In this document: positions 1 through 64,000 of the stretch, piece after piece | How the letters are laid out: each line of letters begins with the position of its first letter | Numbering within the stretch: the stretch's first letter is position 1 | DNA from: Armatimonadota bacterium | GTDB lineage: Bacteria > Armatimonadota > Hebobacteria > CAIYQO01 | Reading direction: 5' to 3' | DNA length: 64,000 nt | NCBI GenBank assembly: GCA_029553475.1 | Contig: JAKPKV010000028.1 | Location: forward strand, 62,001-126,000 | Made by a program: the position numbers and the translations under genes | The notes under the pieces: generated by a model | The model's input: only the letters and a program-made list of their open reading frames with translations | Database searches by the model: none | What the model was told of the DNA's origin: nothing

Positions 1-300
1 CTGGCGTGCTGCGATCAGCCGATGAAGCTGTTCACCGAGAATACCGTGGACGCGGCGAAGGAGAAGCACGTGCCCGTCCTCGAGCGCGTGGACGGCGGCA
101 TCCTGGTGCAGGTCGGCAGCGTCGCCCACCCGATGGAAGCGGCGCACTACATCGCGTTCATCGAGCTCATCGCCGACGGCATCGTCTATCGCCAGTTCCT
201 GAATCCCGGCGACGCGCCGCAGGCCTTCTTCCCGGTGACCGCGGCGACCGTCGCGGCGCGCGAGTACTGCAACCTGCACGGCCTCTGGAAAGGAGCGTGA
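1..300 (+). CDS. dfx: Desulfoferrodoxin / superoxide reductase, 5' end outside the window
   Basis: Reduces superoxide to hydrogen peroxide in the cytoplasm, with electrons usually coming from rubredoxin. The frame is open to the left edge: the first codons read [11 protein letters not shown], and the CC pair is the end of the N-terminal desulforedoxin-type iron site of class I enzymes, so the ATG at position 22 is internal and the true start lies upstream. The catalytic iron site is complete: [14 protein letters not shown] and CNLHGLW supply the histidines and the cysteine. The stop is followed after a few bases by ferritin, so the two are probably co-transcribed. Family assignment is secure; only the missing N-terminus is uncertain. 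Confidence 0.93.
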
Positions 301-303
301 CGC

Positions 304-822
304 ATGATCAGCGACACGATGCAAGCGGCCCTCAACGACCAGATCAACGCGGAACTCTACTCGTCGTACCTGTACCTGTCCATGGCGGCGTATTACCAGG
401 ACAGTGACTTGCCCGGCTTCGCCAACTGGATGCGCATGCAAACGCTGGAAGAAGGCGTGCACGCCACCATGTTCTTCGACTTCCTCATCGAGCGGGGCGG
501 CCGCGTGCTGCTGCAGCCCATCGCCGGCCCGCCGACGGCATGGGATTCGCCCCTCGCGCCGTTCGAGCAGGCGTATGAACACGAAACCGTCGTCACCCGG
601 CGCATCAACGACCTGGTGACGCTGGCGCTCGAGGAACGCGACCACGCCACGGTCACCTTCCTCGACTGGTTCGTGCGCGAGCAGGTGGAAGAGGAAGCAT
701 CGGCGCTGGCCATCGTCAAGCAGCTCCGCATGATCGGCGACGACCGCGGCGGCCTCTTCATGCTCGACCGCGAGCTCGCCGCCCGCGTCTTCACGCCGCC
801 GGCGGCCAACGCCGCGGGGTAA
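304..822 (+). CDS. ftnA: Ferritin (non-haem, FtnA-like)
   Basis: Cytoplasmic iron-storage protein that oxidises Fe(II) and keeps it away from peroxide chemistry. It has 172 residues, the normal length. Ferroxidase residues are in the expected places: E17, E50, H53, E94, and Q126 with E129/E130 in the REQVEEE segment. The helix spacing matches bacterial ferritin, and there is no haem-binding Met as in bacterioferritin. It starts three bases after the superoxide reductase stop and is followed by a strong terminator. Pairing with superoxide reductase makes sense because that enzyme produces peroxide. Confidence 0.94.
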   Translation: MISDTMQAALNDQINAELYSSYLYLSMAAYYQDSDLPGFANWMRMQTLEEGVHATMFFDFLIERGGRVLLQPIAGPPTAWDSPLAPFEQAYEHETVVTRRINDLVTLALEERDHATVTFLDWFVREQVEEEASALAIVKQLRMIGDDRGGLFMLDRELAARVFTPPAANAAG

Positions 823-838
823 TCGCCATGTGCAACCC

Positions 839-875
839 GACAGGGGCGGCGCCGTCGTTGCCGCCCCTGTCTTTT
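839..875 (+). terminator. Rho-independent terminator after ferritin
   Basis: A perfect 12-bp stem (GACAGGGGCGGC with GCCGCCCCTGTC) closes a 9-base loop and is followed directly by TTTT. It separates the superoxide reductase-ferritin unit from cydAB. Confidence 0.82.
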
Positions 876-906
876 GGCCTCTCTGACGCTTACGAGGGGG
901 ACCCGT

Positions 907-2262
907 ATGGACCCGCAACAACTCGAACTCGCCGTCGTGCTCGCCCGCATTCAGTTCGCCTTCACCACCGCCTTTCATTTCCTGTTTCCCCCCATCACCA
1001 TCGGGATGAGCTGGATCATCGCGGGCCTGATGTATCGCTACTGGCGCACGAATGACGAGGTCGTGACACGCGCGGCGCGGCTCTGGATCCGCATCTTCGC
1101 GCTCACCTTCGCCGTCGGCGTCGCCAGCGGGATCGCGCTGGAATTCCAGTTCGGGGCAAACTGGGCCGCGTATTCGCGCTTCGTGGGCGACATCTTCGGG
1201 GCGCCGCTGGCGGCGGAAGTCGTCTTCACCTTCTTCCTGGAGTCCACCTTCCTGGCGATGCTCGTGCTCGGATGGGGCCGGCTGTCCCGCGGCGTCCACT
1301 TCCTCTCCGCCGTCCTCGTCGCGGTGGGCGCCACCCTGTCCGCCTTCTGGATCCTCGTCGCCAACTCGTGGATGCAGACGCCCGCCGGTTATACGATGGT
1401 GAACGGCCGTCCCGAGCTCGCCAGCTTCGCCGCCGCCGTCTTCAACCCCTCCACGCTGCCGCGCTTCCTGCACACGGTTGACGCCTGCCTGATGACCGGC
1501 GCCTTCTTCGTCCTCGGCCTCAGCGCCATCCTGCTCTTGCGGCGGCGGCAGCGCGAGGTCGCCCGCCTCTCGTTCAACATCGCGCTGCTCGTCGCCTTCG
1601 CGGCGTCCGTGCTGCAGCTCGGCGCCGGCCACTTCCACGCCGTGCAGGTGGCGCAGACGCAGCCGGAGAAGCTGGCCGCCTTCGAGGGGCTGTATGTGAC
1701 GCAAGCCCACGCCCCGCTCCTCATCTTCGGCATCCCCGACCCCGCGGCGCGCACCGTCCATTACGCGATCAAGATCCCCGGCATGCTGAGCTGGCTGGCG
1801 ACGGGCGATCCCCGCGCCGTCGTGCGCGGCCTGAACGACTTCGGCGACGATATCCCGCCCATCGCGCTCACCTTCTACCCCTTCCACCTGATGGTCGCGT
1901 TCGGGCTCTACTTCATCGGCGTGACGCTCCTCGGGCTGTTTCTCTGGTGGCGGAACGCGCTGCATGACAATCGCCTCTTCCTCCGCCTCGCGATCGTCAC
2001 GCTGCCGCTGCCGCTGCTGACGAACGAACTCGGCTGGATCGCCGCGGAAGTCGGCCGCCAACCCTGGATCGTCTATCGCCTGATGCGCACGGCCGATGCC
2101 GTCTCCATCACCGTGCCTCCCGCGCAGATCGCCATCTCGCTGGGCGCCTTCGCCGTGGTCTACAGCGTGCTGCTCGCGGCCTGGATCGCCTTCATCCGCC
2201 GGGAGCTGCATCGCGAGCCTGCTCCCGAGAGCATCACCCCGCAACCGGAGGTGTCGGCATGA
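907..2262 (+). CDS. cydA: Cytochrome bd ubiquinol oxidase subunit I
   Basis: Membrane haem subunit of cytochrome bd oxidase, which oxidises quinol and reduces O2 to water with high affinity. I chose the ATG at 907 (MDPQQLELAVVLARIQF) because GAGGGGGA lies just upstream and the family begins here; an in-frame ATG at 874 lacks a ribosome site. The protein has 451 residues, shorter than the E. coli enzyme, consistent with a short Q-loop (CIO-like) form. Visible signatures are the N-terminal haem histidine (H24 in FHFLFPPITIG), the FLHTVDA histidine and GWIAAEVGRQPW. About nine membrane helices are apparent. It overlaps cydB by four bases (ATGA), indicating translational coupling. Confidence 0.95.
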   Translation: MDPQQLELAVVLARIQFAFTTAFHFLFPPITIGMSWIIAGLMYRYWRTNDEVVTRAARLWIRIFALTFAVGVASGIALEFQFGANWAAYSRFVGDIFGAPLAAEVVFTFFLESTFLAMLVLGWGRLSRGVHFLSAVLVAVGATLSAFWILVANSWMQTPAGYTMVNGRPELASFAAAVFNPSTLPRFLHTVDACLMTGAFFVLGLSAILLLRRRQREVARLSFNIALLVAFAASVLQLGAGHFHAVQVAQTQPEKLAAFEGLYVTQAHAPLLIFGIPDPAARTVHYAIKIPGMLSWLATGDPRAVVRGLNDFGDDIPPIALTFYPFHLMVAFGLYFIGVTLLGLFLWWRNALHDNRLFLRLAIVTLPLPLLTNELGWIAAEVGRQPWIVYRLMRTADAVSITVPPAQIAISLGAFAVVYSVLLAAWIAFIRRELHREPAPESITPQPEVSA

Positions 2263-3278
2263 GCGCGCTGGAAATCAGTTGGTATCTCCTCATCGGCGTC
2301 ATGCTCGTCGTCTACAGCATTCTCGACGGCTTCGACCTCGGCGTCGGCATCTGGTATCCCTTCGCGAAAGACGAGCGCACGCGCGGGGCGATGTTCAACG
2401 CCATCGGCCCCTTCTGGGACGGCAACGAAGTCTGGCTGCTGGGGGCCGGCGCCTGCCTGTTCGCCGCCTTCCCCCCCGCCTATGCCACCATCTTCAGCGG
2501 CTTCTACCTGGCGCTGATGCTGGTGCTCTTCGCGCTCATCGTCCGCGCCGTCTCCATCGAGTTCCGGAGCCACGCCGAAACCCCCATCGCGCGGCGCGGT
2601 TGGGGCATGGGGTTCGCCCTCGGCAGCCTGCTCCCCGCGCTGCTCTTCGGCGTCGCGCTGGGCAATCTGCTGCGCGGCATCCCGCTCAACGCGCACGGCG
2701 ACTTCCTCGGCTCTTTTTTCAGCCTGCTGAACGTCTACGCGCTCTTCATCGGCGCCGTCTCGCTGGTGATGCTCGCGGCTCACGGCGCGCTGTATTTCAC
2801 GATGAAAACCGCGGATGAGCTGGCGGAGCGCGGCCGCGCCTGGGCGCGCGCCGCGCTGGCCGCCTACCTGCCGCTGGCCGTCACCGCCATCATCGTCTCC
2901 GCGGCCACCCAGCCGCACCTGCTGGCGAACTACCTCCGCCTGCCGCTGCTCTGGGCGCTGCCCGCGCTCACCATCGCCGCGATCCTTTTCGCGATCGCCG
3001 CCAACCGCGCCGGGCGGGACACGGCCGCCTTCCTGGCCTCCTCCGCGTCCATCGCGCTCCTCCTGCTGACGGCGGTGGCCGGGCTCTTTCCGCACCTGGT
3101 GCCCGCGTCGAACAACGCCGCCTACAGCCTCACCCTCGCCAACGCCGCCGCCTCGCCACGATCGCTGGGCGTCATGCTCACCATCGCCGGCATCGGCCTG
3201 CCCATCGTCGCCGGCTATACCATCTGGGTGTATCGCGTCTTCAGCGGCAAAGTGAGCGCCGAGGGGACATATCATTGA
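2259..3278 (+). CDS. cydB: Cytochrome bd ubiquinol oxidase subunit II
   Basis: Partner subunit of cydA, needed for assembly of the oxidase. It has 339 residues, normal for the family, and is rich in membrane helices. The N-terminus carries YSILDGFDLGVG and then NEVWLLGAGACLFAAFP, both standard CydB landmarks. The start overlaps the cydA stop (ATGA). No cydDC assembly transporter or cydX is visible nearby. A separate promoter appears to begin just after the stop for the flavodiiron protein. Confidence 0.95.
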   Translation: MSALEISWYLLIGVMLVVYSILDGFDLGVGIWYPFAKDERTRGAMFNAIGPFWDGNEVWLLGAGACLFAAFPPAYATIFSGFYLALMLVLFALIVRAVSIEFRSHAETPIARRGWGMGFALGSLLPALLFGVALGNLLRGIPLNAHGDFLGSFFSLLNVYALFIGAVSLVMLAAHGALYFTMKTADELAERGRAWARAALAAYLPLAVTAIIVSAATQPHLLANYLRLPLLWALPALTIAAILFAIAANRAGRDTAAFLASSASIALLLLTAVAGLFPHLVPASNNAAYSLTLANAAASPRSLGVMLTIAGIGLPIVAGYTIWVYRVFSGKVSAEGTYH

Positions 3279-3285
3279 TCGCGGG

Positions 3286-3314
3286 TTGCGCGACCCGTGA
3301 AAAATGATTACAAT
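3286..3314 (+). promoter_or_regulatory. Candidate sigma-70-type promoter of the flavodiiron gene
   Basis: TTGCGC, 17 bases, TACAAT, about 47 bases before the start codon. The minus-10 is good and the minus-35 only half matches consensus. It would allow the flavodiiron-rubredoxin pair to be expressed apart from cydAB. Confidence 0.5.
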
Positions 3315-3361
3315 CGCTCCGACCCGCCGCGAGCGTAGGCGGCGGACCGGGAGTTCAGCTC

Positions 3362-4600
3362 ATGTCATTGCAGCCAGACACCGGCGCGCAGGCGCATGCC
3401 CCGTTCGGCGCCGTGCGCATCAGCGAACATGTCTACTGGGTGGGCGCGCTTGACTGGCGCTTGCGCGATTTTCACGGGTACGCGACCGAACGCGGCACCA
3501 CCTACAACGCCTACCTGGTGATGGGCGAGAAGATCACGCTCATTGACGCCGTCAAAGCGCCCTTCCGCGGCGAGCTGCTCGCGCGCATCGCGTCAGTGGT
3601 GGATCCGTCGCGGATTGACTACATCATCTCCAACCACGCGGAGATGGACCACACCGGCTGCCTGCCGGAGCTCATCGCGGCCACGCGGCCGGAGCGGGTA
3701 TTCGCCTCGCCCAACGGCGTGAACGCGCTGCGCGACCATTTCCACCCGCCGCTTGACGTGACGGCGGTGACGGACGGCACCACCCTTGACCTCGGCGGGC
3801 TCCATTACACGTTCATCGAGACGCGCATGCTCCACTGGCCGGACAGCATGTTCACCTGGCTGGCGGAAGACCGCGTCCTCTTCTCCAACGACGCCTTCGG
3901 CATGCATCTCGCCTCCTCCGCGCGCTTCGCGGACGAGCTCCCCGACTGGCTGCTGGAGCACGAGGCGGCGAAATATTACGCGAATATCCTGCTGCCCTAC
4001 TCCAACCTGGTGCTGAAGCTGGCGGAGAAGCTGCGCGCGCTCGACCTGCCGCTGGCCATCATCGCCCCCGACCACGGCCCCATCTGGCGCGACAATCACG
4101 GGCGCATCCTCGACCTCTACGGGCGGTGGGCCGCCGGCGCGCCGTCAACGAAGGCGGTGGTCATCTACGACACCATGTGGGAGAGCACGGCGATGATGGC
4201 GTCGTCCATCTGCGAGGGCCTCGCCGGCGCCGGCGCTCCCGTCACGCTGCTGCCGCTGGCCGTCACCCCGCGCAGCGATGTCGCCACCGCGCTCCTCAAC
4301 GCGGGGGCGCTGCTGGTCGGCTCCCCCACCCTCAATAACACGCTGTTTCCCACCGTGGCCGACGTGCTCACCTATCTGCGAGGGTTGAAGCCGCCGCGCC
4401 TCGTCGGCGCCGCGTTCGGCTCGTATGGCTGGAGCGGAGAAGCGGTGGCGCAGTTGATCGAGACCCTGCGTGCCATGAAGATTGAAGTGCTGGGCGACGG
4501 GGTACGAGTCAAATACGTTCCGGATGCCGATGCCCTGACCCAGTGCTATGCCCTCGGCGCGATGGTTGCCGAACGAATCACCCAACAGAAGGAGTCCTGA
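3362..4600 (+). CDS. fprA: Flavodiiron protein (A-type flavoprotein, O2/NO reductase)
   Basis: Soluble enzyme reducing O2 to water, and in some members NO to N2O, with electrons from rubredoxin. Residues 1-260 form the beta-lactamase-like diiron domain with all ligands visible: H92, E94, D96 and H97 in [10 protein letters not shown]158 in MLHWPDSM, D177 in SNDAFGMH and H238 in APDHGP. Residues from about 264 ([12 protein letters not shown]) form the flavodoxin domain that binds FMN. At 412 residues it is a basic class A protein with no fused rubredoxin; a separate rubredoxin follows at once, as its likely electron donor. Confidence 0.95.
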
Positions 4601-4601
4601 G

Positions 4602-4763
4602 ATGATGAAGTACGAGTGCAGCCTGTGCGGCTATATCTACGACCCCGAAGTGGGCGATCCCGCCAACGGCGCCCCCGCCGGCACCCCCTTCGACGAGCTG
4701 CCGGATGACTGGGTGTGCCCGGAATGCGGCGTCGGCAAAGAGGATTTCATCCCCGCCGAGTGA
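4602..4763 (+). CDS. Rubredoxin
   Basis: Small one-iron electron carrier of 53 residues, likely donor to the flavodiiron protein and to superoxide reductase. Iron cysteines are C6/C9 (CSLCG) and C39/C42 (CPECG), with the usual [10 protein letters not shown] and DDWVCP segments. Two consecutive ATGs exist; 4602 or 4605 both fit, with AAGGAG just upstream. It starts directly after the flavodiiron stop, so it is the last gene of that unit, before a terminator. Confidence 0.95.
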
Positions 4764-4779
4764 GTGCCCGTTTCACGAA

Positions 4780-4818
4780 AACGCCTGCCTGTCCGACCTG
4801 GGACGGCAGGCGTTATTG
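4780..4818 (+). terminator. Terminator after rubredoxin
   Basis: The arms AACGCCTGCC and GGCAGGCGTT form a perfect 10-bp base, extended by TGTCC/GGACG with one bulge. Only a weak T tract (TTATT) follows. It closes the oxygen-defence cluster. Confidence 0.65.
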
Positions 4819-4892
4819 CCGCGTGCGCGAAATACGCGCCCTTCCCCGGCCATCGCGCCGCGCGGACGACTCACGAGAAAGGATACCCCGCC

Positions 4893-6101
4893 ATGACACC
4901 TTTTCGCGCCGACCTGATTCAGCCGATTATCGGCCAGACGTCCTTCGGCATCTGGGATTTGCTCAATAAGGGTTCCGACCCCTTCGGCGCGCCCACGCGC
5001 GCGGCGATCACCGCCGAAGACGGCATCCGCCTGCTCGGCAAGGTGGGCGTGCCGTTCGTCTCGCTGCACGACCTCGACGTGGGGCTCGATCCCTGGGTGA
5101 CGCCCGACGCGGGCGCGCTGGACGCGCGCAAAGCGGCGATCATCGCCTGCCTGCGGGAGACCGGCGTGCAGGTGTGGATGTATACCCCCTGCCTGTTCCA
5201 CCACCCGCTGGTGCGCGCCGGCTCGGTGACCGCCAACGACGCCCGCGTGCGCCGCATGTCGCTGCAGAAGATGATTTTCGCCCTCGACGTCGCCGAGGAG
5301 CTTGGCGCGCGCTGGCTCACCTGCTGGCTGGGGCGCGACGGCGCGGAAGTGGACGCGCTCATTGACGCGAAAGCCGCCTACGCGCGCATCGCCGACGCGC
5401 TGGCCATGGCGACCGCCTATATTCGCGGCAAGGGCTACAAGATTCGCATCAGCCTGGAGCCGAAGCCGAACGAGCCGCGCGGCGATATCTACGTCGCCAC
5501 CGTCGGCCACGCCCTCGGCATCATCAACCTGCTGCCGGACGAGGACCGCGCCCTCGTCGGCGTGAATCCCGAGCTGCTGCAGCACGAAGCGATGGCCGGG
5601 CTGAACGGTTATCACGCCGTGGGCCTGCTCGCCGCCGCCGGCAAGCTCGCGTTCCTCCACCTGGGCGGGCAGACGCCCTTGCGCTACGACCAGGACCATC
5701 CCTTCCTGGGCGGCAACAGCGACCTGAAGCAGAGTTTTTACATCATCCTCGGCCTGCTGCGCCACGCGCCGGAGGCCGTCTGCGAATTCGACTGCCACCC
5801 CTTCCGCACCGAAGCCGGCGATGACGCCCGCGAAGCGTTCATCCGCGGCAATCTGGAAGCGCTGGGCGCCATGGTGGCGAAAGCGAAGCGCTTCCTCGCC
5901 CTCCCCGCGGCGCAGGAGCTGCTGGCGGAAACCGACGCCCGCGGCTTCGGCTTCACCGCCGATCCCGCCGCCGATCCCGATGGCTTCCGGCAGGCGCTCT
6001 TCGCCGGCGCGTGGCACGCCGACGCCGTGGCCGCCACCCTGTCGCCCAACGCGCAGGCGCTCGACCGCCTGGTGACCCTGCATCTGCTGGGCATGGCGTA
6101 A
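4893..6101 (+). CDS. Xylose isomerase-family TIM-barrel protein with altered metal site
   Basis: Related to the short actinobacterial-type xylose isomerases that interconvert aldoses and ketoses. I chose ATG 4893 because GAGAAAGGA lies upstream; the frame is open further back into the terminator. The protein has 402 residues. Recognisable family parts: HDLD (H59, D60, D62), LEPKPNEPRG with E189 and K191, GVNPE (E227) with H231 shifted by one extra residue, YDQD (D266, D268) and D300. The strand that carries a metal-binding Asp in known enzymes (FHIDLNGQ) reads AFLHLGGQ here, placing His256 at that site. The fold is sure; the substrate is not. It may be another sugar isomerase or epimerase. 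Confidence 0.82.
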   Translation: MTPFRADLIQPIIGQTSFGIWDLLNKGSDPFGAPTRAAITAEDGIRLLGKVGVPFVSLHDLDVGLDPWVTPDAGALDARKAAIIACLRETGVQVWMYTPCLFHHPLVRAGSVTANDARVRRMSLQKMIFALDVAEELGARWLTCWLGRDGAEVDALIDAKAAYARIADALAMATAYIRGKGYKIRISLEPKPNEPRGDIYVATVGHALGIINLLPDEDRALVGVNPELLQHEAMAGLNGYHAVGLLAAAGKLAFLHLGGQTPLRYDQDHPFLGGNSDLKQSFYIILGLLRHAPEAVCEFDCHPFRTEAGDDAREAFIRGNLEALGAMVAKAKRFLALPAAQELLAETDARGFGFTADPAADPDGFRQALFAGAWHADAVAATLSPNAQALDRLVTLHLLGMA

Positions 6102-6133
6102 CCCCGGCCTATCCCGGCAGCCGCTTACCCCCG

Positions 6134-6169
6134 CGCCGCGCCCGCGCCCGACGCGGGCGGGGCGCGGCG
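6134..6169 (+). terminator. GC-rich hairpin after the isomerase gene
   Basis: CGCCGCGCCC pairs with GGGCGCGGCG over 10 bp, with an inner GCCCG/CGGGC stem. There is no T tract, so this may be a weak or factor-assisted terminator. Confidence 0.4.
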
Positions 6170-6254
6170 CCGTATTCGCGCGTTCACGCCTTCGGGCGCG
6201 CCGCCGCCGCCCCCACGGCCGCCGGGCTATTTCTTTGCGACTTACTCTTATTAA

Positions 6255-6286
6255 TTATTGCTTATTCAGGGTGCGCGTGATAGAAT
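6255..6286 (+). promoter_or_regulatory. Promoter of livK, twin of the one before livH
   Basis: TTGCTT, 17 bases, TAGAAT, inside an AT-rich patch. The 32 bases match the promoter at 7634-7665 at 24 positions, including TTATTGCT, TCAG at the same offset and the whole minus-10. Confidence 0.72.
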
Positions 6287-6382
6287 GCAGCAATACTGGC
6301 GTTTTGCCTTCCCGCGAGCGACGCAGTGCCGCGGTGGCGAGCGCCGGCAATGCACTTTCGTACACCAGAAGGAGTCTTCGCC

Positions 6383-7558
6383 ATGAAACGGTTCCAGGTT
6401 CCCTTCGTGCCGGCACTCGTGGTGCCGGCGATCGTCGCGCTGGCGCTCGCCGGCGTCGCATTGGTGTCGTCCACCGCGCAGGCGCAAAAGACGGCCTACA
6501 AGATCGGCGCGATCTTCGACGTCACCGGCCCGGCCTCGCCTCTCGGCACCCCCGAGCAGGAAACGGTGAAGATGCTCGTGAAGCAAATCAACGCCAAAGG
6601 CGGCATTGACGGCCATCCGCTCGAGGTCGTCTATTACGACAACGGCAGCGATGAAGCCAAAAGCCTGATGGCGATGAAGAAGCTCATCGAAGCCGACAAA
6701 GTCCTCGCCATCATCGGCCCCAGCCAGACCGGCACCACGCTGGCGGGCGCGCAGACCGTGGAAACGGCGAACATCCCGCTGGTGTCCTGCGCCGCCGGCG
6801 TCGGCATCGTCGAGCCGGTGAAACCGTGGATTTTCAAAACCGCCCAGAGCGACGTGCACGCGGTGAAAAAGGTGCTGGACTACTGTCAAGCCAAGCGGTA
6901 TGCCCGCGTGGCGCTGATCACCGTCGCCAACGCTTTCGGCGATTCCGGGAAAAAGCAAGTCGAGCTGCAGGCGCGCGGCGCGCGGGTCTCGGTGGTCGCG
7001 CGCGAGAGTTTCGGCAGCAACGACACCGACATGAAGGCGCAGTTGATGCGCATTCGACAGAGCAACGCGCAAGCGGTCATCTGCTGGGGCACCAACCCCG
7101 GCCCGGCCATCGTGGCGAAGAACATGAAAGAGCTGGGCATCCGCCTGCCGCTGCTGATGAGCCACGGCATCGCCAATCGAAAATTCATCGAGCTCGCCGG
7201 CCCCGCCGCGGAAGGGGTGATCTTCCCCGCCGGCAAGCTGCTGATCGCCGACACCCTGCCGAACACGGATCCGCAGAAGCGCGTGCTGCAGGCCTACGCG
7301 GCTGACTTCAAGAAAACCTACGGCAAAGAAGCCGACACCTTCGGCGGGCACGCCTATGATGCCCTCATGCTCGTCTGCCGCGCGCTGCGCGCCGTCGGCC
7401 CCGATAAAGCGAAGCTGCGCGCGGAGCTGGAAAAGACGAAAGGCTTCGTCGGCATTTCCGGCGTCTTCTCGTTCAGCGCGAAAGACCACAACGGGCTGAA
7501 CGAGGACGCGTTCGCCATGGTGATCATCAAGAACGGCGACTGGACGCGCCTGAAATAA
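6383..7558 (+). CDS. livK: ABC transporter substrate-binding protein, branched-chain amino acid type
   Basis: Exported binding protein of a LIV-type importer. ATG 6383 follows AAGGAG at the right distance and opens a signal peptide of about 33 residues (MKRFQVPFVPALVVP, hydrophobic core, STAQA before QK). The mature part has the periplasmic-binding type I fold: YKIGAIFDVTGPAS, AIIGPSQTGTT, IPLVSCAAG and DTFGGHAYDA. It has 391 residues. The permease and ATPase genes follow, and the operon ends in a PaaK-like ligase, so the ligand may be an aromatic or other organic acid rather than an amino acid; this is inference. Its own promoter and a 3' hairpin should give it higher expression than the permease genes. 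Confidence 0.9.
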   Translation: MKRFQVPFVPALVVPAIVALALAGVALVSSTAQAQKTAYKIGAIFDVTGPASPLGTPEQETVKMLVKQINAKGGIDGHPLEVVYYDNGSDEAKSLMAMKKLIEADKVLAIIGPSQTGTTLAGAQTVETANIPLVSCAAGVGIVEPVKPWIFKTAQSDVHAVKKVLDYCQAKRYARVALITVANAFGDSGKKQVELQARGARVSVVARESFGSNDTDMKAQLMRIRQSNAQAVICWGTNPGPAIVAKNMKELGIRLPLLMSHGIANRKFIELAGPAAEGVIFPAGKLLIADTLPNTDPQKRVLQAYAADFKKTYGKEADTFGGHAYDALMLVCRALRAVGPDKAKLRAELEKTKGFVGISGVFSFSAKDHNGLNEDAFAMVIIKNGDWTRLK

Positions 7559-7579
7559 GCGCATCCACGCGCGCCGGGC

Positions 7580-7616
7580 GCGGCCCCTCGTCCGCGATGC
7601 ACGGGCGGGGGGCCGC
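7580..7616 (+). terminator. Hairpin between binding-protein gene and permease genes
   Basis: GCGGCCCC and GGGGCCGC form an 8-bp stem with a 21-base loop, about 20 bases after the livK stop. No T tract follows. It may protect the livK message or reduce read-through. Confidence 0.4.
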
Positions 7617-7633
7617 GGCGTCTCCGCGACAGG

Positions 7634-7665
7634 TTATTGCTAAATCAGTAATCGCATGGTAGAAT
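7634..7665 (+). promoter_or_regulatory. Promoter of livHMGF and the ligase
   Basis: TTGCTA, 17 bases, TAGAAT, with the same TTATTGCT and TCAG blocks as the livK promoter. It suggests common regulation of two transcripts. Confidence 0.72.
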
Positions 7666-7728
7666 CCACCTGCCCGGCATCCGACCGGTCGCGCGATGAC
7701 CGAGCCTGTCTACGCCAGAAAGCGCATC

Positions 7729-8661
7729 ATGGGGAACCTTCCAGACATCCTGCAACTGCTGTTCACCGGGCTTGCGGTGGGCAGCATTTACGCCATCATC
7801 GCCGTCGGATTCACCGTCATCTTCAGCTCCACGCAGGTGGTCAACTTCGCCCAGGGTGAATTCGTGATGATCGGCGCGATGGTCAGCTACTGGCTGGTCG
7901 GCGCCGAGCACGGTCCGCACCTGCCGCTGCTCCTCGCGCTCCCCCTGGCCGTCCTGGCCGCCATGCTGGTCGGCAGCGCGCTGGGCTGGGTGCTGATGCG
8001 GCCGTTGAAAGACGCCTCCGTCACCTCGCTGATCATCATCACCGTGGGCGCTTCGATGCTGATGCACGGCGTGGCGAGCCTGCTCTGGGGCAAAGATCCG
8101 GTGGCCGTCGCCCCGTTCTCGAACACGTCGGGCTACTCGCTCACCCTGCCGGCGGCGCTGACCGGCCCCCACGCGTACCCGGTCTACATCGGCACGCAGG
8201 AGCTCTGGGTGATGGGGCTGGCGGCGCTGGTGGTGCTGGCGCTGACGTTCTTCTTCAATCGCACGATGATCGGCAAAGCGATGCGCGCGGTCTCGGTGAA
8301 CCGGCACGGCGCGCGGCTCATCGGCATCAACGTCTCCCGCGTGGTGGTGGGCGCCTTCGCGCTCTCGGCGGCCATCGGCGCCATCGCCGGCGCCGCCATC
8401 GCCCCCATCAGCATGGCCTCCTACGGCATGGGCACCATGCTGGGCCTGAAGGGGTTTGCCGCGGCGATCGTCGGCGGGCTGGGCAATTTCCCCGGCTCCA
8501 TCATCGCCGGCCTGCTGCTGGGCATCATGGAAAATTTCAGCGCCACCTATCTCTCGTCGCAGTATAAGGACGCCTTCGCGTTCATCATCCTGCTGGGCGT
8601 ACTGGTGATCAGCCCCCAGGGCATTGTGGCGCTGTTCCGGCGACGGAGGGCCAGCGTATGA
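7729..8661 (+). CDS. livH: LIV-type ABC transporter permease (LivH family)
   Basis: Inner-membrane permease, first of the pair. I prefer ATG 7729 (MGNLPDILQLLFTGL), where LivH proteins normally begin; ATG 7696 would add a charged 11-residue extension and has no ribosome site either. The protein has 310 residues and about eight membrane helices. Family segments include GSIYAIIAVGFTVIFS, VVNFAQGEFVMIGA and GLKGFAAAIVGGLGNFPGS. It overlaps livM by four bases. Confidence 0.92.
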   Translation: MGNLPDILQLLFTGLAVGSIYAIIAVGFTVIFSSTQVVNFAQGEFVMIGAMVSYWLVGAEHGPHLPLLLALPLAVLAAMLVGSALGWVLMRPLKDASVTSLIIITVGASMLMHGVASLLWGKDPVAVAPFSNTSGYSLTLPAALTGPHAYPVYIGTQELWVMGLAALVVLALTFFFNRTMIGKAMRAVSVNRHGARLIGINVSRVVVGAFALSAAIGAIAGAAIAPISMASYGMGTMLGLKGFAAAIVGGLGNFPGSIIAGLLLGIMENFSATYLSSQYKDAFAFIILLGVLVISPQGIVALFRRRRASV

Positions 8662-9755
8662 GCCGCGTCCGCCCCTCACCGACGCTGATATCCGTCCTCC
8701 TCGGCATCGCGCTCGTGGCGCTCGCGCCGTGCGTCGTCACCAACAGCTACGCGCTGGTCCCGCTGACGTTCATCGCCATTTACACCATCCTGGTAATCGG
8801 GCTGAACATGCTGATGGGCTATGCCGGACAGGTATCGCTGGGCCACGCGGCCTTCTTCGCCATCGGCGCCTATACCTCCGCGATACTCTCCACCCAGTAC
8901 GGCTGCTCACCGTGGGCGGCCATGCCGGCCGGCATGGCGCTGGCGGGCATCGTCGCGTTGCTCGTCGGCATGCCGTGCCTGCGCCTGCGCGGCCATTACC
9001 TGGCGATGGCGACGCTGGGCTTCGGGATGATCGTCTACATCCTGTTGATGGAGTGGCCGGATTCCCCCCCGCTGCTGCTGGCGACATTGGGCCGGCTCCT
9101 CCACCTCCCGGCTTCGACGCCCTGGCCGTTCACCGGCGGCGCGTCGGGCCTGCCGGACATCCCCGCGCTCGCGATCGGCTCCTTCGTCTTCCACACCAAT
9201 CTGCAGAAATTCTACCTGACCTGGGCCTTCGCCATCCTCGCGCTGCTGCTCTGCGCGAATATCGTGAACTCCCGCGTGGGGCGGGCGTTGCGCGCCGTGC
9301 ATGGCAGCGAAGCGGCAGCGGCGACGCTGGGCGTGAATATCGCCGCGTATAAGATTCACGTCTTCGTGCTGTCCGCCATCCTCGCCGCGCTGGCAGGCAG
9401 CCTGTACGCGCACGCGGTGGGGTTCATCAGCCCCCCCACCTTCAATTTCATCCGGTCGGTGGATTTCGTGGTGATGGTCGTCATCGGCGGCATGGCGAGC
9501 ATCTGGGGCGCGGTGCTGGGCGCCGGCACCATCGTGCTGTTGGGGAACTGGCTGCAGGACGTCGGCGCGAAATTCCCGCGCCTGGCGGAATTCGACCTGA
9601 TCATCCACAGCGCCATCCTCATCCTGGTGATGATTTTCATGCCCGCCGGCATCGTCTGCACGGCGCGCGACGCGGTGCTGCGCCGGCTGCGCGGCCGCGC
9701 CACGGCGCCCGCCGCCGCCGCGCCCGCGCACAGCGAGGAGGTGGCGACGCCATGA
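8658..9755 (+). CDS. livM: LIV-type ABC transporter permease (LivM family)
   Basis: Second permease, 365 residues with about nine to ten membrane helices. Typical segments are LNMLMGYAGQVSLGHAAFF, where the permease contacts its ATPase, and VVMVVIGGMASIWGAVLGA. It starts within the livH stop (ATGA) and itself overlaps livG by four bases, so the whole block is translationally coupled. The C-terminal tail is rich in Ala and Arg and is probably cytoplasmic. Confidence 0.93.
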   Translation: MSRVRPSPTLISVLLGIALVALAPCVVTNSYALVPLTFIAIYTILVIGLNMLMGYAGQVSLGHAAFFAIGAYTSAILSTQYGCSPWAAMPAGMALAGIVALLVGMPCLRLRGHYLAMATLGFGMIVYILLMEWPDSPPLLLATLGRLLHLPASTPWPFTGGASGLPDIPALAIGSFVFHTNLQKFYLTWAFAILALLLCANIVNSRVGRALRAVHGSEAAAATLGVNIAAYKIHVFVLSAILAALAGSLYAHAVGFISPPTFNFIRSVDFVVMVVIGGMASIWGAVLGAGTIVLLGNWLQDVGAKFPRLAEFDLIIHSAILILVMIFMPAGIVCTARDAVLRRLRGRATAPAAAAPAHSEEVATP

Positions 9756-10525
9756 CGGCACTCCTCGATATCCGCCATCTCACCCGCGCGTTCGACGGCC
9801 TGCTCGCCGTCTCGGACGTGAGTTTTTCCATCGCGGGCGGGCAGATTACCGCGCTCATCGGCCCGAACGGCGCGGGGAAATCCACGCTGCTGAACCTGGT
9901 CTCCGGCACGCTGCCCCCGACGGGCGGCGTCATCACCTACCAGGGCCAGGTCATCAGCGGCTGCCCCCCGCACCGCATCGCCGAATACGGCATCGCCCGC
10001 ACCTTTCAGCACGTCGAACTCTTCATGAACATGACGGCGGCCGAGAACGTCATGGTCGGCCGGCATTTGCGCTCGCGCGGCACGCTGTTTTCCGCGATGT
10101 TCCGCCTGTTCGGCACCGCCGCGGAGGAGCGGCGCGTGCGGGAGGACGCGCTGCGTTTCCTGGAGCGCGTGGGCCTGCGCGAGGACGCGGATACGCCGGC
10201 CAGCGCGCTGCCGTTCGGACGGCAGCGCCTGCTGGAGATTGCCCGCGCGCTGGCCACCGAACCGAAGTTGCTGCTGCTCGACGAGGCGGCGTCCGGCCTC
10301 TCCACGCGCGAGAAGCGCGAGCTGGTTTCCCTCATTTACGCCATTCGCGACGCCGGCGTCACCATCTTCATGGTGGACCATGACATGGACCTGGTGATGA
10401 GCATCTCCGATGCGGTGGTGGTGCTCGACCACGGCGAAAAGATCGCCGAGGGCACGCCCACGGCGGTGCAGCACGACGCGCGCGTGATCGCCGCCTACCT
10501 GGGAGAGGAGGCCGCGCATGCTTAG
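9752..10525 (+). CDS. livG: LIV-type ABC transporter ATP-binding protein (LivG family)
   Basis: Cytoplasmic ATPase of 257 residues. Walker A is GPNGAGKST near residue 37; Walker B is LLLLDEAASGL; the H-loop is FMVDHDMD. The ABC signature region reads ALPFGRQRLLEIARAL, with FGRQ in place of the more usual YGxQ. ARTFQHVELF is a LivG landmark. It overlaps livF by eight bases. Confidence 0.94.
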   Translation: MTALLDIRHLTRAFDGLLAVSDVSFSIAGGQITALIGPNGAGKSTLLNLVSGTLPPTGGVITYQGQVISGCPPHRIAEYGIARTFQHVELFMNMTAAENVMVGRHLRSRGTLFSAMFRLFGTAAEERRVREDALRFLERVGLREDADTPASALPFGRQRLLEIARALATEPKLLLLDEAASGLSTREKRELVSLIYAIRDAGVTIFMVDHDMDLVMSISDAVVVLDHGEKIAEGTPTAVQHDARVIAAYLGEEAAHA

Positions 10526-11252
10526 ACTCACCAGCGTGGTCACCAATTACGGCCGCACCACCGCGCTGCACGGCGTCTCGCTGCACGTGCGGCCGGGGGA
10601 AATCGTGGCCCTGGTGGGGGCCAACGGCGCGGGGAAGACGACGGTGCTCAACACCATCTCCGGCATCACCCCGGCGGCCAAGGGCCAGGTGCAGTACGGC
10701 GAGAAGGACCTCGCGCGGATGAGCGCGGACCGCATCGTGCGGCTGGGGATTTCCCACGTGCCGGAAGGGCGCCAGCTTTTCGCGCCGCTCTCGGTGAAGG
10801 ACAACCTGCTGCTCGGCTCCTACACGCTGCGCCGCGCGGAGAAGCAGGCGCATCAGCAGGAGGATCTGCAGCGCATTTACGCGCTGTTCCCCATCCTGCA
10901 GGAGCGCTCCGCACAGCGGGCGGGCACGCTCTCCGGCGGCGAGCAACAGATGCTGGCCATCGGGCGCGCGCTGATGGCGCGCCCCACGCTGCTGCTGCTC
11001 GACGAACCGTCCATGGGCCTGGCGCCCAGGGTGATGGCGGAGATTTTCACCACCATTGCGGAATTGCGCACCCACGGGTTGACCGTGCTGCTGGTGGAAC
11101 AGAACGCGCGATGGGCGCTGAACATCGCCGACCGCGGCTACGTGCTGGAGACGGGCAGCATCGTGCTGGACGGCAGCGCGGAGGCGCTGCTGGAAAATCG
11201 CGAAGTGCAGCGCGCCTACCTGGGCAAGGGGTATCGCGAGGTGTGGGAGTAG
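10518..11252 (+). CDS. livF: LIV-type ABC transporter ATP-binding protein (LivF family)
   Basis: Second ATPase, 244 residues. Walker A is GANGAGKTT, the signature is LSGGEQQMLAIGRAL, Walker B is LLLLDEPSMGLAP and the H-loop region is LLVEQNARWAL, all as in LivF. SHVPEGRQLFAPLSV is another family mark. The PaaK-like ligase begins 15 bases downstream, so both sit on one transcript. Confidence 0.94.
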   Translation: MLRLTSVVTNYGRTTALHGVSLHVRPGEIVALVGANGAGKTTVLNTISGITPAAKGQVQYGEKDLARMSADRIVRLGISHVPEGRQLFAPLSVKDNLLLGSYTLRRAEKQAHQQEDLQRIYALFPILQERSAQRAGTLSGGEQQMLAIGRALMARPTLLLLDEPSMGLAPRVMAEIFTTIAELRTHGLTVLLVEQNARWALNIADRGYVLETGSIVLDGSAEALLENREVQRAYLGKGYREVWE

Positions 11253-11267
11253 CTTCAGGAGACGACC

Positions 11268-12575
11268 ATGAGCACCGACATGCCGATCTGGGACCAGCGC
11301 ACCGAAACACTCGACCGGGACGCGCTGCGGCAACTGCAGCTCGAGCGCCTACAGGCCAGCCTGTTTCGGGCGTACCGCAACGTGGCGTTCTACCGCAAGC
11401 GCTTTGACGCGCTGGGGCTGGCGCCGGAAGACGTCGAAACGCTGGAGGAGGTGCCCACGCTGCCCTTCACCACGAAGGACGACCTGCGCTCCGGGTACCC
11501 GTACGACATGCTGGCCGTGCCGCTGCGCGAGGTGGTGCGCCTGCAAAGCGCCTCGTACGCGCGCCCGACGGTGTGCGCCTTCACCCGCAACGACCTGCGG
11601 CACTGGAACGAGCTGGCGGCGCGGCTGCTGAGCGCCGGGGGCGTGACCCGCGACGACGTGGTGCAGATCTTCTTCGGGCAGAGCACGCTCGTCTGGAGCC
11701 TGAGCTTCCACGGCGGGGCCGAGCGTCTGGGCGCGTCGGTCATCCCCACCCCGCCGGTGGACATCGCGCAGCAGCTCGCGCTGATGCAGGATTTCAAGAG
11801 CACGGCGCTGGTGGGCACCGCCAGCGAAGCGATCTACCTGGCCGCCGTCGTCGCGGAGAAGAAGCTCGATCCGCGGCGGCTGTCGGTGCGCGTCGGGCTG
11901 TTCGGCGCCGAACCGTGGTCGGAGACGATGCGCGCGCACCTTGAAGGCACGCTGGGCATCACCGCGCTGGACGTCTACGGCATCGCCGAGCTCGGCGGGC
12001 CGGGCATCGCCGGCGAGTGCCCGGTGAAACAGGGGCTGCACCTGGCGGAGGATCACTTCTTCGTCGAAATCATTGACCCGGCGAGCGGCAAGGCGCTGCC
12101 GGAGGGCGAAGAAGGCGAGATTGTGCTGACCACGCTGACCAAAGAGGCGCTGCCGCTGCTGCGCTTCCGGACCTGCGACCTGGGGCGGCTCGATGCCGCG
12201 CCGTGCGCCTGCGGCCGCACGCACGCCCGGCTCTCGCGCATCACCCGTCGGACCGACGGCTCCTTCATCGTGCAGGGACGCAAGCTCCACCCCGCGCAGC
12301 TCGAGGCCATCCTGGCGGAAGTCGAAGGCGCGCGCCCGAATTTCCGCATCATCCTCGACCGCAAGGTGGGGGTGGAAGAGATCGAGCTGCTGGTGGAATT
12401 CCTGCCCGGCCTCTCCACCGACACCCCGGGGACCGTGCTGGCGGCGGAAGACCGCATCGTGCAGCGCGTGGCGGGGGCGACGGGCCTGACGCCGCGCGTC
12501 CGCCTGGTGGAATCCGCCACGCTGGAACGGCTGGCGGGGGATGCCGCCGGCGCCGTGATTGACAAGCGGACCTGA
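11268..12575 (+). CDS. PaaK-like phenylacetate-CoA ligase family protein with degenerate nucleotide loop
   Basis: Member of the phenylacetate-CoA ligase family (adenylate-forming, 435 residues). AGGAG precedes the ATG. Conserved parts: the N-terminal RAYRNVAFYRKRF helix, VPTLPFTTKDDLR, the adenylate-binding DVYGIAELGGPGIAGEC at 235-251, RFRTCDLGRL and the C-terminal domain ending in VRLVESATLERL. The phosphate-binding loop, normally SSGTTGKPT, reads SASYARPT at residues 94-101: the Gly and Thr residues are absent although the flanking VxxFTRNDL is kept. The enzyme may be inactive, use its substrate differently, or act as a sensor or carrier. Its place at the end of a LIV operon suggests that the imported solute is an organic acid. 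Confidence 0.85.
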   Translation: MSTDMPIWDQRTETLDRDALRQLQLERLQASLFRAYRNVAFYRKRFDALGLAPEDVETLEEVPTLPFTTKDDLRSGYPYDMLAVPLREVVRLQSASYARPTVCAFTRNDLRHWNELAARLLSAGGVTRDDVVQIFFGQSTLVWSLSFHGGAERLGASVIPTPPVDIAQQLALMQDFKSTALVGTASEAIYLAAVVAEKKLDPRRLSVRVGLFGAEPWSETMRAHLEGTLGITALDVYGIAELGGPGIAGECPVKQGLHLAEDHFFVEIIDPASGKALPEGEEGEIVLTTLTKEALPLLRFRTCDLGRLDAAPCACGRTHARLSRITRRTDGSFIVQGRKLHPAQLEAILAEVEGARPNFRIILDRKVGVEEIELLVEFLPGLSTDTPGTVLAAEDRIVQRVAGATGLTPRVRLVESATLERLAGDAAGAVIDKRT

Positions 12576-12585
12576 GGGGGAATGC

Positions 12586-12623
12586 CACGCGCGCCCCGGT
12601 GGTAGCTCACCGGGGCGCGCGTG
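12586..12623. terminator. Bidirectional terminator between convergent genes
   Basis: A perfect 16-bp stem (CACGCGCGCCCCGGTG with its complement) closes a 6-base loop. It sits between the ligase stop and the stop of the gene on the other strand and can serve both. Confidence 0.8.
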
Positions 12624-12628
12624 TTGTC

Positions 12629-14167
12629 CTACAAATAGCCTTCCGGCTTCTTGCCACGCTGCGAATCGGGCAGTGCCGCCGGCATGGGCAGGTCGTCAAG
12701 GGGAATATCGAGGGTGAGCCAGTCGGCGACGATGAGTATCCGCGCTTCGGTGGGATTGCCCCAGAAGGCGAAGTGCTGCCAGTTGACATTGCTCCCCCAG
12801 CTCGATCCGGAATAGCTCTCGATCCGCTTCAGCGGCAGCCCGGCGCCGCTGTAGGCGCGCACCAGCGTGAGGCGGTCCTGCAGGCCGAAGTTGGCGGAGA
12901 ACAGGTCATCTATGCCGACGATTTTCAACAGCGCGCCACTGAAATTCACCGCGAGCGCGCCGGCGCGGGGCTGCGCTTTGGTCACCGTCACCACGTTGAA
13001 AGAGGCTGGATACCGGATGCGCACCGTGCCCGTGGCGCGCGTGAATTCAGCCCAACCGTTTTTCTCCCCCCAGAACTGCCGGATGTTGCGCGACTGATAC
13101 CGCGCCGCGGGCTGTTCCACCAGCCGATACGGCACCGGCTTTCCGGCCGCGTCCACCAGCTTCGGCTCGCCGCATTCGATTTTCGCGAAGGCGCTGTTGA
13201 GGACGGACGGCAGGGTGATGATGAGCTCCGGGGCGTTGAAGTTGCTGTAGTCGCTGCAGCGCTGCAGCGCCGCCTTCGTCTGCGCGGTGACCGCCGCCAG
13301 GTCCAGCGTGGCGGTCGCGGCCGGCGTTGGCTCCGGCATGAAGCGGGGGTATTTCGCCACCGGGACGGTGTTATTCCTGGACGCGGCCATGATATCCGGC
13401 GCGGTCCCGGCCACCACCGCCACGGTCGTCGCGGCATATTCGATGGGGATGAGCACCTCGATCGTTTCGATGAGCCCCTGCAGCGTATACTCCACGTTGT
13501 GCGTCGTTCCGTTTTGCCAACTGCTCCATTCCTCCTCGTCCAGGCGCCCGCCGGTCCTGTCACGGATGATGATGATCGGCTCCTCCTTTTCGGGCGCCTG
13601 CACGCGCAGCGACGCCCGGTTGAACCGGCAGGAGTTCAGGGTGACGGCGAATTTCCCGGCCTGTTTCGTCACTCCCGCTTCCGCGGCGGTGAATGCCACC
13701 CGGCTGAACGTGCAGGGGATGCGCAGGTGCGCCTTGCCTTCCGCGTAGGCCGGCTCCTGTTTGCCGTCCGTCATGTAGATGCGCGACACGGCGTTCATGG
13801 CGTAGCCGGCCTCTTCTTTCTCCTCCGCGGTCGGCGCGCGCATGATATTGTTCCCCTGGCGGGAGACCAGTTTCGCCCAGGTGCAGTTGACCGTCGCATA
13901 CGCCCCATTGGGGACGAGGAAGCCGTCGAACTCGATATCCACTTTGCCGAAGGCGGGGTAATCCTCGCAGAAGAACAGGCCGTTCTTCATCTTCTCCACC
14001 CTGGCCAGCACCTCGGCGGCCGGGGTATCCACCGGCGCCGGGGTGCTGTCATAGACGCTGGGGATGTTCGGGGCATTCCCCTGGGCGCGCGCCGCCGACG
14101 GCAGGCAGAGCAGCGCAAACAGGCTGACCAGCAACGCGGCCGGCATGACGTGAGGTGTGACGCGCAT
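12629..14167 (-). CDS. Secreted protein of unknown function with internal duplication
   Basis: I do not recognise this 512-residue protein. CAGGAG lies at a good distance from the ATG. Residues 1-28 look like a signal peptide (LLVSLFALLCLPSAARAQ). The mature part seems duplicated: a first unit at about 85-185 (VPNGAYATVNCTWAKLV, then GKAHLRIPCTF) and a second at about 318-425 (PSVLNSAFAKIECGEPKLV, then GTVRIRYPASF) share their order of strands and spacing. Units are joined by a hydrophobic segment around 235-265 (IEVLIPIEYAATTVAVVAG). It looks like an exported beta-rich protein, perhaps bound to polymers or surface. The next gene upstream is an amidohydrolase-like protein on the same strand. 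Confidence 0.75.
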   Translation of the reverse strand: MRVTPHVMPAALLVSLFALLCLPSAARAQGNAPNIPSVYDSTPAPVDTPAAEVLARVEKMKNGLFFCEDYPAFGKVDIEFDGFLVPNGAYATVNCTWAKLVSRQGNNIMRAPTAEEKEEAGYAMNAVSRIYMTDGKQEPAYAEGKAHLRIPCTFSRVAFTAAEAGVTKQAGKFAVTLNSCRFNRASLRVQAPEKEEPIIIIRDRTGGRLDEEEWSSWQNGTTHNVEYTLQGLIETIEVLIPIEYAATTVAVVAGTAPDIMAASRNNTVPVAKYPRFMPEPTPAATATLDLAAVTAQTKAALQRCSDYSNFNAPELIITLPSVLNSAFAKIECGEPKLVDAAGKPVPYRLVEQPAARYQSRNIRQFWGEKNGWAEFTRATGTVRIRYPASFNVVTVTKAQPRAGALAVNFSGALLKIVGIDDLFSANFGLQDRLTLVRAYSGAGLPLKRIESYSGSSWGSNVNWQHFAFWGNPTEARILIVADWLTLDIPLDDLPMPAALPDSQRGKKPEGYL

Positions 14168-14198
14168 GACGTGATACTCCTGTATTGAAATGGACTTC

Positions 14199-14930
14199 CT
14201 ACGGAAGCTGGAACACCTTTTTCGCGTTTTTGGCGAGGATGCGGTCTTTCTCCATCGCCGGGACGGCGGAGTCGCGGATGAGGCCGAGGGCGTAGGCGGG
14301 GGAGATGAGGGGCATGCCGGCGCCGAAGAGGAGGCGATAGCCGCCCATGAGTTCGACGGCTTCGGCCAGTTTATCGTAATCAGCGACCATGCCGCCGGTT
14401 TCCAGGTAGATGTTCACGGTTTTCGCCGCCAGCGACACCGCCATCTGCCAGTGCTCGTCCGCCATGTGCAGGATGATGAAGTGCTGGGTGGGGTATTCTT
14501 TCGCCAGCTCCTGCACGTCGTTGATCTCGCGCGGGTCGGAGATGCGCAGGTAGAGCGGGCAGTCATAGCGCAGCAGCGCCTTGGTGAGGGTGCGCATCGG
14601 ATCGGAGTTGAGCGGGCGCCGTACGTAGCCTTCGTGCAGGATGGCGCCGACGAAGAGCTCGCGCTGCAGATACGCGCGCATCTGCTGCTGCGATTCTTCC
14701 ATCATCAGCGGGCTGACCACGCAGAGGCCGCGGAAGCGCGGGCGGTCCGTGATTTGCGCCATGAGCCAGGCATTGCCGTCGCTCATGGAGCCGCGCAGCG
14801 CCTCAGTCGCGGCGACGAAGGTCATATCAATGTTGAAGCGGGTCATCAACCGTTCAAACGCGTCCGGGGTGGTCGCCTCGGTCGGATAGGGCTGGGGGCC
14901 CAGCTCGCCGTATACGTCAATCGTCGGCAT
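14199..14930 (-). CDS. Amidohydrolase-fold (TIM-barrel) protein lacking the N-terminal HxH
   Basis: A 243-residue protein resembling the COG2159-type metal-dependent hydrolases in strand order: ATEALRGSMSDGNAW, RFRGLCVVSP, VGAILHEGYVRRP, CPLYLRISD, HFIILHMAD, NIYLETGG, and RLLFGAGMPLISP near the end. In active members the first strand carries HxH and the last Asp lies in FGTDxP; here these read DVYGELG and FGAGMP. The protein therefore probably lacks the usual metal centre. GGAGAG precedes the ATG. It may bind rather than hydrolyse its ligand, or use another mechanism. Confidence 0.72.
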   Translation of the reverse strand: MPTIDVYGELGPQPYPTEATTPDAFERLMTRFNIDMTFVAATEALRGSMSDGNAWLMAQITDRPRFRGLCVVSPLMMEESQQQMRAYLQRELFVGAILHEGYVRRPLNSDPMRTLTKALLRYDCPLYLRISDPREINDVQELAKEYPTQHFIILHMADEHWQMAVSLAAKTVNIYLETGGMVADYDKLAEAVELMGGYRLLFGAGMPLISPAYALGLIRDSAVPAMEKDRILAKNAKKVFQLP

Positions 14931-15079
14931 GGCACTCTCCGCGTATCCGCATTCTTTTCTTACAGATTACCTCTTCGAGGTGAAATTCCTGCCATGCCCG
15001 GCATTTTGGCCGCTTATCCCGCCAAATCGGCCGCACGGGTCTCTCCAGGCGGGCAATAGTATCGAAGGGGAGTACGACC

Positions 15080-15790
15080 ATGGGACTCTGGACACGACTG
15101 GGCACGCTGCTGGGCGCGCGCGCGCATGATGCCCTCTCCCGCGCCGAAGACCCGGTGACGCTGGTGAATTATCACGTCGCGCGGATGCAGGAGGGGGTGG
15201 AGCGGGCGCGCGAGGAGATCGCCCGCGCCATCGCCGCCGAACGCCGGTTGAGCATGCAGTCGCTGGACGCGCGCAAGGCCGCCATCGGCTGGGACGCGCG
15301 CGCGCGGTGGGCGATTTCGCGCGGCGATGACGAGCTGGCGCGCGAAGCGCTGCGGCGGAAAAACGCCGCCGACGCCACCGCCGAATCGTATGATCGCGCG
15401 CACGCGCAGCAGGCGCAGGCGGTGGCGGAGCTGAAAACGACGCTCGGCCGTCTCACCGATCTGTTGCGGCAGGCGAAAACCCGCCGCGCCGTCCTGCTGG
15501 CGCATCGCGATGCCGCCCGCGCCCAGCACGCGGCGGCGCGCGGGGTGACGCGGATCACCGGCGCGGACAGCGCGGAGGCATTCGAACGCCTCGCCGCCGC
15601 CATCGAAGGTGACAGCGCACAGGCGGCGGCGCTGCTGGCGGTGCACGCCGACGACGCCGACGCGCGCTTCCAGGCGCTGGAAGAGCAGGCGGTCATCGAA
15701 GAGGCCTTGCAGTCGTTGAAGCAGGAGATGGGGCGCCTGCCTGACGTGAAGACGGCGGGCGCCATCGAGGGGTCCGAGGAGACATCGTGA
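15080..15790 (+). CDS. pspA: PspA/IM30 (ESCRT-III-like) membrane stress protein
   Basis: Peripheral membrane protein of 236 residues that supports damaged membranes. It is almost entirely helical with long heptad stretches. The N-terminus MGLWTRLGTLLGARAHDAL is the amphipathic helix, followed by EDPVTLVNYHVARMQE, the standard PspA pattern. The segment GDDELAREALRRK also matches the family. The C-terminal 30 residues are acidic. A weak ribosome site (AAGGGGAG) lies before the ATG. It overlaps the next gene by four bases. Confidence 0.88.
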   Translation: MGLWTRLGTLLGARAHDALSRAEDPVTLVNYHVARMQEGVERAREEIARAIAAERRLSMQSLDARKAAIGWDARARWAISRGDDELAREALRRKNAADATAESYDRAHAQQAQAVAELKTTLGRLTDLLRQAKTRRAVLLAHRDAARAQHAAARGVTRITGADSAEAFERLAAAIEGDSAQAAALLAVHADDADARFQALEEQAVIEEALQSLKQEMGRLPDVKTAGAIEGSEETS

Positions 15791-16437
15791 CGCTCTACGC
15801 GCGATGGCGCCGCTGGCTGCTGCAGCGCTCCGCCCGGTCAGACGCGGGCGCGGAGGCGGTGCTGGAGCGCGTCAGCGCCGACGCCGCGCTGCGCCTGCAG
15901 GACGCCCGCGCGGAAATCCAGCTCTGCGCGGCGCAAGAGCGCCGCCTCGCCGCGCTGGAGGCGGAGGAGATCGCGCGGGAGACACACGCGCTGGCGTCGG
16001 CACGCTGGCAGCTGGCGCAGCGCCACGCCGCGCAGGCCCGGGAGGCCGCCGCCCGCGCGGTACGCGCGCGCCGGCACGCGGGCGTGTTTCGCGCGCAGCG
16101 CGCGCAGATGCACGCCAGCCGGCGGCGCCTGGAAGAGCTGGCGGACGCCATGGCGATGAAGCTGGCGCTGCTGGAGCACCAGCGGCAACTGCTGCTGGCG
16201 CGCCGGCAACTCGCGCTGGCGCGGGAGACGCTGGCGAGGGGATGGGACGGCGGGTCGGCGGCGGATCGGCTGGCGACGCTGGAAGACGCCGCGCTCACCG
16301 AGGAGCTGACGGCCGAAGCCTATCAGGAGCTCCTGACTGACGACGAGCCTCCCGCCGGCGAGACCGTCGAGCAACTCCTCGACCGCCTTCGCCGCGACCT
16401 GCCGCCGCTGCCCGGCGGCGGAAATCGCCCCGCCTGA
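15787..16437 (+). CDS. Second PspA-like coiled-coil protein
   Basis: A 216-residue, Ala/Arg/Glu-rich helical protein that begins with GTG overlapping the pspA stop (GTGA). The N-terminus MTLYARWRRWLLQRSAR could form an amphipathic membrane helix. The helical core resembles PspA in length and arrangement (SARWQLAQRHAAQAREAAAR, then a long charged helix) but lacks the EDP turn. The tail is acidic then Pro/Gly-rich. I read it as a diverged PspA paralogue that may form mixed filaments with the first; this is inference from context and composition. Confidence 0.68.
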   Translation: MTLYARWRRWLLQRSARSDAGAEAVLERVSADAALRLQDARAEIQLCAAQERRLAALEAEEIARETHALASARWQLAQRHAAQAREAAARAVRARRHAGVFRAQRAQMHASRRRLEELADAMAMKLALLEHQRQLLLARRQLALARETLARGWDGGSAADRLATLEDAALTEELTAEAYQELLTDDEPPAGETVEQLLDRLRRDLPPLPGGGNRPA

Positions 16438-16455
16438 ACCGTCATCGCGCCCCGA

Positions 16456-16484
16456 TAGCGGACACGGCCAATTCATGGTATACT
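16456..16484 (+). promoter_or_regulatory. Candidate promoter of the NfeD-like gene
   Basis: A TATACT box sits in the only AT-rich patch of the gap. The minus-35 (TAGCGG, 17-base spacing) is poor. Confidence 0.4.
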
Positions 16485-16512
16485 TTTTTACCACGCAAAG
16501 GAGGGTATCGAA

Positions 16513-17208
16513 ATGGATGCGATGCTCATTGCCGCATATTGGATCTGTCTCGCCGTCGGTGTGGGATACACCATCCTGGCCTTCATCCTGGGCGAGTTTT
16601 CCGCCGCCGGGCATGCCGGCGACGCGTCGGGCGATTTCACCCATGAATACGGCGTCGGCGGCGCCGGGGGGCACGGCGAGGCGACCGGCGTAGACGGCGG
16701 CGGCACCACGCTGCTCTTCGGCCCGTTCTCCCCGATGGTGATCGCCTTTTTCCTCACGGCGTTCGGCGCCTCCGGGCTGATTCTCAACACGCTCATCGGG
16801 GAATTCTGGCCGAAAACGTGGCCGCCGCTGAGTCCGGCATGGCCGCTGATGATGGCCATTGGGCTGGGATTTGTGCTGGCGTGGCTCATCGTCCTCTTCT
16901 TCAACCGGGTGATCGCCAACTTCCAGAGCAGCAGCGAGGTGCGCCTGCACACGCTCATCGGCACCGAGGCGGAAGTCACGGTGGCGATCCCCGCCACCGG
17001 CACCGGGGAAGTCGCCTACGTGGCGGGGGGCTCGCGCAACCTGACGCCGGCCAGCAGCGCCGATCACGAGGCGATCCCGCGCTTTGCCACCGTGCGCATC
17101 GTGCGCATCGTCGGCAATCTTTTCCAGGTGAAGCCCGTCGCGGCGGAGACGCTGCCGGAGCTGGACGAGCCGGCGCCGTCCGCCGCGGGTCCGCCCGCCG
17201 AGGCGTGA
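16513..17208 (+). CDS. NfeD/YqiJ-like membrane protein
   Basis: A 231-residue protein with an N-terminal membrane helix (AAYWICLAVGVGYTILAFIL), a Gly/His-rich loop at about 35-65, two more helices (MVIAFFLTAFGASGLIL; MMAIGLGFVLAWLIVLFF) and a C-terminal soluble domain from about 140 (LIGTEAEVTVAIPATGTGEV) that looks like the OB fold of NfeD and YqiJ. Such proteins usually work with flotillin-type or PspA-type proteins in membrane domains. No flotillin is present here, but two PspA-like genes lie directly upstream. AAAGGAGG gives a strong ribosome site. Confidence 0.75.
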   Translation: MDAMLIAAYWICLAVGVGYTILAFILGEFSAAGHAGDASGDFTHEYGVGGAGGHGEATGVDGGGTTLLFGPFSPMVIAFFLTAFGASGLILNTLIGEFWPKTWPPLSPAWPLMMAIGLGFVLAWLIVLFFNRVIANFQSSSEVRLHTLIGTEAEVTVAIPATGTGEVAYVAGGSRNLTPASSADHEAIPRFATVRIVRIVGNLFQVKPVAAETLPELDEPAPSAAGPPAEA

Positions 17209-17292
17209 CCGGGTTCCCGTCATGCCCGCCGGGCGTGCCGATACCCGCTCCGCGTTGACAGACGCGCCCTCCTGCCGCCCCCCTCCCGTTCG

Positions 17293-20200
17293 CTATCTCA
17301 CCGTCAGCGTGAAGGTGTGCGCGCCCGCGGGGAGATTGATGGAGACGACGTTCTTCGCCCGCTTGACCGTGACGCGCTTGCCATCGAGCGTCGCGGTCAT
17401 CGCGCCGGCATCGGCCGGCAGCCGGATCTGCGCCGTATGCGCGGCGCCGCTGCTTTCGCCGGTCACCCGGCGCCCGGCGATTTCGATGGCGGTCGGCCCA
17501 TCGCTGAGCAGCGACCACGCGTCCAGGGTCACCGCGCACTTCCCGCGGACGGCGGCCAGGCGGAGCGTGCCGTCCCGATAGCGGCGGGCAAACGCGATGC
17601 GGCCCGCGAGCTCCACCCCTTTGCCGAGGTGCAGCGCGTCCGCGGTCGGCGAGAAGAGGATGACATCTTCCCCCTCCATGTGCGCCACGGTCAGCACCTG
17701 GGCGTTGCCGTCCGCGTTGACGGTGGAGGCTTCCGCGCGCACCCGCGCCGGCCCCTGCCCCGCGGCGCGCGGATAGAGCACGGCGACATAGTCCTCGTCC
17801 GCGCCGGTTTTGCTCACGTGCACGCCGTGCTGCTCCTCCGCGAAGGTGCCCCAGGTGCCGATATATTCCTTCCACGCCCACACATCTCTGGTGACGCGCG
17901 GGTTGGCCGGCGCCAGCAGGTGGAGATCCAGGTCCACGCCGAGCTGACCGGGGAAGTGGACGACATCGCCGGCGATCTCCGGCTCTTTGGAGAGACACCA
18001 GAGGTTCCAGAAGAACTCCTGCTCCCGCTCCGCCGCCGTGGCATCACGCAGCACCAGGTAATGCGCGCCCAGCGGGTCGGCGGATTTGATCATCAGCAGA
18101 AAGCGGTCATGCCGCTGTGTGCCGCCCCGCGCCTGCCCGGCCGAGTAGTCGAGGGTGCGCGGGAGCGAGGTGAAATCGAGCAACTGCCCGCTGGCCCAAT
18201 CCAACTGTCCTGGGGTGTCGGCCAGCGTGTTGAAGCTCACCCGCGAGTGATACCAGGATTCGTTGCGCGCCTTCGGCGCATACAGGTTGCCGAAATCCAC
18301 GCAGAGCGGCGCGCCCTTCGCATAGTAGATGAAGGTGTTGACGTCATCATGGTAATGGTGCAGGAACGGCCCGGTGCGGTGCGCGACGTAGCCGGCGTTG
18401 GGGTCCGTCCAGGAGGTGCGCATGATGCTGCCAAAACCCGGGAAGGCGCGGGACAGCTCCGCCGGCGGGGCGGCGGGCAGCTCGGGATCGGTGAGCGCGG
18501 GGGTATAGCCGCTGGTATACATGGTGCCCAGCGCGTGGCGCATCCCCTGCCAGGCGTATTGCTGGCGGGCGCTGAACGCCGGATCGGATTGCGCGACGGC
18601 TTTGGCGACCCAGCCGGGGAAGACGGTCATCGCGCCGGTCCACATGTCGCCGAAGCTGGGCAGGATGCGCGGCGACGGGAGCGCGTCGTCGGCGCCCAGG
18701 CGGAAACGCTTGTCCGGCGGCGTGATGAGGAAGGCGTAATACTCCATCGTCGCCTTCATCTGCGGCGCGGCGAAGTAGTCCCGGTTTTTCACGTTGCGCA
18801 GCGCCGTGACCAGCGGGAAGATGGGGTCGAGCGAGGCGCCCTGGTAGCCGGGACACTCGATCCACGCGCCGCCGGGGGCGATCCAGGCGTTCAGCTCGTC
18901 CCGGAGCTCGGTCTCCGCCACCCGCAGCCAGGCCTCCGCCTTCGGGTGGCCGTCCAGGAAGAGCGCCATCAGCCCGCGCGGCAGCGTGATGAGCGCGGTC
19001 ATATTCGGGTTGGCGCTGCACAGCCCGCGCTCCGTATTCCAGTAATCCCGGTGCGCCAGCACGTGCGCGCCGAAGACCAAACTGGCAGTGATATCGGCGT
19101 TCTCTTCCGCGGTGAGGTAGCCGCTGTCGGCCACGGCGTCATACGCCAGCAGCAGGTTCGTCCAACTGCCGGGATAGACGTGCCCGAGGCCGCCGAGAGA
19201 GGGACGCGACGGCTCGGCAAGCAGGTTCACGATATTGTCGCGGGCCATCCCCTTCACGGCGGCGGCGAGCATGCGGCCATATTTCTCCTCGTCCGAGGCC
19301 ATGAAGGCCAGCGCGGACACGCCGTAATACAGCCCGCCGGGGCGGAACGCCTTTTCATAAAAGACCGTATCCCAGCGCGGATCGGTCTCGCGCGTGGCAT
19401 AGATCCTCTCGCCGCCGGCGCCGGCGATCTGTTTCACCGCTTTGGCCAGCTCCGCGGCCACGGCGGGCGTGGTGTTGGCCTGCCGACGCACGCGGTCAAT
19501 ATCCGCCGGGGTGAAGAGCAGGAACGGGTGCGTGCGGCCAGGCTTGGCCGGGGTATAATCAAACGCGAAATCTTTCACCTCGTCGAGGGGAAACTCGCTG
19601 TATTTGACGAGCTGGCGGCGCAGCTTCGCTTTCGGATGCTCCTTGTGCACGTGCTCGGCGGCGCTGCCGACGGTGATGGCCAATTCGCGGCGCATCGGGA
19701 TGACGGCGAGCCGGCTGTCCGCGCCGTTCTTCCTCGCCAGCGCCTCGTGCGAATAGGCGAAGCCGACCGCGGCAATCGCGGAGAGTTTTGACTCATCGGT
19801 ACGCCGCGCGGTCCAGGCCAGCAGGGCGAGGTCGAGATCCAGCGCGCCGCCCGGCCGCGCGGTGACGGGAATCTGCGTCCGTTCGGCGCCGTCCCAGCCG
19901 TAGGGACTCCAGCGCGACGGGCGCACGGCGATGACGCCGACGAACGGGTCCGCGCCCGCCTTGAAAAAGCCCACCGACGTCGTCAGGTCCTGCGTCCACC
20001 AAAAACTCCACGGGCGCATATGGCAGAGCACCTGCTCCTTCGTGAAGTCAATGGGACCGGGCGTCAACCCTTTGGTCTGGTCGGCGAACCAGTTGTTGCG
20101 CCAGTACACCCTGTCCGCGCCCAGTCCGGGCTGGACGGAGAAGCGGAATGCCGCCTGGGGCGCTTCCACGTCCGTCTCGTCGGTGAAGAGCGCGGCGTCC

Positions 20201-20844
20201 TGCCGGGCGCCGAGGGTGATGTCCGCCTGATACCGGCGATTATCGGTGAAGGTGAGGCGATAGCGCACCGTCACGCGCACCGGGCCGTCCTCCACGATGC
20301 TGGTGTCCGCCGCTTTCACGCGCAGCGGCTCACCGGTGTTCACCCAGTGCCCCCGCCCATACCAGGCCGTGCCGCGCTGATCGCTGACCGCCAGGAGCGG
20401 CGCCGGCAGCGCGGTCAGCTCCACCGGCTGCGCCAGCGCGCCGGGCAGGCGGGGGAGGCGGAGCGTCAGGTGCGCGTTGCCAAGCAGATACGCCGCGCCC
20501 TCCGCGCGCAGGCGCAGATCGGCTGGCGCCGATGTCCCCGACCGCAGGTTGAGCGTCACCTCGCCTTTCGGCGGCAGCGTGACCACCGTCCAGACCGTGC
20601 CGGTCACCTTCCCCCCTTTGCGCGCCAGGCCGGTGACCTGGCACGGCAGCGGCGCGCCGGCGGCATCGGTCAGCGTCAGCGAGGGCGGCAGCGCGCCGCG
20701 ATACGCGATGGGGAAATGGACGATCTCGTCCGTCCACCGGTGACGCAGGTAGTCCTTGATGGTGAAGGTCTGCAGCGGCGCCCCGGCGGCGACGGTGAGC
20801 GTCGCCAGTATCAGCACGATCAGATAGAGCCAAGCACGTACCAT
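17293..20844 (-). CDS. Secreted heparinase II/III-family protein
   Basis: A 1183-residue exported protein. Residues 1-21 are a signal peptide (AWLYLIVLILATLTVAAGAP). An N-terminal beta-rich part up to about 400 is followed by a heparinase-II-like helical barrel (HPFLLFTPADIDRVRRQ near 440) and a heparinase II/III beta domain (FPGFGSIMRTSW, then HHYHDDVNTFIYYAKGAPL near 840-880), where the His/Tyr residues would act in lyase chemistry. It probably cleaves acidic polysaccharides outside the cytoplasm by elimination. The substrate cannot be read from sequence. An FAD oxidoreductase and a glycosidase-like gene lie upstream on the same strand. A homologous but longer protein is encoded at 46561-50415. 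Confidence 0.8.
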   Translation of the reverse strand: MVRAWLYLIVLILATLTVAAGAPLQTFTIKDYLRHRWTDEIVHFPIAYRGALPPSLTLTDAAGAPLPCQVTGLARKGGKVTGTVWTVVTLPPKGEVTLNLRSGTSAPADLRLRAEGAAYLLGNAHLTLRLPRLPGALAQPVELTALPAPLLAVSDQRGTAWYGRGHWVNTGEPLRVKAADTSIVEDGPVRVTVRYRLTFTDNRRYQADITLGARQDAALFTDETDVEAPQAAFRFSVQPGLGADRVYWRNNWFADQTKGLTPGPIDFTKEQVLCHMRPWSFWWTQDLTTSVGFFKAGADPFVGVIAVRPSRWSPYGWDGAERTQIPVTARPGGALDLDLALLAWTARRTDESKLSAIAAVGFAYSHEALARKNGADSRLAVIPMRRELAITVGSAAEHVHKEHPKAKLRRQLVKYSEFPLDEVKDFAFDYTPAKPGRTHPFLLFTPADIDRVRRQANTTPAVAAELAKAVKQIAGAGGERIYATRETDPRWDTVFYEKAFRPGGLYYGVSALAFMASDEEKYGRMLAAAVKGMARDNIVNLLAEPSRPSLGGLGHVYPGSWTNLLLAYDAVADSGYLTAEENADITASLVFGAHVLAHRDYWNTERGLCSANPNMTALITLPRGLMALFLDGHPKAEAWLRVAETELRDELNAWIAPGGAWIECPGYQGASLDPIFPLVTALRNVKNRDYFAAPQMKATMEYYAFLITPPDKRFRLGADDALPSPRILPSFGDMWTGAMTVFPGWVAKAVAQSDPAFSARQQYAWQGMRHALGTMYTSGYTPALTDPELPAAPPAELSRAFPGFGSIMRTSWTDPNAGYVAHRTGPFLHHYHDDVNTFIYYAKGAPLCVDFGNLYAPKARNESWYHSRVSFNTLADTPGQLDWASGQLLDFTSLPRTLDYSAGQARGGTQRHDRFLLMIKSADPLGAHYLVLRDATAAEREQEFFWNLWCLSKEPEIAGDVVHFPGQLGVDLDLHLLAPANPRVTRDVWAWKEYIGTWGTFAEEQHGVHVSKTGADEDYVAVLYPRAAGQGPARVRAEASTVNADGNAQVLTVAHMEGEDVILFSPTADALHLGKGVELAGRIAFARRYRDGTLRLAAVRGKCAVTLDAWSLLSDGPTAIEIAGRRVTGESSGAAHTAQIRLPADAGAMTATLDGKRVTVKRAKNVVSINLPAGAHTFTLTVR

Positions 20845-20901
20845 CGGTCGTTCTCTCCTTTTCGGCGCACGCCGGCGCGCGGGTGCGGACGGCGTACCGT
20901 T

Positions 20902-22245
20902 TCACGCCGCGAAGAACCAGGCGCGGCCGGCATTCACCCGTGCCACGTCATCCTCGGTGAGGATCCCGCCGTGCGCGCGCAGCTCCGCCTGCAGCGCGGC
21001 GACATCCACAGCGCGCGGCGTGACGTTCTCGCGCAGCGAGCGCGCCGCCGCGGCGCCCGCCGCCTCGCCGGTCAGCGCGCACTGCGCCATCACGCGGATG
21101 GAGCCCAGCGCGAGATGCGTCACCGATACGCAGCGGCCGGCGACCAGCAACTGCTCCACGCCCTGCGGCAGCAGGATGCGGTAGGGAATCTGGTAGCGGA
21201 ATCCCGGCTCCGGATACCAGACGGTCTCATCCATTCCCGGACCGTCAATGTGGTGGATGTCAATGAGGAACGCGCCATACCCGATGCTGTCCTCCCAAGG
21301 GCGCCGCGCTTTCATGTCCTCTTCCGTCAGCACCACCGGCCCGATGATGCGCCGGCTCTCGCGGACGCCGACGGTGTTCGGCGTGGACACCAGGTAGCAG
21401 TCTTCCATCCCCGGCACGTATTGGCGGAAAACGTCAATGGCGTGGAAGGCCTGGCGGCGCCCCTCAAGGGTGGCGGCGGTCAAATCGGCGGCGCGCGTGC
21501 CATCCACGTCCGTGATATGGGTGAAGTTGATGCCCACCTGGTCGGGACGCGTGGGCGTCCACCAAAATCCCATGATCGTGGTCTGGAACGGCTCCATGTC
21601 GCCATTGCGCTGGGCGCGCTCCCACACCTCGCGCATGTGGTAATCCTTCCGCCAGGCTTCCACGCGCGGCCAGTCCACGCCGCCGATGGTGAACATCAGC
21701 GTCATCGGCTGGCATTTGCCATCGCGGGGACGCCCCTGTTCGAAGGGGGCGCCCGCGGACGCCGCCACGTCGCCGTCGCCGGTGCCATCAATCACGCGCC
21801 GGGCGCGGATGACCCCGCGGCCATCCTTGTTCTGGATAATCGCGCCGACCACGGCGCCATCCTCGACCACCGCCGCGCAAAAAAACGTGTAGTAGAGGAT
21901 GCCCACGCCGGCTTCCCGCATCATGCGGTCGAGGAGGAACTTCAGCTTCTCCACCTCAAACCAGACGCCGTGATGGTTCATCCAGCCGGCATGCTCTTCA
22001 ACCAGCCGCCGCGCCACCTCGTAAATCACGCCCCCCACCACGCGCAGGCGGTCTCCCGCCGCGCAGTAGGTGGAGATGTGCCCGTGCCCGCCGGCGCCGG
22101 CCACGCCCCCCAGGCAGTTGAACTGCTCGATGATGAGCACCGAGGCGCCGGCGCGCGCGGCGGCCAGCGCCGCGCCGATGCCGGCCGGGCCACCGCCCAC
22201 CACCAGCACGTCCACCTCAGCGCGCAGCGGAAGCGTAGATGTCAT
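20902..22245 (-). CDS. FAD-dependent oxidoreductase
   Basis: A 447-residue flavoprotein of the FAD-dependent oxidoreductase family often seen in polysaccharide gene clusters. I chose ATG 22245 (MTSTLPLRAEVDVLVVGGG) since AGAAAGAAGGAAC lies upstream and the FAD-binding fold starts at once. The dinucleotide motif GGGPAGIGAALAAARAG is at about 18-34, then IIEQFNCLGG; IDGTGDGDVAASAG and LLVAGRCVSVTHLALGS are further FAD-contacting parts. No signal peptide is seen, so it is likely cytoplasmic. It may oxidise a sugar-derived or other small substrate; unknown. Confidence 0.85.
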   Translation of the reverse strand: MTSTLPLRAEVDVLVVGGGPAGIGAALAAARAGASVLIIEQFNCLGGVAGAGGHGHISTYCAAGDRLRVVGGVIYEVARRLVEEHAGWMNHHGVWFEVEKLKFLLDRMMREAGVGILYYTFFCAAVVEDGAVVGAIIQNKDGRGVIRARRVIDGTGDGDVAASAGAPFEQGRPRDGKCQPMTLMFTIGGVDWPRVEAWRKDYHMREVWERAQRNGDMEPFQTTIMGFWWTPTRPDQVGINFTHITDVDGTRAADLTAATLEGRRQAFHAIDVFRQYVPGMEDCYLVSTPNTVGVRESRRIIGPVVLTEEDMKARRPWEDSIGYGAFLIDIHHIDGPGMDETVWYPEPGFRYQIPYRILLPQGVEQLLVAGRCVSVTHLALGSIRVMAQCALTGEAAGAAAARSLRENVTPRAVDVAALQAELRAHGGILTEDDVARVNAGRAWFFAA

Positions 22246-22395
22246 CGGTTCCTTCTTTCTCTGCGCCGGTGAGCCCGGCATCGCGGGTATCGCGGTGCTC
22301 ACGTCGCCGATCCGCATGTCGCTCAACGTCCGCGGGGCTGCCAGCCGCGTCACGTGGCCCTTGCAGGCCAGGCGCCCCACGCGTCACGGGCGCCG

Positions 22396-24888
22396 TCACT
22401 CCGGCGGCCACCACTCCGGCGTCGTCGGTCGCAGATGACCGCGATGGATGGCGATGGCATACAGCGGCGCCCAGTTGGCGACGAAGCTGCCTTCATATCC
22501 GGTGGGCACGCCATCCCAGCGGTAGAATTCCACGCCGCTGCCGACGCCGCCGTTGAAATGATCGCGCTGATAGCCGAGCTCCAGGTCGGCGACAATCCGC
22601 GCCGCGTCCGCATGCAGGCCGAACGTCTCCAGCGCGCGCAGGTAATACATGCCGAAGCACGGCGCCATCGCCCCATCCGTGTAATGTTCAAAGGTCGGCG
22701 TGAAGCGCCCGTGGATGCGCGGCAGCATGTGGTCGCCCGCCGGAATCGGCCGGAGATTGAACGGCAGGCCGAACTGCGCGTGCCCGGCGCCGACGGCAGG
22801 CCGCAGCGCCTCCAGCCGGCGCAGCGCCTCCGCCGCGGCCGGCGGCGGCAACAGGCCGAAGGCACAGGCGACGCCGTTCACCCAGAGATACGCGGCGTCA
22901 TGCAGTTGGCCGTCGCGGCTGCGCCACCCGGCGACCCAGCCGGTCTCGGGATTCAGCAGGCAGCGGGGATACGCCGCGCGCAGCGCCGCCGCGGCGTCGG
23001 AGCACCGCCCGGCCAGGTCGCCCCGGCCCAGCGCCCGCAGCAGCGGCGCGGCGTTCCGCAGCCCCCGATAGCTCCAGGCATTCACATACGCGTCCAGGTG
23101 CCCGAACCCGACCACATCCATGGCATTCGAGCTCCAGCGATACGAGTCGCTGTTGCCGGACAGGTCGCGGCAGACCACCATCCCTTCCGCGCCAACGGTG
23201 CCGAGCATGCGGTCCGCGGCGCCCACCAGGCCCGACTCGATGCGGCGCAGCCAGTCCATCTCCGGGCGTACCTGATGGCATCGCCCGGCTCCCGCCAGCA
23301 GAATCGGGTCGGAATCCAGGTAGAGATTCCGCCAGAAACCATACCCGCCGCCGCCCAGCAGCGCGCGCTCCAGCGTGAAGCGGTACAGCGACAGCGGATC
23401 CGGTCCGCGTTCCGGCCGGCGCGTGAAGGCCACCGTTTCGTTCGGGCAATGCTGGTTCACGTGGCAATTCACCGAGACGGCGTTGTTGGAAAAACCGCCG
23501 TATTCAGGCCGGAAACAACTGTAGACCGAGCCCCAGTGCCGGCGCAGCGCGGGCGAGAGCGGCGCCGCCGTCTCATGCGCCGGCTCGAACGCCGCCACAG
23601 ACCATCGCCAGGTAGAGCGCAGGCTGCCGGCGGGCGCGGACAGGCTGCGCTCCGGCGCCGGCCGCGCGCCCGGCACGATGCCGCCGGTCACGCTCCGCAG
23701 GCTGCGGTAGCTCTCGACCTGCAGGCACGCCGCGCCGCTCAGCTGTTCGCAGCGCAGGCAGCCGTTCCCGTCGCCGGCCCAGAACATGGGCAGCCGCACG
23801 TCGCCATTGCGCCCGGGAGCCCGCGTGGGCGCCGCCGCCGCCGCGGTCATCGCCGCGCCGCAATCCCAGGCCAGGCGCCAGGCTTCCAGCTCCAGCACGG
23901 GGATGTCGCGGTCCGCGTGCTGGGTCAGCTCCAGCGTGACCGCGTCGGCTTCCACGGTAAACGCGGCATCAATGGTCACCCCCTGGCCGCAGTGCAGCCC
24001 GCGATAACAGACGGTATTGCCGATCACCTCCACGCGGCCGGTCCAGAGATTGGCGCCGAAATCGCCGCGCGCCGTCCGCAGCAACGGCCCGCTCAATCCG
24101 CTGTAGAGTCCCATGCCGCCCTGGCACGACGCCGCCGAGGCGCGGGCGCGATTCTCCGCCGCGCGGCTGCCGCCCACGCCATCCCACCCCAGGTGGAGTA
24201 TCTCCGGTCGCATCAGCGAGAAGCCGATAGAAAGCGCGCTGCTCTGAAAGCGCACCATCCACGGCAGCGCCTCCACCGTCATCCCCCGCGGCGCGGTCGC
24301 CCGCACCGTGCCGACGGTCAGCGGCGGCAGATACGCCGGCAGCGGGAGGTCGCCGGCGGGCGCTTCGCCGAAGGCCGCCAGTGCATCCAGCGCGCCGAAC
24401 GGCACGCTGAACGGGGCGCCGTTGCACTCCCCGTGATTGGGCCACATCATGTGCTCGCGGTCGCATTCGACGCGCAGCAGGTCCGTCGTGACGCCATCCA
24501 GCGCGAGGGTGTGCGTGGCGCGCAAGCCGTCGCGCAGCCGTTCCTCCATCTCCTCGATGGCCATGCCCTGATGCAGCCCCTCGCCGGCGGTCGCCGGCAC
24601 CGGCGGCAGCGCGATATCCTGAATGGTCTGCCAACATCCGGCGGCATCGAGCACCGCCACGGTCAGATGCGCCGGGTGCGTGGGCACGCCCGGCACCCAG
24701 CGCCCGGCAATGACCGGCGTCAATTCCAGCCGATCTACGCGCACGGGCCGGCCGAAGCGCAGGTAGCGGACCACGCTTTGCGCGTGCAGCGGCACGCCGG
24801 TGTCCGCGGCGATCACCGGGCGAATCCAGCCGTGCGAGATGCCGTTCGCCGGCAGCGCGTGGGATGTCGCGGATTGTGCCATGCGCAT
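22396..24888 (-). CDS. Putative six-hairpin (alpha/alpha)6 glycosidase
   Basis: An 830-residue protein; ATG 24888 has AAAGGA upstream. The first half (to about 440) is beta-rich and Trp/Gly-rich, as in carbohydrate-processing proteins with an N-terminal super-sandwich. The second half (about 470-830) has helical repeats with segments such as RWSSNAMDVVGFGHLDAYVN, NPETGWVAGW, DAAYLWVNGVACAFGLL and GYEGSFVANWAPLYAIAI, typical of six-hairpin glycosidases. No clear signal peptide. Acidic residues in the EFYRWDG and DGAMAPCFGMYY parts may be catalytic. I cannot name the enzyme family. Confidence 0.65.
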   Translation of the reverse strand: MRMAQSATSHALPANGISHGWIRPVIAADTGVPLHAQSVVRYLRFGRPVRVDRLELTPVIAGRWVPGVPTHPAHLTVAVLDAAGCWQTIQDIALPPVPATAGEGLHQGMAIEEMEERLRDGLRATHTLALDGVTTDLLRVECDREHMMWPNHGECNGAPFSVPFGALDALAAFGEAPAGDLPLPAYLPPLTVGTVRATAPRGMTVEALPWMVRFQSSALSIGFSLMRPEILHLGWDGVGGSRAAENRARASAASCQGGMGLYSGLSGPLLRTARGDFGANLWTGRVEVIGNTVCYRGLHCGQGVTIDAAFTVEADAVTLELTQHADRDIPVLELEAWRLAWDCGAAMTAAAAAPTRAPGRNGDVRLPMFWAGDGNGCLRCEQLSGAACLQVESYRSLRSVTGGIVPGARPAPERSLSAPAGSLRSTWRWSVAAFEPAHETAAPLSPALRRHWGSVYSCFRPEYGGFSNNAVSVNCHVNQHCPNETVAFTRRPERGPDPLSLYRFTLERALLGGGGYGFWRNLYLDSDPILLAGAGRCHQVRPEMDWLRRIESGLVGAADRMLGTVGAEGMVVCRDLSGNSDSYRWSSNAMDVVGFGHLDAYVNAWSYRGLRNAAPLLRALGRGDLAGRCSDAAAALRAAYPRCLLNPETGWVAGWRSRDGQLHDAAYLWVNGVACAFGLLPPPAAAEALRRLEALRPAVGAGHAQFGLPFNLRPIPAGDHMLPRIHGRFTPTFEHYTDGAMAPCFGMYYLRALETFGLHADAARIVADLELGYQRDHFNGGVGSGVEFYRWDGVPTGYEGSFVANWAPLYAIAIHRGHLRPTTPEWWPPE

Positions 24889-24978
24889 GCCGTCCTTTCT
24901 TCGGCGAGGCCGGGCGACGCCCGCCATGCGTCCTACATTCGCCGCCGCCCGCCGTCCTCCTCTCCCGCGTGCAAACAC

Positions 24979-25015
24979 GCGACGGCGCGCCCACCATCGG
25001 CGGGCGCGCCGTCGC
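24979..25015 (-). terminator. Terminator after glnN
   Basis: A perfect 14-bp stem (GCGACGGCGCGCCC with its complement) closes a 9-base loop. On the minus strand GTGTTTG follows. It lies about 20 bases past the glutamine synthetase stop. Confidence 0.75.
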
Positions 25016-25035
25016 CGGAGCGCGTTGAGCGCGGA

Positions 25036-27258
25036 TCAGTAGATGAACAGCATCTCGCGATACTTCGGCAGCGGCCACAGGCCGTCGTCCACCAGCAGCT
25101 CCAGCGTATCGGCTTTCGCGCGGACCTCCGCCATCGCCGGGATCACCACCTCGTGGAAATACCGGGCATGCGCCAGCTCATCGCCATCCTCGTCGTGCGC
25201 GGCGCCGTGCGCGGCGGCCAGCGCGTCCGTGGCGACTTTCAGTCCGCCAACCAGCTCGGCGACTTCGCCCAGCAGCGCTTCCTGCGGGCTGGACATCGGC
25301 GCATCACCGCCGCCCGCCGTCACCAGCGCCAGCGCCTCGCGCGTCGCCAGCACGGTCTGCGCCACCTGCTGCTGATAGCGCAGCGCGGCCGGGAGGATCA
25401 TCGTCTGCGCCACCTGCAGCGTCAGTTGCGCCTCGATGCTCACCGCTTTACTATAGTTCTCCAGCATCACCGTGCAGCGCGACTCCTGCTCGCGCTCGGT
25501 GAAGACGCCGTACGCGCTGAACATCGCCAGCGCCGCGGGCGCCACCATCGCCGGCAGCGCTTCCACGGCGCTTTTCAGATTCGGCAGACCGCGGCGCGCC
25601 GCTTCGCGCACCCACTCCTCGGTATAATTGTCCCCGTCGAAGAGGATGCCCCGACATTCGGCCAGCGTGCGCTGCAAGAGCGCCTGCAGCGCGACGTTCA
25701 GCTCGGCGCCGCCCGCGACCGCGGCGTCGAGCTGGGTCGCCAAGACGTCAATGGACTCCGCCACGATGGTGTTGAGCGTGATGAGCGGCAGCGCGATGGA
25801 CTGCGACGAACCGGCGGCGCGGAACTCGAACTTGTTGCCGGTGAAGGCAAACGGCGAGGTGCGGTTGCGGTCGGTGGCATCCTTCGGCAGCGACGGCAGC
25901 GTGGAGACGCCGACGGTGAGGCAGCCGCCGTGCTGGCCGGGCTCACACCGCCCTTCAATGAGCTGCGTCACCACTTCGCTGAGCTGGGCGCCGAGGAAAA
26001 TCGAGATGATCGCCGGCGGCGCTTCGTTCGCGCCCAGGCGATGATCATTGCCCGCCAGCGCCACCGAGGCGCGCAGCAGCGCCGCATGCGTGGAGACGGC
26101 GCGGATGACCGCCGTCAGGAAGAAAAGGAACTGCGCGTTCTCGTGCGGCGTATTGCCCGGATCGAGCAGGTTCTGCCCGCAGGAGGTCGCCATGGACCAG
26201 TTCACGTGCTTGCCGCTGCCGTTGACCCCGGCGAACGGCTTCTCGTGCAGCAGGCAGGCGAAGCCGTGGCGCTCGGCGATGGATTTCAACGTCTCCATCA
26301 CCAGCATGTTGTGATCGGTGCCCAGGTTGCACTGCTCATAGACGGGCGCGATCTCGAACTGGGCCGGCGACACCTCGTTATGGCGCGTCTTCACGGGGAT
26401 GCCCAGCTTGTAGAGCGCCAGCTCCGTTTCCATCATGAAGGCCAGCACGCGGGCGCGGATGGCGCCGAAGTAGTGATCTTCCATCTCCTGGCCCTTGGGC
26501 GGGCGGGCGCCGAAGAGCGTGCGGCCGGCGTTGATCAGGTCCGGGCGCTGGAGGTAGAAGTGGCGATCCACCAGGAAATATTCCTGCTCCGGACCGACGG
26601 TGGAGACCACTTTGGTCGTGGTCGTATTGCCGAACAGGCGCAGCGCGCGCAGCGCCTGCGTGTTCAGCGCCTCGATGGAGCGCAGCAGCGGGGTTTTCTT
26701 GTCCAGCGCCTCGCCGGTGTAGCTCACGAACGCGGTGGGGATGCACAGCGTCTTCCCGTTCACGCCGTCCACCAGGAAGGCCGGCGACGTGACGTCCCAG
26801 GCGGTGTAGCCGCGCGCCTCGAAGGTGGCGCGGATGCCGCCGGACGGGAAGGAGGAGGCATCCGGCTCGCCCTTGATCAGCTCTTTCCCGGAGAACTCCA
26901 CGATCACGCGGCCGTCGGCGGTCGGCGTGATGAAGGAGTCGTGCTTCTCGGCGGTGAGGCCGGTCAGCGGCAGAAACCAGTGGGTGTAGTGCGTGGCGCC
27001 CTGCTCGATGGCCCAGTCTTTCATCGCGTTGGCGACCACGTCCGCCACCGCGGGATCCAGCGGCGCGCCTTCATCAATCGTCTTGCGCAGCGCGGTGTAG
27101 GTCGCCTTCGGCAGGCGGGCGCGCATGACGGCGTCGTTGAAGACGTTGGCGCCGAAGACTTCGGTCACCGGATGCCGCGTGTAGTCCACCATCGGTTCGG
27201 GCGCTTTCAGATCGGCAATGGCCGCGATGGCGTCCTTTCGCGCATTACGGGCGCTCAT
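25036..27258 (-). CDS. glnN: Glutamine synthetase type III
   Basis: Joins glutamate and ammonia with ATP to form glutamine in the cytoplasm. The 740-residue length and sequence are those of GSIII, not the 470-residue GSI. Landmarks: VFGANVFND near 35, [69 protein letters not shown] and [17 protein letters not shown], which carry metal and nucleotide ligands. GAGGAGG precedes the ATG. The leader DNA carries a 166-bp inverted-repeat element that may affect expression. It appears to be a single-gene unit with its own terminator. Confidence 0.95.
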
Positions 27259-27272
27259 GGGAGTTCCTCCTC

Positions 27273-27438
27273 TAAGAAATTGTTTCGAAAGTATTCGCCG
27301 CCGCCTCGCGGGTCTCGCCCGCGCCTGGCCGCGGCGGAGGGCCTGGCATGTACGCCCCAGTACACTCTCGGCCCTCCGCCGCGGCCAGCCACGCGCGATC
27401 CTCCGCGATCCGACGCCTACTTCCGAAACAGTTTCTAA
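27273..27438. repeat. 166-bp inverted-repeat element upstream of glnN
   Basis: The outer arms are 21 bases each (27273-27293 and 27418-27438) and match at 18 positions; both contain a TGTTTCG-type core. The inner arms are a perfect 19-bp inverted repeat (27325-27343 and 27370-27388, GC-rich) around a 26-base loop that holds two GTAC words. It could be a MITE or a large structured leader RNA of glnN. Confidence 0.7.
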
Positions 27439-27776
27439 GCAAATGGTCCGGGATACGCCGGGGCGAGGATGGCAGGGGGCGCCGCGGCGCGGCCGGGGTC
27501 ACGGGCGTATGCGGTGACCAGCCTCCCCTCCCTCAACCACTGCCAGTATGCCGATGGCAGATTACCGGCATGTTTCCGACAGCGTTCCACTACCATAATT
27601 TTTTCACGGCGGGGCGATTCCCCTGCCATCGGGCGGGCGCGCGAAAATTCTCCCCGGTGTATTGAGACGGCGCTGAAGCGGGAATATAGAAGATCAGCAG
27701 GGAGCGGCGCGCGGCGATTGGTCCCTTCCGTGTCGCTCGGCGGCGATCCCACCGCCCCCGGCGTCCGCTTTTTTGG

Positions 27777-27782
27777 TACAAT
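27777..27782 (+). promoter_or_regulatory. Candidate minus-10 box
   Basis: TACAAT preceded by a T run, about 30 bases before the GTG start at 27814. No convincing minus-35 is present. Confidence 0.4.
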
Positions 27783-27813
27783 GCAGTCCGCACACGGGGA
27801 GTGAAGGCCAACG

Positions 27814-29013
27814 GTGAGGCAGACGAACGGGACGAAGACGGGATGGATGCGGGCAGCGCTCTGGGCGCTGGCCGCGCTGGCGCTGGCGCTGCCGGCCGTC
27901 GCGGCGCCGGGGAGCATCCAACTGCACTATCAGGTCATCAACGGCTTCCCGGTCAAATTCGTCACCGTCAACCTCAACGATCCGGAGGTCGTCGTCACCC
28001 CGGCCACCGCGCCCCGCTTCCCCACCGGGCTGGAACGCTGGAGCAGCTTCATTGCCCGCCTGCAGCCGGACGCCGCCATCAACGGCACCTACTTCTGCCC
28101 GCGGAGCTTCATGCCGGTGGGCGATGTCGCCATCAACGGCAGCTTGCTCTTCAAAGGCGTGGCCGGCACCGCGCTGGCCATCACCCCGGAGAACGCGTTG
28201 TCGCTGCTGCCCGGCCCGCGCCAGTGGCGCCCCGATTGGCGGGGATATCGCAGCATCCTCTGCGCCGGCCCGCGGCTGCTCACGAACGGGGCGCCGACCG
28301 TGCATCCCCGCGCCGAAGGCTTCCGCGATCCGCGCGTGCTGGGCTCCGCCCCGCGCAGCGCCCTCGCGCTGCGCCCGGATAACGTGCTCCTCCTCCTCAC
28401 CATCGAAAAACCGATCTCGCTGGAGAACCTCGCTTACGTCTGCATGCACCTGAAAGCCCATCAGGCGATGGCGCTGGACGGCGGCAGCTCCTCCGGCCTG
28501 TATGCCGACGGGCGCACGGTGACGACGCCCGGACGCGGTCTGTCCACCTTCCTGGCGGTCTACGGCAGCCGGCAGCGCTACTTCCGGGTGGCGAACCACC
28601 TCTTCCCGCCCGCCATGCCGATCCTCGCCAGCCTGCAAGGGGGGGCGCCCGTCCCCATCCCCAACCTGCCCGGCGAGACCGCCGTCGCCCCGGGCGCGCC
28701 CCCGCCGGCCGCGCCCGCCGGTCCCCTCGTCCGCCTGGTGCGCCCCACCGGCGAGATCGCGGTGCAGGGCGGGGTGACGATCCATATCGAAGTGGCGCCG
28801 CAGGCGACGGTGAGCTGGATCTCCCTGCGCATCAACGGCCGCCTGCGCGCGATGGCCAATGCCTGGCCGCTGGAGTATCACTGGGACAGCACGCGGGAAC
28901 AGGACGGCCCGACGCTGCTGGAAGCCAGCGCCTGGAACGCCGACCGCGAGCTGCTCGCGCGCGATCAACGGCAGGTCACCGTGCGGAACACGCCGGTCGC
29001 CGCGCAGCAGTAG
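27814..29013 (+). CDS. Exported phosphodiester glycosidase (NAGPA/DUF2233) domain protein
   Basis: A 399-residue protein starting with GTG. Residues 12-32 are a signal peptide (MRAALWALAALALALPAVAAP). The catalytic-type domain spans about 40-260: AAINGTYFCPRSFMPVGDV, ALRPDNVLLLLTIEK and MALDGGSSSGLY, the last being the hallmark Asp-Gly-Gly-Ser of this family. A Pro-rich linker (280-310) leads to a C-terminal Ig-like domain (about 310-390). Family members remove GlcNAc from phosphodiesters on glycans or teichoic-type polymers. It is likely periplasmic or surface-exposed. Confidence 0.85.
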   Translation: MRQTNGTKTGWMRAALWALAALALALPAVAAPGSIQLHYQVINGFPVKFVTVNLNDPEVVVTPATAPRFPTGLERWSSFIARLQPDAAINGTYFCPRSFMPVGDVAINGSLLFKGVAGTALAITPENALSLLPGPRQWRPDWRGYRSILCAGPRLLTNGAPTVHPRAEGFRDPRVLGSAPRSALALRPDNVLLLLTIEKPISLENLAYVCMHLKAHQAMALDGGSSSGLYADGRTVTTPGRGLSTFLAVYGSRQRYFRVANHLFPPAMPILASLQGGAPVPIPNLPGETAVAPGAPPPAAPAGPLVRLVRPTGEIAVQGGVTIHIEVAPQATVSWISLRINGRLRAMANAWPLEYHWDSTREQDGPTLLEASAWNADRELLARDQRQVTVRNTPVAAQQ

Positions 29014-29040
29014 ACGCGCCCACCGCCCCCGCCGTATAAT
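29011..29040 (+). promoter_or_regulatory. Promoter directly before the first alpha/beta hydrolase
   Basis: TAGACG, 18 bases, TATAAT (29035-29040). The start codon at 29053 begins only 13 bases after the minus-10 begins its end, so the leader would be about six bases. It overlaps the stop of the preceding gene. Confidence 0.5.
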
Positions 29041-29052
29041 GGCCACCGAACG

Positions 29053-29814
29053 ATGACAGCGCACGACGCGATATCCACCACCTATCACCTGCTCGGCGCG
29101 ACACCCTGCCACGCGCTCCGGTGGACGCCGCCGCGCGTGCACGCGCGCGTGCTGCTGGCGCCGCCGCTCTTCGACGAGCAGCGCTGCGCGCACCGCGCGC
29201 TGGTGGCCATGGCCGGGGCGCTGGCCGCGGCCGGCGCGCAGGTGCTGCGGGTGGAGCCGTCCGGCACCGGGAACAGCGCCGGCGCGCTCGCCGCGCTGTC
29301 GCTGGCCTGCTGGAGCGCGGACCTGCGCGCCGCCGCCGATGCCCTCGCCGGCGATGCCCCGCTCACCCTCCTCGCCTGCCGCGCCGGCGCGCTGCCGGCG
29401 GCGCGGGCGCTCGCCGACGGCCTCGCCGCCGACCGCCTGCTGCTGCTGCAGCCCGCCACCAGCGGGGCCGAATACCTGCGGCAGGCGCGCACCCGGCGCA
29501 TGATTCAGGACAAATTGACCGGCGATCCGCCGGAGACCCACCCGCGCGAGATCGAAGGGCAGGTGCTCTCCGCCGACCTGCTGGCTGAGCTGGAAGCGGC
29601 GCGGCTGCCGGAGACGCCGCCTCTCGCGGATATCCGGATGCTCCAGTGCTCCTTCACCGAAAAGCCGGTGAAGGAGTACGCCGACCTGCTCGCGCGCTGG
29701 CAGCTGCCCGCCGACCGCCTGCGCGCCCTCGTGCACGAACCCTTCTGGCTGCCGCATTCCCCCGGCGCCTATACCGCGCTGGCGGCGGCCGTGGTTGCGG
29801 AGGTGACGGCGTGA
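29053..29814 (+). CDS. Alpha/beta hydrolase-like protein (exosortase-associated hydrolase 2-like)
   Basis: A 253-residue protein with the layout of the hydrolases that accompany exosortase A systems. LLAPPLFDEQRCAHRAL near 34-50 is typical, followed by LRVEPSGTGNSAG, where the usual DxxGxGxS is present in altered form. The nucleophile elbow reads LACRAGA rather than GxSxG, so the Ser is replaced by Cys-Arg; activity is doubtful. No ribosome site is visible, which fits a near-leaderless start. It overlaps the next hydrolase gene by four bases (GTGA). Confidence 0.72.
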   Translation: MTAHDAISTTYHLLGATPCHALRWTPPRVHARVLLAPPLFDEQRCAHRALVAMAGALAAAGAQVLRVEPSGTGNSAGALAALSLACWSADLRAAADALAGDAPLTLLACRAGALPAARALADGLAADRLLLLQPATSGAEYLRQARTRRMIQDKLTGDPPETHPREIEGQVLSADLLAELEAARLPETPPLADIRMLQCSFTEKPVKEYADLLARWQLPADRLRALVHEPFWLPHSPGAYTALAAAVVAEVTA

Positions 29815-30626
29815 GCGAGACCCCCCTCTTCCTCCCCTCCGGGCTGGCCGCCGACCTGCACGGCGGCGGCACGACGGCCGTGCTCTTCCTGCCCGGCTGG
29901 AGCGGCACCCGCTACGGCCCGCAGCGCATCCTGCTGGACGCCGCGCGCGCCTGCGCGGCGCGCGGCGCCACCACCCTGCGGCTGGATTTCCGCGGGCGCG
30001 GCGACTCGCCCGGCGATCCGCTGGCCACCACCCTCGACGAGATGATCGCCGACGCGGCGGAGGCCGTCGCCTGGCTGCGCGCTGAGCAGGGGATCGGCCG
30101 CGTGCATCTCGTCGGCCTCTGCTCCGGCGGCAACGTCGCGCTCGGCGCGGCTTCGCTGCTGCGCGACGTCGGACACGTCGTCTGCTGGTCGTTGCTCCCC
30201 TTCATGGAGCACAAGGCGCGGGCGGCCAAGCAGGGCACCCCGCGGCGGGCGCTGCTGCGGCAATACGCGGCAAAACTGCTGCGCCCGGAGACCTGGCGCA
30301 GGCTGCTGCGCGGCGAGGCCAACGTGAAAGGCGCGATGCAGACGCTGGCGAAAGACAAAGAGGGCGACGACGCCGAGCGCGGCCGGAAAACCTCTGCCCG
30401 CGATATCCTGCGCGACCTGCAGGGCTTCTCCGGCCGCCTCCACCTGCTGTATGGCGGCCGCGATCCCGAATCCGCCGGCTCCCGCGCCTTCTTCGAAGCC
30501 TGGTGCCGCCGCCAGCGCATCGCGGTAGATGTCCGCGTGATTGACGGCGCGCCGCATAATTTCTACACCGCCGCCTGGACGGAGGCCGTCGCCGCCCAGA
30601 CCGCTGACTGGCTCTTTCCCGCCTGA
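29811..30626 (+). CDS. Alpha/beta hydrolase
   Basis: A 271-residue hydrolase; GTG 29811 overlaps the preceding stop. The fold is clear: FLPGWSGTRYGPQRI near the oxyanion strand, LRLDFRGRGDSPGD, a nucleophile elbow VGLCSGGNV with Cys in place of the Ser of GxSxG, the acid strand LLYGGRDPES and the final His in GAPHNFYTA. The Cys-His-Asp set resembles dienelactone-type hydrolases. Together with the previous gene it resembles the hydrolase pair of exosortase loci, but no exosortase is seen in the window. Confidence 0.8.
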   Translation: MSETPLFLPSGLAADLHGGGTTAVLFLPGWSGTRYGPQRILLDAARACAARGATTLRLDFRGRGDSPGDPLATTLDEMIADAAEAVAWLRAEQGIGRVHLVGLCSGGNVALGAASLLRDVGHVVCWSLLPFMEHKARAAKQGTPRRALLRQYAAKLLRPETWRRLLRGEANVKGAMQTLAKDKEGDDAERGRKTSARDILRDLQGFSGRLHLLYGGRDPESAGSRAFFEAWCRRQRIAVDVRVIDGAPHNFYTAAWTEAVAAQTADWLFPA

Positions 30627-30745
30627 CCTGGGCGTGGGATGCATGCCGTTCCTCTCGACAACGCGCCCGCGATATGGCATAGTACATGGTGAGGGGATGC
30701 GCCCTCCCGCGCCTGCGGCGCACTGTCTATCAACGCGAGAGAGTT

Positions 30746-31918
30746 ATGTCACCAACACCAACGGTCATCATTGACGCGCGCGGCGCGAAACGGCTCAAGC
30801 AGGGCCACCTGTGGGTCTACGCCTCGGATGTCGCCGATACGCGCGAGGCCAAGGGCGGCGACATCGTCGCCCTGCAGGACGAACGCGGCCACCCCTACGG
30901 CTATGCGTTTTTCAGCGACGCCTCGCAGATCACCCTGCGCTGGTGCGCGCCCGCCGGCCCCCCGCCCGACCGCGCGTTCTGGAAAGCGCGGCTGGAAGCC
31001 GCGGCCGCTTACCGCGCGCGGGTGGTGCGCGACACGAACGCCTACCGCCTGGTCTACAGCGAAGGCGACCTGATCCCCTCGCTCATCATTGACCGCTACG
31101 ACGACCATTGCGTCCTGCAGACGCTCTCGCAGGGCACCGAGGCGCTGAAGTCGTTGTGGGTGGAGCTGCTGCGGGAGCTCTTCTCCCCGCGCTCCATCGT
31201 CGAGCGCAATGACACGCCGGTGCGCCAGCACGAGAACCTGCCGCAGAGCAGTGGCACCCTCGACGGGACCACGCCGGCGGAGGTGACGGTGCGCATGCAC
31301 GGCGTCGAGCTCGGCATGGCGCTGCTGGGCGGGCATAAGACCGGCGCCTTCCTCGACCAGCGCGAAAATTACCTGGCCGCCGCCGGCTACGCGCACGGCC
31401 GCCTGCTCGATGCCTTCACCTTCGCCGGCGGCTTCGCGCTGCACATGGCGCCGAAGGTGGAGGAGATTCTCGCCGTGGATATCTCCGAGGACGCCTGCGC
31501 GCTGGCCCGCCGCAACGCCGCCCGCAACAAGGTGAAGACGATGGACGTCATCCGCGCCAACGTCTTCGACTTCCTGCGCGAGCTGGACCGCGTGGGCGAG
31601 CGCTTCGATACCATCGTCCTCGATCCCCCCGCCTTCGCCAAGAGCAAGAGCGCCCTACCGACCGCCTACCGCGGCTATAAGGAGATCAACCTGCGCGCCA
31701 TGCGCCTGCTCGCGCCCGGCGGCACGCTGGTGACGTGCAGTTGCTCGTATCACGTCAGCGAGCAGCTCTTCCTGGAGATGCTGGCCGACGCCATGACCGA
31801 CGTGGGCCGCCCCATCCGCATCATCGAGCAGCGCCTGCAGGCGCGCGACCACCCGGTGCTCCTCGGCGTGCCGGAGACGAAATATCTGAAATGCGTCATC
31901 GCCCGGGTGCTGGCGTGA
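30746..31918 (+). CDS. rlmI: Class I rRNA large-subunit methyltransferase (RlmI-like)
   Basis: Transfers a methyl group from S-adenosylmethionine to a cytosine of 23S rRNA. It has 390 residues. The N-terminal PUA domain (GAKRLKQGHLWVYASDV) is followed by a linking domain and a Rossmann methyltransferase domain: KTGAFLDQRENY, LLDAFTFAGGFALHMA (SAM site), AVDISEDACALA, VLDPPAFAKSKSAL and CSCSYHVSEQLF with the catalytic Cys. I chose ATG 30746 (MSPTPTVIIDARGAK) as the PUA start; upstream codons in frame have no family support. Confidence 0.9.
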   Translation: MSPTPTVIIDARGAKRLKQGHLWVYASDVADTREAKGGDIVALQDERGHPYGYAFFSDASQITLRWCAPAGPPPDRAFWKARLEAAAAYRARVVRDTNAYRLVYSEGDLIPSLIIDRYDDHCVLQTLSQGTEALKSLWVELLRELFSPRSIVERNDTPVRQHENLPQSSGTLDGTTPAEVTVRMHGVELGMALLGGHKTGAFLDQRENYLAAAGYAHGRLLDAFTFAGGFALHMAPKVEEILAVDISEDACALARRNAARNKVKTMDVIRANVFDFLRELDRVGERFDTIVLDPPAFAKSKSALPTAYRGYKEINLRAMRLLAPGGTLVTCSCSYHVSEQLFLEMLADAMTDVGRPIRIIEQRLQARDHPVLLGVPETKYLKCVIARVLA

Positions 31919-32000
31919 CGCAACGATTCCCCGCCGTGGGCATCTAAACACAGCAGAGCGGCGCTTCCGCCGCCTTGCGTGTCATGGGAGTGCCGTCTTG

Positions 32001-32936
32001 ATGGATGTCGTCGTCATCTCCGGCGGGTCGGGGTTCGTGGGCTCGCACCTGGTGGACGCCGTGGTCGCCCGCGGCTTCCGCGCCGTGGTCATTGATAATC
32101 TGCTGACGGGCAACCCGCGCAACCTGGCGCAATGGGACGGCGATGACCGCGTCCTCGTGTACCATCAGGACTGCGCGCACCCGCCCGCGCTCGAGCTGCC
32201 GGTGCGGTACGTGCTGCACTTCGCCAGTCCGGCCAGTCCCGCGGATTATCTGCGGTATCCGCTGGAGACGCTCGCCGCCGGCGCCGACGGCACGCGCGGC
32301 ATGCTGGAGCTGGCGCGCCGGCACGGCGCCCGCTTTCTCCTCGCCTCCACCTCCGAGGTGTACGGCGACCCGCTGGTGCACCCGCAGGTGGAGACCTACT
32401 ACGGCAACGTGAATCCCATCGGCCCGCGCTCGGTCTACGACGAGGCGAAACGCTTCGCCGAATCGGTGACGATGGCCTACCACCGCGCGCTGGGCGTGAA
32501 CACCGGCATCGTGCGCCTCTTCAACACCTACGGCCCGCGCATGCGCCTGAATGATGGCCGCGCCATCCCGAACTTCGTCTATCAGGCGCTCACCGGCCAG
32601 CCCCTCACCCTCTACGGCGACGGCAGCATGACGCGCAGCTTCTGCTACGTCAGCGATACCGTGGAGGGCGTGCTGCGGCTGGCGATGAGCGAGATCCACG
32701 ACCCGGTGAATATCGGCAATCCGGGGGAATACACCATCCTCGAGCTCGCCCAGCGGGTGCGCGCCGCCACCGGCTCCGCCAGCCCGCTGGTCTATGCGCC
32801 CGCCATGCAGGACGACCCCAAGGTGCGCCGCCCGGACATCGCCCGCGCGCGGGACCTCCTCGACTGGGGACCGACCATCCCCCTCGACCAGGGACTGGCG
32901 TGGACCATCGCGGCGTTCAAAGCGGACCTGGCGTAA
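32001..32936 (+). CDS. NAD-dependent epimerase/decarboxylase, UDP-glucuronate decarboxylase-like
   Basis: A 311-residue short-chain dehydrogenase-type enzyme, most like UDP-xylose synthase, which turns UDP-glucuronate into UDP-xylose. ATG 32001 follows GGGAG at 10 bases. Evidence: GGSGFVGSHLVDA binds NAD, VLHFASPASPADY is a hallmark of the decarboxylase group, STSEVYGDP and SVYDEAKRFAE contain the Ser/Thr, Tyr and Lys of the active site, and RLFNTYGPRMRLNDGR the sugar site. It probably provides UDP-pentose for surface polysaccharide. Confidence 0.86.
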   Translation: MDVVVISGGSGFVGSHLVDAVVARGFRAVVIDNLLTGNPRNLAQWDGDDRVLVYHQDCAHPPALELPVRYVLHFASPASPADYLRYPLETLAAGADGTRGMLELARRHGARFLLASTSEVYGDPLVHPQVETYYGNVNPIGPRSVYDEAKRFAESVTMAYHRALGVNTGIVRLFNTYGPRMRLNDGRAIPNFVYQALTGQPLTLYGDGSMTRSFCYVSDTVEGVLRLAMSEIHDPVNIGNPGEYTILELAQRVRAATGSASPLVYAPAMQDDPKVRRPDIARARDLLDWGPTIPLDQGLAWTIAAFKADLA

Positions 32937-32958
32937 GCGGCCGGCGCAGCTCCCGCAG

Positions 32959-33049
32959 GGTCTCCCCGGCCCGGACGGCGCCCTCGATGACGATGGCGAT
33001 GACAATTACGATGACGATGACGACTGGTCTCCCCGCCCGGACGGCGCCC
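32959..33049 (+). repeat. Direct repeat flanking an Asp-codon-rich tract
   Basis: A 25-base copy (32959-32983) and a 24-base copy (33026-33049) differ by one G. Between them lies a GATGAC-rich tract that would encode mostly Asp in one frame. No start codon serves that frame, so I do not call a gene. Confidence 0.55.
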
Positions 33050-33063
33050 CACCGATGGCAGTA

Positions 33064-33093
33064 TTGACAACATGGGCACTGCCCCGCCATAAT
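33064..33093 (+). promoter_or_regulatory. Strong promoter of the small His/Cys protein, leaderless
   Basis: TTGACA (perfect minus-35), 18 bases, CATAAT. The ATG at 33102 lies 9 bases past the minus-10, so transcription should begin at or next to the start codon. No ribosome site exists. Confidence 0.75.
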
Positions 33094-33101
33094 ACCGAAC
33101 G

Positions 33102-33395
33102 ATGGCGGATGTACGTCGAAACCGGCATCTCATACGCCTGCTGGGCCTGGTTGTGTTGGGAGCGTTCCTCCTGGGAGCGGCCCCCTGCGCGTTCGCGCAT
33201 GCCGGCGATCATCATGAGACGGAAGCGACGTGTCTCTGTATCGGCATCTGTTGCGGTGATCCGCTCCCCATTGCTGAACCCGCGGTGGCCCGTGCGATGA
33301 TGCCGCCGCCCCGCCCGCATTCGCTGCTGTCCGCCGTCTCGCCGCACACGCCGCGAGATATCTACAGCGCCATCTTCCAACCCCCGAAAGCCTGA
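33102..33395 (+). CDS. Small exported His/Cys-rich protein, probably metal-related
   Basis: A 97-residue protein with a membrane or signal segment at 11-33 (IRLLGLVVLGAFLLGAAPCA), then HAGDHHETEATCLCIGICC, a cluster of His and Cys that could bind soft metals. The tail is Pro-rich and ends in IFQPPKA. Its size and layout recall small periplasmic proteins placed before copper or silver efflux genes (DUF2946/CopL type), though I cannot assign it to a family. It has a strong promoter of its own and precedes the tripartite efflux genes on the same strand. Confidence 0.7.
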   Translation: MADVRRNRHLIRLLGLVVLGAFLLGAAPCAFAHAGDHHETEATCLCIGICCGDPLPIAEPAVARAMMPPPRPHSLLSAVSPHTPRDIYSAIFQPPKA

Positions 33396-33635
33396 CCTCA
33401 TCACGTCTGCGCCCGATCCTCGTCTCACATGACGCGCTCGCCTCGCGCCTGGCCTTCCCCCAGGTATGGCCCCCGCGCGGTGGTGCGCTACCTCCGAGGC
33501 ATCGGTCGGCCGACCATTGCCGGCAGCAGCATACCGGTCATTGCACCGCTGCCGCCGCAGACATTCCCGCTACGCCCGGCCGCGCGCCTGATGCCGCGGC
33601 TATCGGCGAGCATGTCCATGATGAGGTAACTGCCC

Positions 33636-34874
33636 ATGTGTGTGAGACTTATTGTGCTCTCCCTGGCCATTGCGCTGACCACCCTGTCGGCGTCGGCGCA
33701 GGACGCACTCACCCTCGACGCCGCCGTTCAGCTCGCCCGCGCGCAGCATCCCGCCTTGCAGGCCGCACGGGAGGACGTCACGGCGGCCATCGCCAACCTG
33801 CGCGGCGCCAGGATGCCGCGCAACCCCGAGATCATCGTCACCCCCGGCGTGCTGGGGCCGGCCGGCTCCGATGAGTTCCTCTCCATCGCGCAGTCGCTGG
33901 AACTCAATGGGGCGCGCGCCGCCCGCGCGCGTGCCGCGGGCGGCCAGGTGCAGGCCGCGACCGCCGATCAGCAGGTGACGGAGCGCGAGGTGCTCCTCGC
34001 CGTGCGGACGGCGTACTGGGACCTCCTCCAGGCCCAGGCCATCTCCGCCGCGGATGCCGAGAATGTGGGGCACGCGGAGGCGCTGCTGGACGCCGCGAAA
34101 AAGCAGGTGGAGCTCGGTAACGAGCCGACTGCCCATGCCATGAAGGTGGAGGTCGAGCTGGCCCGCGCCCGCCAGCAGTTGGCCCGCTCCCGGGCTGACG
34201 CCGCCCAGGCCGCCGCCGCGTTGAATACGGCGATGGGCCGTGACCCTTCCACGCCGCTGACGCTGGCGGAGACGCTCACCGTGCCGTCACTCGCCTTTGA
34301 CGATGCGGCGTTATATCGCCTGGCCGAAACCTCGCGCCCGGAAATCGCGCGCGAGCAGGCGTATCACGCCGTCATCCGGGCGGATATCGAAGCGGCGCGC
34401 GCCGCCCGCCGTCCGGACGTCACCGTGCAGGTGCGGCAGGAGGAGTGGGCCGGTGATGGCGGCGTCGGCGTGGGCATCTCGCTCCCGCTGGTGGATTGGG
34501 GATCGGCGAAGGCGGAGCGCCGGCGCGCGGAAGCGGCCGCGCGCGCCCAGGAGAAGCGGGTGGACAGTGCCCGTATCGCCATCCGGCAGGACGTCGCCGC
34601 CGCGCTCATCGCCGTCCGTGATGCCGAGGGGCAGCTGCGCACCCTGCGCGAGCAGGTGCTGCGGCCGGCGGAGCAGTTGGCGGCGATGGCGCGGCTCGGC
34701 TACGAGGAAGGCGCCCTGACCTATCTGGAAGTCCTGGAAGCCCGCCGCACCGTGCGGGCGGTGCAGGTGGAGTATCTTGCCACCCTTGGCGCATATCACA
34801 AGGCGCTGGCGCGGTTAACGTGGGCGGTCGGCGCGGAAGCGCTGCCGGTCCCGGAGAAAGAGGTTCCCCGATGA
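33636..34874 (+). CDS. TolC-family outer-membrane efflux protein
   Basis: Outer-membrane channel of a tripartite metal efflux system, 412 residues. Residues 1-21 are a signal peptide ending in SASAQ. It has the two TolC repeats: LTLDAAVQLARAQHPALQAAR at the start and SRPEIAREQAYHAV in the second half, plus long Ala/Arg/Glu-rich helices and GVGISLPLVDWG before the second pair. GAGGTAA lies before the ATG. It overlaps the adaptor gene by four bases, so the order is channel, adaptor, pump. Confidence 0.88.
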   Translation: MCVRLIVLSLAIALTTLSASAQDALTLDAAVQLARAQHPALQAAREDVTAAIANLRGARMPRNPEIIVTPGVLGPAGSDEFLSIAQSLELNGARAARARAAGGQVQAATADQQVTEREVLLAVRTAYWDLLQAQAISAADAENVGHAEALLDAAKKQVELGNEPTAHAMKVEVELARARQQLARSRADAAQAAAALNTAMGRDPSTPLTLAETLTVPSLAFDDAALYRLAETSRPEIAREQAYHAVIRADIEAARAARRPDVTVQVRQEEWAGDGGVGVGISLPLVDWGSAKAERRRAEAAARAQEKRVDSARIAIRQDVAAALIAVRDAEGQLRTLREQVLRPAEQLAAMARLGYEEGALTYLEVLEARRTVRAVQVEYLATLGAYHKALARLTWAVGAEALPVPEKEVPR

Positions 34875-36673
34875 CGCATCGTCTAGTGATGCTATTCGTC
34901 GCATTGGCGGTGGTCGCGACGACCATCGTCTTCGTCACGCGACGCGCTACCACCTCGGCGACGCCAGCGACGGCGCATGCCGAGGAAGTCGGCCATGAGG
35001 GCCATAACCATGAAGAGGGCGAGGAAGCACACGGCCATGACGGCGTGAAAATTGCCGGGCTGGAGACCGCGCCGGTCGTCTTCGCTCCGGTGACCGCCCA
35101 GTTGAGCGTCACCGGCGAGGTGCACGCCAACGAGGACCAGACCGCGAAGGTGGGGTCCCCCGTCTCCGGACGACTCACACAGCTTTCCGGGAAAGTCGGA
35201 CAGCGCGTGCGGGCGGGGCAGACCCTGGCCACCGTGGCCAGCCGCGACGTGGCTGATGTGCAATCGGCCCTGACGCGTGCCCGCGCGGAGGAACAGGCGG
35301 CACGGGCACGCCTGGCCAACGTGAAAGAACTGGCCGCGACCGGCGCGCTCACCCAGCGCCCGCTCGACGATGCCGAAGCGGCGTTTTCCTCCGCGCAGGC
35401 CGAGGTAAAGCAGGCGGAAGCCGCGCTGGCGCGTGCGCGCAATGCGCGCCAACTGGCCGCGGATGACCTCGACCGGAAGCAAAAGCTGGCGAAGGCCAAT
35501 GCGTACCACGGCCCGCAGATTGAAGCGGCGAAAGCGAATGTCGCCACAGCGCAGGCGGCACTGGAATCCGCGCAGGCGGCGGTCAAAGTGAAGCAAACCG
35601 CCTATGACCGGAGTAAGCGGCTCTTCGACGCCGGCATCGCCGCGCGCCGCGACGTGGAAGCGGCCGAAGCCGACCTGGCGGACGCCAAGGCGAAGGAGAA
35701 GGAAGCCCGCACCCACCTGGAGATCGCCCGGCAAACGCTGGCGCGCGAAGAACACCTCGCCGGGCAGGGGCTGTACACCTCGGCGGAAACGAAAGCGGCG
35801 GAATCCGCCGTACATCAAGCCGAGCGCGAGGTGGATACCTGTGAGGCCGCCGTGCAGCGTGCCAGGGGGCAATTGACGGTGGCGCAATCCGTGCTCGCTC
35901 GCGAGAGACAGGTGGCCGGGAAAGCGCTCCTGGCCCGGCAGGACATCCAGGGTGCGGAAGCCGACCTGGCGCGCGCGCGCGCCGAGGTGCAGGCGGCCGA
36001 AAACGCGCTGCGCGCCCTCCGTGCCGTCGGCGCCGCCGGCAATGCGGTGAGCCTTCCCATCATCGCGCCCATCAGCGGCGTCATCACCGAGCGCCGGGCG
36101 ACGCCGGGCCAGGCGGTGGAGGCCTCCACCGATCTCTTCACCATCGTCAACACCGACCGCGTGTGGGTGTGGGCCAACGTCTATGAGAAAGACCTGGCGA
36201 AAGTCCGCCTGGGGGCAGTGGCCGCGATTCACGCCAACGGCGTCCCGAACGCGACGTTTGCCGGCAAGGTGACCCATATCGGCAGCGCCATGAATGCCGA
36301 GACCCGCACCGCCCGCATCCGCTGCGAAGTGGCGAATCCCGGCGACCGGCTCAAAGCCGGCATGTTCGCCACCGTGAACATCGCCACGGGGAAAGGCGCG
36401 TCCGCGCTCCTCATCCCGAAAGTTGCCGTGCTCGATGATGCCGGCAAAAAGATCGTCTTTTCGCCGTGTATGGACTGCGAGGACGACGAGGCGACGGGCA
36501 AAAGCTGCGGCTCCTTCGACAAGCTGGAAGTCACCCTGGGCGCCACCCACGGCGACAACGTCGAAGTGGTCAGCGGCGTGCAGGCCGGCCTGGAGGTCGT
36601 CACCACCGGGCAGTACCAGTTGAAAACCGCCTTCGGCTCCGGGAAACTGGAAGCCGGGTGCGCCGATCATTAA
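34871..36673 (+). CDS. Periplasmic adaptor (MFP) of heavy-metal RND efflux, unusually long
   Basis: Links the RND pump to the outer-membrane channel. At 600 residues it is far longer than CusB-type adaptors of about 400. An N-terminal membrane helix (6-22) leads to a His cluster (H36, H42, H45, H47, H54, H56). Beta-barrel and lipoyl halves flank a hairpin region of about 280 residues (roughly 115-393), in which a coiled-coil unit with AExxLxxAR pattern recurs at about 165, 262, 307 and 358. The lipoyl domain resumes at LPIIAPISGVITERRATPG. The C-terminal membrane-proximal domain carries CMDC and a further Cys (533, 536, 546), and the end is CADH. These clusters suggest direct metal binding. 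The extra helices may form a longer or doubled hairpin. Confidence 0.88.
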   Translation: MTHRLVMLFVALAVVATTIVFVTRRATTSATPATAHAEEVGHEGHNHEEGEEAHGHDGVKIAGLETAPVVFAPVTAQLSVTGEVHANEDQTAKVGSPVSGRLTQLSGKVGQRVRAGQTLATVASRDVADVQSALTRARAEEQAARARLANVKELAATGALTQRPLDDAEAAFSSAQAEVKQAEAALARARNARQLAADDLDRKQKLAKANAYHGPQIEAAKANVATAQAALESAQAAVKVKQTAYDRSKRLFDAGIAARRDVEAAEADLADAKAKEKEARTHLEIARQTLAREEHLAGQGLYTSAETKAAESAVHQAEREVDTCEAAVQRARGQLTVAQSVLARERQVAGKALLARQDIQGAEADLARARAEVQAAENALRALRAVGAAGNAVSLPIIAPISGVITERRATPGQAVEASTDLFTIVNTDRVWVWANVYEKDLAKVRLGAVAAIHANGVPNATFAGKVTHIGSAMNAETRTARIRCEVANPGDRLKAGMFATVNIATGKGASALLIPKVAVLDDAGKKIVFSPCMDCEDDEATGKSCGSFDKLEVTLGATHGDNVEVVSGVQAGLEVVTTGQYQLKTAFGSGKLEAGCADH

Positions 36674-36682
36674 GGAGGGGGC

Positions 36683-39600
36683 ATGGATCAGCATCAACAT
36701 CCACACGGCAGCCTGATCGACAAGATCATCCATGCCGCGTTCAGTCACCAGGCGATCGTCGTGATGCTCGTGGGTCTCGCGCTGGTGTTCGGCATCACCG
36801 CCTACCAGCAGTTGCCGCGCAACGTCTACCCCGACATCACCATCCCGGTGTTCACCATTGTCACGGAAAACGAGTCCATGGCCGCCGAGGAGATCGAGAC
36901 GACCATCACCCGCCCCATGGAGGCGGCGATGAACGGTCTGCCCGGCGTGCAGCGCGTGCGCTCGCAGACGACGCAGGGGTTATCCTCCGTGGTCGTGGAG
37001 TTCGGCATCGAGACGGAGTTCTGGCGGGCGCGCCAGTTCGTCACCGAGCGCATGTCGCAGGTGACCGGGCAACTGCCGCCGGGCACCGAGCCCCCGACCC
37101 TCTCCAGCGCCACCACGCGCCTGGCCGAGGTGTATGAGTTCGCCGTCGAAGGCGATCTCCCGCCCACGGAGCTGCGCGAGCTGGCCGAGTGGCAGATCCG
37201 CTACAGCCTGATGAATGTGCCGGGCGTCGCTGAAGTGCTGAACATGGGCGGCAAGCTGCGGCAGTACCGGGTCACCCTCGATCAACACGCCTTGCGCGCC
37301 TATCATGTGACCCTCAAGGAGGTCGAAGAAGCGATCAAGGGCGGCAATGAGAACGCCTCTGGGGGCTTCATCAGCACCGGCGTCGCCGAATATACCGTGC
37401 GCGGCCTGGGACGCTACAACACTGTTGAAGATATTCAGATGACGGTGTTGACGGCGCGCAACGGCGTGCCGGTCTATTTGCGCGATGTCGCCACCATCGA
37501 AGAGAGCACCGCCATCTCGCGCGGCATCGCCAGCAAGGATGGCAAGGAAACGGTGATCGCACTGGTCATCAAGCAGCCGAACGCCGACACCGTGCAAGTG
37601 GTGAAGGGGATCGAGCGCACGATCGCCGAACTACAGGAGACCCTGCCGAAGGGCGTGAAGATCGTGCCGTACTACGATCAAACGCACCTCATCGAGCATT
37701 CCCTGTCCAGCGTGACGCGCGCCATCCTCATCGGGGCGGTGCTGGTCATCCTGGTGCTGCTGCTCTTCCTGGGGCATTTTCGCAGCACGCTGATCGTCGC
37801 CGCATCGTTGCCGTTGTCGGTGATGATCGCCGGGGTGCTCATGCGGCACCTCGGGGTCGGGTTGAATACCATGTCGCTCGGAGGCTTGGCCATCGCCGTC
37901 GGTATCATGGTGGACGCCTCCATCATCATGGTGGAAAACCTCTACCACCGCTTCCATCGCAGCCGGGGGAATCTCCACGAGCCGGATGTCAAACGCACGG
38001 TGGCCCATAAAGCGGCCATCGAGGTGGGGCGCCCCATCGCCTTCGCTACGCTCATCATCGTCGCGGTGTTCTTGCCCCTCTTCCTGATGGGCGGCATCGA
38101 AGGGCTCCTGTTCCGCCCGTTGGCCGTCACCGTGGCGGCGGCGATGCTGGTGGCGCTGGTGCTCTCGCTCACCCTCACCCCGGTGCTCGGGATGCGCTTT
38201 CTCCATCCGAAACCGCACGAGGATGCGGAGGGCGAGGTCAAATTCGTCACCTGGATCAAGCGGGGGTACGTGCCGGTGCTCGAATGGGCGCTGCAGCGCC
38301 GCTGGGTGGTGATCGGCACCGCCGTCGCGTTGCTCGTGCCTTCCGCGCTGGGCTTGCTCGCGGTGGGGCGCGATTTCATGCCGAAACTCGATGAAGGCTC
38401 GTGGGTGGTCTCCACCGTCACGCCGGCGGAAACCTCGCTGGAAGAGAATAACCGCATCACCCGGCAGATCGAGCACCTGCTGGTGGAGAACCCGAACATC
38501 GCCGAAGTGGTCCGCCGCAACGGGCGCTCGGAGCGGGCGATTGGCTGCGTGCTGCCGGTGAACTCCGGCGAGATCATCGTCAACCTGAAGCCGCGCACGG
38601 AACTCACCAAGCCCACCGCGGCGATCCTCGCCGCGGTACGCGAAGAGATCGAGCGCATCCCCGGCGTGGCGGCGGCCTTCACCCAGCCGCTTCAACTCAA
38701 GATTGACGAGAGCATGGAGGGCACCCCGGCACCCTTGCAGGTAAAACTCTTCGGACCGGACATCCAGGTGCTGGCGGAGAAGGGGGCGCAGATCAAGGAG
38801 ATCATGGAGCGCACCAGAGGCGTCGCGGACATCAACATGGATCAGGTGGCGGGCATCCCGCAGGTGCAGATTCAGATTGACCGGCAGGCGGCGGCGCGCT
38901 ACGGCGTCTCCGTCGGCGCAATCTCCGAGATGATCCACTTCGCCATCGGCGGCGAGGAGCTCACCCAGGTGTGGAAAGGGCAGCGCAGCTACGGCGTCTT
39001 CGTCCGCCTGGCCGACCACGTGCGCGGCGACCTGGACGCCCTCGGCGACCTCCTGGTGGATACCCCCTCCGGCGCGGCGGTGCCCCTGTCGCAGCTCGCG
39101 GACATCACGCTGGCGGAAGGCCCGAACGTCATCTGGCGCGAGGCGATGAACCGCCGGCTGAGCATCAACGCCAGCATCCAGGGGCGCGACCTGGGCGGCG
39201 TGGTCGCCGACATCAAGGCGGGGATGAAGGCGGTGAAACTGCCGGCTGACTACTACGTGGTCTTCGGTGGGCAGTTCCAGAATCAGCAGCGCGCCATGAA
39301 GTCGCTGGCGCTGGCCACGGTGATTGCCCTGATCATCGTCTTCATGCTGCTCTTCGCGGCGTTGAAGTCGGCATCGCAGGCGATGATCATCCTCGCCACC
39401 GTGCCCAGCGCCTTCATCGGCGGAGTGGCCTCGCTGCTCCTCACCGGGGAGAGCCTGAACGTCTCCTCGGCAGTGGGCTTCATCGCGCTCTTCGGCATTG
39501 CCGTGCAAAACAGCCTGGTGCTGCTCACGCAGACCAATGACTTCGTGGCGGAAGGCCACACGAAGGAGGAAGCCATCCGCCTGGCGAGCGTGCAGCGCCT

Positions 39601-39844
39601 GCGCCCGAAGCTGATGACCGCCCTGTGCGCCGCCCTGGGCGTGGCGCCGATTCTCGTGAGCAGCGGGGTCGGCGCGGAGATTGAAAAGCCGCTGGCCATC
39701 GTCCTCGTCGGTGGGCTGATCACCTCGACGCTGTTCACCCTGTGCGTGCTGCCGGCAGTCTATCTCGCCTGGGAGCACGCGAAAAGCCATGCCCAGCGGC
39801 ATCTCAGCCTGCTGCGCGCACGGCGCGTGAAAGAAGTGGCCTAA
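36683..39844 (+). CDS. Heavy-metal efflux RND pump (CusA/CzcA family)
   Basis: Inner-membrane proton-driven pump of 1053 residues, the usual length. AAGGAGGGG precedes the ATG. The N-terminus has HQHPH, then IIHAAFSHQAIVVMLVG, the first helix. Family marks: QQLPRNVYPDITIP, VGIMVDASIIMVENLYHRFHR in helix 4 with the proton-relay Asp and Glu, FLPLFLMGGIEGLLFRPLA, VGRDFMPKLDEGSWV and GIAVQNSLVLL. The relay Asp of divalent-type CzcA in DFG is replaced (AVG), closer to the CusA pattern for Cu(I)/Ag(I); this is an indication only. It follows its channel and adaptor in one operon. Confidence 0.9.
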   Translation: MDQHQHPHGSLIDKIIHAAFSHQAIVVMLVGLALVFGITAYQQLPRNVYPDITIPVFTIVTENESMAAEEIETTITRPMEAAMNGLPGVQRVRSQTTQGLSSVVVEFGIETEFWRARQFVTERMSQVTGQLPPGTEPPTLSSATTRLAEVYEFAVEGDLPPTELRELAEWQIRYSLMNVPGVAEVLNMGGKLRQYRVTLDQHALRAYHVTLKEVEEAIKGGNENASGGFISTGVAEYTVRGLGRYNTVEDIQMTVLTARNGVPVYLRDVATIEESTAISRGIASKDGKETVIALVIKQPNADTVQVVKGIERTIAELQETLPKGVKIVPYYDQTHLIEHSLSSVTRAILIGAVLVILVLLLFLGHFRSTLIVAASLPLSVMIAGVLMRHLGVGLNTMSLGGLAIAVGIMVDASIIMVENLYHRFHRSRGNLHEPDVKRTVAHKAAIEVGRPIAFATLIIVAVFLPLFLMGGIEGLLFRPLAVTVAAAMLVALVLSLTLTPVLGMRFLHPKPHEDAEGEVKFVTWIKRGYVPVLEWALQRRWVVIGTAVALLVPSALGLLAVGRDFMPKLDEGSWVVSTVTPAETSLEENNRITRQIEHLLVENPNIAEVVRRNGRSERAIGCVLPVNSGEIIVNLKPRTELTKPTAAILAAVREEIERIPGVAAAFTQPLQLKIDESMEGTPAPLQVKLFGPDIQVLAEKGAQIKEIMERTRGVADINMDQVAGIPQVQIQIDRQAAARYGVSVGAISEMIHFAIGGEELTQVWKGQRSYGVFVRLADHVRGDLDALGDLLVDTPSGAAVPLSQLADITLAEGPNVIWREAMNRRLSINASIQGRDLGGVVADIKAGMKAVKLPADYYVVFGGQFQNQQRAMKSLALATVIALIIVFMLLFAALKSASQAMIILATVPSAFIGGVASLLLTGESLNVSSAVGFIALFGIAVQNSLVLLTQTNDFVAEGHTKEEAIRLASVQRLRPKLMTALCAALGVAPILVSSGVGAEIEKPLAIVLVGGLITSTLFTLCVLPAVYLAWEHAKSHAQRHLSLLRARRVKEVA

Positions 39845-39858
39845 CGGTCACCTGATAG

Positions 39859-39885
39859 CCGAGCGGTATCAGTGATATCGCTCGG
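39859..39885 (+). terminator. Hairpin after the RND pump gene
   Basis: CCGAGCGGTATC pairs with GATATCGCTCGG over 12 bp (one G-T pair), with a 3-base loop. There is no T tract; it could also be an operator for the next gene. Confidence 0.38.
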
Positions 39886-39918
39886 TAGGCTCACCCATAC
39901 CGAGAATGGAGGTATACC

Positions 39919-40713
39919 ATGACGCGGAAACTCGCAACAGCACCTACCCTGATGCGCACCATCGGCGTGGCGATCACGCTGGCGGTGAGCACCCTGGTCG
40001 CTTTCGCCGCGGAGCAAGCGCCGCCGGCCTATCATGCCGAGATCTGGCCGCAACTCACCGCGCTCGCCCAACAGGCGCAGCAACACGGGGCGATCCCCAC
40101 CGACGCCAGTGGGCAGCCGATCACCGACCTGACATCTCTCGTGAGACGCTATCAGGGGCGGTATGCCTCTCCGACGGAGAGGTACCAAGTCTTTGGGCAA
40201 GGCGGTCAACTGCGCATCAAACGGGAAGGTGATCTCGCGAAACTCTTGCGCGTGCAGAACGATGGGCAGTTCGCCCCCTGGCGCTTGATGCGCGGCCGCA
40301 TTCCGGTGCAGTATGGCGAGACGAAGCAGGTGCGCTATGCCTTCATGGCGCTGGATGGGCGTGACGTGCTGGTCGTACACGAGAACGGCCGCGTGCGCTG
40401 GGCGGCGGAAAAGGTGGCGGGGTTCGAGATGTCCCAGGCATGGAAAAGACGTGCCGGCACGTATCGCATCACCGATCTTCCGCCGGATGCGCCCCTGCAC
40501 GCCGAGATCGCCATCCGCGAGGAATATGGCATGCTCTGGCTCACCGGCAGACTCACCTCCGGCGAAACAGTGATCGCACCACTGGTACCCGTAACCGAAA
40601 CGGAATGCCGGATTGGCGGACCGGGGCACTGGGCGGGAGAGGCACTGCGTGCCATCGGAGAGCATGGGCAAGAGACGCTCCGACTCGGGACGTGGGCGCT
40701 CTTGAAAAAATAA
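39919..40713 (+). CDS. Exported protein of unknown function
   Basis: A 264-residue protein; GGAGG lies before the ATG. Residues 1-31 look like a signal peptide (TIGVAITLAVSTLVAFAAE). The body, from about 75, is beta-rich: RYASPTERYQVFGQGGQLRI, TKQVRYAFMALDGRDVLVVH, AEIAIREEYGMLWLTGRL. It recalls the small barrel-like domain found after serine-hydrolase domains in some exported proteins, but no catalytic domain is present. It follows the efflux operon and may be co-regulated with it. Function unknown. Confidence 0.68.
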   Translation: MTRKLATAPTLMRTIGVAITLAVSTLVAFAAEQAPPAYHAEIWPQLTALAQQAQQHGAIPTDASGQPITDLTSLVRRYQGRYASPTERYQVFGQGGQLRIKREGDLAKLLRVQNDGQFAPWRLMRGRIPVQYGETKQVRYAFMALDGRDVLVVHENGRVRWAAEKVAGFEMSQAWKRRAGTYRITDLPPDAPLHAEIAIREEYGMLWLTGRLTSGETVIAPLVPVTETECRIGGPGHWAGEALRAIGEHGQETLRLGTWALLKK

Positions 40714-40720
40714 GCACGGG

Positions 40721-40770
40721 GAAGGACGTCTCCCGACGCTGGAGAGGCTCCGTCTCCGGAGACGTCCTTC
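40721..40770 (+). terminator. Hairpin after the unknown exported protein
   Basis: GAAGGACGTCTCC and GGAGACGTCCTTC form a perfect 13-bp stem with a 24-base loop, soon after the stop. No T tract follows. Confidence 0.48.
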
Positions 40771-40850
40771 ATGGCCCGCCACCAGCTGAATGTGCAACGG
40801 CCTCCCGCGCTTGCATGGCAGTTGCCGCATACGCCCGAAGCGCAAGCCGC

Positions 40851-40856
40851 TACAAT
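40851..40856 (+). promoter_or_regulatory. Minus-10 box directly before the ABC ATPase gene
   Basis: TACAAT ends 9 bases before ATG 40865, which has no ribosome site. This suggests a leaderless or nearly leaderless message. No good minus-35 is seen. Confidence 0.42.
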
Positions 40857-40864
40857 GGGCTGTC

Positions 40865-41563
40865 ATGGCGATCGAACCCATTCTTCGCGCGCGCGACCTG
40901 TGGAAATCCTTCGGGCAAGGCGACCTGCTGACCGAGGTGATTCGCGGCATCTCGGTCAGCTTTCAGCCGGGCGAGTTCACCGCGATTGTCGGGCCGTCGG
41001 GATCGGGGAAGAGCACGCTGCTCTACATGCTGGGCGCGCTGGAGCGCCCCACCGGCGGCTCCATCACTATCGCCGGGGAGGAGATCGCCGACCTCGGCGA
41101 TGTGGCGCTGGCGCGTTTGCGGAATCGCACGCTCGGCTTCATCTTCCAGTTCCACTTCCTGCTGGCGGAGTTTTCCGCGCGCGAGAATGTGGCGATGCCG
41201 CTGGTCATTCACGGCGGGGTGCCGATGGCGGACGCGCTGGCGCGAGCGGACGCGCTGCTGGCGCGGGTAGAATTGGGCGACAAGCTGCGCTCGCGGCCCG
41301 GCCAGCTCTCCGGCGGGCAGGCGCAGCGGGTGGCCGTCGCCCGCGCCCTCATCGCCGATCCGCGCATCGTCTTCTGCGACGAACCCACCGGCAGCCTGGA
41401 CACCCACAGCGCGGAGCAGGTCTATCGGCTCCTTCGCGACCTCAACCAGGAACGCGGCCAGACCATCATCGTCGTCACCCACGAGCGCTCGTTCGCCGAC
41501 CGTTGTGACCGCATCATCCGCCTGGTGGACGGCATGATCGAGAGCGATGTCTGGCAGAAATAG
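40865..41563 (+). CDS. ABC transporter ATP-binding protein, MacB/LolD type, orphan
   Basis: A 232-residue ATPase. Walker A is GPSGSGKST, the Q-loop is [18 protein letters not shown], the signature is [15 protein letters not shown], Walker B is [12 protein letters not shown] and the H-loop VTHERSF. The Q-loop region and length match LolD and MacB-type ATPases, which serve lipoprotein release or macrolide/peptide export. No FtsX-like permease is adjacent: the next gene is ubiD. Its partner must be encoded elsewhere. Confidence 0.85.
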
Positions 41564-41768
41564 CCCACCTTCCGCAACAGTTCAGTCCTGTCAGCATGTC
41601 GCCGATTGATGGCAAACCTAACCCCCCACCCCCCTTCCCTCGCGAGGGAAGGGGGGATGGGTGCGCAGGCCCGGTGCTCCCCTCCCCGCTCTGGGGAGGG
41701 GCGGGGGGAGAGGTGGGCGGACAGACGCCACAGCATGCGGACAGGACCGAACTGTTGCGGGAGGCGGG
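41564..41768. repeat. 205-bp palindromic element with 35-bp terminal inverted repeats
   Basis: The ends (41564-41598 and 41734-41768) match at 31 of 35 positions when inverted. Inside are a 28-base perfect palindrome of CCCCCCTTCCCTCG and its complement (41629-41656) and a 9-bp hairpin (41679-41701). The element begins directly after the stop codon of the ABC gene. It looks like a non-autonomous mobile element or folded intergenic repeat. Confidence 0.72.
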
Positions 41769-41832
41769 CGCACTGGCGTCAAATCCGCGAATCGTGTAGG
41801 ATAACCGCATCACGCGTTATCGGGAGCAGATC

Positions 41833-43275
41833 GTGGCCTTTGCCGGGTTAGCTGACTATCTACGCCAATTGGAAGCGCGCGGGGAGCTGGTGCGCGTCTC
41901 ACGGGAGCTGGATCCTTCCCTGGAAATCACTGCCATCGCCGACCGGCTGGTGAAGCGCGGCGGGCCCGCGCTATTGGTCGAGCGTCCGAAAGGCGCCGCC
42001 TTCCCCCTGGTCATCGGCCTCTACGGCACGCTGGCGCGCACCGAATGCGCCCTGGGGGCGCCGCTGGCGGAATTGACCGAGCGCATCCGCTCCTGGGTGA
42101 AGCTGGAGCCGCCGACCACCCTGGCGGGCAAGCTGATGCAGTTGCCGAAACTGGCGGAGGCCGCCGGCTGGCTGCCGAAAACCGTCACCTCCGCCCCCTG
42201 TCAGCAGGTGAGGATGCCCGCGCCCGACCTGGGCGCACTGCCGGTGATGACCTGCTGGCCGGAGGACGGCGGGCCGTTCTTCACGCTGCCGATGGTCTTC
42301 ACCCGCGATCCCGAAACGGGCCGGCGCAACTGCGGCATGTATCGCATGCAGGTCTTCGACGCCCGCACCACCGGCATGCACTGGCAGATGCACAAGACCG
42401 GCGCGCGGCACTACGCGGCGCACGAGCGGCTGGGCACGCGCATGCCCGTGTCGGTGGCGGTGGGCGGCGATCCGGCCATCACCTACGCCTCCACCGCGCC
42501 GCTGCCGGACGGCGTGGACGAGATGATCTTCGCCGGCTTCCTCCGCCGCAAGCCGGTCGAGATGGTGAAGTGCCTGACGAACGACCTGGAGGTGCCGGCG
42601 GACGCCGATTTCGTCATCGAGGGCTATGTGGACCCCGGCGAGCGCCGGCGCGAAGGCCCGTTCGGCGACCACACCGGCTACTACTCGCTGGCGGATGACT
42701 ATCCCGTCTTCCACGTCACGGCGATGACGCACCGGACAGACGCCATCTATCCTTCCACCATCGTCGGGCGGCCGCCCATGGAAGACGGCTACCTGGGCAA
42801 GGCTACCGAGCGCCTGTTCCTGCCGCTGGTGCAGATGATGCTGCCGGAGATCGTGGACCTGAACCTGCCCATCGCCGGCGTCTTCCATAACCTGGCCATC
42901 GTCGCGATCAAAAAGCAATTCCCCGGCCACGCGCGCAAGGTGATGCACGCCATCTGGGGATTGGGACAACTGTCCAACACGAAGGTGGTCATCGTGGTGG
43001 ATGAGGAAGTGAACGTGCAGGACCTGGACGAGGTGATCTGGCGCGTGGGCAACCACATTGACCCCGAGCGCGACACGCAGTTCACCCTCGGTCCGGTGGA
43101 TGTCCTCGACCATGCCAGCCGCCTGCCCGCCTACGGCTCGAAGATGGGCATTGACGCCACGAAAAAATGGCCCGGCGAAGGTTTTGCCCGCGAGTGGCCG
43201 GGGGAGATGCGCCTGACGCCGGCGGTGACGGCGCGGGCGGACGCGCTGATGCAGGAGCTGGGACTGGGAGGATAG
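41833..43275 (+). CDS. ubiD: UbiD-family decarboxylase
   Basis: Prenylated-FMN-dependent decarboxylase, 480 residues, usual length. It starts with GTG after GGGAG. Landmarks: FAGLADYLRQLEARGELVRV, CGMYRMQVFDARTTGMHWQMHKTGARH, MVKCLTNDLEVPADADFVIEGY, REGPFGDHTGYY with the active-site Glu and Asp, and MEDGYLGKATERLFLP. UbiX, which makes the cofactor, follows three bases downstream. The pair may serve ubiquinone or menaquinone synthesis, or decarboxylation of an aromatic acid. No other quinone genes are visible here. Confidence 0.93.
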   Translation: MAFAGLADYLRQLEARGELVRVSRELDPSLEITAIADRLVKRGGPALLVERPKGAAFPLVIGLYGTLARTECALGAPLAELTERIRSWVKLEPPTTLAGKLMQLPKLAEAAGWLPKTVTSAPCQQVRMPAPDLGALPVMTCWPEDGGPFFTLPMVFTRDPETGRRNCGMYRMQVFDARTTGMHWQMHKTGARHYAAHERLGTRMPVSVAVGGDPAITYASTAPLPDGVDEMIFAGFLRRKPVEMVKCLTNDLEVPADADFVIEGYVDPGERRREGPFGDHTGYYSLADDYPVFHVTAMTHRTDAIYPSTIVGRPPMEDGYLGKATERLFLPLVQMMLPEIVDLNLPIAGVFHNLAIVAIKKQFPGHARKVMHAIWGLGQLSNTKVVIVVDEEVNVQDLDEVIWRVGNHIDPERDTQFTLGPVDVLDHASRLPAYGSKMGIDATKKWPGEGFAREWPGEMRLTPAVTARADALMQELGLGG

Positions 43276-43277
43276 TC

Positions 43278-43832
43278 ATGGCAACGCCGACGATGCTGCT
43301 CGCCGTCACCGGCGCCAGCGGCGCCATTTACGCCCGGCGCCTGCTGGGGCGGCTCATCGAGCGCGAGGCCCCGGTGGGGCTGACGCTTTCCGAGCAGGGG
43401 TTTGTCGTGGCCCGCGCGGAGCTGGGGATGCAGTGCGACGACCCGGTCGAGGCGGTGCTGGGCCAGCGGGACGGCCGCGTGGTCTACTATCCGCACGACC
43501 GCTTCGACAGCCCCTTCGCCACCGGCTCGCAGCCCTGGGACGCGGTGGTCATCGTCCCCTGCTCCATGGGCACGGTCGGGCGCATCGCCGCCGGCGTCTC
43601 CAACGATCTCATCACCCGCGCGGCGGACGTGGCGCTGAAAGAGCGCCGACAACTCATCCTCGTCCCCCGCGAGACGCCGCTCAGCCTCATCCACCTGCGC
43701 AACCTGACGGCGCTGGCGGAAGCCGGCGCCGTCATCCTCCCCCCCTCCCCCGGCTTCTACGACCAGCCGCAGACGCTGCACGACCTGGTGGATTTCGTGG
43801 CCGAGCGAATTATGCGGGCGGTGGGAAAGTGA
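43278..43832 (+). CDS. ubiX: Flavin prenyltransferase UbiX
   Basis: Attaches a dimethylallyl group to FMN to make the cofactor of UbiD. It has 184 residues from ATG 43278, with GGGAGGA upstream. LLAVTGASGAIYARRLL binds FMN phosphate; VIVPCSMGTVGRIAAGVSND and LVPRETPLSLIHLRNLTALA are family marks; the C-terminus has SPGFYDQPQTLHDLVDF. It is coupled to ubiD. Confidence 0.94.
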   Translation: MATPTMLLAVTGASGAIYARRLLGRLIEREAPVGLTLSEQGFVVARAELGMQCDDPVEAVLGQRDGRVVYYPHDRFDSPFATGSQPWDAVVIVPCSMGTVGRIAAGVSNDLITRAADVALKERRQLILVPRETPLSLIHLRNLTALAEAGAVILPPSPGFYDQPQTLHDLVDFVAERIMRAVGK

Positions 43833-43874
43833 CGTCGTTCGCCCGGCCACGCCCTTTTCTCGGCCCTGCCGCGC

Positions 43875-44528
43875 CTATCGCTTGAACTGCGCCAGCTTCC
43901 GGTCATGGCCGAAGACCACCAGGATGTCGCCTTCCCGCAGTTTCGTGGCGGGGCCGGGGGCGGTGGTGATTTTCTCGCCGGATTTGACGAGGAGCACCTG
44001 CAGGCCGTGGCGGTTGGGGAGCTGGAGCTCTTCCAGCGTGTGGCCGAGCCAGCCGCGCGGGGCGGTGATTTCCTCGATGCCGAAATTGCCGGGCACGTCC
44101 ATGTAGTCGAGCATTTCCGTGGTGGTGGAGACCATGTGCGCGAGGCGCTTCCCCATATCGCGCTCCGGCTGCACGATCTGATCGGCGCCGATGCGTTCGA
44201 GGATTTTTTTCTGCTGGTCGCTGAGCGCCTTGCAGATGATGTAGCGCGCGCCCAGCTCCTTCAGGTTGAGGGTGGTGAGGACGCTCTCCTCCAGGTCGGA
44301 GCCACGGCCGACGATGCAGACATCGAAGGAGGCGATCTCCAGCGATGTCAGCGCTTCGATATTGGTGGCGTCCAGCTCCATCGCGCCGTTGAGGTGCGGC
44401 GCGGTGCGCTGGACGATGTCGGCATTGGTGTCCACCCCCACCACCTCGTGGCCGAGGTGCGCCAGCTCCAGCGCCAGGCTTTCGCCGAAGTAACCCAATC
44501 CGATGACCAGTATGCTCAACGAGGCCAT
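43875..44528 (-). CDS. ktrA: Potassium transporter regulatory subunit (KtrA/TrkA type)
   Basis: Cytoplasmic ring-forming subunit that binds nucleotides and opens the potassium channel. It has 217 residues: RCK-N (IGLGYFGESLALELA binds NAD or ATP, then VVGVDTN) and a C-terminal RCK-C part (APRGWLGHTLEELQLPNRHG). AAAGGA precedes the ATG. The length, with a single RCK unit, fits KtrA rather than the doubled TrkA. The channel gene lies 15 bases upstream on the same strand. Confidence 0.9.
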   Translation of the reverse strand: MASLSILVIGLGYFGESLALELAHLGHEVVGVDTNADIVQRTAPHLNGAMELDATNIEALTSLEIASFDVCIVGRGSDLEESVLTTLNLKELGARYIICKALSDQQKKILERIGADQIVQPERDMGKRLAHMVSTTTEMLDYMDVPGNFGIEEITAPRGWLGHTLEELQLPNRHGLQVLLVKSGEKITTAPGPATKLREGDILVVFGHDRKLAQFKR

Positions 44529-44543
44529 TGGCGTAATCCTTTC

Positions 44544-45971
44544 TTACCCCGGCATCACCATCTCCGCCGGCAGGCGGCGGAGCCGCGGCCGGCGCGGCTG
44601 CGCGTAGCTGTAGATGAAGAGCAGCGGTCCCACGCGGCCCAGCACCATGCAGGCGATGATCACCGCTTTCGAGAAGGGCGAGAGCAGCGGGGTGACGCCC
44701 ATGCTCAATCCACTCAAGCCGAAGGCGGAGACGACTTCGAACATGAGCGCGCCGTACAAGGCCAGCGTCTCCGGGCCGGGCGGCAGGCTCTGCAGGCTGA
44801 TCTGCGTGAGGCTGATGGCCATGATGGCGAGCAGCACGGCGAACAGGTAGACGCAGACCAGCGACAGCGCCAGCCGCACCATGTCGCCGGAGATGCGCCG
44901 GCCGAAGATTTCGATATCCGCGCGCCTGCGCAGCAGCGCGAGGATGGCGAGGACGATGACGGCCAGCGTGGTGGTCTTCATGCCGCCGCCGGTGCTGTCC
45001 GGCGACGCGCCCACGAGCATCAGTAAGCCGAGCATGAACACGGTGGGCGGCGCCAGCGCCGTCAGCTCCAGCGTGCTGAAGCCGGCGGAGCGCGCCGTGG
45101 CCGACAGAAAGCCGGCGGTGATGATTTTCCGGGCCGGGGTGACGTGCTCCGCGCCCAGCGTGGCGGCGTTGTGCCATTCAAAGAGCAAAAAGAAGCCGAA
45201 ACCGACGAGCAGCAGCGCGATGGTGGTCACCAGCACCAGCCGCGCGCGCAGGCTCAGCCGCCGGATGCGCCCGGTCAGCCCCAGCTCGACGAGCACGCCG
45301 AACCCCAGCCCGCCGAGGATGATGAGCAGCGCGAGGATGCCGAGGAGCCAGCCGTCATTGGCGAAGGCCGGCTGCGACAGATTCACCAGGCTGAATCCGC
45401 CGTTGCAGAAGCCGGAGACGGCGGAATAGATCCCGGCAACGGCGGCGTCGCCCGGCGAAAACTGATGGCCGAGCATGAACCGCGCGGCCAGCGCCGCGGC
45501 GCCGACGGCTTCGATGATGAGGGTGACGAGGGCGACGTACGGCACGACGCCGAGGGCGTCGCGCATGCGCATCGTCTTCCGCTCGGTCCCCAGGTTCAGG
45601 TGCTCGCGCAGCGCCACGCGCAGCCCCAGCACCATGGCGAAGAGCACGCCAAACGACATGGCGGCGATGCCGCCGAGCTGCATGAGGCCGAGGATGACCC
45701 CCTGTCCGAATGGCGACCAGCTCTGCGCCGTGGGCACCGTGGCAAGTCCGGTGAGCGTGGCGGCGGAGACGGCGGTGAAGAGGCTGTCCAGCGCTGACAC
45801 CGGACGCAGCTGCGCCGCGGGCAGCAGGAGCAGGCCGGCGCCGAGCAGGATGAGGACGAGGAAGCTGAGGATGAGCCACTGCGCGTGCGAGATGCGCCAG
45901 GGACGCCAGGCCCGCCCGGCCGGACGGCGCGGGACGGCAGGCAGCGGCGCATCAGCGTGGCGAGGATCCAT
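44544..45971 (-). CDS. ktrB: Potassium transporter membrane subunit (KtrB/TrkH type)
   Basis: Membrane ion-conducting subunit of 475 residues with about eight to ten helices. I chose ATG 45971, which has GGAG upstream. The four pore loops each carry the filter Gly: AATLTGLAT, SGFCNGGFSL, SATARSAGFST and SAFGLSGLSMG. GASPDSTGGGMKTTTLAV is also typical. The last helix MVLGRVGPLLFIYSY is conserved. It works with the downstream ktrA. Confidence 0.9.
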   Translation of the reverse strand: MDPRHADAPLPAVPRRPAGRAWRPWRISHAQWLILSFLVLILLGAGLLLLPAAQLRPVSALDSLFTAVSAATLTGLATVPTAQSWSPFGQGVILGLMQLGGIAAMSFGVLFAMVLGLRVALREHLNLGTERKTMRMRDALGVVPYVALVTLIIEAVGAAALAARFMLGHQFSPGDAAVAGIYSAVSGFCNGGFSLVNLSQPAFANDGWLLGILALLIILGGLGFGVLVELGLTGRIRRLSLRARLVLVTTIALLLVGFGFFLLFEWHNAATLGAEHVTPARKIITAGFLSATARSAGFSTLELTALAPPTVFMLGLLMLVGASPDSTGGGMKTTTLAVIVLAILALLRRRADIEIFGRRISGDMVRLALSLVCVYLFAVLLAIMAISLTQISLQSLPPGPETLALYGALMFEVVSAFGLSGLSMGVTPLLSPFSKAVIIACMVLGRVGPLLFIYSYAQPRRPRLRRLPAEMVMPG

Positions 45972-46027
45972 GCAACAACTCCGGGAGGGATTATAGCGCG
46001 ATGGCGGGGGGAGGGCAACGGCCCGCT

Positions 46028-46077
46028 GCAATTGACAATTAACAATTGAAAATTGTCAATTTGCAATTGTTAATTGC
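46028..46077. repeat. AT-rich palindromic island
   Basis: Fifty bases made mostly of CAATTG, ACAATTA and their complements, including a perfect 10-bp inverted repeat (46031-46040 and 46051-46060). It is strikingly AT-rich for this genome. Confidence 0.65.
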
Positions 46078-46084
46078 CGCTCCT

Positions 46085-46121
46085 GGGAACGCCCTCCGTG
46101 GCGTTCCCGACCAGCGGTCGG
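46085..46121. repeat. Double hairpin, REP-like
   Basis: GGGAACGCC and GGCGTTCCC form a 9-bp stem with loop CTCCGT. A second stem CCGACC/GGTCGG with a 3-base loop shares its first two bases with it. Confidence 0.55.
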
Positions 46122-46334
46122 TTCGCAGGGCACGATACAGCGTGACAACCCGCGACAGATAGGAGATAGGAGTAAGAGGTAGAGGAGATAATGTCATCCC
46201 GAAGGGATCACCCCCGCCGGCCACGGGCGGCGCATCAGCGGACCCCGCGCGCAGCGCCGTCCGATTCCCGTGGGGCGCCCCCGGTCAAGATGGCGAAGCG
46301 AGGCGAAACGTGACGGCCCGCTACAACTAGGAAC

Positions 46335-46500
46335 TAGGGCGTGTTCACACTACCGCTCACCGCCCATCTTTTGGCGTATTTTCCGCCATACAGCGTTGTC
46401 AAAATTGGCTGTGGTCCCGGCCACAGCGGCATTTTTCCGCCTTGTCTGGCGAAAAATCCCCACAAAAGCTGGCCATCTCCGATAGTGTGAACACGCCCTA
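46335..46500. mobile_element. MITE-like element with perfect 18-bp terminal inverted repeats
   Basis: The ends TAGGGCGTGTTCACACTA and TAGTGTGAACACGCCCTA are perfect 18-bp inverted repeats. The direct repeat GGAAC (46330-46334 and 46501-46505), or TAGGAAC if the right end is trimmed by two bases, flanks it as a likely target duplication. The 166 bases contain no gene but three further hairpins, such as GCTGTGG/CCACAGC. Confidence 0.82.
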
Positions 46501-46560
46501 GGAACGGGGCCCCCGGGCAGGCCGCATCACTATCGTCCGGCGTCAGCCGCCGGTTCTGCT

Positions 46561-49500
46561 TCACTCAAAGATATCCGGCTGCGCCGCAGGCTTGACGGCG
46601 ATGTCGTGTTTGCCGGCGAGGACGGGGAGGGCCAGGTAATCGGTACTGAAGCCGGGCGCCCAGCCGGTGCCGTCAATCCAGAGGGTGGTGAGGCCGCGCG
46701 CGAAGTGCGGGTGGGTCGCGTAGATCATCCGCTCGCGGCCGTCGGTGATGCCATGCAGGCCGGCGGCATCATAGGTGAGGTCGAACGGCCCTTCGCCCCA
46801 CACCAGGTATTTGCCATATCCCACTTTGCCCGCGCCGGGGCCGAGCACCAGGCGGACGCCGCCGTTCGGCAGCGGCTGCACGCCGCCGGAGGCACCTTCG
46901 AAGATGACGCCGTCGCCCGTTTTCCGCAGTTTCGGATCATCCGCTCTCACGGCGGACTTCGGCGCCGGCAGCGTCGTCGTGCCCGCCTTCAGCTTCCCCG
47001 TGGGGAGGACGATCTCGAACGGCGCGACCCCACGATACGTCGTGCCCCGGTAGCTCACCTCGCCAACGCCGGCGGCGGCGGCGAGGATGAGGTGGACTTC
47101 GTGCGGATAGACGCGCACCGCGCCCGCGCGGCCGGTGAAGCGGATGCCGCCGGCGTCGTAGGTCATGTCGGCGTCGCCGCCGCTCAAGAACGCGTAGTCC
47201 GTGCCTTCGGCGGTGACCGATTTCAGCGCGCCGGGGGCGAGCTGGGTATAGGCGGGCACGGCTTCAGCGGGTTTGCGCGGGTAGAGCACCACCAGGAATT
47301 CGTCATTTTCCCCGGCGGGGATTTGCGCCACGGTGATCTGCTCTTTCTGCGGCACGCCCGGCTGCGCCTTCTCCCAGAGCGCCTTCGTCTGCTGATAGAT
47401 AGACAGGCCGGCCGTGCCGCTGATGAGCGAGGGGTTGATCTCCCGCGGCTGCAGGAAGGTGGCGTGCAGGTTGGCGCCCCACGGCGACTGAATTTCCACC
47501 GCCTGTCCGCTCAGCGCGACCTGCTCCGGGGCGACCGAGCCGCGCAGGTGCCACCACTTCGGCTGCTTCGCTCCGCGGAACGTGTCGCGGATGACGAAGT
47601 AGTTCGGCCCTGCCGCCGCTTTGCCCTTGAGGAAGAGCACCTGGCGCGTCCAGCGGATGGCGTCCGCCGACGGGTTCGACAGATTATCCGCGCTGGAGGA
47701 GAGATTCCACGCCTCGGTGCGCGAATAGTCGCCCCAGCCGCGCAGGTAGTCCACCGAGGCGCCGGTGAAGACTTCGTTCACATTGCTCTCCAGCCCGCCG
47801 CCCGGCCAGCCGCCGTAATCGGACGCCTTGCCAAAACGGATGCGGTTGTAGATATCGCCCTTCGTCGCGGCGAGCCCTTTCGCGCCGCCCCAGTCATTAT
47901 CATTGTCCTGATGGCTCACGTAGGCGCGCAGCGGCGCGGGGGAGAGGGGCGCGCCTTTGCCGTAGATGACGAAATCGCCCTGGTTCGGGTCGCAGTGGCT
48001 CACCATATACCCCTGGCGGTAGCCGAAGTAGGTTTCATCGGGATCGCCCGCGTGGGCGCGGAAAATCGCGCCGAAGCCGGGATACCAGCGGCTGGCGAGG
48101 AGATCGGTCGGCACGCCGCCGGCTTTCAGCCCCCTGGCCAGCCCGTCGGCGTGCAGCGCCAGCCGCGGGGTGAGCTCGAAACCGTGCCCGCCGCCCATCG
48201 GCCGGCCCATCTGGTCCCAGGCCCACGCCAGCCCGCTGGCGGCTTTCGGGTCGAGATGGCGCAGCAGCACGCCCGCGGGCAGCTCGTAGCAGGCGGTGTT
48301 GACGCCGCTGTGGCCGTAGCCGGGGATGATGCGCGCGCCGAAGCGCGGATCTTTCGGCGTCAGCAGGTTCACCGCCCACAACGGCACCGCCGCCACCTGT
48401 CGTTTGAGCGCGGCGGAGGCGCGCCCGCTGTTGTCCAGCGTCACCGCCGCCTGCACCAGCCCGGGCACCGCCGCTTCGTAGTAGGTGATCAATTCACCCC
48501 AGGCCCCCTTCGGCGCGGCGTGGGTGGTGAGCTTGTAGACGGTGTATTGGGCAGAGACATCCAGCCAGCGCTTCGCCATCGGGTGGTCGGGAATGAGCGC
48601 GGCGATGTGCGGCAGCGCCAGGAAACGGTTGGCGGGCATGTTCGGATTGCCCTGGTGGATGCCGGAGGCGCGGCTGTTGGCGTCCGGCTCGGTGACGGCG
48701 TAGGCGCAGGCCGCCAGGCAGGCGCGCACCCGCTGGCGCAATGCCGCCGGCATGCCTGTCCAGGCCAGCGCTTCATCCGCGGCCAGCGTCCAGCCCGCTG
48801 CCTGTTCCTGGCGGTAGTGCGATGCCCAGGGTATCCGCGAATCGCCGCCGCTATACATCATATACAGCGCGTGGCCGGCCGGGCTGCCGCCGGTCCAGAT
48901 GCCCGCCGCGGGCGAGGTCATCCGCTGCGCCAGGTTCCACGCCTGCTCCGGATTGCCGGTCACGTCGGAGAAGGTGCTCAGCACGTCCTTGAAGGCGTGG
49001 GTCGCCAGCGTGCGCTTCGCCGCTGCCAGCTCCTTCGCGGTGAAGGGCAGGCGCGGGTAGGTGACGGTCCGGTCTTCCGGCCAGTCGAGCACCCAGTCCT
49101 TGTAGTCGTTCAGCGTCACGTGGCCATACGCCAGCCGGGCATCCCAGAACGCCTGCAAAGATGTGGGCAGCGGCCCCAGCAGCAGGCCCCACTGCCGGCG
49201 CACCAGCGTCACGGGCAGCGCCGTGTCAAACTCGCCGGTGTCCAGGTAGGTGCCGGGATGGCGCGGCGCGGTGAGCGGCACGGTGAAATAGACCGATCCC
49301 CCGGACTGCTGCACGCGGCAGGAGAGGTGCGACCCCTGCCCGTTGCGCCATTGTCCCGCGTGCAGCGGGATGAGGCCGATGAAGGGGCGCTCCTTCGTCG
49401 GCAGCGCGGCTTCCTGATAGAAGGCCGCGTACCAGGCGGAGTCGCTCCACACGTACCAGGCCGCGACGCCGAAGAGATCGCGCGGCCCTTGCGGCGCGTC

Positions 49501-50415
49501 GGGCTTGTCCCAGTCAGGCAGGCGATAGATGAAGGCTTTCTGCGGCTGGCTCTTTGGGAGTTCAATTCCGGCAGCGGTGAGCGCGTTCAACGCCTCCGGC
49601 TCGGTGGCGTTCGGACTGCGTTCGGAGAAGCGGAAGACGCTGTCCGGATACCAGCCGCGCGCGGAACCCGCGTCAAAGGGGTCGCTCAAGTAATACTGCG
49701 CGCGGATCATCGGCGTATCAATGAGCTTGACATCCGCCTCTTCCGCGATGAAGACCATCGGCGCTTCCGCCTCCAGGCGCACGCGCACGGCGTAGTACCC
49801 ACCATTGGTGAGCGCGTAACGCACCCGCGCTTCCGCCACAAGCGGCCCGGCGGCGAGCAGCGTGGTGTCAATGCCGGCCACCCGCGGCGCGGTGTCGCCT
49901 TCCACGGTGAAGCGGCTGCCGCCGGTCCAGCGCCCGGTAGAGAGCGCGTATCCCTGGAGCGGGCCGGGCACGTCGGCGAAGGGTTTTGGCGCCGCAAACG
50001 CCGCGCCGGCGGGCAGGCGCACGGCGGTGAATTTATTCCGCAGCTCCAGCGGCCCTTTCTCCGGCTGCGCGGTCTTGATGCCCTGGTCGAAGGTCCGCGG
50101 TTTCGGCGCGCCGGTGCTCAACGTGTAGCGCATGGCGCCGTACGGCTTCAATTCGCCGTAAAAGCTCACCCGCGCCGCTTTCAGCGCACCGTCGGGATGC
50201 GTCGTCACCTCGCTAAGTTGGAAGGGAAGGGGGCGGGCGTTGGCGTCCAGCAGCACGAGGTCGGCCGCCCTCGCCTCGCCCGGCGCGAAGGTGACCGCAT
50301 AGTGCAGCAGATCGCGCCCCCAGTCTTTCCCCAGCACGTCCGTCTGGGTGAACACACGCTCCGCGGACAGCGCCAGGCTCGCGGCCAGCAGCAGGAGTAC
50401 CCCATAGCGCAGCAT
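46561..50415 (-). CDS. Giant secreted heparinase-like protein
   Basis: A 1284-residue exported protein. I chose ATG 50415 because GGAGGTG lies five bases upstream and a signal peptide follows (MLRYGVLLLLAASLALSAE); an ATG at 50427, overlapping the preceding stop, is possible. The layout parallels the protein at 17293-20844: N-terminal beta-rich part, a helical region (about 500-800, TYPRLPFTAKELAAAKRTL) and a heparinase-II/III-like beta domain (YPGFGAIFRAH, then DPNQGDFVIYGKGAPLSP). The tail from about 1050 adds further beta units. It probably attacks an acidic polysaccharide. A rhamnosidase-like gene precedes it on the same strand and overlaps or abuts it. Confidence 0.75.
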   Translation of the reverse strand: MLRYGVLLLLAASLALSAERVFTQTDVLGKDWGRDLLHYAVTFAPGEARAADLVLLDANARPLPFQLSEVTTHPDGALKAARVSFYGELKPYGAMRYTLSTGAPKPRTFDQGIKTAQPEKGPLELRNKFTAVRLPAGAAFAAPKPFADVPGPLQGYALSTGRWTGGSRFTVEGDTAPRVAGIDTTLLAAGPLVAEARVRYALTNGGYYAVRVRLEAEAPMVFIAEEADVKLIDTPMIRAQYYLSDPFDAGSARGWYPDSVFRFSERSPNATEPEALNALTAAGIELPKSQPQKAFIYRLPDWDKPDAPQGPRDLFGVAAWYVWSDSAWYAAFYQEAALPTKERPFIGLIPLHAGQWRNGQGSHLSCRVQQSGGSVYFTVPLTAPRHPGTYLDTGEFDTALPVTLVRRQWGLLLGPLPTSLQAFWDARLAYGHVTLNDYKDWVLDWPEDRTVTYPRLPFTAKELAAAKRTLATHAFKDVLSTFSDVTGNPEQAWNLAQRMTSPAAGIWTGGSPAGHALYMMYSGGDSRIPWASHYRQEQAAGWTLAADEALAWTGMPAALRQRVRACLAACAYAVTEPDANSRASGIHQGNPNMPANRFLALPHIAALIPDHPMAKRWLDVSAQYTVYKLTTHAAPKGAWGELITYYEAAVPGLVQAAVTLDNSGRASAALKRQVAAVPLWAVNLLTPKDPRFGARIIPGYGHSGVNTACYELPAGVLLRHLDPKAASGLAWAWDQMGRPMGGGHGFELTPRLALHADGLARGLKAGGVPTDLLASRWYPGFGAIFRAHAGDPDETYFGYRQGYMVSHCDPNQGDFVIYGKGAPLSPAPLRAYVSHQDNDNDWGGAKGLAATKGDIYNRIRFGKASDYGGWPGGGLESNVNEVFTGASVDYLRGWGDYSRTEAWNLSSSADNLSNPSADAIRWTRQVLFLKGKAAAGPNYFVIRDTFRGAKQPKWWHLRGSVAPEQVALSGQAVEIQSPWGANLHATFLQPREINPSLISGTAGLSIYQQTKALWEKAQPGVPQKEQITVAQIPAGENDEFLVVLYPRKPAEAVPAYTQLAPGALKSVTAEGTDYAFLSGGDADMTYDAGGIRFTGRAGAVRVYPHEVHLILAAAAGVGEVSYRGTTYRGVAPFEIVLPTGKLKAGTTTLPAPKSAVRADDPKLRKTGDGVIFEGASGGVQPLPNGGVRLVLGPGAGKVGYGKYLVWGEGPFDLTYDAAGLHGITDGRERMIYATHPHFARGLTTLWIDGTGWAPGFSTDYLALPVLAGKHDIAVKPAAQPDIFE

Positions 50416-50426
50416 ACGCACCTCCA

Positions 50427-52130
50427 TTACGCTCCAACGATCACCGTCATACTGTAGCCGGGCAGCGCGATGTCCGCCGTATCGCGCGTGCCCAGCGGTT
50501 GCACCCGGCCATCGGCGGGCGTCCACGCGGACCACGCGCGGCGCTCCACCAGGTCCACCGCGCCGGTGAAGGCCCCCGCGTTGGCGTTCCACAGCATCAC
50601 CGCCGGACGGCCTTCGAAGCGAAACTCGCTCACCCACACGCCGCCGTCGTCCTCACCCTGGTGGATGTAGGGATCGGACAGGCGCGGGCTGATGGGGCGG
50701 GGGCGGGGCGCCGCGCCCTCGCCGGTCACCCGCACCCGGCGGCCGAGCAGGCGATCAAGCTCTTCGACACAGGCTTCCGCCGAACGTTCTCCCTGCCGCA
50801 GCAGCGTGCCGGCGAACGCCGGCTCGGAGAGGAGCGGCGCGACGAGGATGCGGTCCGCCACCCGGCCAAGCAGGCCGGCGGGCACGATGTCAACGTCAAT
50901 GCCGCGCGCCAGCATGGCCGCCATCAGGTCGCCGAAAGCGAGATGCCAGGCGCGGGCGTCGTCGCCCAGCACCGGCGAGGCGTCAGTATACCCCAGGGTG
51001 TATTGCGGGTCGGGCCGGAAGTCGGGGATGAACTCCTCATATGGGTAATAGAGCGCGACCGCGGCGCGCGGGATGGCGCGGGCGAGGAAATACTGCACGC
51101 GGCCCGCCCACTGCACGAACGCCGGCATGGCGGACCAGCCCTCCCAGCGGAAGAAGAGGTCCGGCGGCCAATCCTGCGCCGCTTCGCCCTCGCGGGTGTA
51201 GAAAAAGCCGTGGAAGAGCAGCTTCGTCACGCCGTTGGCATACAGCCAGCCGGCGATGCGGTACAGGTCCCGCGGGGTGCACTCCCACGGGCAGCCGGCG
51301 AAGGTCTCGCAGGTGACGGCGCGTTCTCCCGCCAGGTGGGCGATGGACGCGGCCAGGCGCGGATGCTGCCCGGAGGCCGACGGCCCCAGGTGATCCACCC
51401 CCGGCCAGTGGTAGCAACTGGTCGTCTCCCAGGCGTTCCCCATGTAGCGCGTCTGGCTGCCCAGCGTCTCCTCGCCCATCATGTGCCCGGTGAAGAGCGC
51501 GCGGTGGTCGTCGCACCACGCGCGGATACGGCGGAAATGGTTCCGCGCCATCGCCTCGCCCAGCGCGCGCCGGTACTCCGCCGTCTCGCGCGGCGGCTCG
51601 CCCAGCGCCAGGCTCCACGGGTAGGCGGTGGCGAAGCGCGGCTCATCGTTGAAAAAGCCGGGGATGGTGGTGCCAAAGAAGTCGGCGAAGCGGTCGTAGT
51701 AACTCTGATAGCACGCCGCGATGAAGGCGTCGGCGCAGGCGGGGTTCAGGTAGTCCACGCTCACATGGCCGTACCAGGGGTGCAGCGTCGGCCGCAGCGT
51801 GCCGTCTTCGGCCCGGTAGTGCTCGCGCATCGCCGGGTCGGCGGTGATGGTGCTGTTCGCGGTGCCGCTGGGCCAGTTGTATTCATCGTATATCCACGCG
51901 CGCATGCCCCGCCGCGCCGCTTCCTCCACCGCCGCGCGGGCGGCGTCGAACCAGGCGTCGGAGAGGAAGGGCGTTTGCAGCCCGGTGCGGCCGTGAATCA
52001 CGAATTCGGTGATTCCCGCCTCGCGCATGAGGCCGATCTGCCGGCGGATCTCGTCGGCGTCCATCTCGCCGTTCCAGAACCAGAAAGGGTACGGCTGCTG
52101 CCAGGGGGGGACGTCGTTCAGGTTCGGCAT
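50427..52130 (-). CDS. Glycoside hydrolase, alpha-L-rhamnosidase (GH106)-like
   Basis: A 567-residue protein; ATG 52130 has AAGGAAACG upstream. The N-terminal half has marks of GH106-like rhamnosidases: PYPFWFWNGEMDADEIRRQI, GITEFVIHGRTGLQTPFLSD, MRAWIYDEYNWPSGTAN and TIPGFFNDEPRF, with an Asp/Glu-rich active site. The middle (TCETFAGCPWECTPRDLYRI) and the beta C-terminus agree. It lacks a signal peptide, while the next protein is exported. It is shorter than full GH106 enzymes, which often exceed 900 residues, so catalytic details may differ. Confidence 0.78.
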   Translation of the reverse strand: MPNLNDVPPWQQPYPFWFWNGEMDADEIRRQIGLMREAGITEFVIHGRTGLQTPFLSDAWFDAARAAVEEAARRGMRAWIYDEYNWPSGTANSTITADPAMREHYRAEDGTLRPTLHPWYGHVSVDYLNPACADAFIAACYQSYYDRFADFFGTTIPGFFNDEPRFATAYPWSLALGEPPRETAEYRRALGEAMARNHFRRIRAWCDDHRALFTGHMMGEETLGSQTRYMGNAWETTSCYHWPGVDHLGPSASGQHPRLAASIAHLAGERAVTCETFAGCPWECTPRDLYRIAGWLYANGVTKLLFHGFFYTREGEAAQDWPPDLFFRWEGWSAMPAFVQWAGRVQYFLARAIPRAAVALYYPYEEFIPDFRPDPQYTLGYTDASPVLGDDARAWHLAFGDLMAAMLARGIDVDIVPAGLLGRVADRILVAPLLSEPAFAGTLLRQGERSAEACVEELDRLLGRRVRVTGEGAAPRPRPISPRLSDPYIHQGEDDGGVWVSEFRFEGRPAVMLWNANAGAFTGAVDLVERRAWSAWTPADGRVQPLGTRDTADIALPGYSMTVIVGA

Positions 52131-52323
52131 ACCGTTTCCTTCCAGCAATACTCGCGGTCGTCCGCGCCCGGCGCGGCGGTGATGAAGGGGATGCGGTCCC
52201 CGCCCGGCCCCGCCTGCGCGCCGGCGGCGCGGGAGACGGCGAGGATGTCGCCATCCGCCGCCTCCGCTCGCGAAGTGAAGTTACCCGCCCTATTCCAGCC
52301 CGAGGCCCGATTTCCTTGTGGTA

Positions 52324-52848
52324 TTACCGCGCGAGACGCGGCTTGCGGCCAATCAGCCGCTCCAGCGGGCGCTGCACGAGGCGGGCGGGGAGGGCTTCGC
52401 GGGCGGATTTCGGCTCCACCAGCACGGTGAAGAGCCCCAGGCGATTGGCGCCGATGATGTCGGTGAGGAGCATGTCGCCGATCATCGCCGTGCTGTCCGG
52501 CGCCGTGCCCAACAGCGCCATGCCGCGGCGATACCCGCCGGCCAGCGGTTTCAGCGCGCGCGTGACCCACGGAATAGCCAGGGAATCGGCGATGGGACGC
52601 ACGCGGGCGGCGCTGCCGGCATTAGTGACGATGCACGCGCGCAGGCCGCACGCTTTCGCCTGGGCGATCCACGCCGCCACCCCGGGGAAGATGGCCGGGC
52701 TGCGCCAGGGCGCCAGCGTGTTGTCGAGGTCGAGCATCACGCCCCGGATGCCGTGGGCCGCCAGGCGCGCGCAATCAATGTCCGGCACGCCCGGCGCCGT
52801 CCAGTGCGGGCGGAAGACCTCGTGAATGGTCCGGAAGAACTGAAACAC
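52324..52848 (-). CDS. HAD-family phosphatase (YqeG type)
   Basis: A 174-residue haloacid-dehalogenase-type phosphatase. Motif I is VMLDLDNTLAPW, motif II VTNAGS, the Lys lies in ALKPLAGGY and motif III is IGDMLLTDIIGANRLG, as in the YqeG/GEP4 type IIIA group. The start is GTG at 52848, six bases after a minus-10 box, with no ribosome site: a leaderless start. Substrate may be a phosphatidylglycerol-phosphate-like lipid or other phosphomonoester; the adjacent divergent lipid kinase gene fits a lipid role. Confidence 0.87.
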   Translation of the reverse strand: MFQFFRTIHEVFRPHWTAPGVPDIDCARLAAHGIRGVMLDLDNTLAPWRSPAIFPGVAAWIAQAKACGLRACIVTNAGSAARVRPIADSLAIPWVTRALKPLAGGYRRGMALLGTAPDSTAMIGDMLLTDIIGANRLGLFTVLVEPKSAREALPARLVQRPLERLIGRKPRLAR

Positions 52849-52854
52849 GACTGT

Positions 52855-52883
52855 ATTATACGTGTTCGCGCGGGCGCGCACAA
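52855..52883 (-). promoter_or_regulatory. Leaderless promoter of the HAD phosphatase
   Basis: On the minus strand TTGTGC, 17 bases, TATAAT, then six bases and GTG. Transcription would begin at the start codon. Confidence 0.72.
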
Positions 52884-52974
52884 GGCGCGTTCGCGCGACG
52901 CGGTGTGAGAATCCGCGCGCGCGGGGGGCATACCCGGCTCGCCGGCGCGGCAGAACTGACTGGAAGCCCACATC

Positions 52975-53907
52975 ATGGCAGCACACGCGGCAAAGGACGA
53001 GCTGGAGCGGCGCATTCGCGCGGAGCGCCGGGCGGCGGTGATCATCAACGCGCAGTCCCGGCGGGGTCAGCGGCTGGGGACGGCGGCCATCGCGCGGTTG
53101 ACGGCGGCGGGGTATGCCGTGCGCGGCCACGTCATGCGGAATCCGCTCTACCTGCGGCGCCGGGTGGAAGGCGCGATCGCGGAGGGATATCGGTTCATCA
53201 TCCTCGGCGGCGGCGACGGCACCATCAGCTCGGCCACCTACGCCTTCGCGGAGCGCGACCTCGTGCTCGGCATCCTGCCGATGGGGACCGGCAACAGCTT
53301 CGCGCGCTCGCTGGACATCCCGCTCACGTTGTCCGGCGCGCTGGACGTGCTGCTGAACGGCAAGGTGGCGGATGTTGATCTCGGGCGGGCCGGGCGCGAC
53401 TATTTCGCCAATATCGTGGATATCGGCCTGTCGGCGGAGATGGCGTGGGGGACGCCGCCCGCGCTGAAGCGCGCGCTGGGCGTCTTCGCGTATGTCTATG
53501 TCGGCCTGCGCCTGCTGTGGCGCCATCGGCCTTTCGTCGCGCGGTTCACGTATGACGGCGAGACGCGCGCCACCCGCACCCACGAGATCATCATCGCCAA
53601 TGGCCGCTACTACGGCGAGAGCCTGCTCGGCGGCGGCGCCTCGGTGGAGAATCGCCGGCTGGTGGTCTACACCATGGAAGCGGTGAGCCGCTGGCAGCTC
53701 GCGAGCCGCTGGTTGGCGTTCCTCCTCCGCAAGCGTGTCCCTCTTGCCGGCATGCCGCACTTCCAGACCGCCGCCGTCACCGTGGAAACCGCTCCCGCGC
53801 AGTATATTGACCTCGACGGCGAGGAGGCCATCCGCACCCCCGCCCACTTCACCGTCGCGCCCAACGCGCTCTACGTGATGGTGCCCCAAAGTTTTGCGGA
53901 CGGGTGA
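52975..53907 (+). CDS. Diacylglycerol kinase-family lipid kinase
   Basis: A 310-residue lipid kinase of the DagK/YegS type. VIINAQSRRG binds nucleotide, IILGGGDGTISS is the catalytic GGGDGT loop and GILPMGTGNSFARSL the second conserved loop. The C-terminal beta domain ends in IDLDGEEAIRTPAHF. It phosphorylates diacylglycerol or a related lipid at the membrane. The gene is divergent from the HAD phosphatase. Confidence 0.92.
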   Translation: MAAHAAKDELERRIRAERRAAVIINAQSRRGQRLGTAAIARLTAAGYAVRGHVMRNPLYLRRRVEGAIAEGYRFIILGGGDGTISSATYAFAERDLVLGILPMGTGNSFARSLDIPLTLSGALDVLLNGKVADVDLGRAGRDYFANIVDIGLSAEMAWGTPPALKRALGVFAYVYVGLRLLWRHRPFVARFTYDGETRATRTHEIIIANGRYYGESLLGGGASVENRRLVVYTMEAVSRWQLASRWLAFLLRKRVPLAGMPHFQTAAVTVETAPAQYIDLDGEEAIRTPAHFTVAPNALYVMVPQSFADG

Positions 53908-53943
53908 TGACGGAGTTATGAGTTCTGTCATCCGGCATTTCCC

Positions 53944-54077
53944 GGGCGGGCGAGCGTCCCCGCGCGCCGACGCCGGGAGGAAGTCTTATCCGTCGTGCTT
54001 ACGAGAGAGTCTTGCTATCGAACACGACACACCATCATTTCCCCCCGGCGTCGGCGCGCGGGGACGCTCGCCCGCCC
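53944..54077. repeat. 134-bp element with perfect 33-bp inverted repeats
   Basis: The arms (53944-53976 and 54045-54077) are perfect complements over 33 bases and begin GGGCGGGCGAGCGTCCC. The 68-base centre is less GC-rich and carries a CGTCGTG/CACGACA pair. The outer 17 bases recur once more at 63141-63157. It lies between the lipid kinase and FGE-like genes. Confidence 0.78.
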
Positions 54078-54139
54078 TTCCCCCGGAGTCGTCCCGATGG
54101 CATCGGGATCGCCCGCCCGGAAAAGGAACGCGGCGCGTG

Positions 54140-55021
54140 TCAGCGGGGCGCGGGGGCGGTGACGGCACAGCGGAAGCCGCCGTCGTCGTGGTAGGTGAGG
54201 TCGGGGGCTTCGGCGTTGCGGGTGGTCGTGCGCAGGCTTTTACTGGAGCTGCCCCAGGAGCCGCCGCGGAGGACGCGCATCTCGCCGAAAGTCGGGCCGG
54301 TCGGGTTTTTGTCGGGCGCATCGTCGTAGTAGTCGGGATCGTACCAGTCCTGCACCCATTCCCAGACGTTGCCGGCCATGTCGTGCGCGCCGTAGGGGCT
54401 GGCGCTCTGCGGGTAGCTGCCCACCGGGGCGGCCTTCATGCTCTGGTAGCCGCCGCCGACCTGCTGGCGATCCGACCAGTTGTTGCATCGCTCTTCGTCC
54501 CAGGCGTCGCCCCAGGGGAAGATGCGGCCATCGTCGCCGCGGGCGGCTTTTTCCCACTCCGCCTCGGTGGGCAGGCGGGCGCCGGCCCATTTCGCGTAGG
54601 CGACGGCGGCGTCCCAGGAGACGTTGACGACGGGGTACGCGTCGCCGCTCCATTTCGGCTGCGCGGGCATCTTTGCCTTCGTGGCGGCGCAGAACTTGCG
54701 GAACTGCGCCACCGTCACCTCGTGTTGATAGATCCAGAAGCCGTTCAGCGTGACGGTGCGCGCGGGGCGCTCGCCGAAAAACCACTCCGCTTTCCACCCC
54801 TGGCGCGCCTTCACGAGGGCGGCGATGCGTTCGTCGCTCATGCCCATGATGAAGGGGCCGGCGGGCACCCAGACCATCGTCGCGCCATCCTTCGGGTTCG
54901 TACGGGTCTTCACCGGCGGTTTGTCCGGCGCCGGCGCCTGCGCCAGGCCGGCGCGCACCCCGCCCGCGATGAGGGCGGCGAGCGCGGCGAGCGCGAACAG
55001 GATGCGGAGGATACGCGTCAT
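54140..55021 (-). CDS. FGE-sulfatase-modifying (SUMF1) domain protein, non-catalytic type
   Basis: A 293-residue exported protein. Residues 1-27 are a signal peptide (LRILFALAALAALIAGGVRAG). The FGE fold is clear: MVWVPAGPFIMG, YQHEVTVAQF, PVVNVSWDAAVAYAKW, RLPTEAEWEKAARG, GNVWEWVQDWY and RVLRGGSW. True formylglycine-generating enzymes carry a copper-binding Cys pair just after RGGS; here GSSSKSLRTT is found, so it is probably a binding or structural member. Its ATG overlaps the TonB-like stop, so both are made together. Confidence 0.86.
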   Translation of the reverse strand: MTRILRILFALAALAALIAGGVRAGLAQAPAPDKPPVKTRTNPKDGATMVWVPAGPFIMGMSDERIAALVKARQGWKAEWFFGERPARTVTLNGFWIYQHEVTVAQFRKFCAATKAKMPAQPKWSGDAYPVVNVSWDAAVAYAKWAGARLPTEAEWEKAARGDDGRIFPWGDAWDEERCNNWSDRQQVGGGYQSMKAAPVGSYPQSASPYGAHDMAGNVWEWVQDWYDPDYYDDAPDKNPTGPTFGEMRVLRGGSWGSSSKSLRTTTRNAEAPDLTYHDDGGFRCAVTAPAPR

Positions 55022-56490
55022 AGCTGGCTTACCGAAACCTTTCCGTCGGCGAAGTGAAACTTCAGCGTGGCATTGCCCGCCGCCGGCGCGCCGTTGGCCA
55101 CCGCCGGGCGGAAGGGCCAGATGCGCGCGGCGCGAATGGCGGCGTTATCCAGCGAGTCGTAGGGAGAATGGGTGACCACCTCCGCTTTCGTCACATTGCC
55201 GCCGGCATCCACCGCCACGGCGACGACGACGACGCCCTCCAGCTTTTCCATCAGCGCCAGCGCGGGATACCCGACGGCGATGCCATCGCCGTAGGAGGCG
55301 CCGTAGCTGGGCCCGCCGCCGCGGCCGGGGCCGGCGCCCGTGCCCGGTCCGCCGCCACCGGTGGGCACCCCCGCGGTATCGCGCAGCGCGCCGCGACCCG
55401 CGCCGTCGCCGCCGCCGGGCATCCCGCGCACGTCGCGCTCCAGCCCGCCGCGGCCCGTGCCCGGACCGATGCGGTCATCCGCGCCGGCGATGCCCAGACG
55501 ATCCGTGCCGCCGCCGACCCCGCCGGGGCCGGGACCGGTGCTGCGTCCGGCGGCGATAATCGTGCCGCCGCTGCCGTCGCCGCCGCCCGAGCCGGGGGTG
55601 GGGCCGCGTTTCACGATGCCGCTCGGCGACCGCCCGGCGCCGTCCTCGGCGCCGGGACGCGCGGACCAGGTGCCGTGCGCGCTGGTCAGCAGTCCCGCGC
55701 CGGGCAGGCCGCGCACGTCGCGGTCCAGGCCGCTGCCCCCGCCGCCGGGTCGAACAGGGCCGTCGGCGCCGCCGGCGAGCAGGGTGTCGGCGCGCGCGGC
55801 AGTGGGCGCGGCGGCGGTCGGGCCTTGCGTGCCGCCGCGGGCCGCGTAAGTGGTCTGCCCGCCTTCCGGCAGCGCGGTGACATCACCGGGGCCGCCCTTG
55901 TGCAGGCCGGCGGGCGCGCGGCCGGCGCCGTCCGGCGCTCCGGGCGCGGCCGCCCACAGGCCGCGATGGCCGGCGATGACGGCCGGGCCGGCCTGTGGCA
56001 GTTCGGCGATGTCGCGGTCCAGGCCGTCCGGCACGCCGAAGGCGGGCAGGGGGCCGGTGCGCGGCGCGGCCAGGCGCGATGGCGGGCCGCCGGCGGCGTC
56101 CGGCGCCAGCGGCGTCCCCTGTCGAATGGAGCCCGGCGGGCCGGGCAGGCGTCCGCCGCCCATCCCGTGGCGCAGGCCGCTCAGGTCAGAGACGCCCGCT
56201 GCCTTCATGGCCACTGTCGCCTCGGCGGCGCGCGGCGGGGTGGCGGGCGCGGGAACAACCTTGCGCGGCGCGGATTTCGGCTTCACCGCCAGGGGCGGAC
56301 GCGCCGCGGCGCGTGGAGGCGTTGGCGGCGGCGGAAGGCGTTCCGGCACGTCGGCGATGGGCACGATGATCAGTGCGTCTTCGGCCGGCTCAGGCGGCGC
56401 GGGCAGGCGCACGCGGGCCAGCACCGGCAGCAGCAGCAGATGCAGCGCCAGCGAACAGGGGAGCCAGACGCGCCAGAGCGTGAACTCCAT
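55018..56490 (-). CDS. TonB-like energy-transducer protein with long Gly-rich repeats
   Basis: A 490-residue protein. The N-terminal membrane anchor is WLPCSLALHLLLLPVLARV (10-28), then a Pro-rich segment (PPPPTPPRAAARPP). The region 110-400 is Gly/Ala/Pro-rich with three units of about 95-98 residues, each starting G-L-[DE]-R-D (at 156, 254 and 349) and containing PDGAGR or EDGAGR. The C-terminal 85 residues are a TonB domain (GYPALALMEKLEGVVVVAV, then AAIRAARIWPFRPA). It would transmit proton-motive force to outer-membrane receptors. The ExbBD partner is not seen. It overlaps the FGE-like gene (ATGA). Confidence 0.8.
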   Translation of the reverse strand: MEFTLWRVWLPCSLALHLLLLPVLARVRLPAPPEPAEDALIIVPIADVPERLPPPPTPPRAAARPPLAVKPKSAPRKVVPAPATPPRAAEATVAMKAAGVSDLSGLRHGMGGGRLPGPPGSIRQGTPLAPDAAGGPPSRLAAPRTGPLPAFGVPDGLDRDIAELPQAGPAVIAGHRGLWAAAPGAPDGAGRAPAGLHKGGPGDVTALPEGGQTTYAARGGTQGPTAAAPTAARADTLLAGGADGPVRPGGGGSGLDRDVRGLPGAGLLTSAHGTWSARPGAEDGAGRSPSGIVKRGPTPGSGGGDGSGGTIIAAGRSTGPGPGGVGGGTDRLGIAGADDRIGPGTGRGGLERDVRGMPGGGDGAGRGALRDTAGVPTGGGGPGTGAGPGRGGGPSYGASYGDGIAVGYPALALMEKLEGVVVVAVAVDAGGNVTKAEVVTHSPYDSLDNAAIRAARIWPFRPAVANGAPAAGNATLKFHFADGKVSVSQL

Positions 56491-56677
56491 AGTGCCACCC
56501 TTGCGCCCGCGCTATCCGCCGCCGCGAGCGCCAGCAGTATTGGACCATGCCGGAGGCCGCGCGCCCCCGGTCAGACATGGCCGGTTACGGCATTAGACCC
56601 GCGAGGGAGGCGGTCGTCTTGCGCGGCGGGGGCGGAACCCGCGCTCCGCCCCCACGAGTGCAGCGTTGTGGCGCTCT

Positions 56678-57373
56678 CTACAAGGCATCGCGTTCGGTGA
56701 TGGCGAACCCGATGAAGATGTCATGATCCTGGCTCCCGGTGAAGCCGAAGGCATTGGTGAAGCCGATTTGCCCGGCGAGGCGGTCGCTGAAGCGATGGCG
56801 CAGGAAGAGCGAGGTGATGGATTCGTCGAAATCGCCGGTTTCAAAGACGAATTCGGCGGCGATCTCCGTGCCCGTGCCCAGTTGCAGTTGCCCGCCGACG
56901 AACGGGCGCACCGCGCTGGATGTATCTATATCGGTGAAGCTGACGCCGATGGTGCCGAGCAGCGAGTTGTCGCCGGAGCCGCTCCAGGGGATGGCGCGCG
57001 TGCCGGCCGCGTAGATCTGGAAGCCGTCGTCAACATCACTGCCGGTGATGAGCGTGACGCCGACCGCCCAGTTAAAGCCGCCGATGACGCCCGGCAAGCG
57101 GTACTTGCCGTTCAGGCCGAGCACCGTGTCGCCGTCAATCGCGACACCGGCCCCGACCTCCAGGCGCTCGGCCAACCCGAAGGTGATCCGGCCGTTGATC
57201 GTGGTGTCGTTCTGGAACAGCAGGTCGGCGCCCCACTGGCTGTCGCCGACCGGCACCACCACCGCGGTGGGCACGGCAAGAATCCCCGAGGTGGCGTTCA
57301 GGTTCGGATAGGCCTGGACGGCGGTCGAGACGGCCAGCACGGCCAGCGCTGTCAGGTAGAGGGGTATTCGCAT
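56678..57373 (-). CDS. Outer-membrane beta-barrel, YjbH-like
   Basis: A 231-residue exported protein: signal peptide 1-21 (LTALAVLAVSTAVQAY), then alternating strands with aromatic ends. YPNLNATSGILAVPTA at the mature start is like YjbH barrels, which take part in capsule export. LEVGAGVAIDG, GFNWAVGVTLITG, SLFLRHRFSDRLAGQIGFTNAFG and FIGFAITERDAL mark further strands. It is shorter than YjbH, about a third, so could be a minimal member. AAAGGAGCG precedes the ATG, and TATACT on the minus strand (57445-57450) is a possible minus-10. Confidence 0.72.
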   Translation of the reverse strand: MRIPLYLTALAVLAVSTAVQAYPNLNATSGILAVPTAVVVPVGDSQWGADLLFQNDTTINGRITFGLAERLEVGAGVAIDGDTVLGLNGKYRLPGVIGGFNWAVGVTLITGSDVDDGFQIYAAGTRAIPWSGSGDNSLLGTIGVSFTDIDTSSAVRPFVGGQLQLGTGTEIAAEFVFETGDFDESITSLFLRHRFSDRLAGQIGFTNAFGFTGSQDHDIFIGFAITERDAL

Positions 57374-57878
57374 GGTTCGCTCCTTTCACATCCGCACACC
57401 GGCAGGCAGCACGCCCGCCCGTCTGCATTGCTCTGCTCTTCGCCAGTATACCCCGACCAGCACACCGCTGGGATTGGTCCGGTGTCGGCGGGCCTCAACG
57501 ATGTCGGATGTTACGACCAAAGCGAGCAGATCGCCGTCGTATACCAGCGGTGCGTACCTGCGCGACCCGCTTTGCTGGTCAGGCTGTCGGCGTATGTTCA
57601 CGGTCTCCGCCGCCTCGCCGCCGAACGCCGACAGCGGATGACCATCCTGTGCGAAGTAGACACCGGTTTCCCCCCAAGACCAGGATGCGACGGTCAGCGT
57701 GGGTATTACGTATGCCGGCGGTGACTAGCGATAAAAAATCAGCGCTCTTTCTGTAATGCAAGGTTCCAAATGTGGAATACACCGGTGAGGAGCGGCGCGG
57801 CTGCCGCGGCGCCGCCGGTGCGCTGTTCTCCGATGTCACCCACCCGATTACGTCGCACACGCGGACAGCGGAATACCC
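57374..57878. other. Intergenic region between divergent barrel and GGDEF-EAL genes
   Basis: About 505 bases without a gene I can support. It holds the promoter region of the barrel gene (near 57445) and, before the plus-strand gene, an AT-rich patch (57727-57775) with TTCCAAATGTGGAA, a small palindrome that could be an operator. Confidence 0.5.
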
Positions 57879-60623
57879 GTGTCTATGATATCGCACAGCA
57901 TCTATCTGATCCCCCTCTTCCTGGGGGCCATGGTTGCGATGGCCCTCGCGGTGCTGGCGTGGGGGCGCCGTCCGATTGCCGGGGCCACGACCGTGGCGCT
58001 GTTGATGCTGGCCGTGGTGGTCTGGATGCTCGGCTATGCCGCCGAGCTGCTGGCGCCGACGCTGGCGGGCAAGCTCTGCGCGGCGCGGGTGCAGTACCTG
58101 GCCATTGTCGCGCTGCCGGTGATCTGGTTGCTGCTGGTGCTGCGCTATGGCGGCTGGGTGCAGTGGGCGCGGCGGCGCAATATCCTGCTGGTGTCGGTGA
58201 TCCCGCTGGTCACGCTGCTGATCGCGTGGACGAACGACTGGCATCACCTGCTGTATGCCGGCGCGCGCCTGGCCACGGGCGCCGGCCTGCCGATGCTGGT
58301 GATTACGCCCGGCCCCTGGTACTGGGTGAACGTCGGATACGGCTATGCGCTCTCGCTGCTGGGCGTCGGGTTGAGCCTCGTCGCCCTCGTGCGCGCGCCG
58401 CAATTATTCCGCGCGCAATCCCTCGTCGTGCTGACCGCGATGATGGCGCCGCTCGCCGGCAATGCCCTCTTCCTGCTGGGTTGGACGCCGGTGCCGCATC
58501 TCGACCTCACGCCCTTCGGCTTCATCGTCACCGGATTGGCCGCGCTGTGGGGCCTGCTGCACTATCGCCTGCTGGATATTATGCCGATGGCGCGGGCGGC
58601 GGTGGTCGAGGGCATGGAGCACGGGGTCATCGTCGTTGATGTGCAGCAGCGGGTGGTGGATGCCAACCCCGCGGCCCGGCGGCTGCTCGGCCAGACGTAT
58701 CACGCGTTGGTCGGCCAGATGATCGGCGCGGTGCTGCCCGCGCTGCCTGACCTCCGCCAGCGCGCCGACGACGGGGTGCTGCTGGACATGCCCGACCGGG
58801 ATACCGGCGCCGCGCGGGCGTATGAAGTTGGCGTGACCGCGCTGGTGAACGCCCGCGGCGCCCCCGCCGGCTGGATGGTGGTGTTGCGCGACGTGACCGA
58901 GCGCCGGCGCGCGCAGGAGGCGCTGTCTGAGCAGGAGACGCGGTACCGCCAGTTGTTCAACTCCATGTCCGAAGGGTTCGCGCTGCACGCGATCATCTGC
59001 AACGATGCCGGTGAACCGGTAGATTACCGCTTCCTGGAGGTCAATCCGGCCTTCGAGGCGTTGACCGGGTTACGGGCCAACGCGGTGATCGGGCATACCG
59101 CGCGCGAGGTGCTGCCGGCGCTGGAGGCGGCATGGGTGGCGCGCTACGGTCGCGTGGCGCTGACCGGCGAGCCGGATCACTTCGTGCTGGAGTCCGGCGA
59201 ATTGGGCCGGACCTATGAAGCGCTGGCCTATTCGCCGCGGCCCGGACAGTTCGCGACCGTCTTCATGGATGTCACGGCGCGCATGCGCGCCGAGGAACGG
59301 CTGAATTTCCTGGCCTATTACGATGAGCTCACCGGCCTGCCCAACCGCTTCCTGCTGGCCGACCGCCTGGGGCGCGAGCTGGCGCACGTGCAGCGCGACG
59401 GGGGCGCGATGGCGCTGCTGCTGCTCGATCTGGACCGTTTTAAGGAGATCAACGACACGCTGGGCCACAGTGTGGGCGATAAGCTGCTGCGCGCGGTGGG
59501 CATCCGCCTGTCGGAATGCGTCCGGGAAAGCGATACGGTCGCGCGCATGGGGGGCGACGAATTCCTCCTCTTGCTGTCGCATCTGCATAATTCGCCGCTG
59601 GATGCCGAAATCACCGCCCTGCGCCTGCTGGCGGCCATCAGCCGCCCCTTCACCGTTGACGGGCAGGAGTTGTATATCTCCTCCAGCATCGGCATCACCA
59701 TCGCGCCGGAAGATGGCGTGAGCGTTGACGCGCTGATGCGCAGCGCCGATATCGCCATGTATCGCGCCAAGGAGCAGGGTCGCGACACCTATTGCTTCTT
59801 CTCCGCCGAGATGGGCGAGATGCTGGCCCAGCGCCACATGCTCGCCGCCGAGCTGCGCAAGGCGATGGAGACCGGCGAGCTGTACCTGCTGTATCAGCCG
59901 CAGGTGGATATGGCGGCACGGCGCATCTTCGGGGTGGAGGCGCTGCTGCGCTGGCGCCATCCGGTGCTGGGCGAGGTCTCGCCGGCGCAATTCATCCCGG
60001 TCGCCGAGGAAACCGGGCTCATCGAGCCGATTGGCGAGTGGGTGCTGCGCACCGCCTGCGCGCAGCTCACCGCGTGGCAGCGCCACGGCTACGACGTGAC
60101 GATCGCGGTGAATCTGTCCGCCCGCCAGTTCGAGCGGCGACACATCGTGGAGACGGTGCGCGAAACGCTGGAGGCGACCGGACTGGCGCCCGGCGCGCTG
60201 GAGCTGGAAATCACCGAGAGCACGGCCATGCAGGATATTGAGTATGCCATTGATACGCTGGGGCAGCTGCGCGACCTCGGCGTGCGCATCGCGATTGACG
60301 ACTTCGGCACCGGCTATTGCTCGTTCGGGTATCTCAAGCGCTTCCCGATCAGTACGCTGAAGATTGACCGCACCTTCATTCACGACATCATTACCGATCC
60401 CAACAATGCCGCCATCGTGCAGGCGATCACCGTACTGGGACACGCGCTGGACCTGACGCTGGTGGCCGAATGCGTGGAAACGCTCCCGCAGCTCGAAGGG
60501 CTCCAGCGGCAGGGCTGCCAGCGGTTCCAGGGCTATCTCTTCAGCAAGCCGGTCTCGGCGGAAGACTGCGGCGCGATGATCGCGCACGCGGATGCCCTCT
60601 TCCTGCAGGCGGTGCGTCGCTAG
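57879..60623 (+). CDS. Membrane c-di-GMP enzyme with 7TM, PAS, GGDEF and EAL domains
   Basis: A 914-residue sensor. The N-terminal seven-helix domain (about 1-230) is the histidine-kinase-type 7TM sensor; two PAS domains follow (about 240-345 and 355-470). The cyclase domain (470-640) has DLDRFKEINDTLGH and MGGDEF intact, with a product-inhibition site RESD five residues before it. The phosphodiesterase domain (about 650-914) has EALLRW, NLSARQ, LEITES, IDDFGTG, LKIDRTF and AECVET, so the catalytic residues are present. GTG 57879 or ATG 57885 could be the start; no good ribosome site exists. Its stop overlaps that of the next gene tail to tail. Confidence 0.9.
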   Translation: MSMISHSIYLIPLFLGAMVAMALAVLAWGRRPIAGATTVALLMLAVVVWMLGYAAELLAPTLAGKLCAARVQYLAIVALPVIWLLLVLRYGGWVQWARRRNILLVSVIPLVTLLIAWTNDWHHLLYAGARLATGAGLPMLVITPGPWYWVNVGYGYALSLLGVGLSLVALVRAPQLFRAQSLVVLTAMMAPLAGNALFLLGWTPVPHLDLTPFGFIVTGLAALWGLLHYRLLDIMPMARAAVVEGMEHGVIVVDVQQRVVDANPAARRLLGQTYHALVGQMIGAVLPALPDLRQRADDGVLLDMPDRDTGAARAYEVGVTALVNARGAPAGWMVVLRDVTERRRAQEALSEQETRYRQLFNSMSEGFALHAIICNDAGEPVDYRFLEVNPAFEALTGLRANAVIGHTAREVLPALEAAWVARYGRVALTGEPDHFVLESGELGRTYEALAYSPRPGQFATVFMDVTARMRAEERLNFLAYYDELTGLPNRFLLADRLGRELAHVQRDGGAMALLLLDLDRFKEINDTLGHSVGDKLLRAVGIRLSECVRESDTVARMGGDEFLLLLSHLHNSPLDAEITALRLLAAISRPFTVDGQELYISSSIGITIAPEDGVSVDALMRSADIAMYRAKEQGRDTYCFFSAEMGEMLAQRHMLAAELRKAMETGELYLLYQPQVDMAARRIFGVEALLRWRHPVLGEVSPAQFIPVAEETGLIEPIGEWVLRTACAQLTAWQRHGYDVTIAVNLSARQFERRHIVETVRETLEATGLAPGALELEITESTAMQDIEYAIDTLGQLRDLGVRIAIDDFGTGYCSFGYLKRFPISTLKIDRTFIHDIITDPNNAAIVQAITVLGHALDLTLVAECVETLPQLEGLQRQGCQRFQGYLFSKPVSAEDCGAMIAHADALFLQAVRR

Positions 60624-61591
60624 GCACGCGCCACCGGGCGCAGTTGCTCGGCGATGTTCAGCCCCAGCACGACATGCCCCGCGGCCGTGGGATGCACCCC
60701 ATCCGCGAGGAACGCCGGCCCGGGGGGGAGCAGCGCGGCCATGGGCAGCGCGCTGTCCACGGCGGCATCGGCGATGATCGCCGCCAGCGCCTGCCGGTAG
60801 GCCGGAAAGGTCAGGCCGTGCTTTTCGCTCGTTTCGCCCCCGTCCCACCAGATGGGCTCCAGCACCGCCAGCGGCGCCGTGGGGTAGAGGGCGCGCACGC
60901 GCGCCAGATACGGGCGCGCCTCCTCCGGTGAGCGTCCCATGTTCCAGTCGTTGGTGCCATACGCGACGGTGATGAGCGCGGGGTGGTCAACCGGGCGCTC
61001 CGGCAGGCCGGCGGCGGCGAAATAGTGCCCGCCGATGCCGCAGTTGTGCAGGTCCATCTCCAGCGCCCGCGCCGCCACCGCCGGCCAGGTGAGCGAGGGA
61101 TGGGGCGATTCCATCCCCTGGGTGATGGAGTCGCCCAGCGCCAGCAGCACGGGCCGCGCGGGGAGGGGGATGCACGACGCGCCGTCCGCCAGCGCCAGCG
61201 AGACAATGCCCGCCTGCCGGCAATGGGGCAGGTACAGCGTCACCCGATGCGTGCCGCGTGCCGGCCAGCGGCAGGCGACATCGAGGCGATCGCGCTGCTC
61301 CATGGCGCCGCCCGTGGCGACGAAGAGGCCATCAACATACACATCCACGAACGCGTACGCCCGCGCGCCGCCCCCCAGCCGCAGCGAGGCCGCCAGCGCG
61401 TCGCTGTCCGTCTCGAACGCCAGCGCCACCCCCGCCATGCACAGCGCGCGCTGCGTGGCGGCCTCGCTGTAGCGATAGTACGCGAGCTCCGCGTCGGAAA
61501 AGCGCCGCAGCTCCAGGCCGCGGTCGGTCTCAACGGCCTGCCGGATACCGCGGGCGCAGGCGAGGATCTCCTTTTTGGTGAGGGTGCGCAT
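60620..61591 (-). CDS. SGNH/GDSL-type esterase
   Basis: A 323-residue hydrolase; AGGAGG precedes ATG 61591. The N-terminal 145 residues are a beta domain, as in SGNH enzymes with a carbohydrate-binding half (AYAFVDVYVDGLFVATGG). The catalytic domain has all blocks: LALGDSITQGMES (Ser), CGIGGHYF, VAYGTNDWNMG and DGVHPTAAGH (Asp and His). No signal peptide. It may deacetylate sugars or glycans. Confidence 0.87.
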   Translation of the reverse strand: MRTLTKKEILACARGIRQAVETDRGLELRRFSDAELAYYRYSEAATQRALCMAGVALAFETDSDALAASLRLGGGARAYAFVDVYVDGLFVATGGAMEQRDRLDVACRWPARGTHRVTLYLPHCRQAGIVSLALADGASCIPLPARPVLLALGDSITQGMESPHPSLTWPAVAARALEMDLHNCGIGGHYFAAAGLPERPVDHPALITVAYGTNDWNMGRSPEEARPYLARVRALYPTAPLAVLEPIWWDGGETSEKHGLTFPAYRQALAAIIADAAVDSALPMAALLPPGPAFLADGVHPTAAGHVVLGLNIAEQLRPVARA

Positions 61592-61710
61592 GGCGACCTC
61601 CTGCAACGGATACCTGCTATATTCGCGGCCGTCAGGAGAAATCCTGTCAACACGGGCGGCGGGCACGCGTATGCGCCGTGCCCGCCGCCGGTCACGCCTG
61701 CTCTCCGGGG

Positions 61711-62979
61711 TCACTCTTCCATCATGAACCAGACGCCGACATATTGCAGGGTATCGCCGCTGTCGCCGGCGCTCTGGTAGGCGGTGATATTGAAGGTGAT
61801 GGGCGTGTTGTACTTGAGGGGGATGAAGAAGAGGATGACGCCCACGTCGTCCCAGTGGTTGATGCGCAGGTTGCACTGGGCGTTGAAGGTATATTCTTTG
61901 GCCTCCGCGCCGACGCCCACGGTGATCTTATTCACCTGCACGTACGCGGTGTTGTAACTGGGGCGGCCGCGCACGCAGCCGATGGCGATCTCCTTGGCGT
62001 CGCCATCGGTATTCGGCACCAGCGTCAGGTCGAAGGTCTGTGATTTCGTGCCGTAGCCGACCACGCCATTGATCGGCGTGAAGTACCCGCCGCCGGCGCC
62101 CCACATGAAGCAGTAGTGCCAGAAGGTCAGGATGGTGCGGATTTGCGCGTCGGGCAGCGACGCGGTTTTATCCAGCCAGGCGGGCATCAGATTCCGGTTG
62201 TCGCCGCCGGAGGAGGTGGTCGCGGTATGCAGGGTGGTGCTGGCATCGGCGCGGGCGCCGCCGATCACCCGGTTGAGCTCGGAGAAGCCCGTCTGCTGCA
62301 CCAGCAGGCTGTAAAAATCCACCGTGCTGAAGTCGTTGGGATGCGCCGCGTACCAGCTCATCACCGTGCCGAGCATCGGCGGCTTGAAGAGCCCGCCGCG
62401 CCCCATGCTATACATGAAGGTGGCGGCGGAGATGCGCGGCTTCGCGACCCACGCGACGTGCCCATCGAGGTAGGCGAAATTCGCGCCGTCATGATGGCGG
62501 GTATCCACCTGCGCGACCGCCACGTCGGGGTCGTTGTCGCCGTTGTCATTGACATACGGCACCGCGTTGGCGCTTTTCTTCAGGTCCACGATAACCGGCG
62601 CGCGCTCCGGCTTGGAGATGTCGCCCAGCGCGACGCCGGAGAGGAAGGAGCCGGCGACGTAAAAGTAGTCGGGATTCGTGGCGGAGCCGATGTGCGAGCT
62701 GGTCGGGCAATCCCAGCTTTTCCCGGTGATGCCGTAGTTGGCGCCGATTTCGCCGTGCCAGCCCTTGGCCAGCGGCAGCGTCTCCTCGTGGTCCTGGACA
62801 TACATGAGGATGCCCAGCACGAGCTGTCGCTGGTTATTCAGGCAGGTGTTCTGGCGCGCTTTTTCGCGCGCCTTGGCAAACACCGGGAAGAGGATGGCCG
62901 CGAGGATGGCGATAATCGCGATCACCACCAGCAACTCGATGAGGGTGAAACCGGGAGGACGCATGCGATCAGTATGCAT
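61711..62979 (-). CDS. Pseudopilin-like protein with prepilin cleavage site (DUF1559 type)
   Basis: A 422-residue protein. Residues 9-30 are a type IV prepilin signal ([19 protein letters not shown]; cleavage after Gly), then [15 protein letters not shown]. The [17 protein letters not shown] segment near 160 is the H-X9-DG motif of DUF1559. The remainder is a large globular domain with Trp/Tyr-rich strands. AAGGAGG precedes the ATG. Proteins of this type form families in Armatimonadota and Planctomycetota; the exact N-terminal motif favours the first. Confidence 0.88.
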
Positions 62980-63140
62980 GGACGAAAGCCTCCTTGAGCC
63001 GTAGGATTGGATCAGGTGCCGATGGTCCGGACACGCTGCCGCCGTTTCTTCAGTATAACATGGAGATGCGCAGTGTCAATTCACGCGCGGCGTGTTTTGT
63101 GCGAAATATCGCGCGCCGCCCTGCCCGGCACGACGCCGCA

Positions 63141-63157
63141 GGGACGCTCGCCCGCCC
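63141..63157. repeat. 17-bp word shared with the 33-bp inverted repeat at 53944-54077
   Basis: GGGACGCTCGCCCGCCC is identical to the outer part of the right arm at 54061-54077. Around it lie further GC-rich palindromic fragments. It may be a remnant or a partial copy. Confidence 0.5.
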
Positions 63158-63192
63158 GGGAGCGGCCAGGCGGGCGCGTGGGGCGCGCCGGA

Positions 63193-63975
63193 TCAGCGGC
63201 CGATGGCGAGCAGGTCGGTCAGCGGGCTGCTGGCGGTGGCGTAGAGTTTCTTCGGGATGCGGCCCGCTTCGTAGGCGAGGCGGCCGGCTTCGGTGCCGAG
63301 GCGCATGGCGGTGGCCATCTTCACCGGGTCTCCCGCCTGGGCGATCGCGGTCTGCATGAGGAGGGCATCCACGCCCAGCTCCATGGCGAAGGCGGCATCG
63401 GAGGCGGTGCCCACGCCGGCATCCACCAGCACGGGGACGCTGGCGTGCTCGACGATGATGCGGATGTTGTACGGGTTGCGGATGCCGAGGCCGGAGCCGA
63501 TGGGCGCCGCGAGCGGCATCACCGCGGCGCAGCCGATCTCTTCCAGCTTGCGGCAGACGATGGGATCGTCAATGCAATAGGGCATGACGGTGAAGCCCTC
63601 CGCCACCAGCGCTTTCGCCGCCTCCAGCAGGCCCTCGTTATCGGGGAAGAGCGTCGCCTCGTCGCCGATCACCTCCAGCTTGATGAGGGGGGTCTCCAGC
63701 GCCTCGCGCGCGAGCTGCGCGTAGAGGATCGCCTCCTTCGCGGTGTAGCAGCCGGCGGTGTTCGGCAGCACGGTGAGCTTGCGGTCGGCGATGAAAGCGC
63801 GCAGGCGCTGCCCGTAGTCATCCTGCAGGTTCACGCGGCGGATCGCCACGGTGACGATCTCCGCGCCGCTGGCGATGATCGCCGCTTCCATCACGTCGGG
63901 CGACGGGTACTTCGCCGTGCCCACCAGCAGGCGGGAGGTGAAGGCGCGGTCGCCGATGTTCCAGGGTGATGCCAT
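63193..63975 (-). CDS. thiG: Thiazole synthase
   Basis: Makes the thiazole phosphate of thiamine from deoxyxylulose 5-phosphate, ThiS thiocarboxylate and glycine imine or dehydroglycine. It has 260 residues. [45 protein letters not shown] (Schiff-base Lys), [16 protein letters not shown] and [13 protein letters not shown] are family marks. GAGAGAGG precedes the ATG. Partner genes (thiS, thiF, thiH/O) may lie past the right edge on the same strand. Confidence 0.95.
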
Positions 63976-64000
63976 TGTCGTAACCTCTCTCTCGCGGAAA

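Follow-up and report, generated by a model that had tools for sequence, protein, structure and literature searches.

Known systems and the locus

The closest described proteins are the phenylacetate-CoA ligases (PaaKs) of known structure, namely Burkholderia PaaK1 (2Y27) and PaaK2 (2Y4O) and Bacteroides BT_0428 (4R1L/4R1M). The functions of their motifs are taken here from a review (PMC8388817), according to which the lysine of motif A10 is the key catalytic residue and single changes in the P-loop cut activity about 2000-fold for a Thr and 1000-fold for a Gly. In Bacteroides, arylacetate-CoA ligase activity is reported for an AMP-forming ligase encoded next to IOR, and this IOR may serve aromatic amino acid synthesis (PMC13285125). 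The second system that bears comparison is the LIV/HAAT ABC transporter, encoded by operons of the type livKHMGF. To our knowledge, no classic liv operon includes a PaaK-like gene.

Among kinases and phosphatases, pseudoenzymes have been studied in depth. Cases in which a dead paralogue is retained beside an active one, much as is described below, include the BbsCD dehydrogenase and the trypanosome AdoMetDC prozyme (cited in PMC10818641 and PMC10211241), which differ from the present case in fold and in that the most constant genetic link here is to a transporter. Literature searches, mostly without subscription journals, returned no relevant match for a cluster of LIV, PaaK and IOR genes and no ANL-superfamily pseudoenzyme, transporter-tied or otherwise. 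The gene family and the transporter are of known kinds, and a phylum-wide group of dead, transporter-linked PaaKs was not found in the literature searched.

The window (the whole stretch of 64,000 nucleotides analysed here, from an Armatimonadota genome) holds all five liv genes, to which a PaaK-like gene has been appended:

6326..7558, + strand: livK, LIV-type periplasmic substrate-binding protein (NCBIfam NF011933, E 5e-25)
7696..8661, + strand: livH, permease (PF02653, E 5e-42)
8658..9755, + strand: livM, permease (PF02653, E 1e-43)
9752..10525, + strand: livG, ATPase (PF00005 and PF12399; LivG model, E 7e-79)
10518..11252, + strand: livF, ATPase (LivF model, E 5e-85)
11268..12575, + strand: LIV-distal PaaK-like protein of 435 aa, putative pseudoenzyme (PaaK models, E 1e-114 to 1e-117; AF2; Foldseek)
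12586..12623, + strand: hairpin of 17 bp, 3′ of the PaaK-like stop codon (RNA fold -43.8 kcal/mol, z -5.4)

The order livK-H-M-G-F is unbroken on one strand, only 15 bp separate livF from the PaaK-like gene, and AGGAG, which resembles a ribosome-binding site, lies just 5′ of the latter; the gene thus closes a complete LIV transport operon, as the initial annotation had it. The hairpin, which is terminator-like only and has no U-tract, probably marks the operon end. Whole-genome searches returned a single PF13458 protein (livK) and two PF02653 permeases (livH and livM), and on these searches livKHMGF is the sole LIV system found in the genome. Just upstream of the operon, positions 874-4600 encode an oxygen/NO protection group, in which a flavodiiron (flavorubredoxin-like) protein comes after subunits I and II of a cytochrome bd oxidase.

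A PaaK fold with a rewritten active site

The PaaK-like protein matches PaaK over its full length (PDB 2Y27, E 3e-94), and the NCBIfam PaaK models score it at 382 and 393 bits, well below their curated cut-offs of 646 (TIGR02155) and 700 (NF041878). The AlphaFold (AF2) model has the PaaK fold throughout (pLDDT 91.8, and 77 in the P-loop block), and Foldseek places it closest, among solved structures, to 4R1M_A (TM 0.95), with 0.91 to 2Y4O; the strands that flank the P-loop (91-94 and 102-105) are retained in the model. Length, fold, the N-terminal helical region, the PF14535 C-terminal domain (E 1e-12), the A5 Tyr and the A7 Asp are shared with the solved PaaKs, to which the protein is 36-40% identical in structural alignment. 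It differs from them in a shortened and rewritten P-loop, a lost A10 Lys, an altered A8 and a rewritten aryl pocket. Specifically, the following elements were located by alignment:

11547..11570, + strand: altered A3/P-loop, residues 94-101, SASYARPT for SSGTTGKPT
11676..11699, + strand: rewritten helix of the aryl-acid pocket, residues 137-144, GQSTLVWS for GYGLFTGG
11976..11990, + strand: A5, YGIAE for YGLSE; Tyr237 and Glu241 retained, Ser/Thr replaced by Ala240
12168..12179, + strand: A7, RTCD; Arg301 and the ribose-binding Asp304 retained
12246..12260, + strand: A8 hinge, RRTDG for GR(S/T)DD; first Asp retained, second lost
12537..12551, + strand: A10, GDAAG for GKAKR; catalytic Lys replaced by Asp425

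The unusual loop, from which the initial annotation started, is confirmed at residues 94-101. Against 2Y27, 2Y4O and 4R1L (SSGTTGKPT/SSGTTGNPT) it aligns as SAS--YARPT, with two residues deleted and no loop Gly left, and it departs (SAS--YARP) from the pattern (S/T)SG(T/S)TGxP of PaaK enzymes. It had also been stated that the adenylate-site motif and the C-terminal domain were kept, which is correct for the domain; A5, A8, the A10 Lys and the pocket are altered, and the P-loop is far from being the sole change, given that at least four further active-site elements differ. The change of A7 from RTRD to RTCD was considered as an additional loss and dropped, since intact relatives can have R, G, K, H or S at this position. 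Judged from its sequence, the protein has no adenylation apparatus that can be recognised, and this conclusion is well supported.

Evidence from a congeneric genome

A separately assembled congeneric genome (UR.bin144, locus L005) encodes a copy with 89% protein identity over 361 aa, with an identical loop and the same changes in A5 and A8, on a contig that stops before A10. A sequencing or assembly error, or a mutation of a single strain, for which nothing but the unusual loop itself would speak, is therefore refuted, with practically no probability left to it. Homologues with an intact loop in the same position, which the initial annotation would have taken as a sign of local mutation or error, do exist in other Armatimonadota, in Nitrospirota and in Desulfobulbia, but they do not carry that implication, because the change is shared by two congeneric species and because in Armatimonadota the majority of the other copies lack catalytic residues of a different set.

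Between the same two genomes, dN/dS (Nei-Gojobori) is 0.174 for the PaaK-like gene, as compared with 0.155 for livK, 0.090 for livH, 0.213 for livM and 0.163 for livG, and with 0.06-0.07 for the two PaaKs that are intact. Within the protein, dN is lowest (0.019) in residues 61-120, the segment that contains the odd loop. The gene is under purifying selection, and a simple relic is rejected on dN/dS, in agreement with the earlier view that it is not decaying. With the loop shared by the congener and dN/dS like that of the liv neighbours, the gene is neither a sequencing error nor a relic.

A conserved gene cluster and its two PaaK lineages

A total of 291 Armatimonadota genomes were searched and the neighbourhoods of the matches were read. 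The relatives of the window gene turned out to belong to a conserved cluster, iorA-iorB-paaK-ACT(PF19571)-livK-livH-livM-livG-livF-paaK′, which is found whole or almost whole in Nitrospirota (L026), in Desulfobulbia (L012, L014, L020) and in several members of the Armatimonadota (L104, L116). The window gene takes the co-directional, livF-distal paaK′ position, an arrangement common to most relatives, and the link to LIV uptake that had been suggested for it is real and conserved. In the window genus, as compared with this cluster, the slot is the same, the cluster is split and paaK′ is degenerate. The parts that are contiguous in other genomes lie here on three contigs: C152 (L064), with iorA, iorB and, beside iorB, an intact paaK at C152:43515-44798; C161 (L065), with ACT and a second intact paaK, where a sodium:solute symporter stands in place of LIV; and positions 6326-12575 of the window.

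With the motif columns left out of the tree, 21 IOR/ACT-side PaaKs are set apart from all others by a branch with support of 100/99, and the query falls on the LIV-distal side, at the end of a long stem branch (0.92 changes per site). The LIV-distal group of Armatimonadota has moderate support (93/80).

An IOR and PaaK pathway would be expected to interconvert arylpyruvates, arylacetyl-CoA and arylacetates, and given this expectation and the report on the Bacteroides ligase and IOR (PMC13285125), a role of the cluster in the uptake of arylacetates or aromatic amino acids is plausible.

Catalytic loss across the family

All six catalytic features scored are kept in 15 of 51 LIV-distal members, and in Armatimonadota in only 6 of 41; the remaining 35 lack at least one, as does 1 of the 32 other PaaKs in the comparison. 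Of the 41 Armatimonadota copies, 32 have no A10 lysine motif (two of these rows being truncated), whereas none of the 51 members departs from the A5 Tyr, the A7 Asp or the first A8 Asp. The losses differ between lineages: one family has SSGAA-A and YGVSA with DRSNR or GPKDR at A10, and another retains the P-loop but has YGLAE, an RHTDD-like A8 and GRTR. At minimum, five changes are needed on the tree for the P-loop, five for A10, six for the A5 Ser/Thr and two for the A5 Glu. The IOR-side paralogues stay intact within Armatimonadota. Since the Armatimonadota relatives have lost differing catalytic residues, the window gene is probably a member of a family of dead enzymes that have been retained in association with the LIV transporter.

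Outside the Armatimonadota genomes searched, where the frequency of degeneracy is based on about a dozen loci, 9 of 10 LIV-distal copies are intact. The exception, from a Pseudomonadota MAG (L017:7995-9290), has the altered P-loop SSGNSGM and GAERWS for GAEPWS, and may have taken a first step towards the same kind of loss. In a separate case, a Desulfobacterales PaaK beside an ACT gene (L023:7995-9302) has an independently altered P-loop (SSEIIDDRALAV) and GRFVR at A10; it is probably a second, unrelated dead PaaK.

Transporter linkage and possible functions

Liv genes are linked to 34 of the 35 degenerate Armatimonadota copies (the window included). Where 7 kb or more of the upstream region is available (21 degenerate copies), liv genes are nearby in 20 and another paaK in 12. 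Conversely, liv genes are missing from 4 of the 6 Armatimonadota copies that are intact, these 4 being two sister pairs, and degeneracy is associated with liv linkage at Fisher p 0.0007 when shared ancestry is ignored. The transporter is favoured as the functional context, given that the counts of liv linkage exceed those of nearby paaK genes. In a mirror-tree comparison, the distances between PaaK-like copies correlate with those of paaK1 at r 0.89, with partial r of 0.39 for paaK1 and 0.41 for livF. Their median pairwise distance is 0.67, compared with 0.58-0.87 for the liv genes.

The reading that is tentatively preferred here, and that may well be wrong, is that selection maintains a PaaK paralogue, no longer capable of ATP-dependent adenylation, as an accessory that binds a ligand without catalysis and serves the LIV transporter whose genes lie directly upstream. 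Its two parts are not equally firm: the enzyme being dead is well supported by the alignments, and how it would act as an accessory is what we infer. The ligand would most likely contain adenosine (AMP, an acyl-adenylate or a CoA ester), and the protein would act by way of LivF/LivG to couple uptake to the energy or thioester status of the cell, while the intact PaaKs elsewhere in the genome would do the real ligase work. Consistent with such a role are the loss of the P-loop, the A5 Ser/Thr, the second A8 Asp, the A10 Lys and the aryl pocket in a protein that retains its fold and its adenosine-contacting residues; purifying selection, livF-linked inheritance and parallel catalytic losses across the phylum; the presence of two intact PaaKs (one of them beside iorB) to cover the catalytic job; and the fact that the genome searches turned up no LIV system besides this one. 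Of the possibilities raised initially, a binding or sensing derivative fits best with these data, its mechanism being conjectural. However, the liv linkage of degenerate copies stems from few independent lineages, liv-linked copies outside Armatimonadota are mostly intact, the partial correlations with livF and paaK1 are similar and single out neither as the partner, and the retained Tyr and Asp may serve folding and not binding. Moreover, the pocket is rewritten in the window genus, so that the ligand may be unrelated to arylacetates. A broader version, in which dead ANL-superfamily ligases throughout the phylum are cytoplasmic ligand-sensing LIV subunits, descended from an active arylacetate-CoA ligase that was already linked to the transporter and that lost activity several times independently, is somewhat unlikely.

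The main rival, doubtful but not far-fetched, holds that the dead copy forms heterodimers with a PaaK that is still intact and thereby adjusts how active or stable the latter is. Burkholderia PaaK1 and PaaK2 are homodimeric and the isolated P-loop domain depends on dimerisation (PMC8388817), which would suit both the strands that the model keeps around the P-loop and the low dN of that segment. Intact PaaKs are encoded in the window genome and in the majority of genomes that have a degenerate copy, the correlation with paaK1 points the same way, and there are precedents for an inactive subunit in BbsCD and the trypanosome AdoMetDC prozyme. On the other hand, a second paaK near only 12 of the 21 well-flanked degenerate copies, against 20 for liv, speaks for the transporter as partner, and the intact copies of the window genome sit on other contigs.

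A changed chemistry, in which the retained adenosine site would be used on adenylates or CoA thioesters (e.g. for the second half-reaction only, or for hydrolysis), had also been raised in the initial annotation and is now improbable, because the A10 lysine is gone as well. The adenosine-contacting residues and the C-terminal domain are retained, and the model resembles PaaK chains of the closed type, among them 4R1M_A, 2Y4O and 6HE0, the last in the thioesterification state, but little can be concluded from a predicted conformation. However, the window genus has changes in the P-loop, the A10 Lys, A8 and the aryl pocket alike, and the replacements differ by lineage with no new conserved catalytic set seen in the 51-member comparison, which looks like loss and not like a new active site held in common.

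Finally, a passenger gene, whose catalysis became dispensable after duplication and which erodes slowly within a co-transcribed operon, would account for the graded, lineage-specific loss of catalytic residues and for the long stem branch of the query, but it is very unlikely in view of a dN/dS near that of the liv genes, open reading frames in the matches, pairwise distances that do not exceed the liv values and an odd loop that is unchanged between two congeneric species.

Implications and other genes in the window

Orthologues that range from intact to several motifs lost, all in one fixed gene position, make a path from enzyme to non-enzyme traceable. If the protein is a ligand sensor, it would represent a new coupling of LIV-type uptake to CoA or adenylate metabolism. 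At the level of annotation, the label ‘phenylacetate-CoA ligase’ at the liv loci of Armatimonadota may often be wrong with regard to activity.

Elsewhere in the window, positions 33636-39844 carry genes for an outer membrane efflux protein (OEP) and an AcrB-type RND pump, apparently an ordinary efflux operon, and positions 57879-60623 encode a cyclic-di-GMP signalling protein of 914 aa with a 7TM sensor and PAS, GGDEF and EAL domains.
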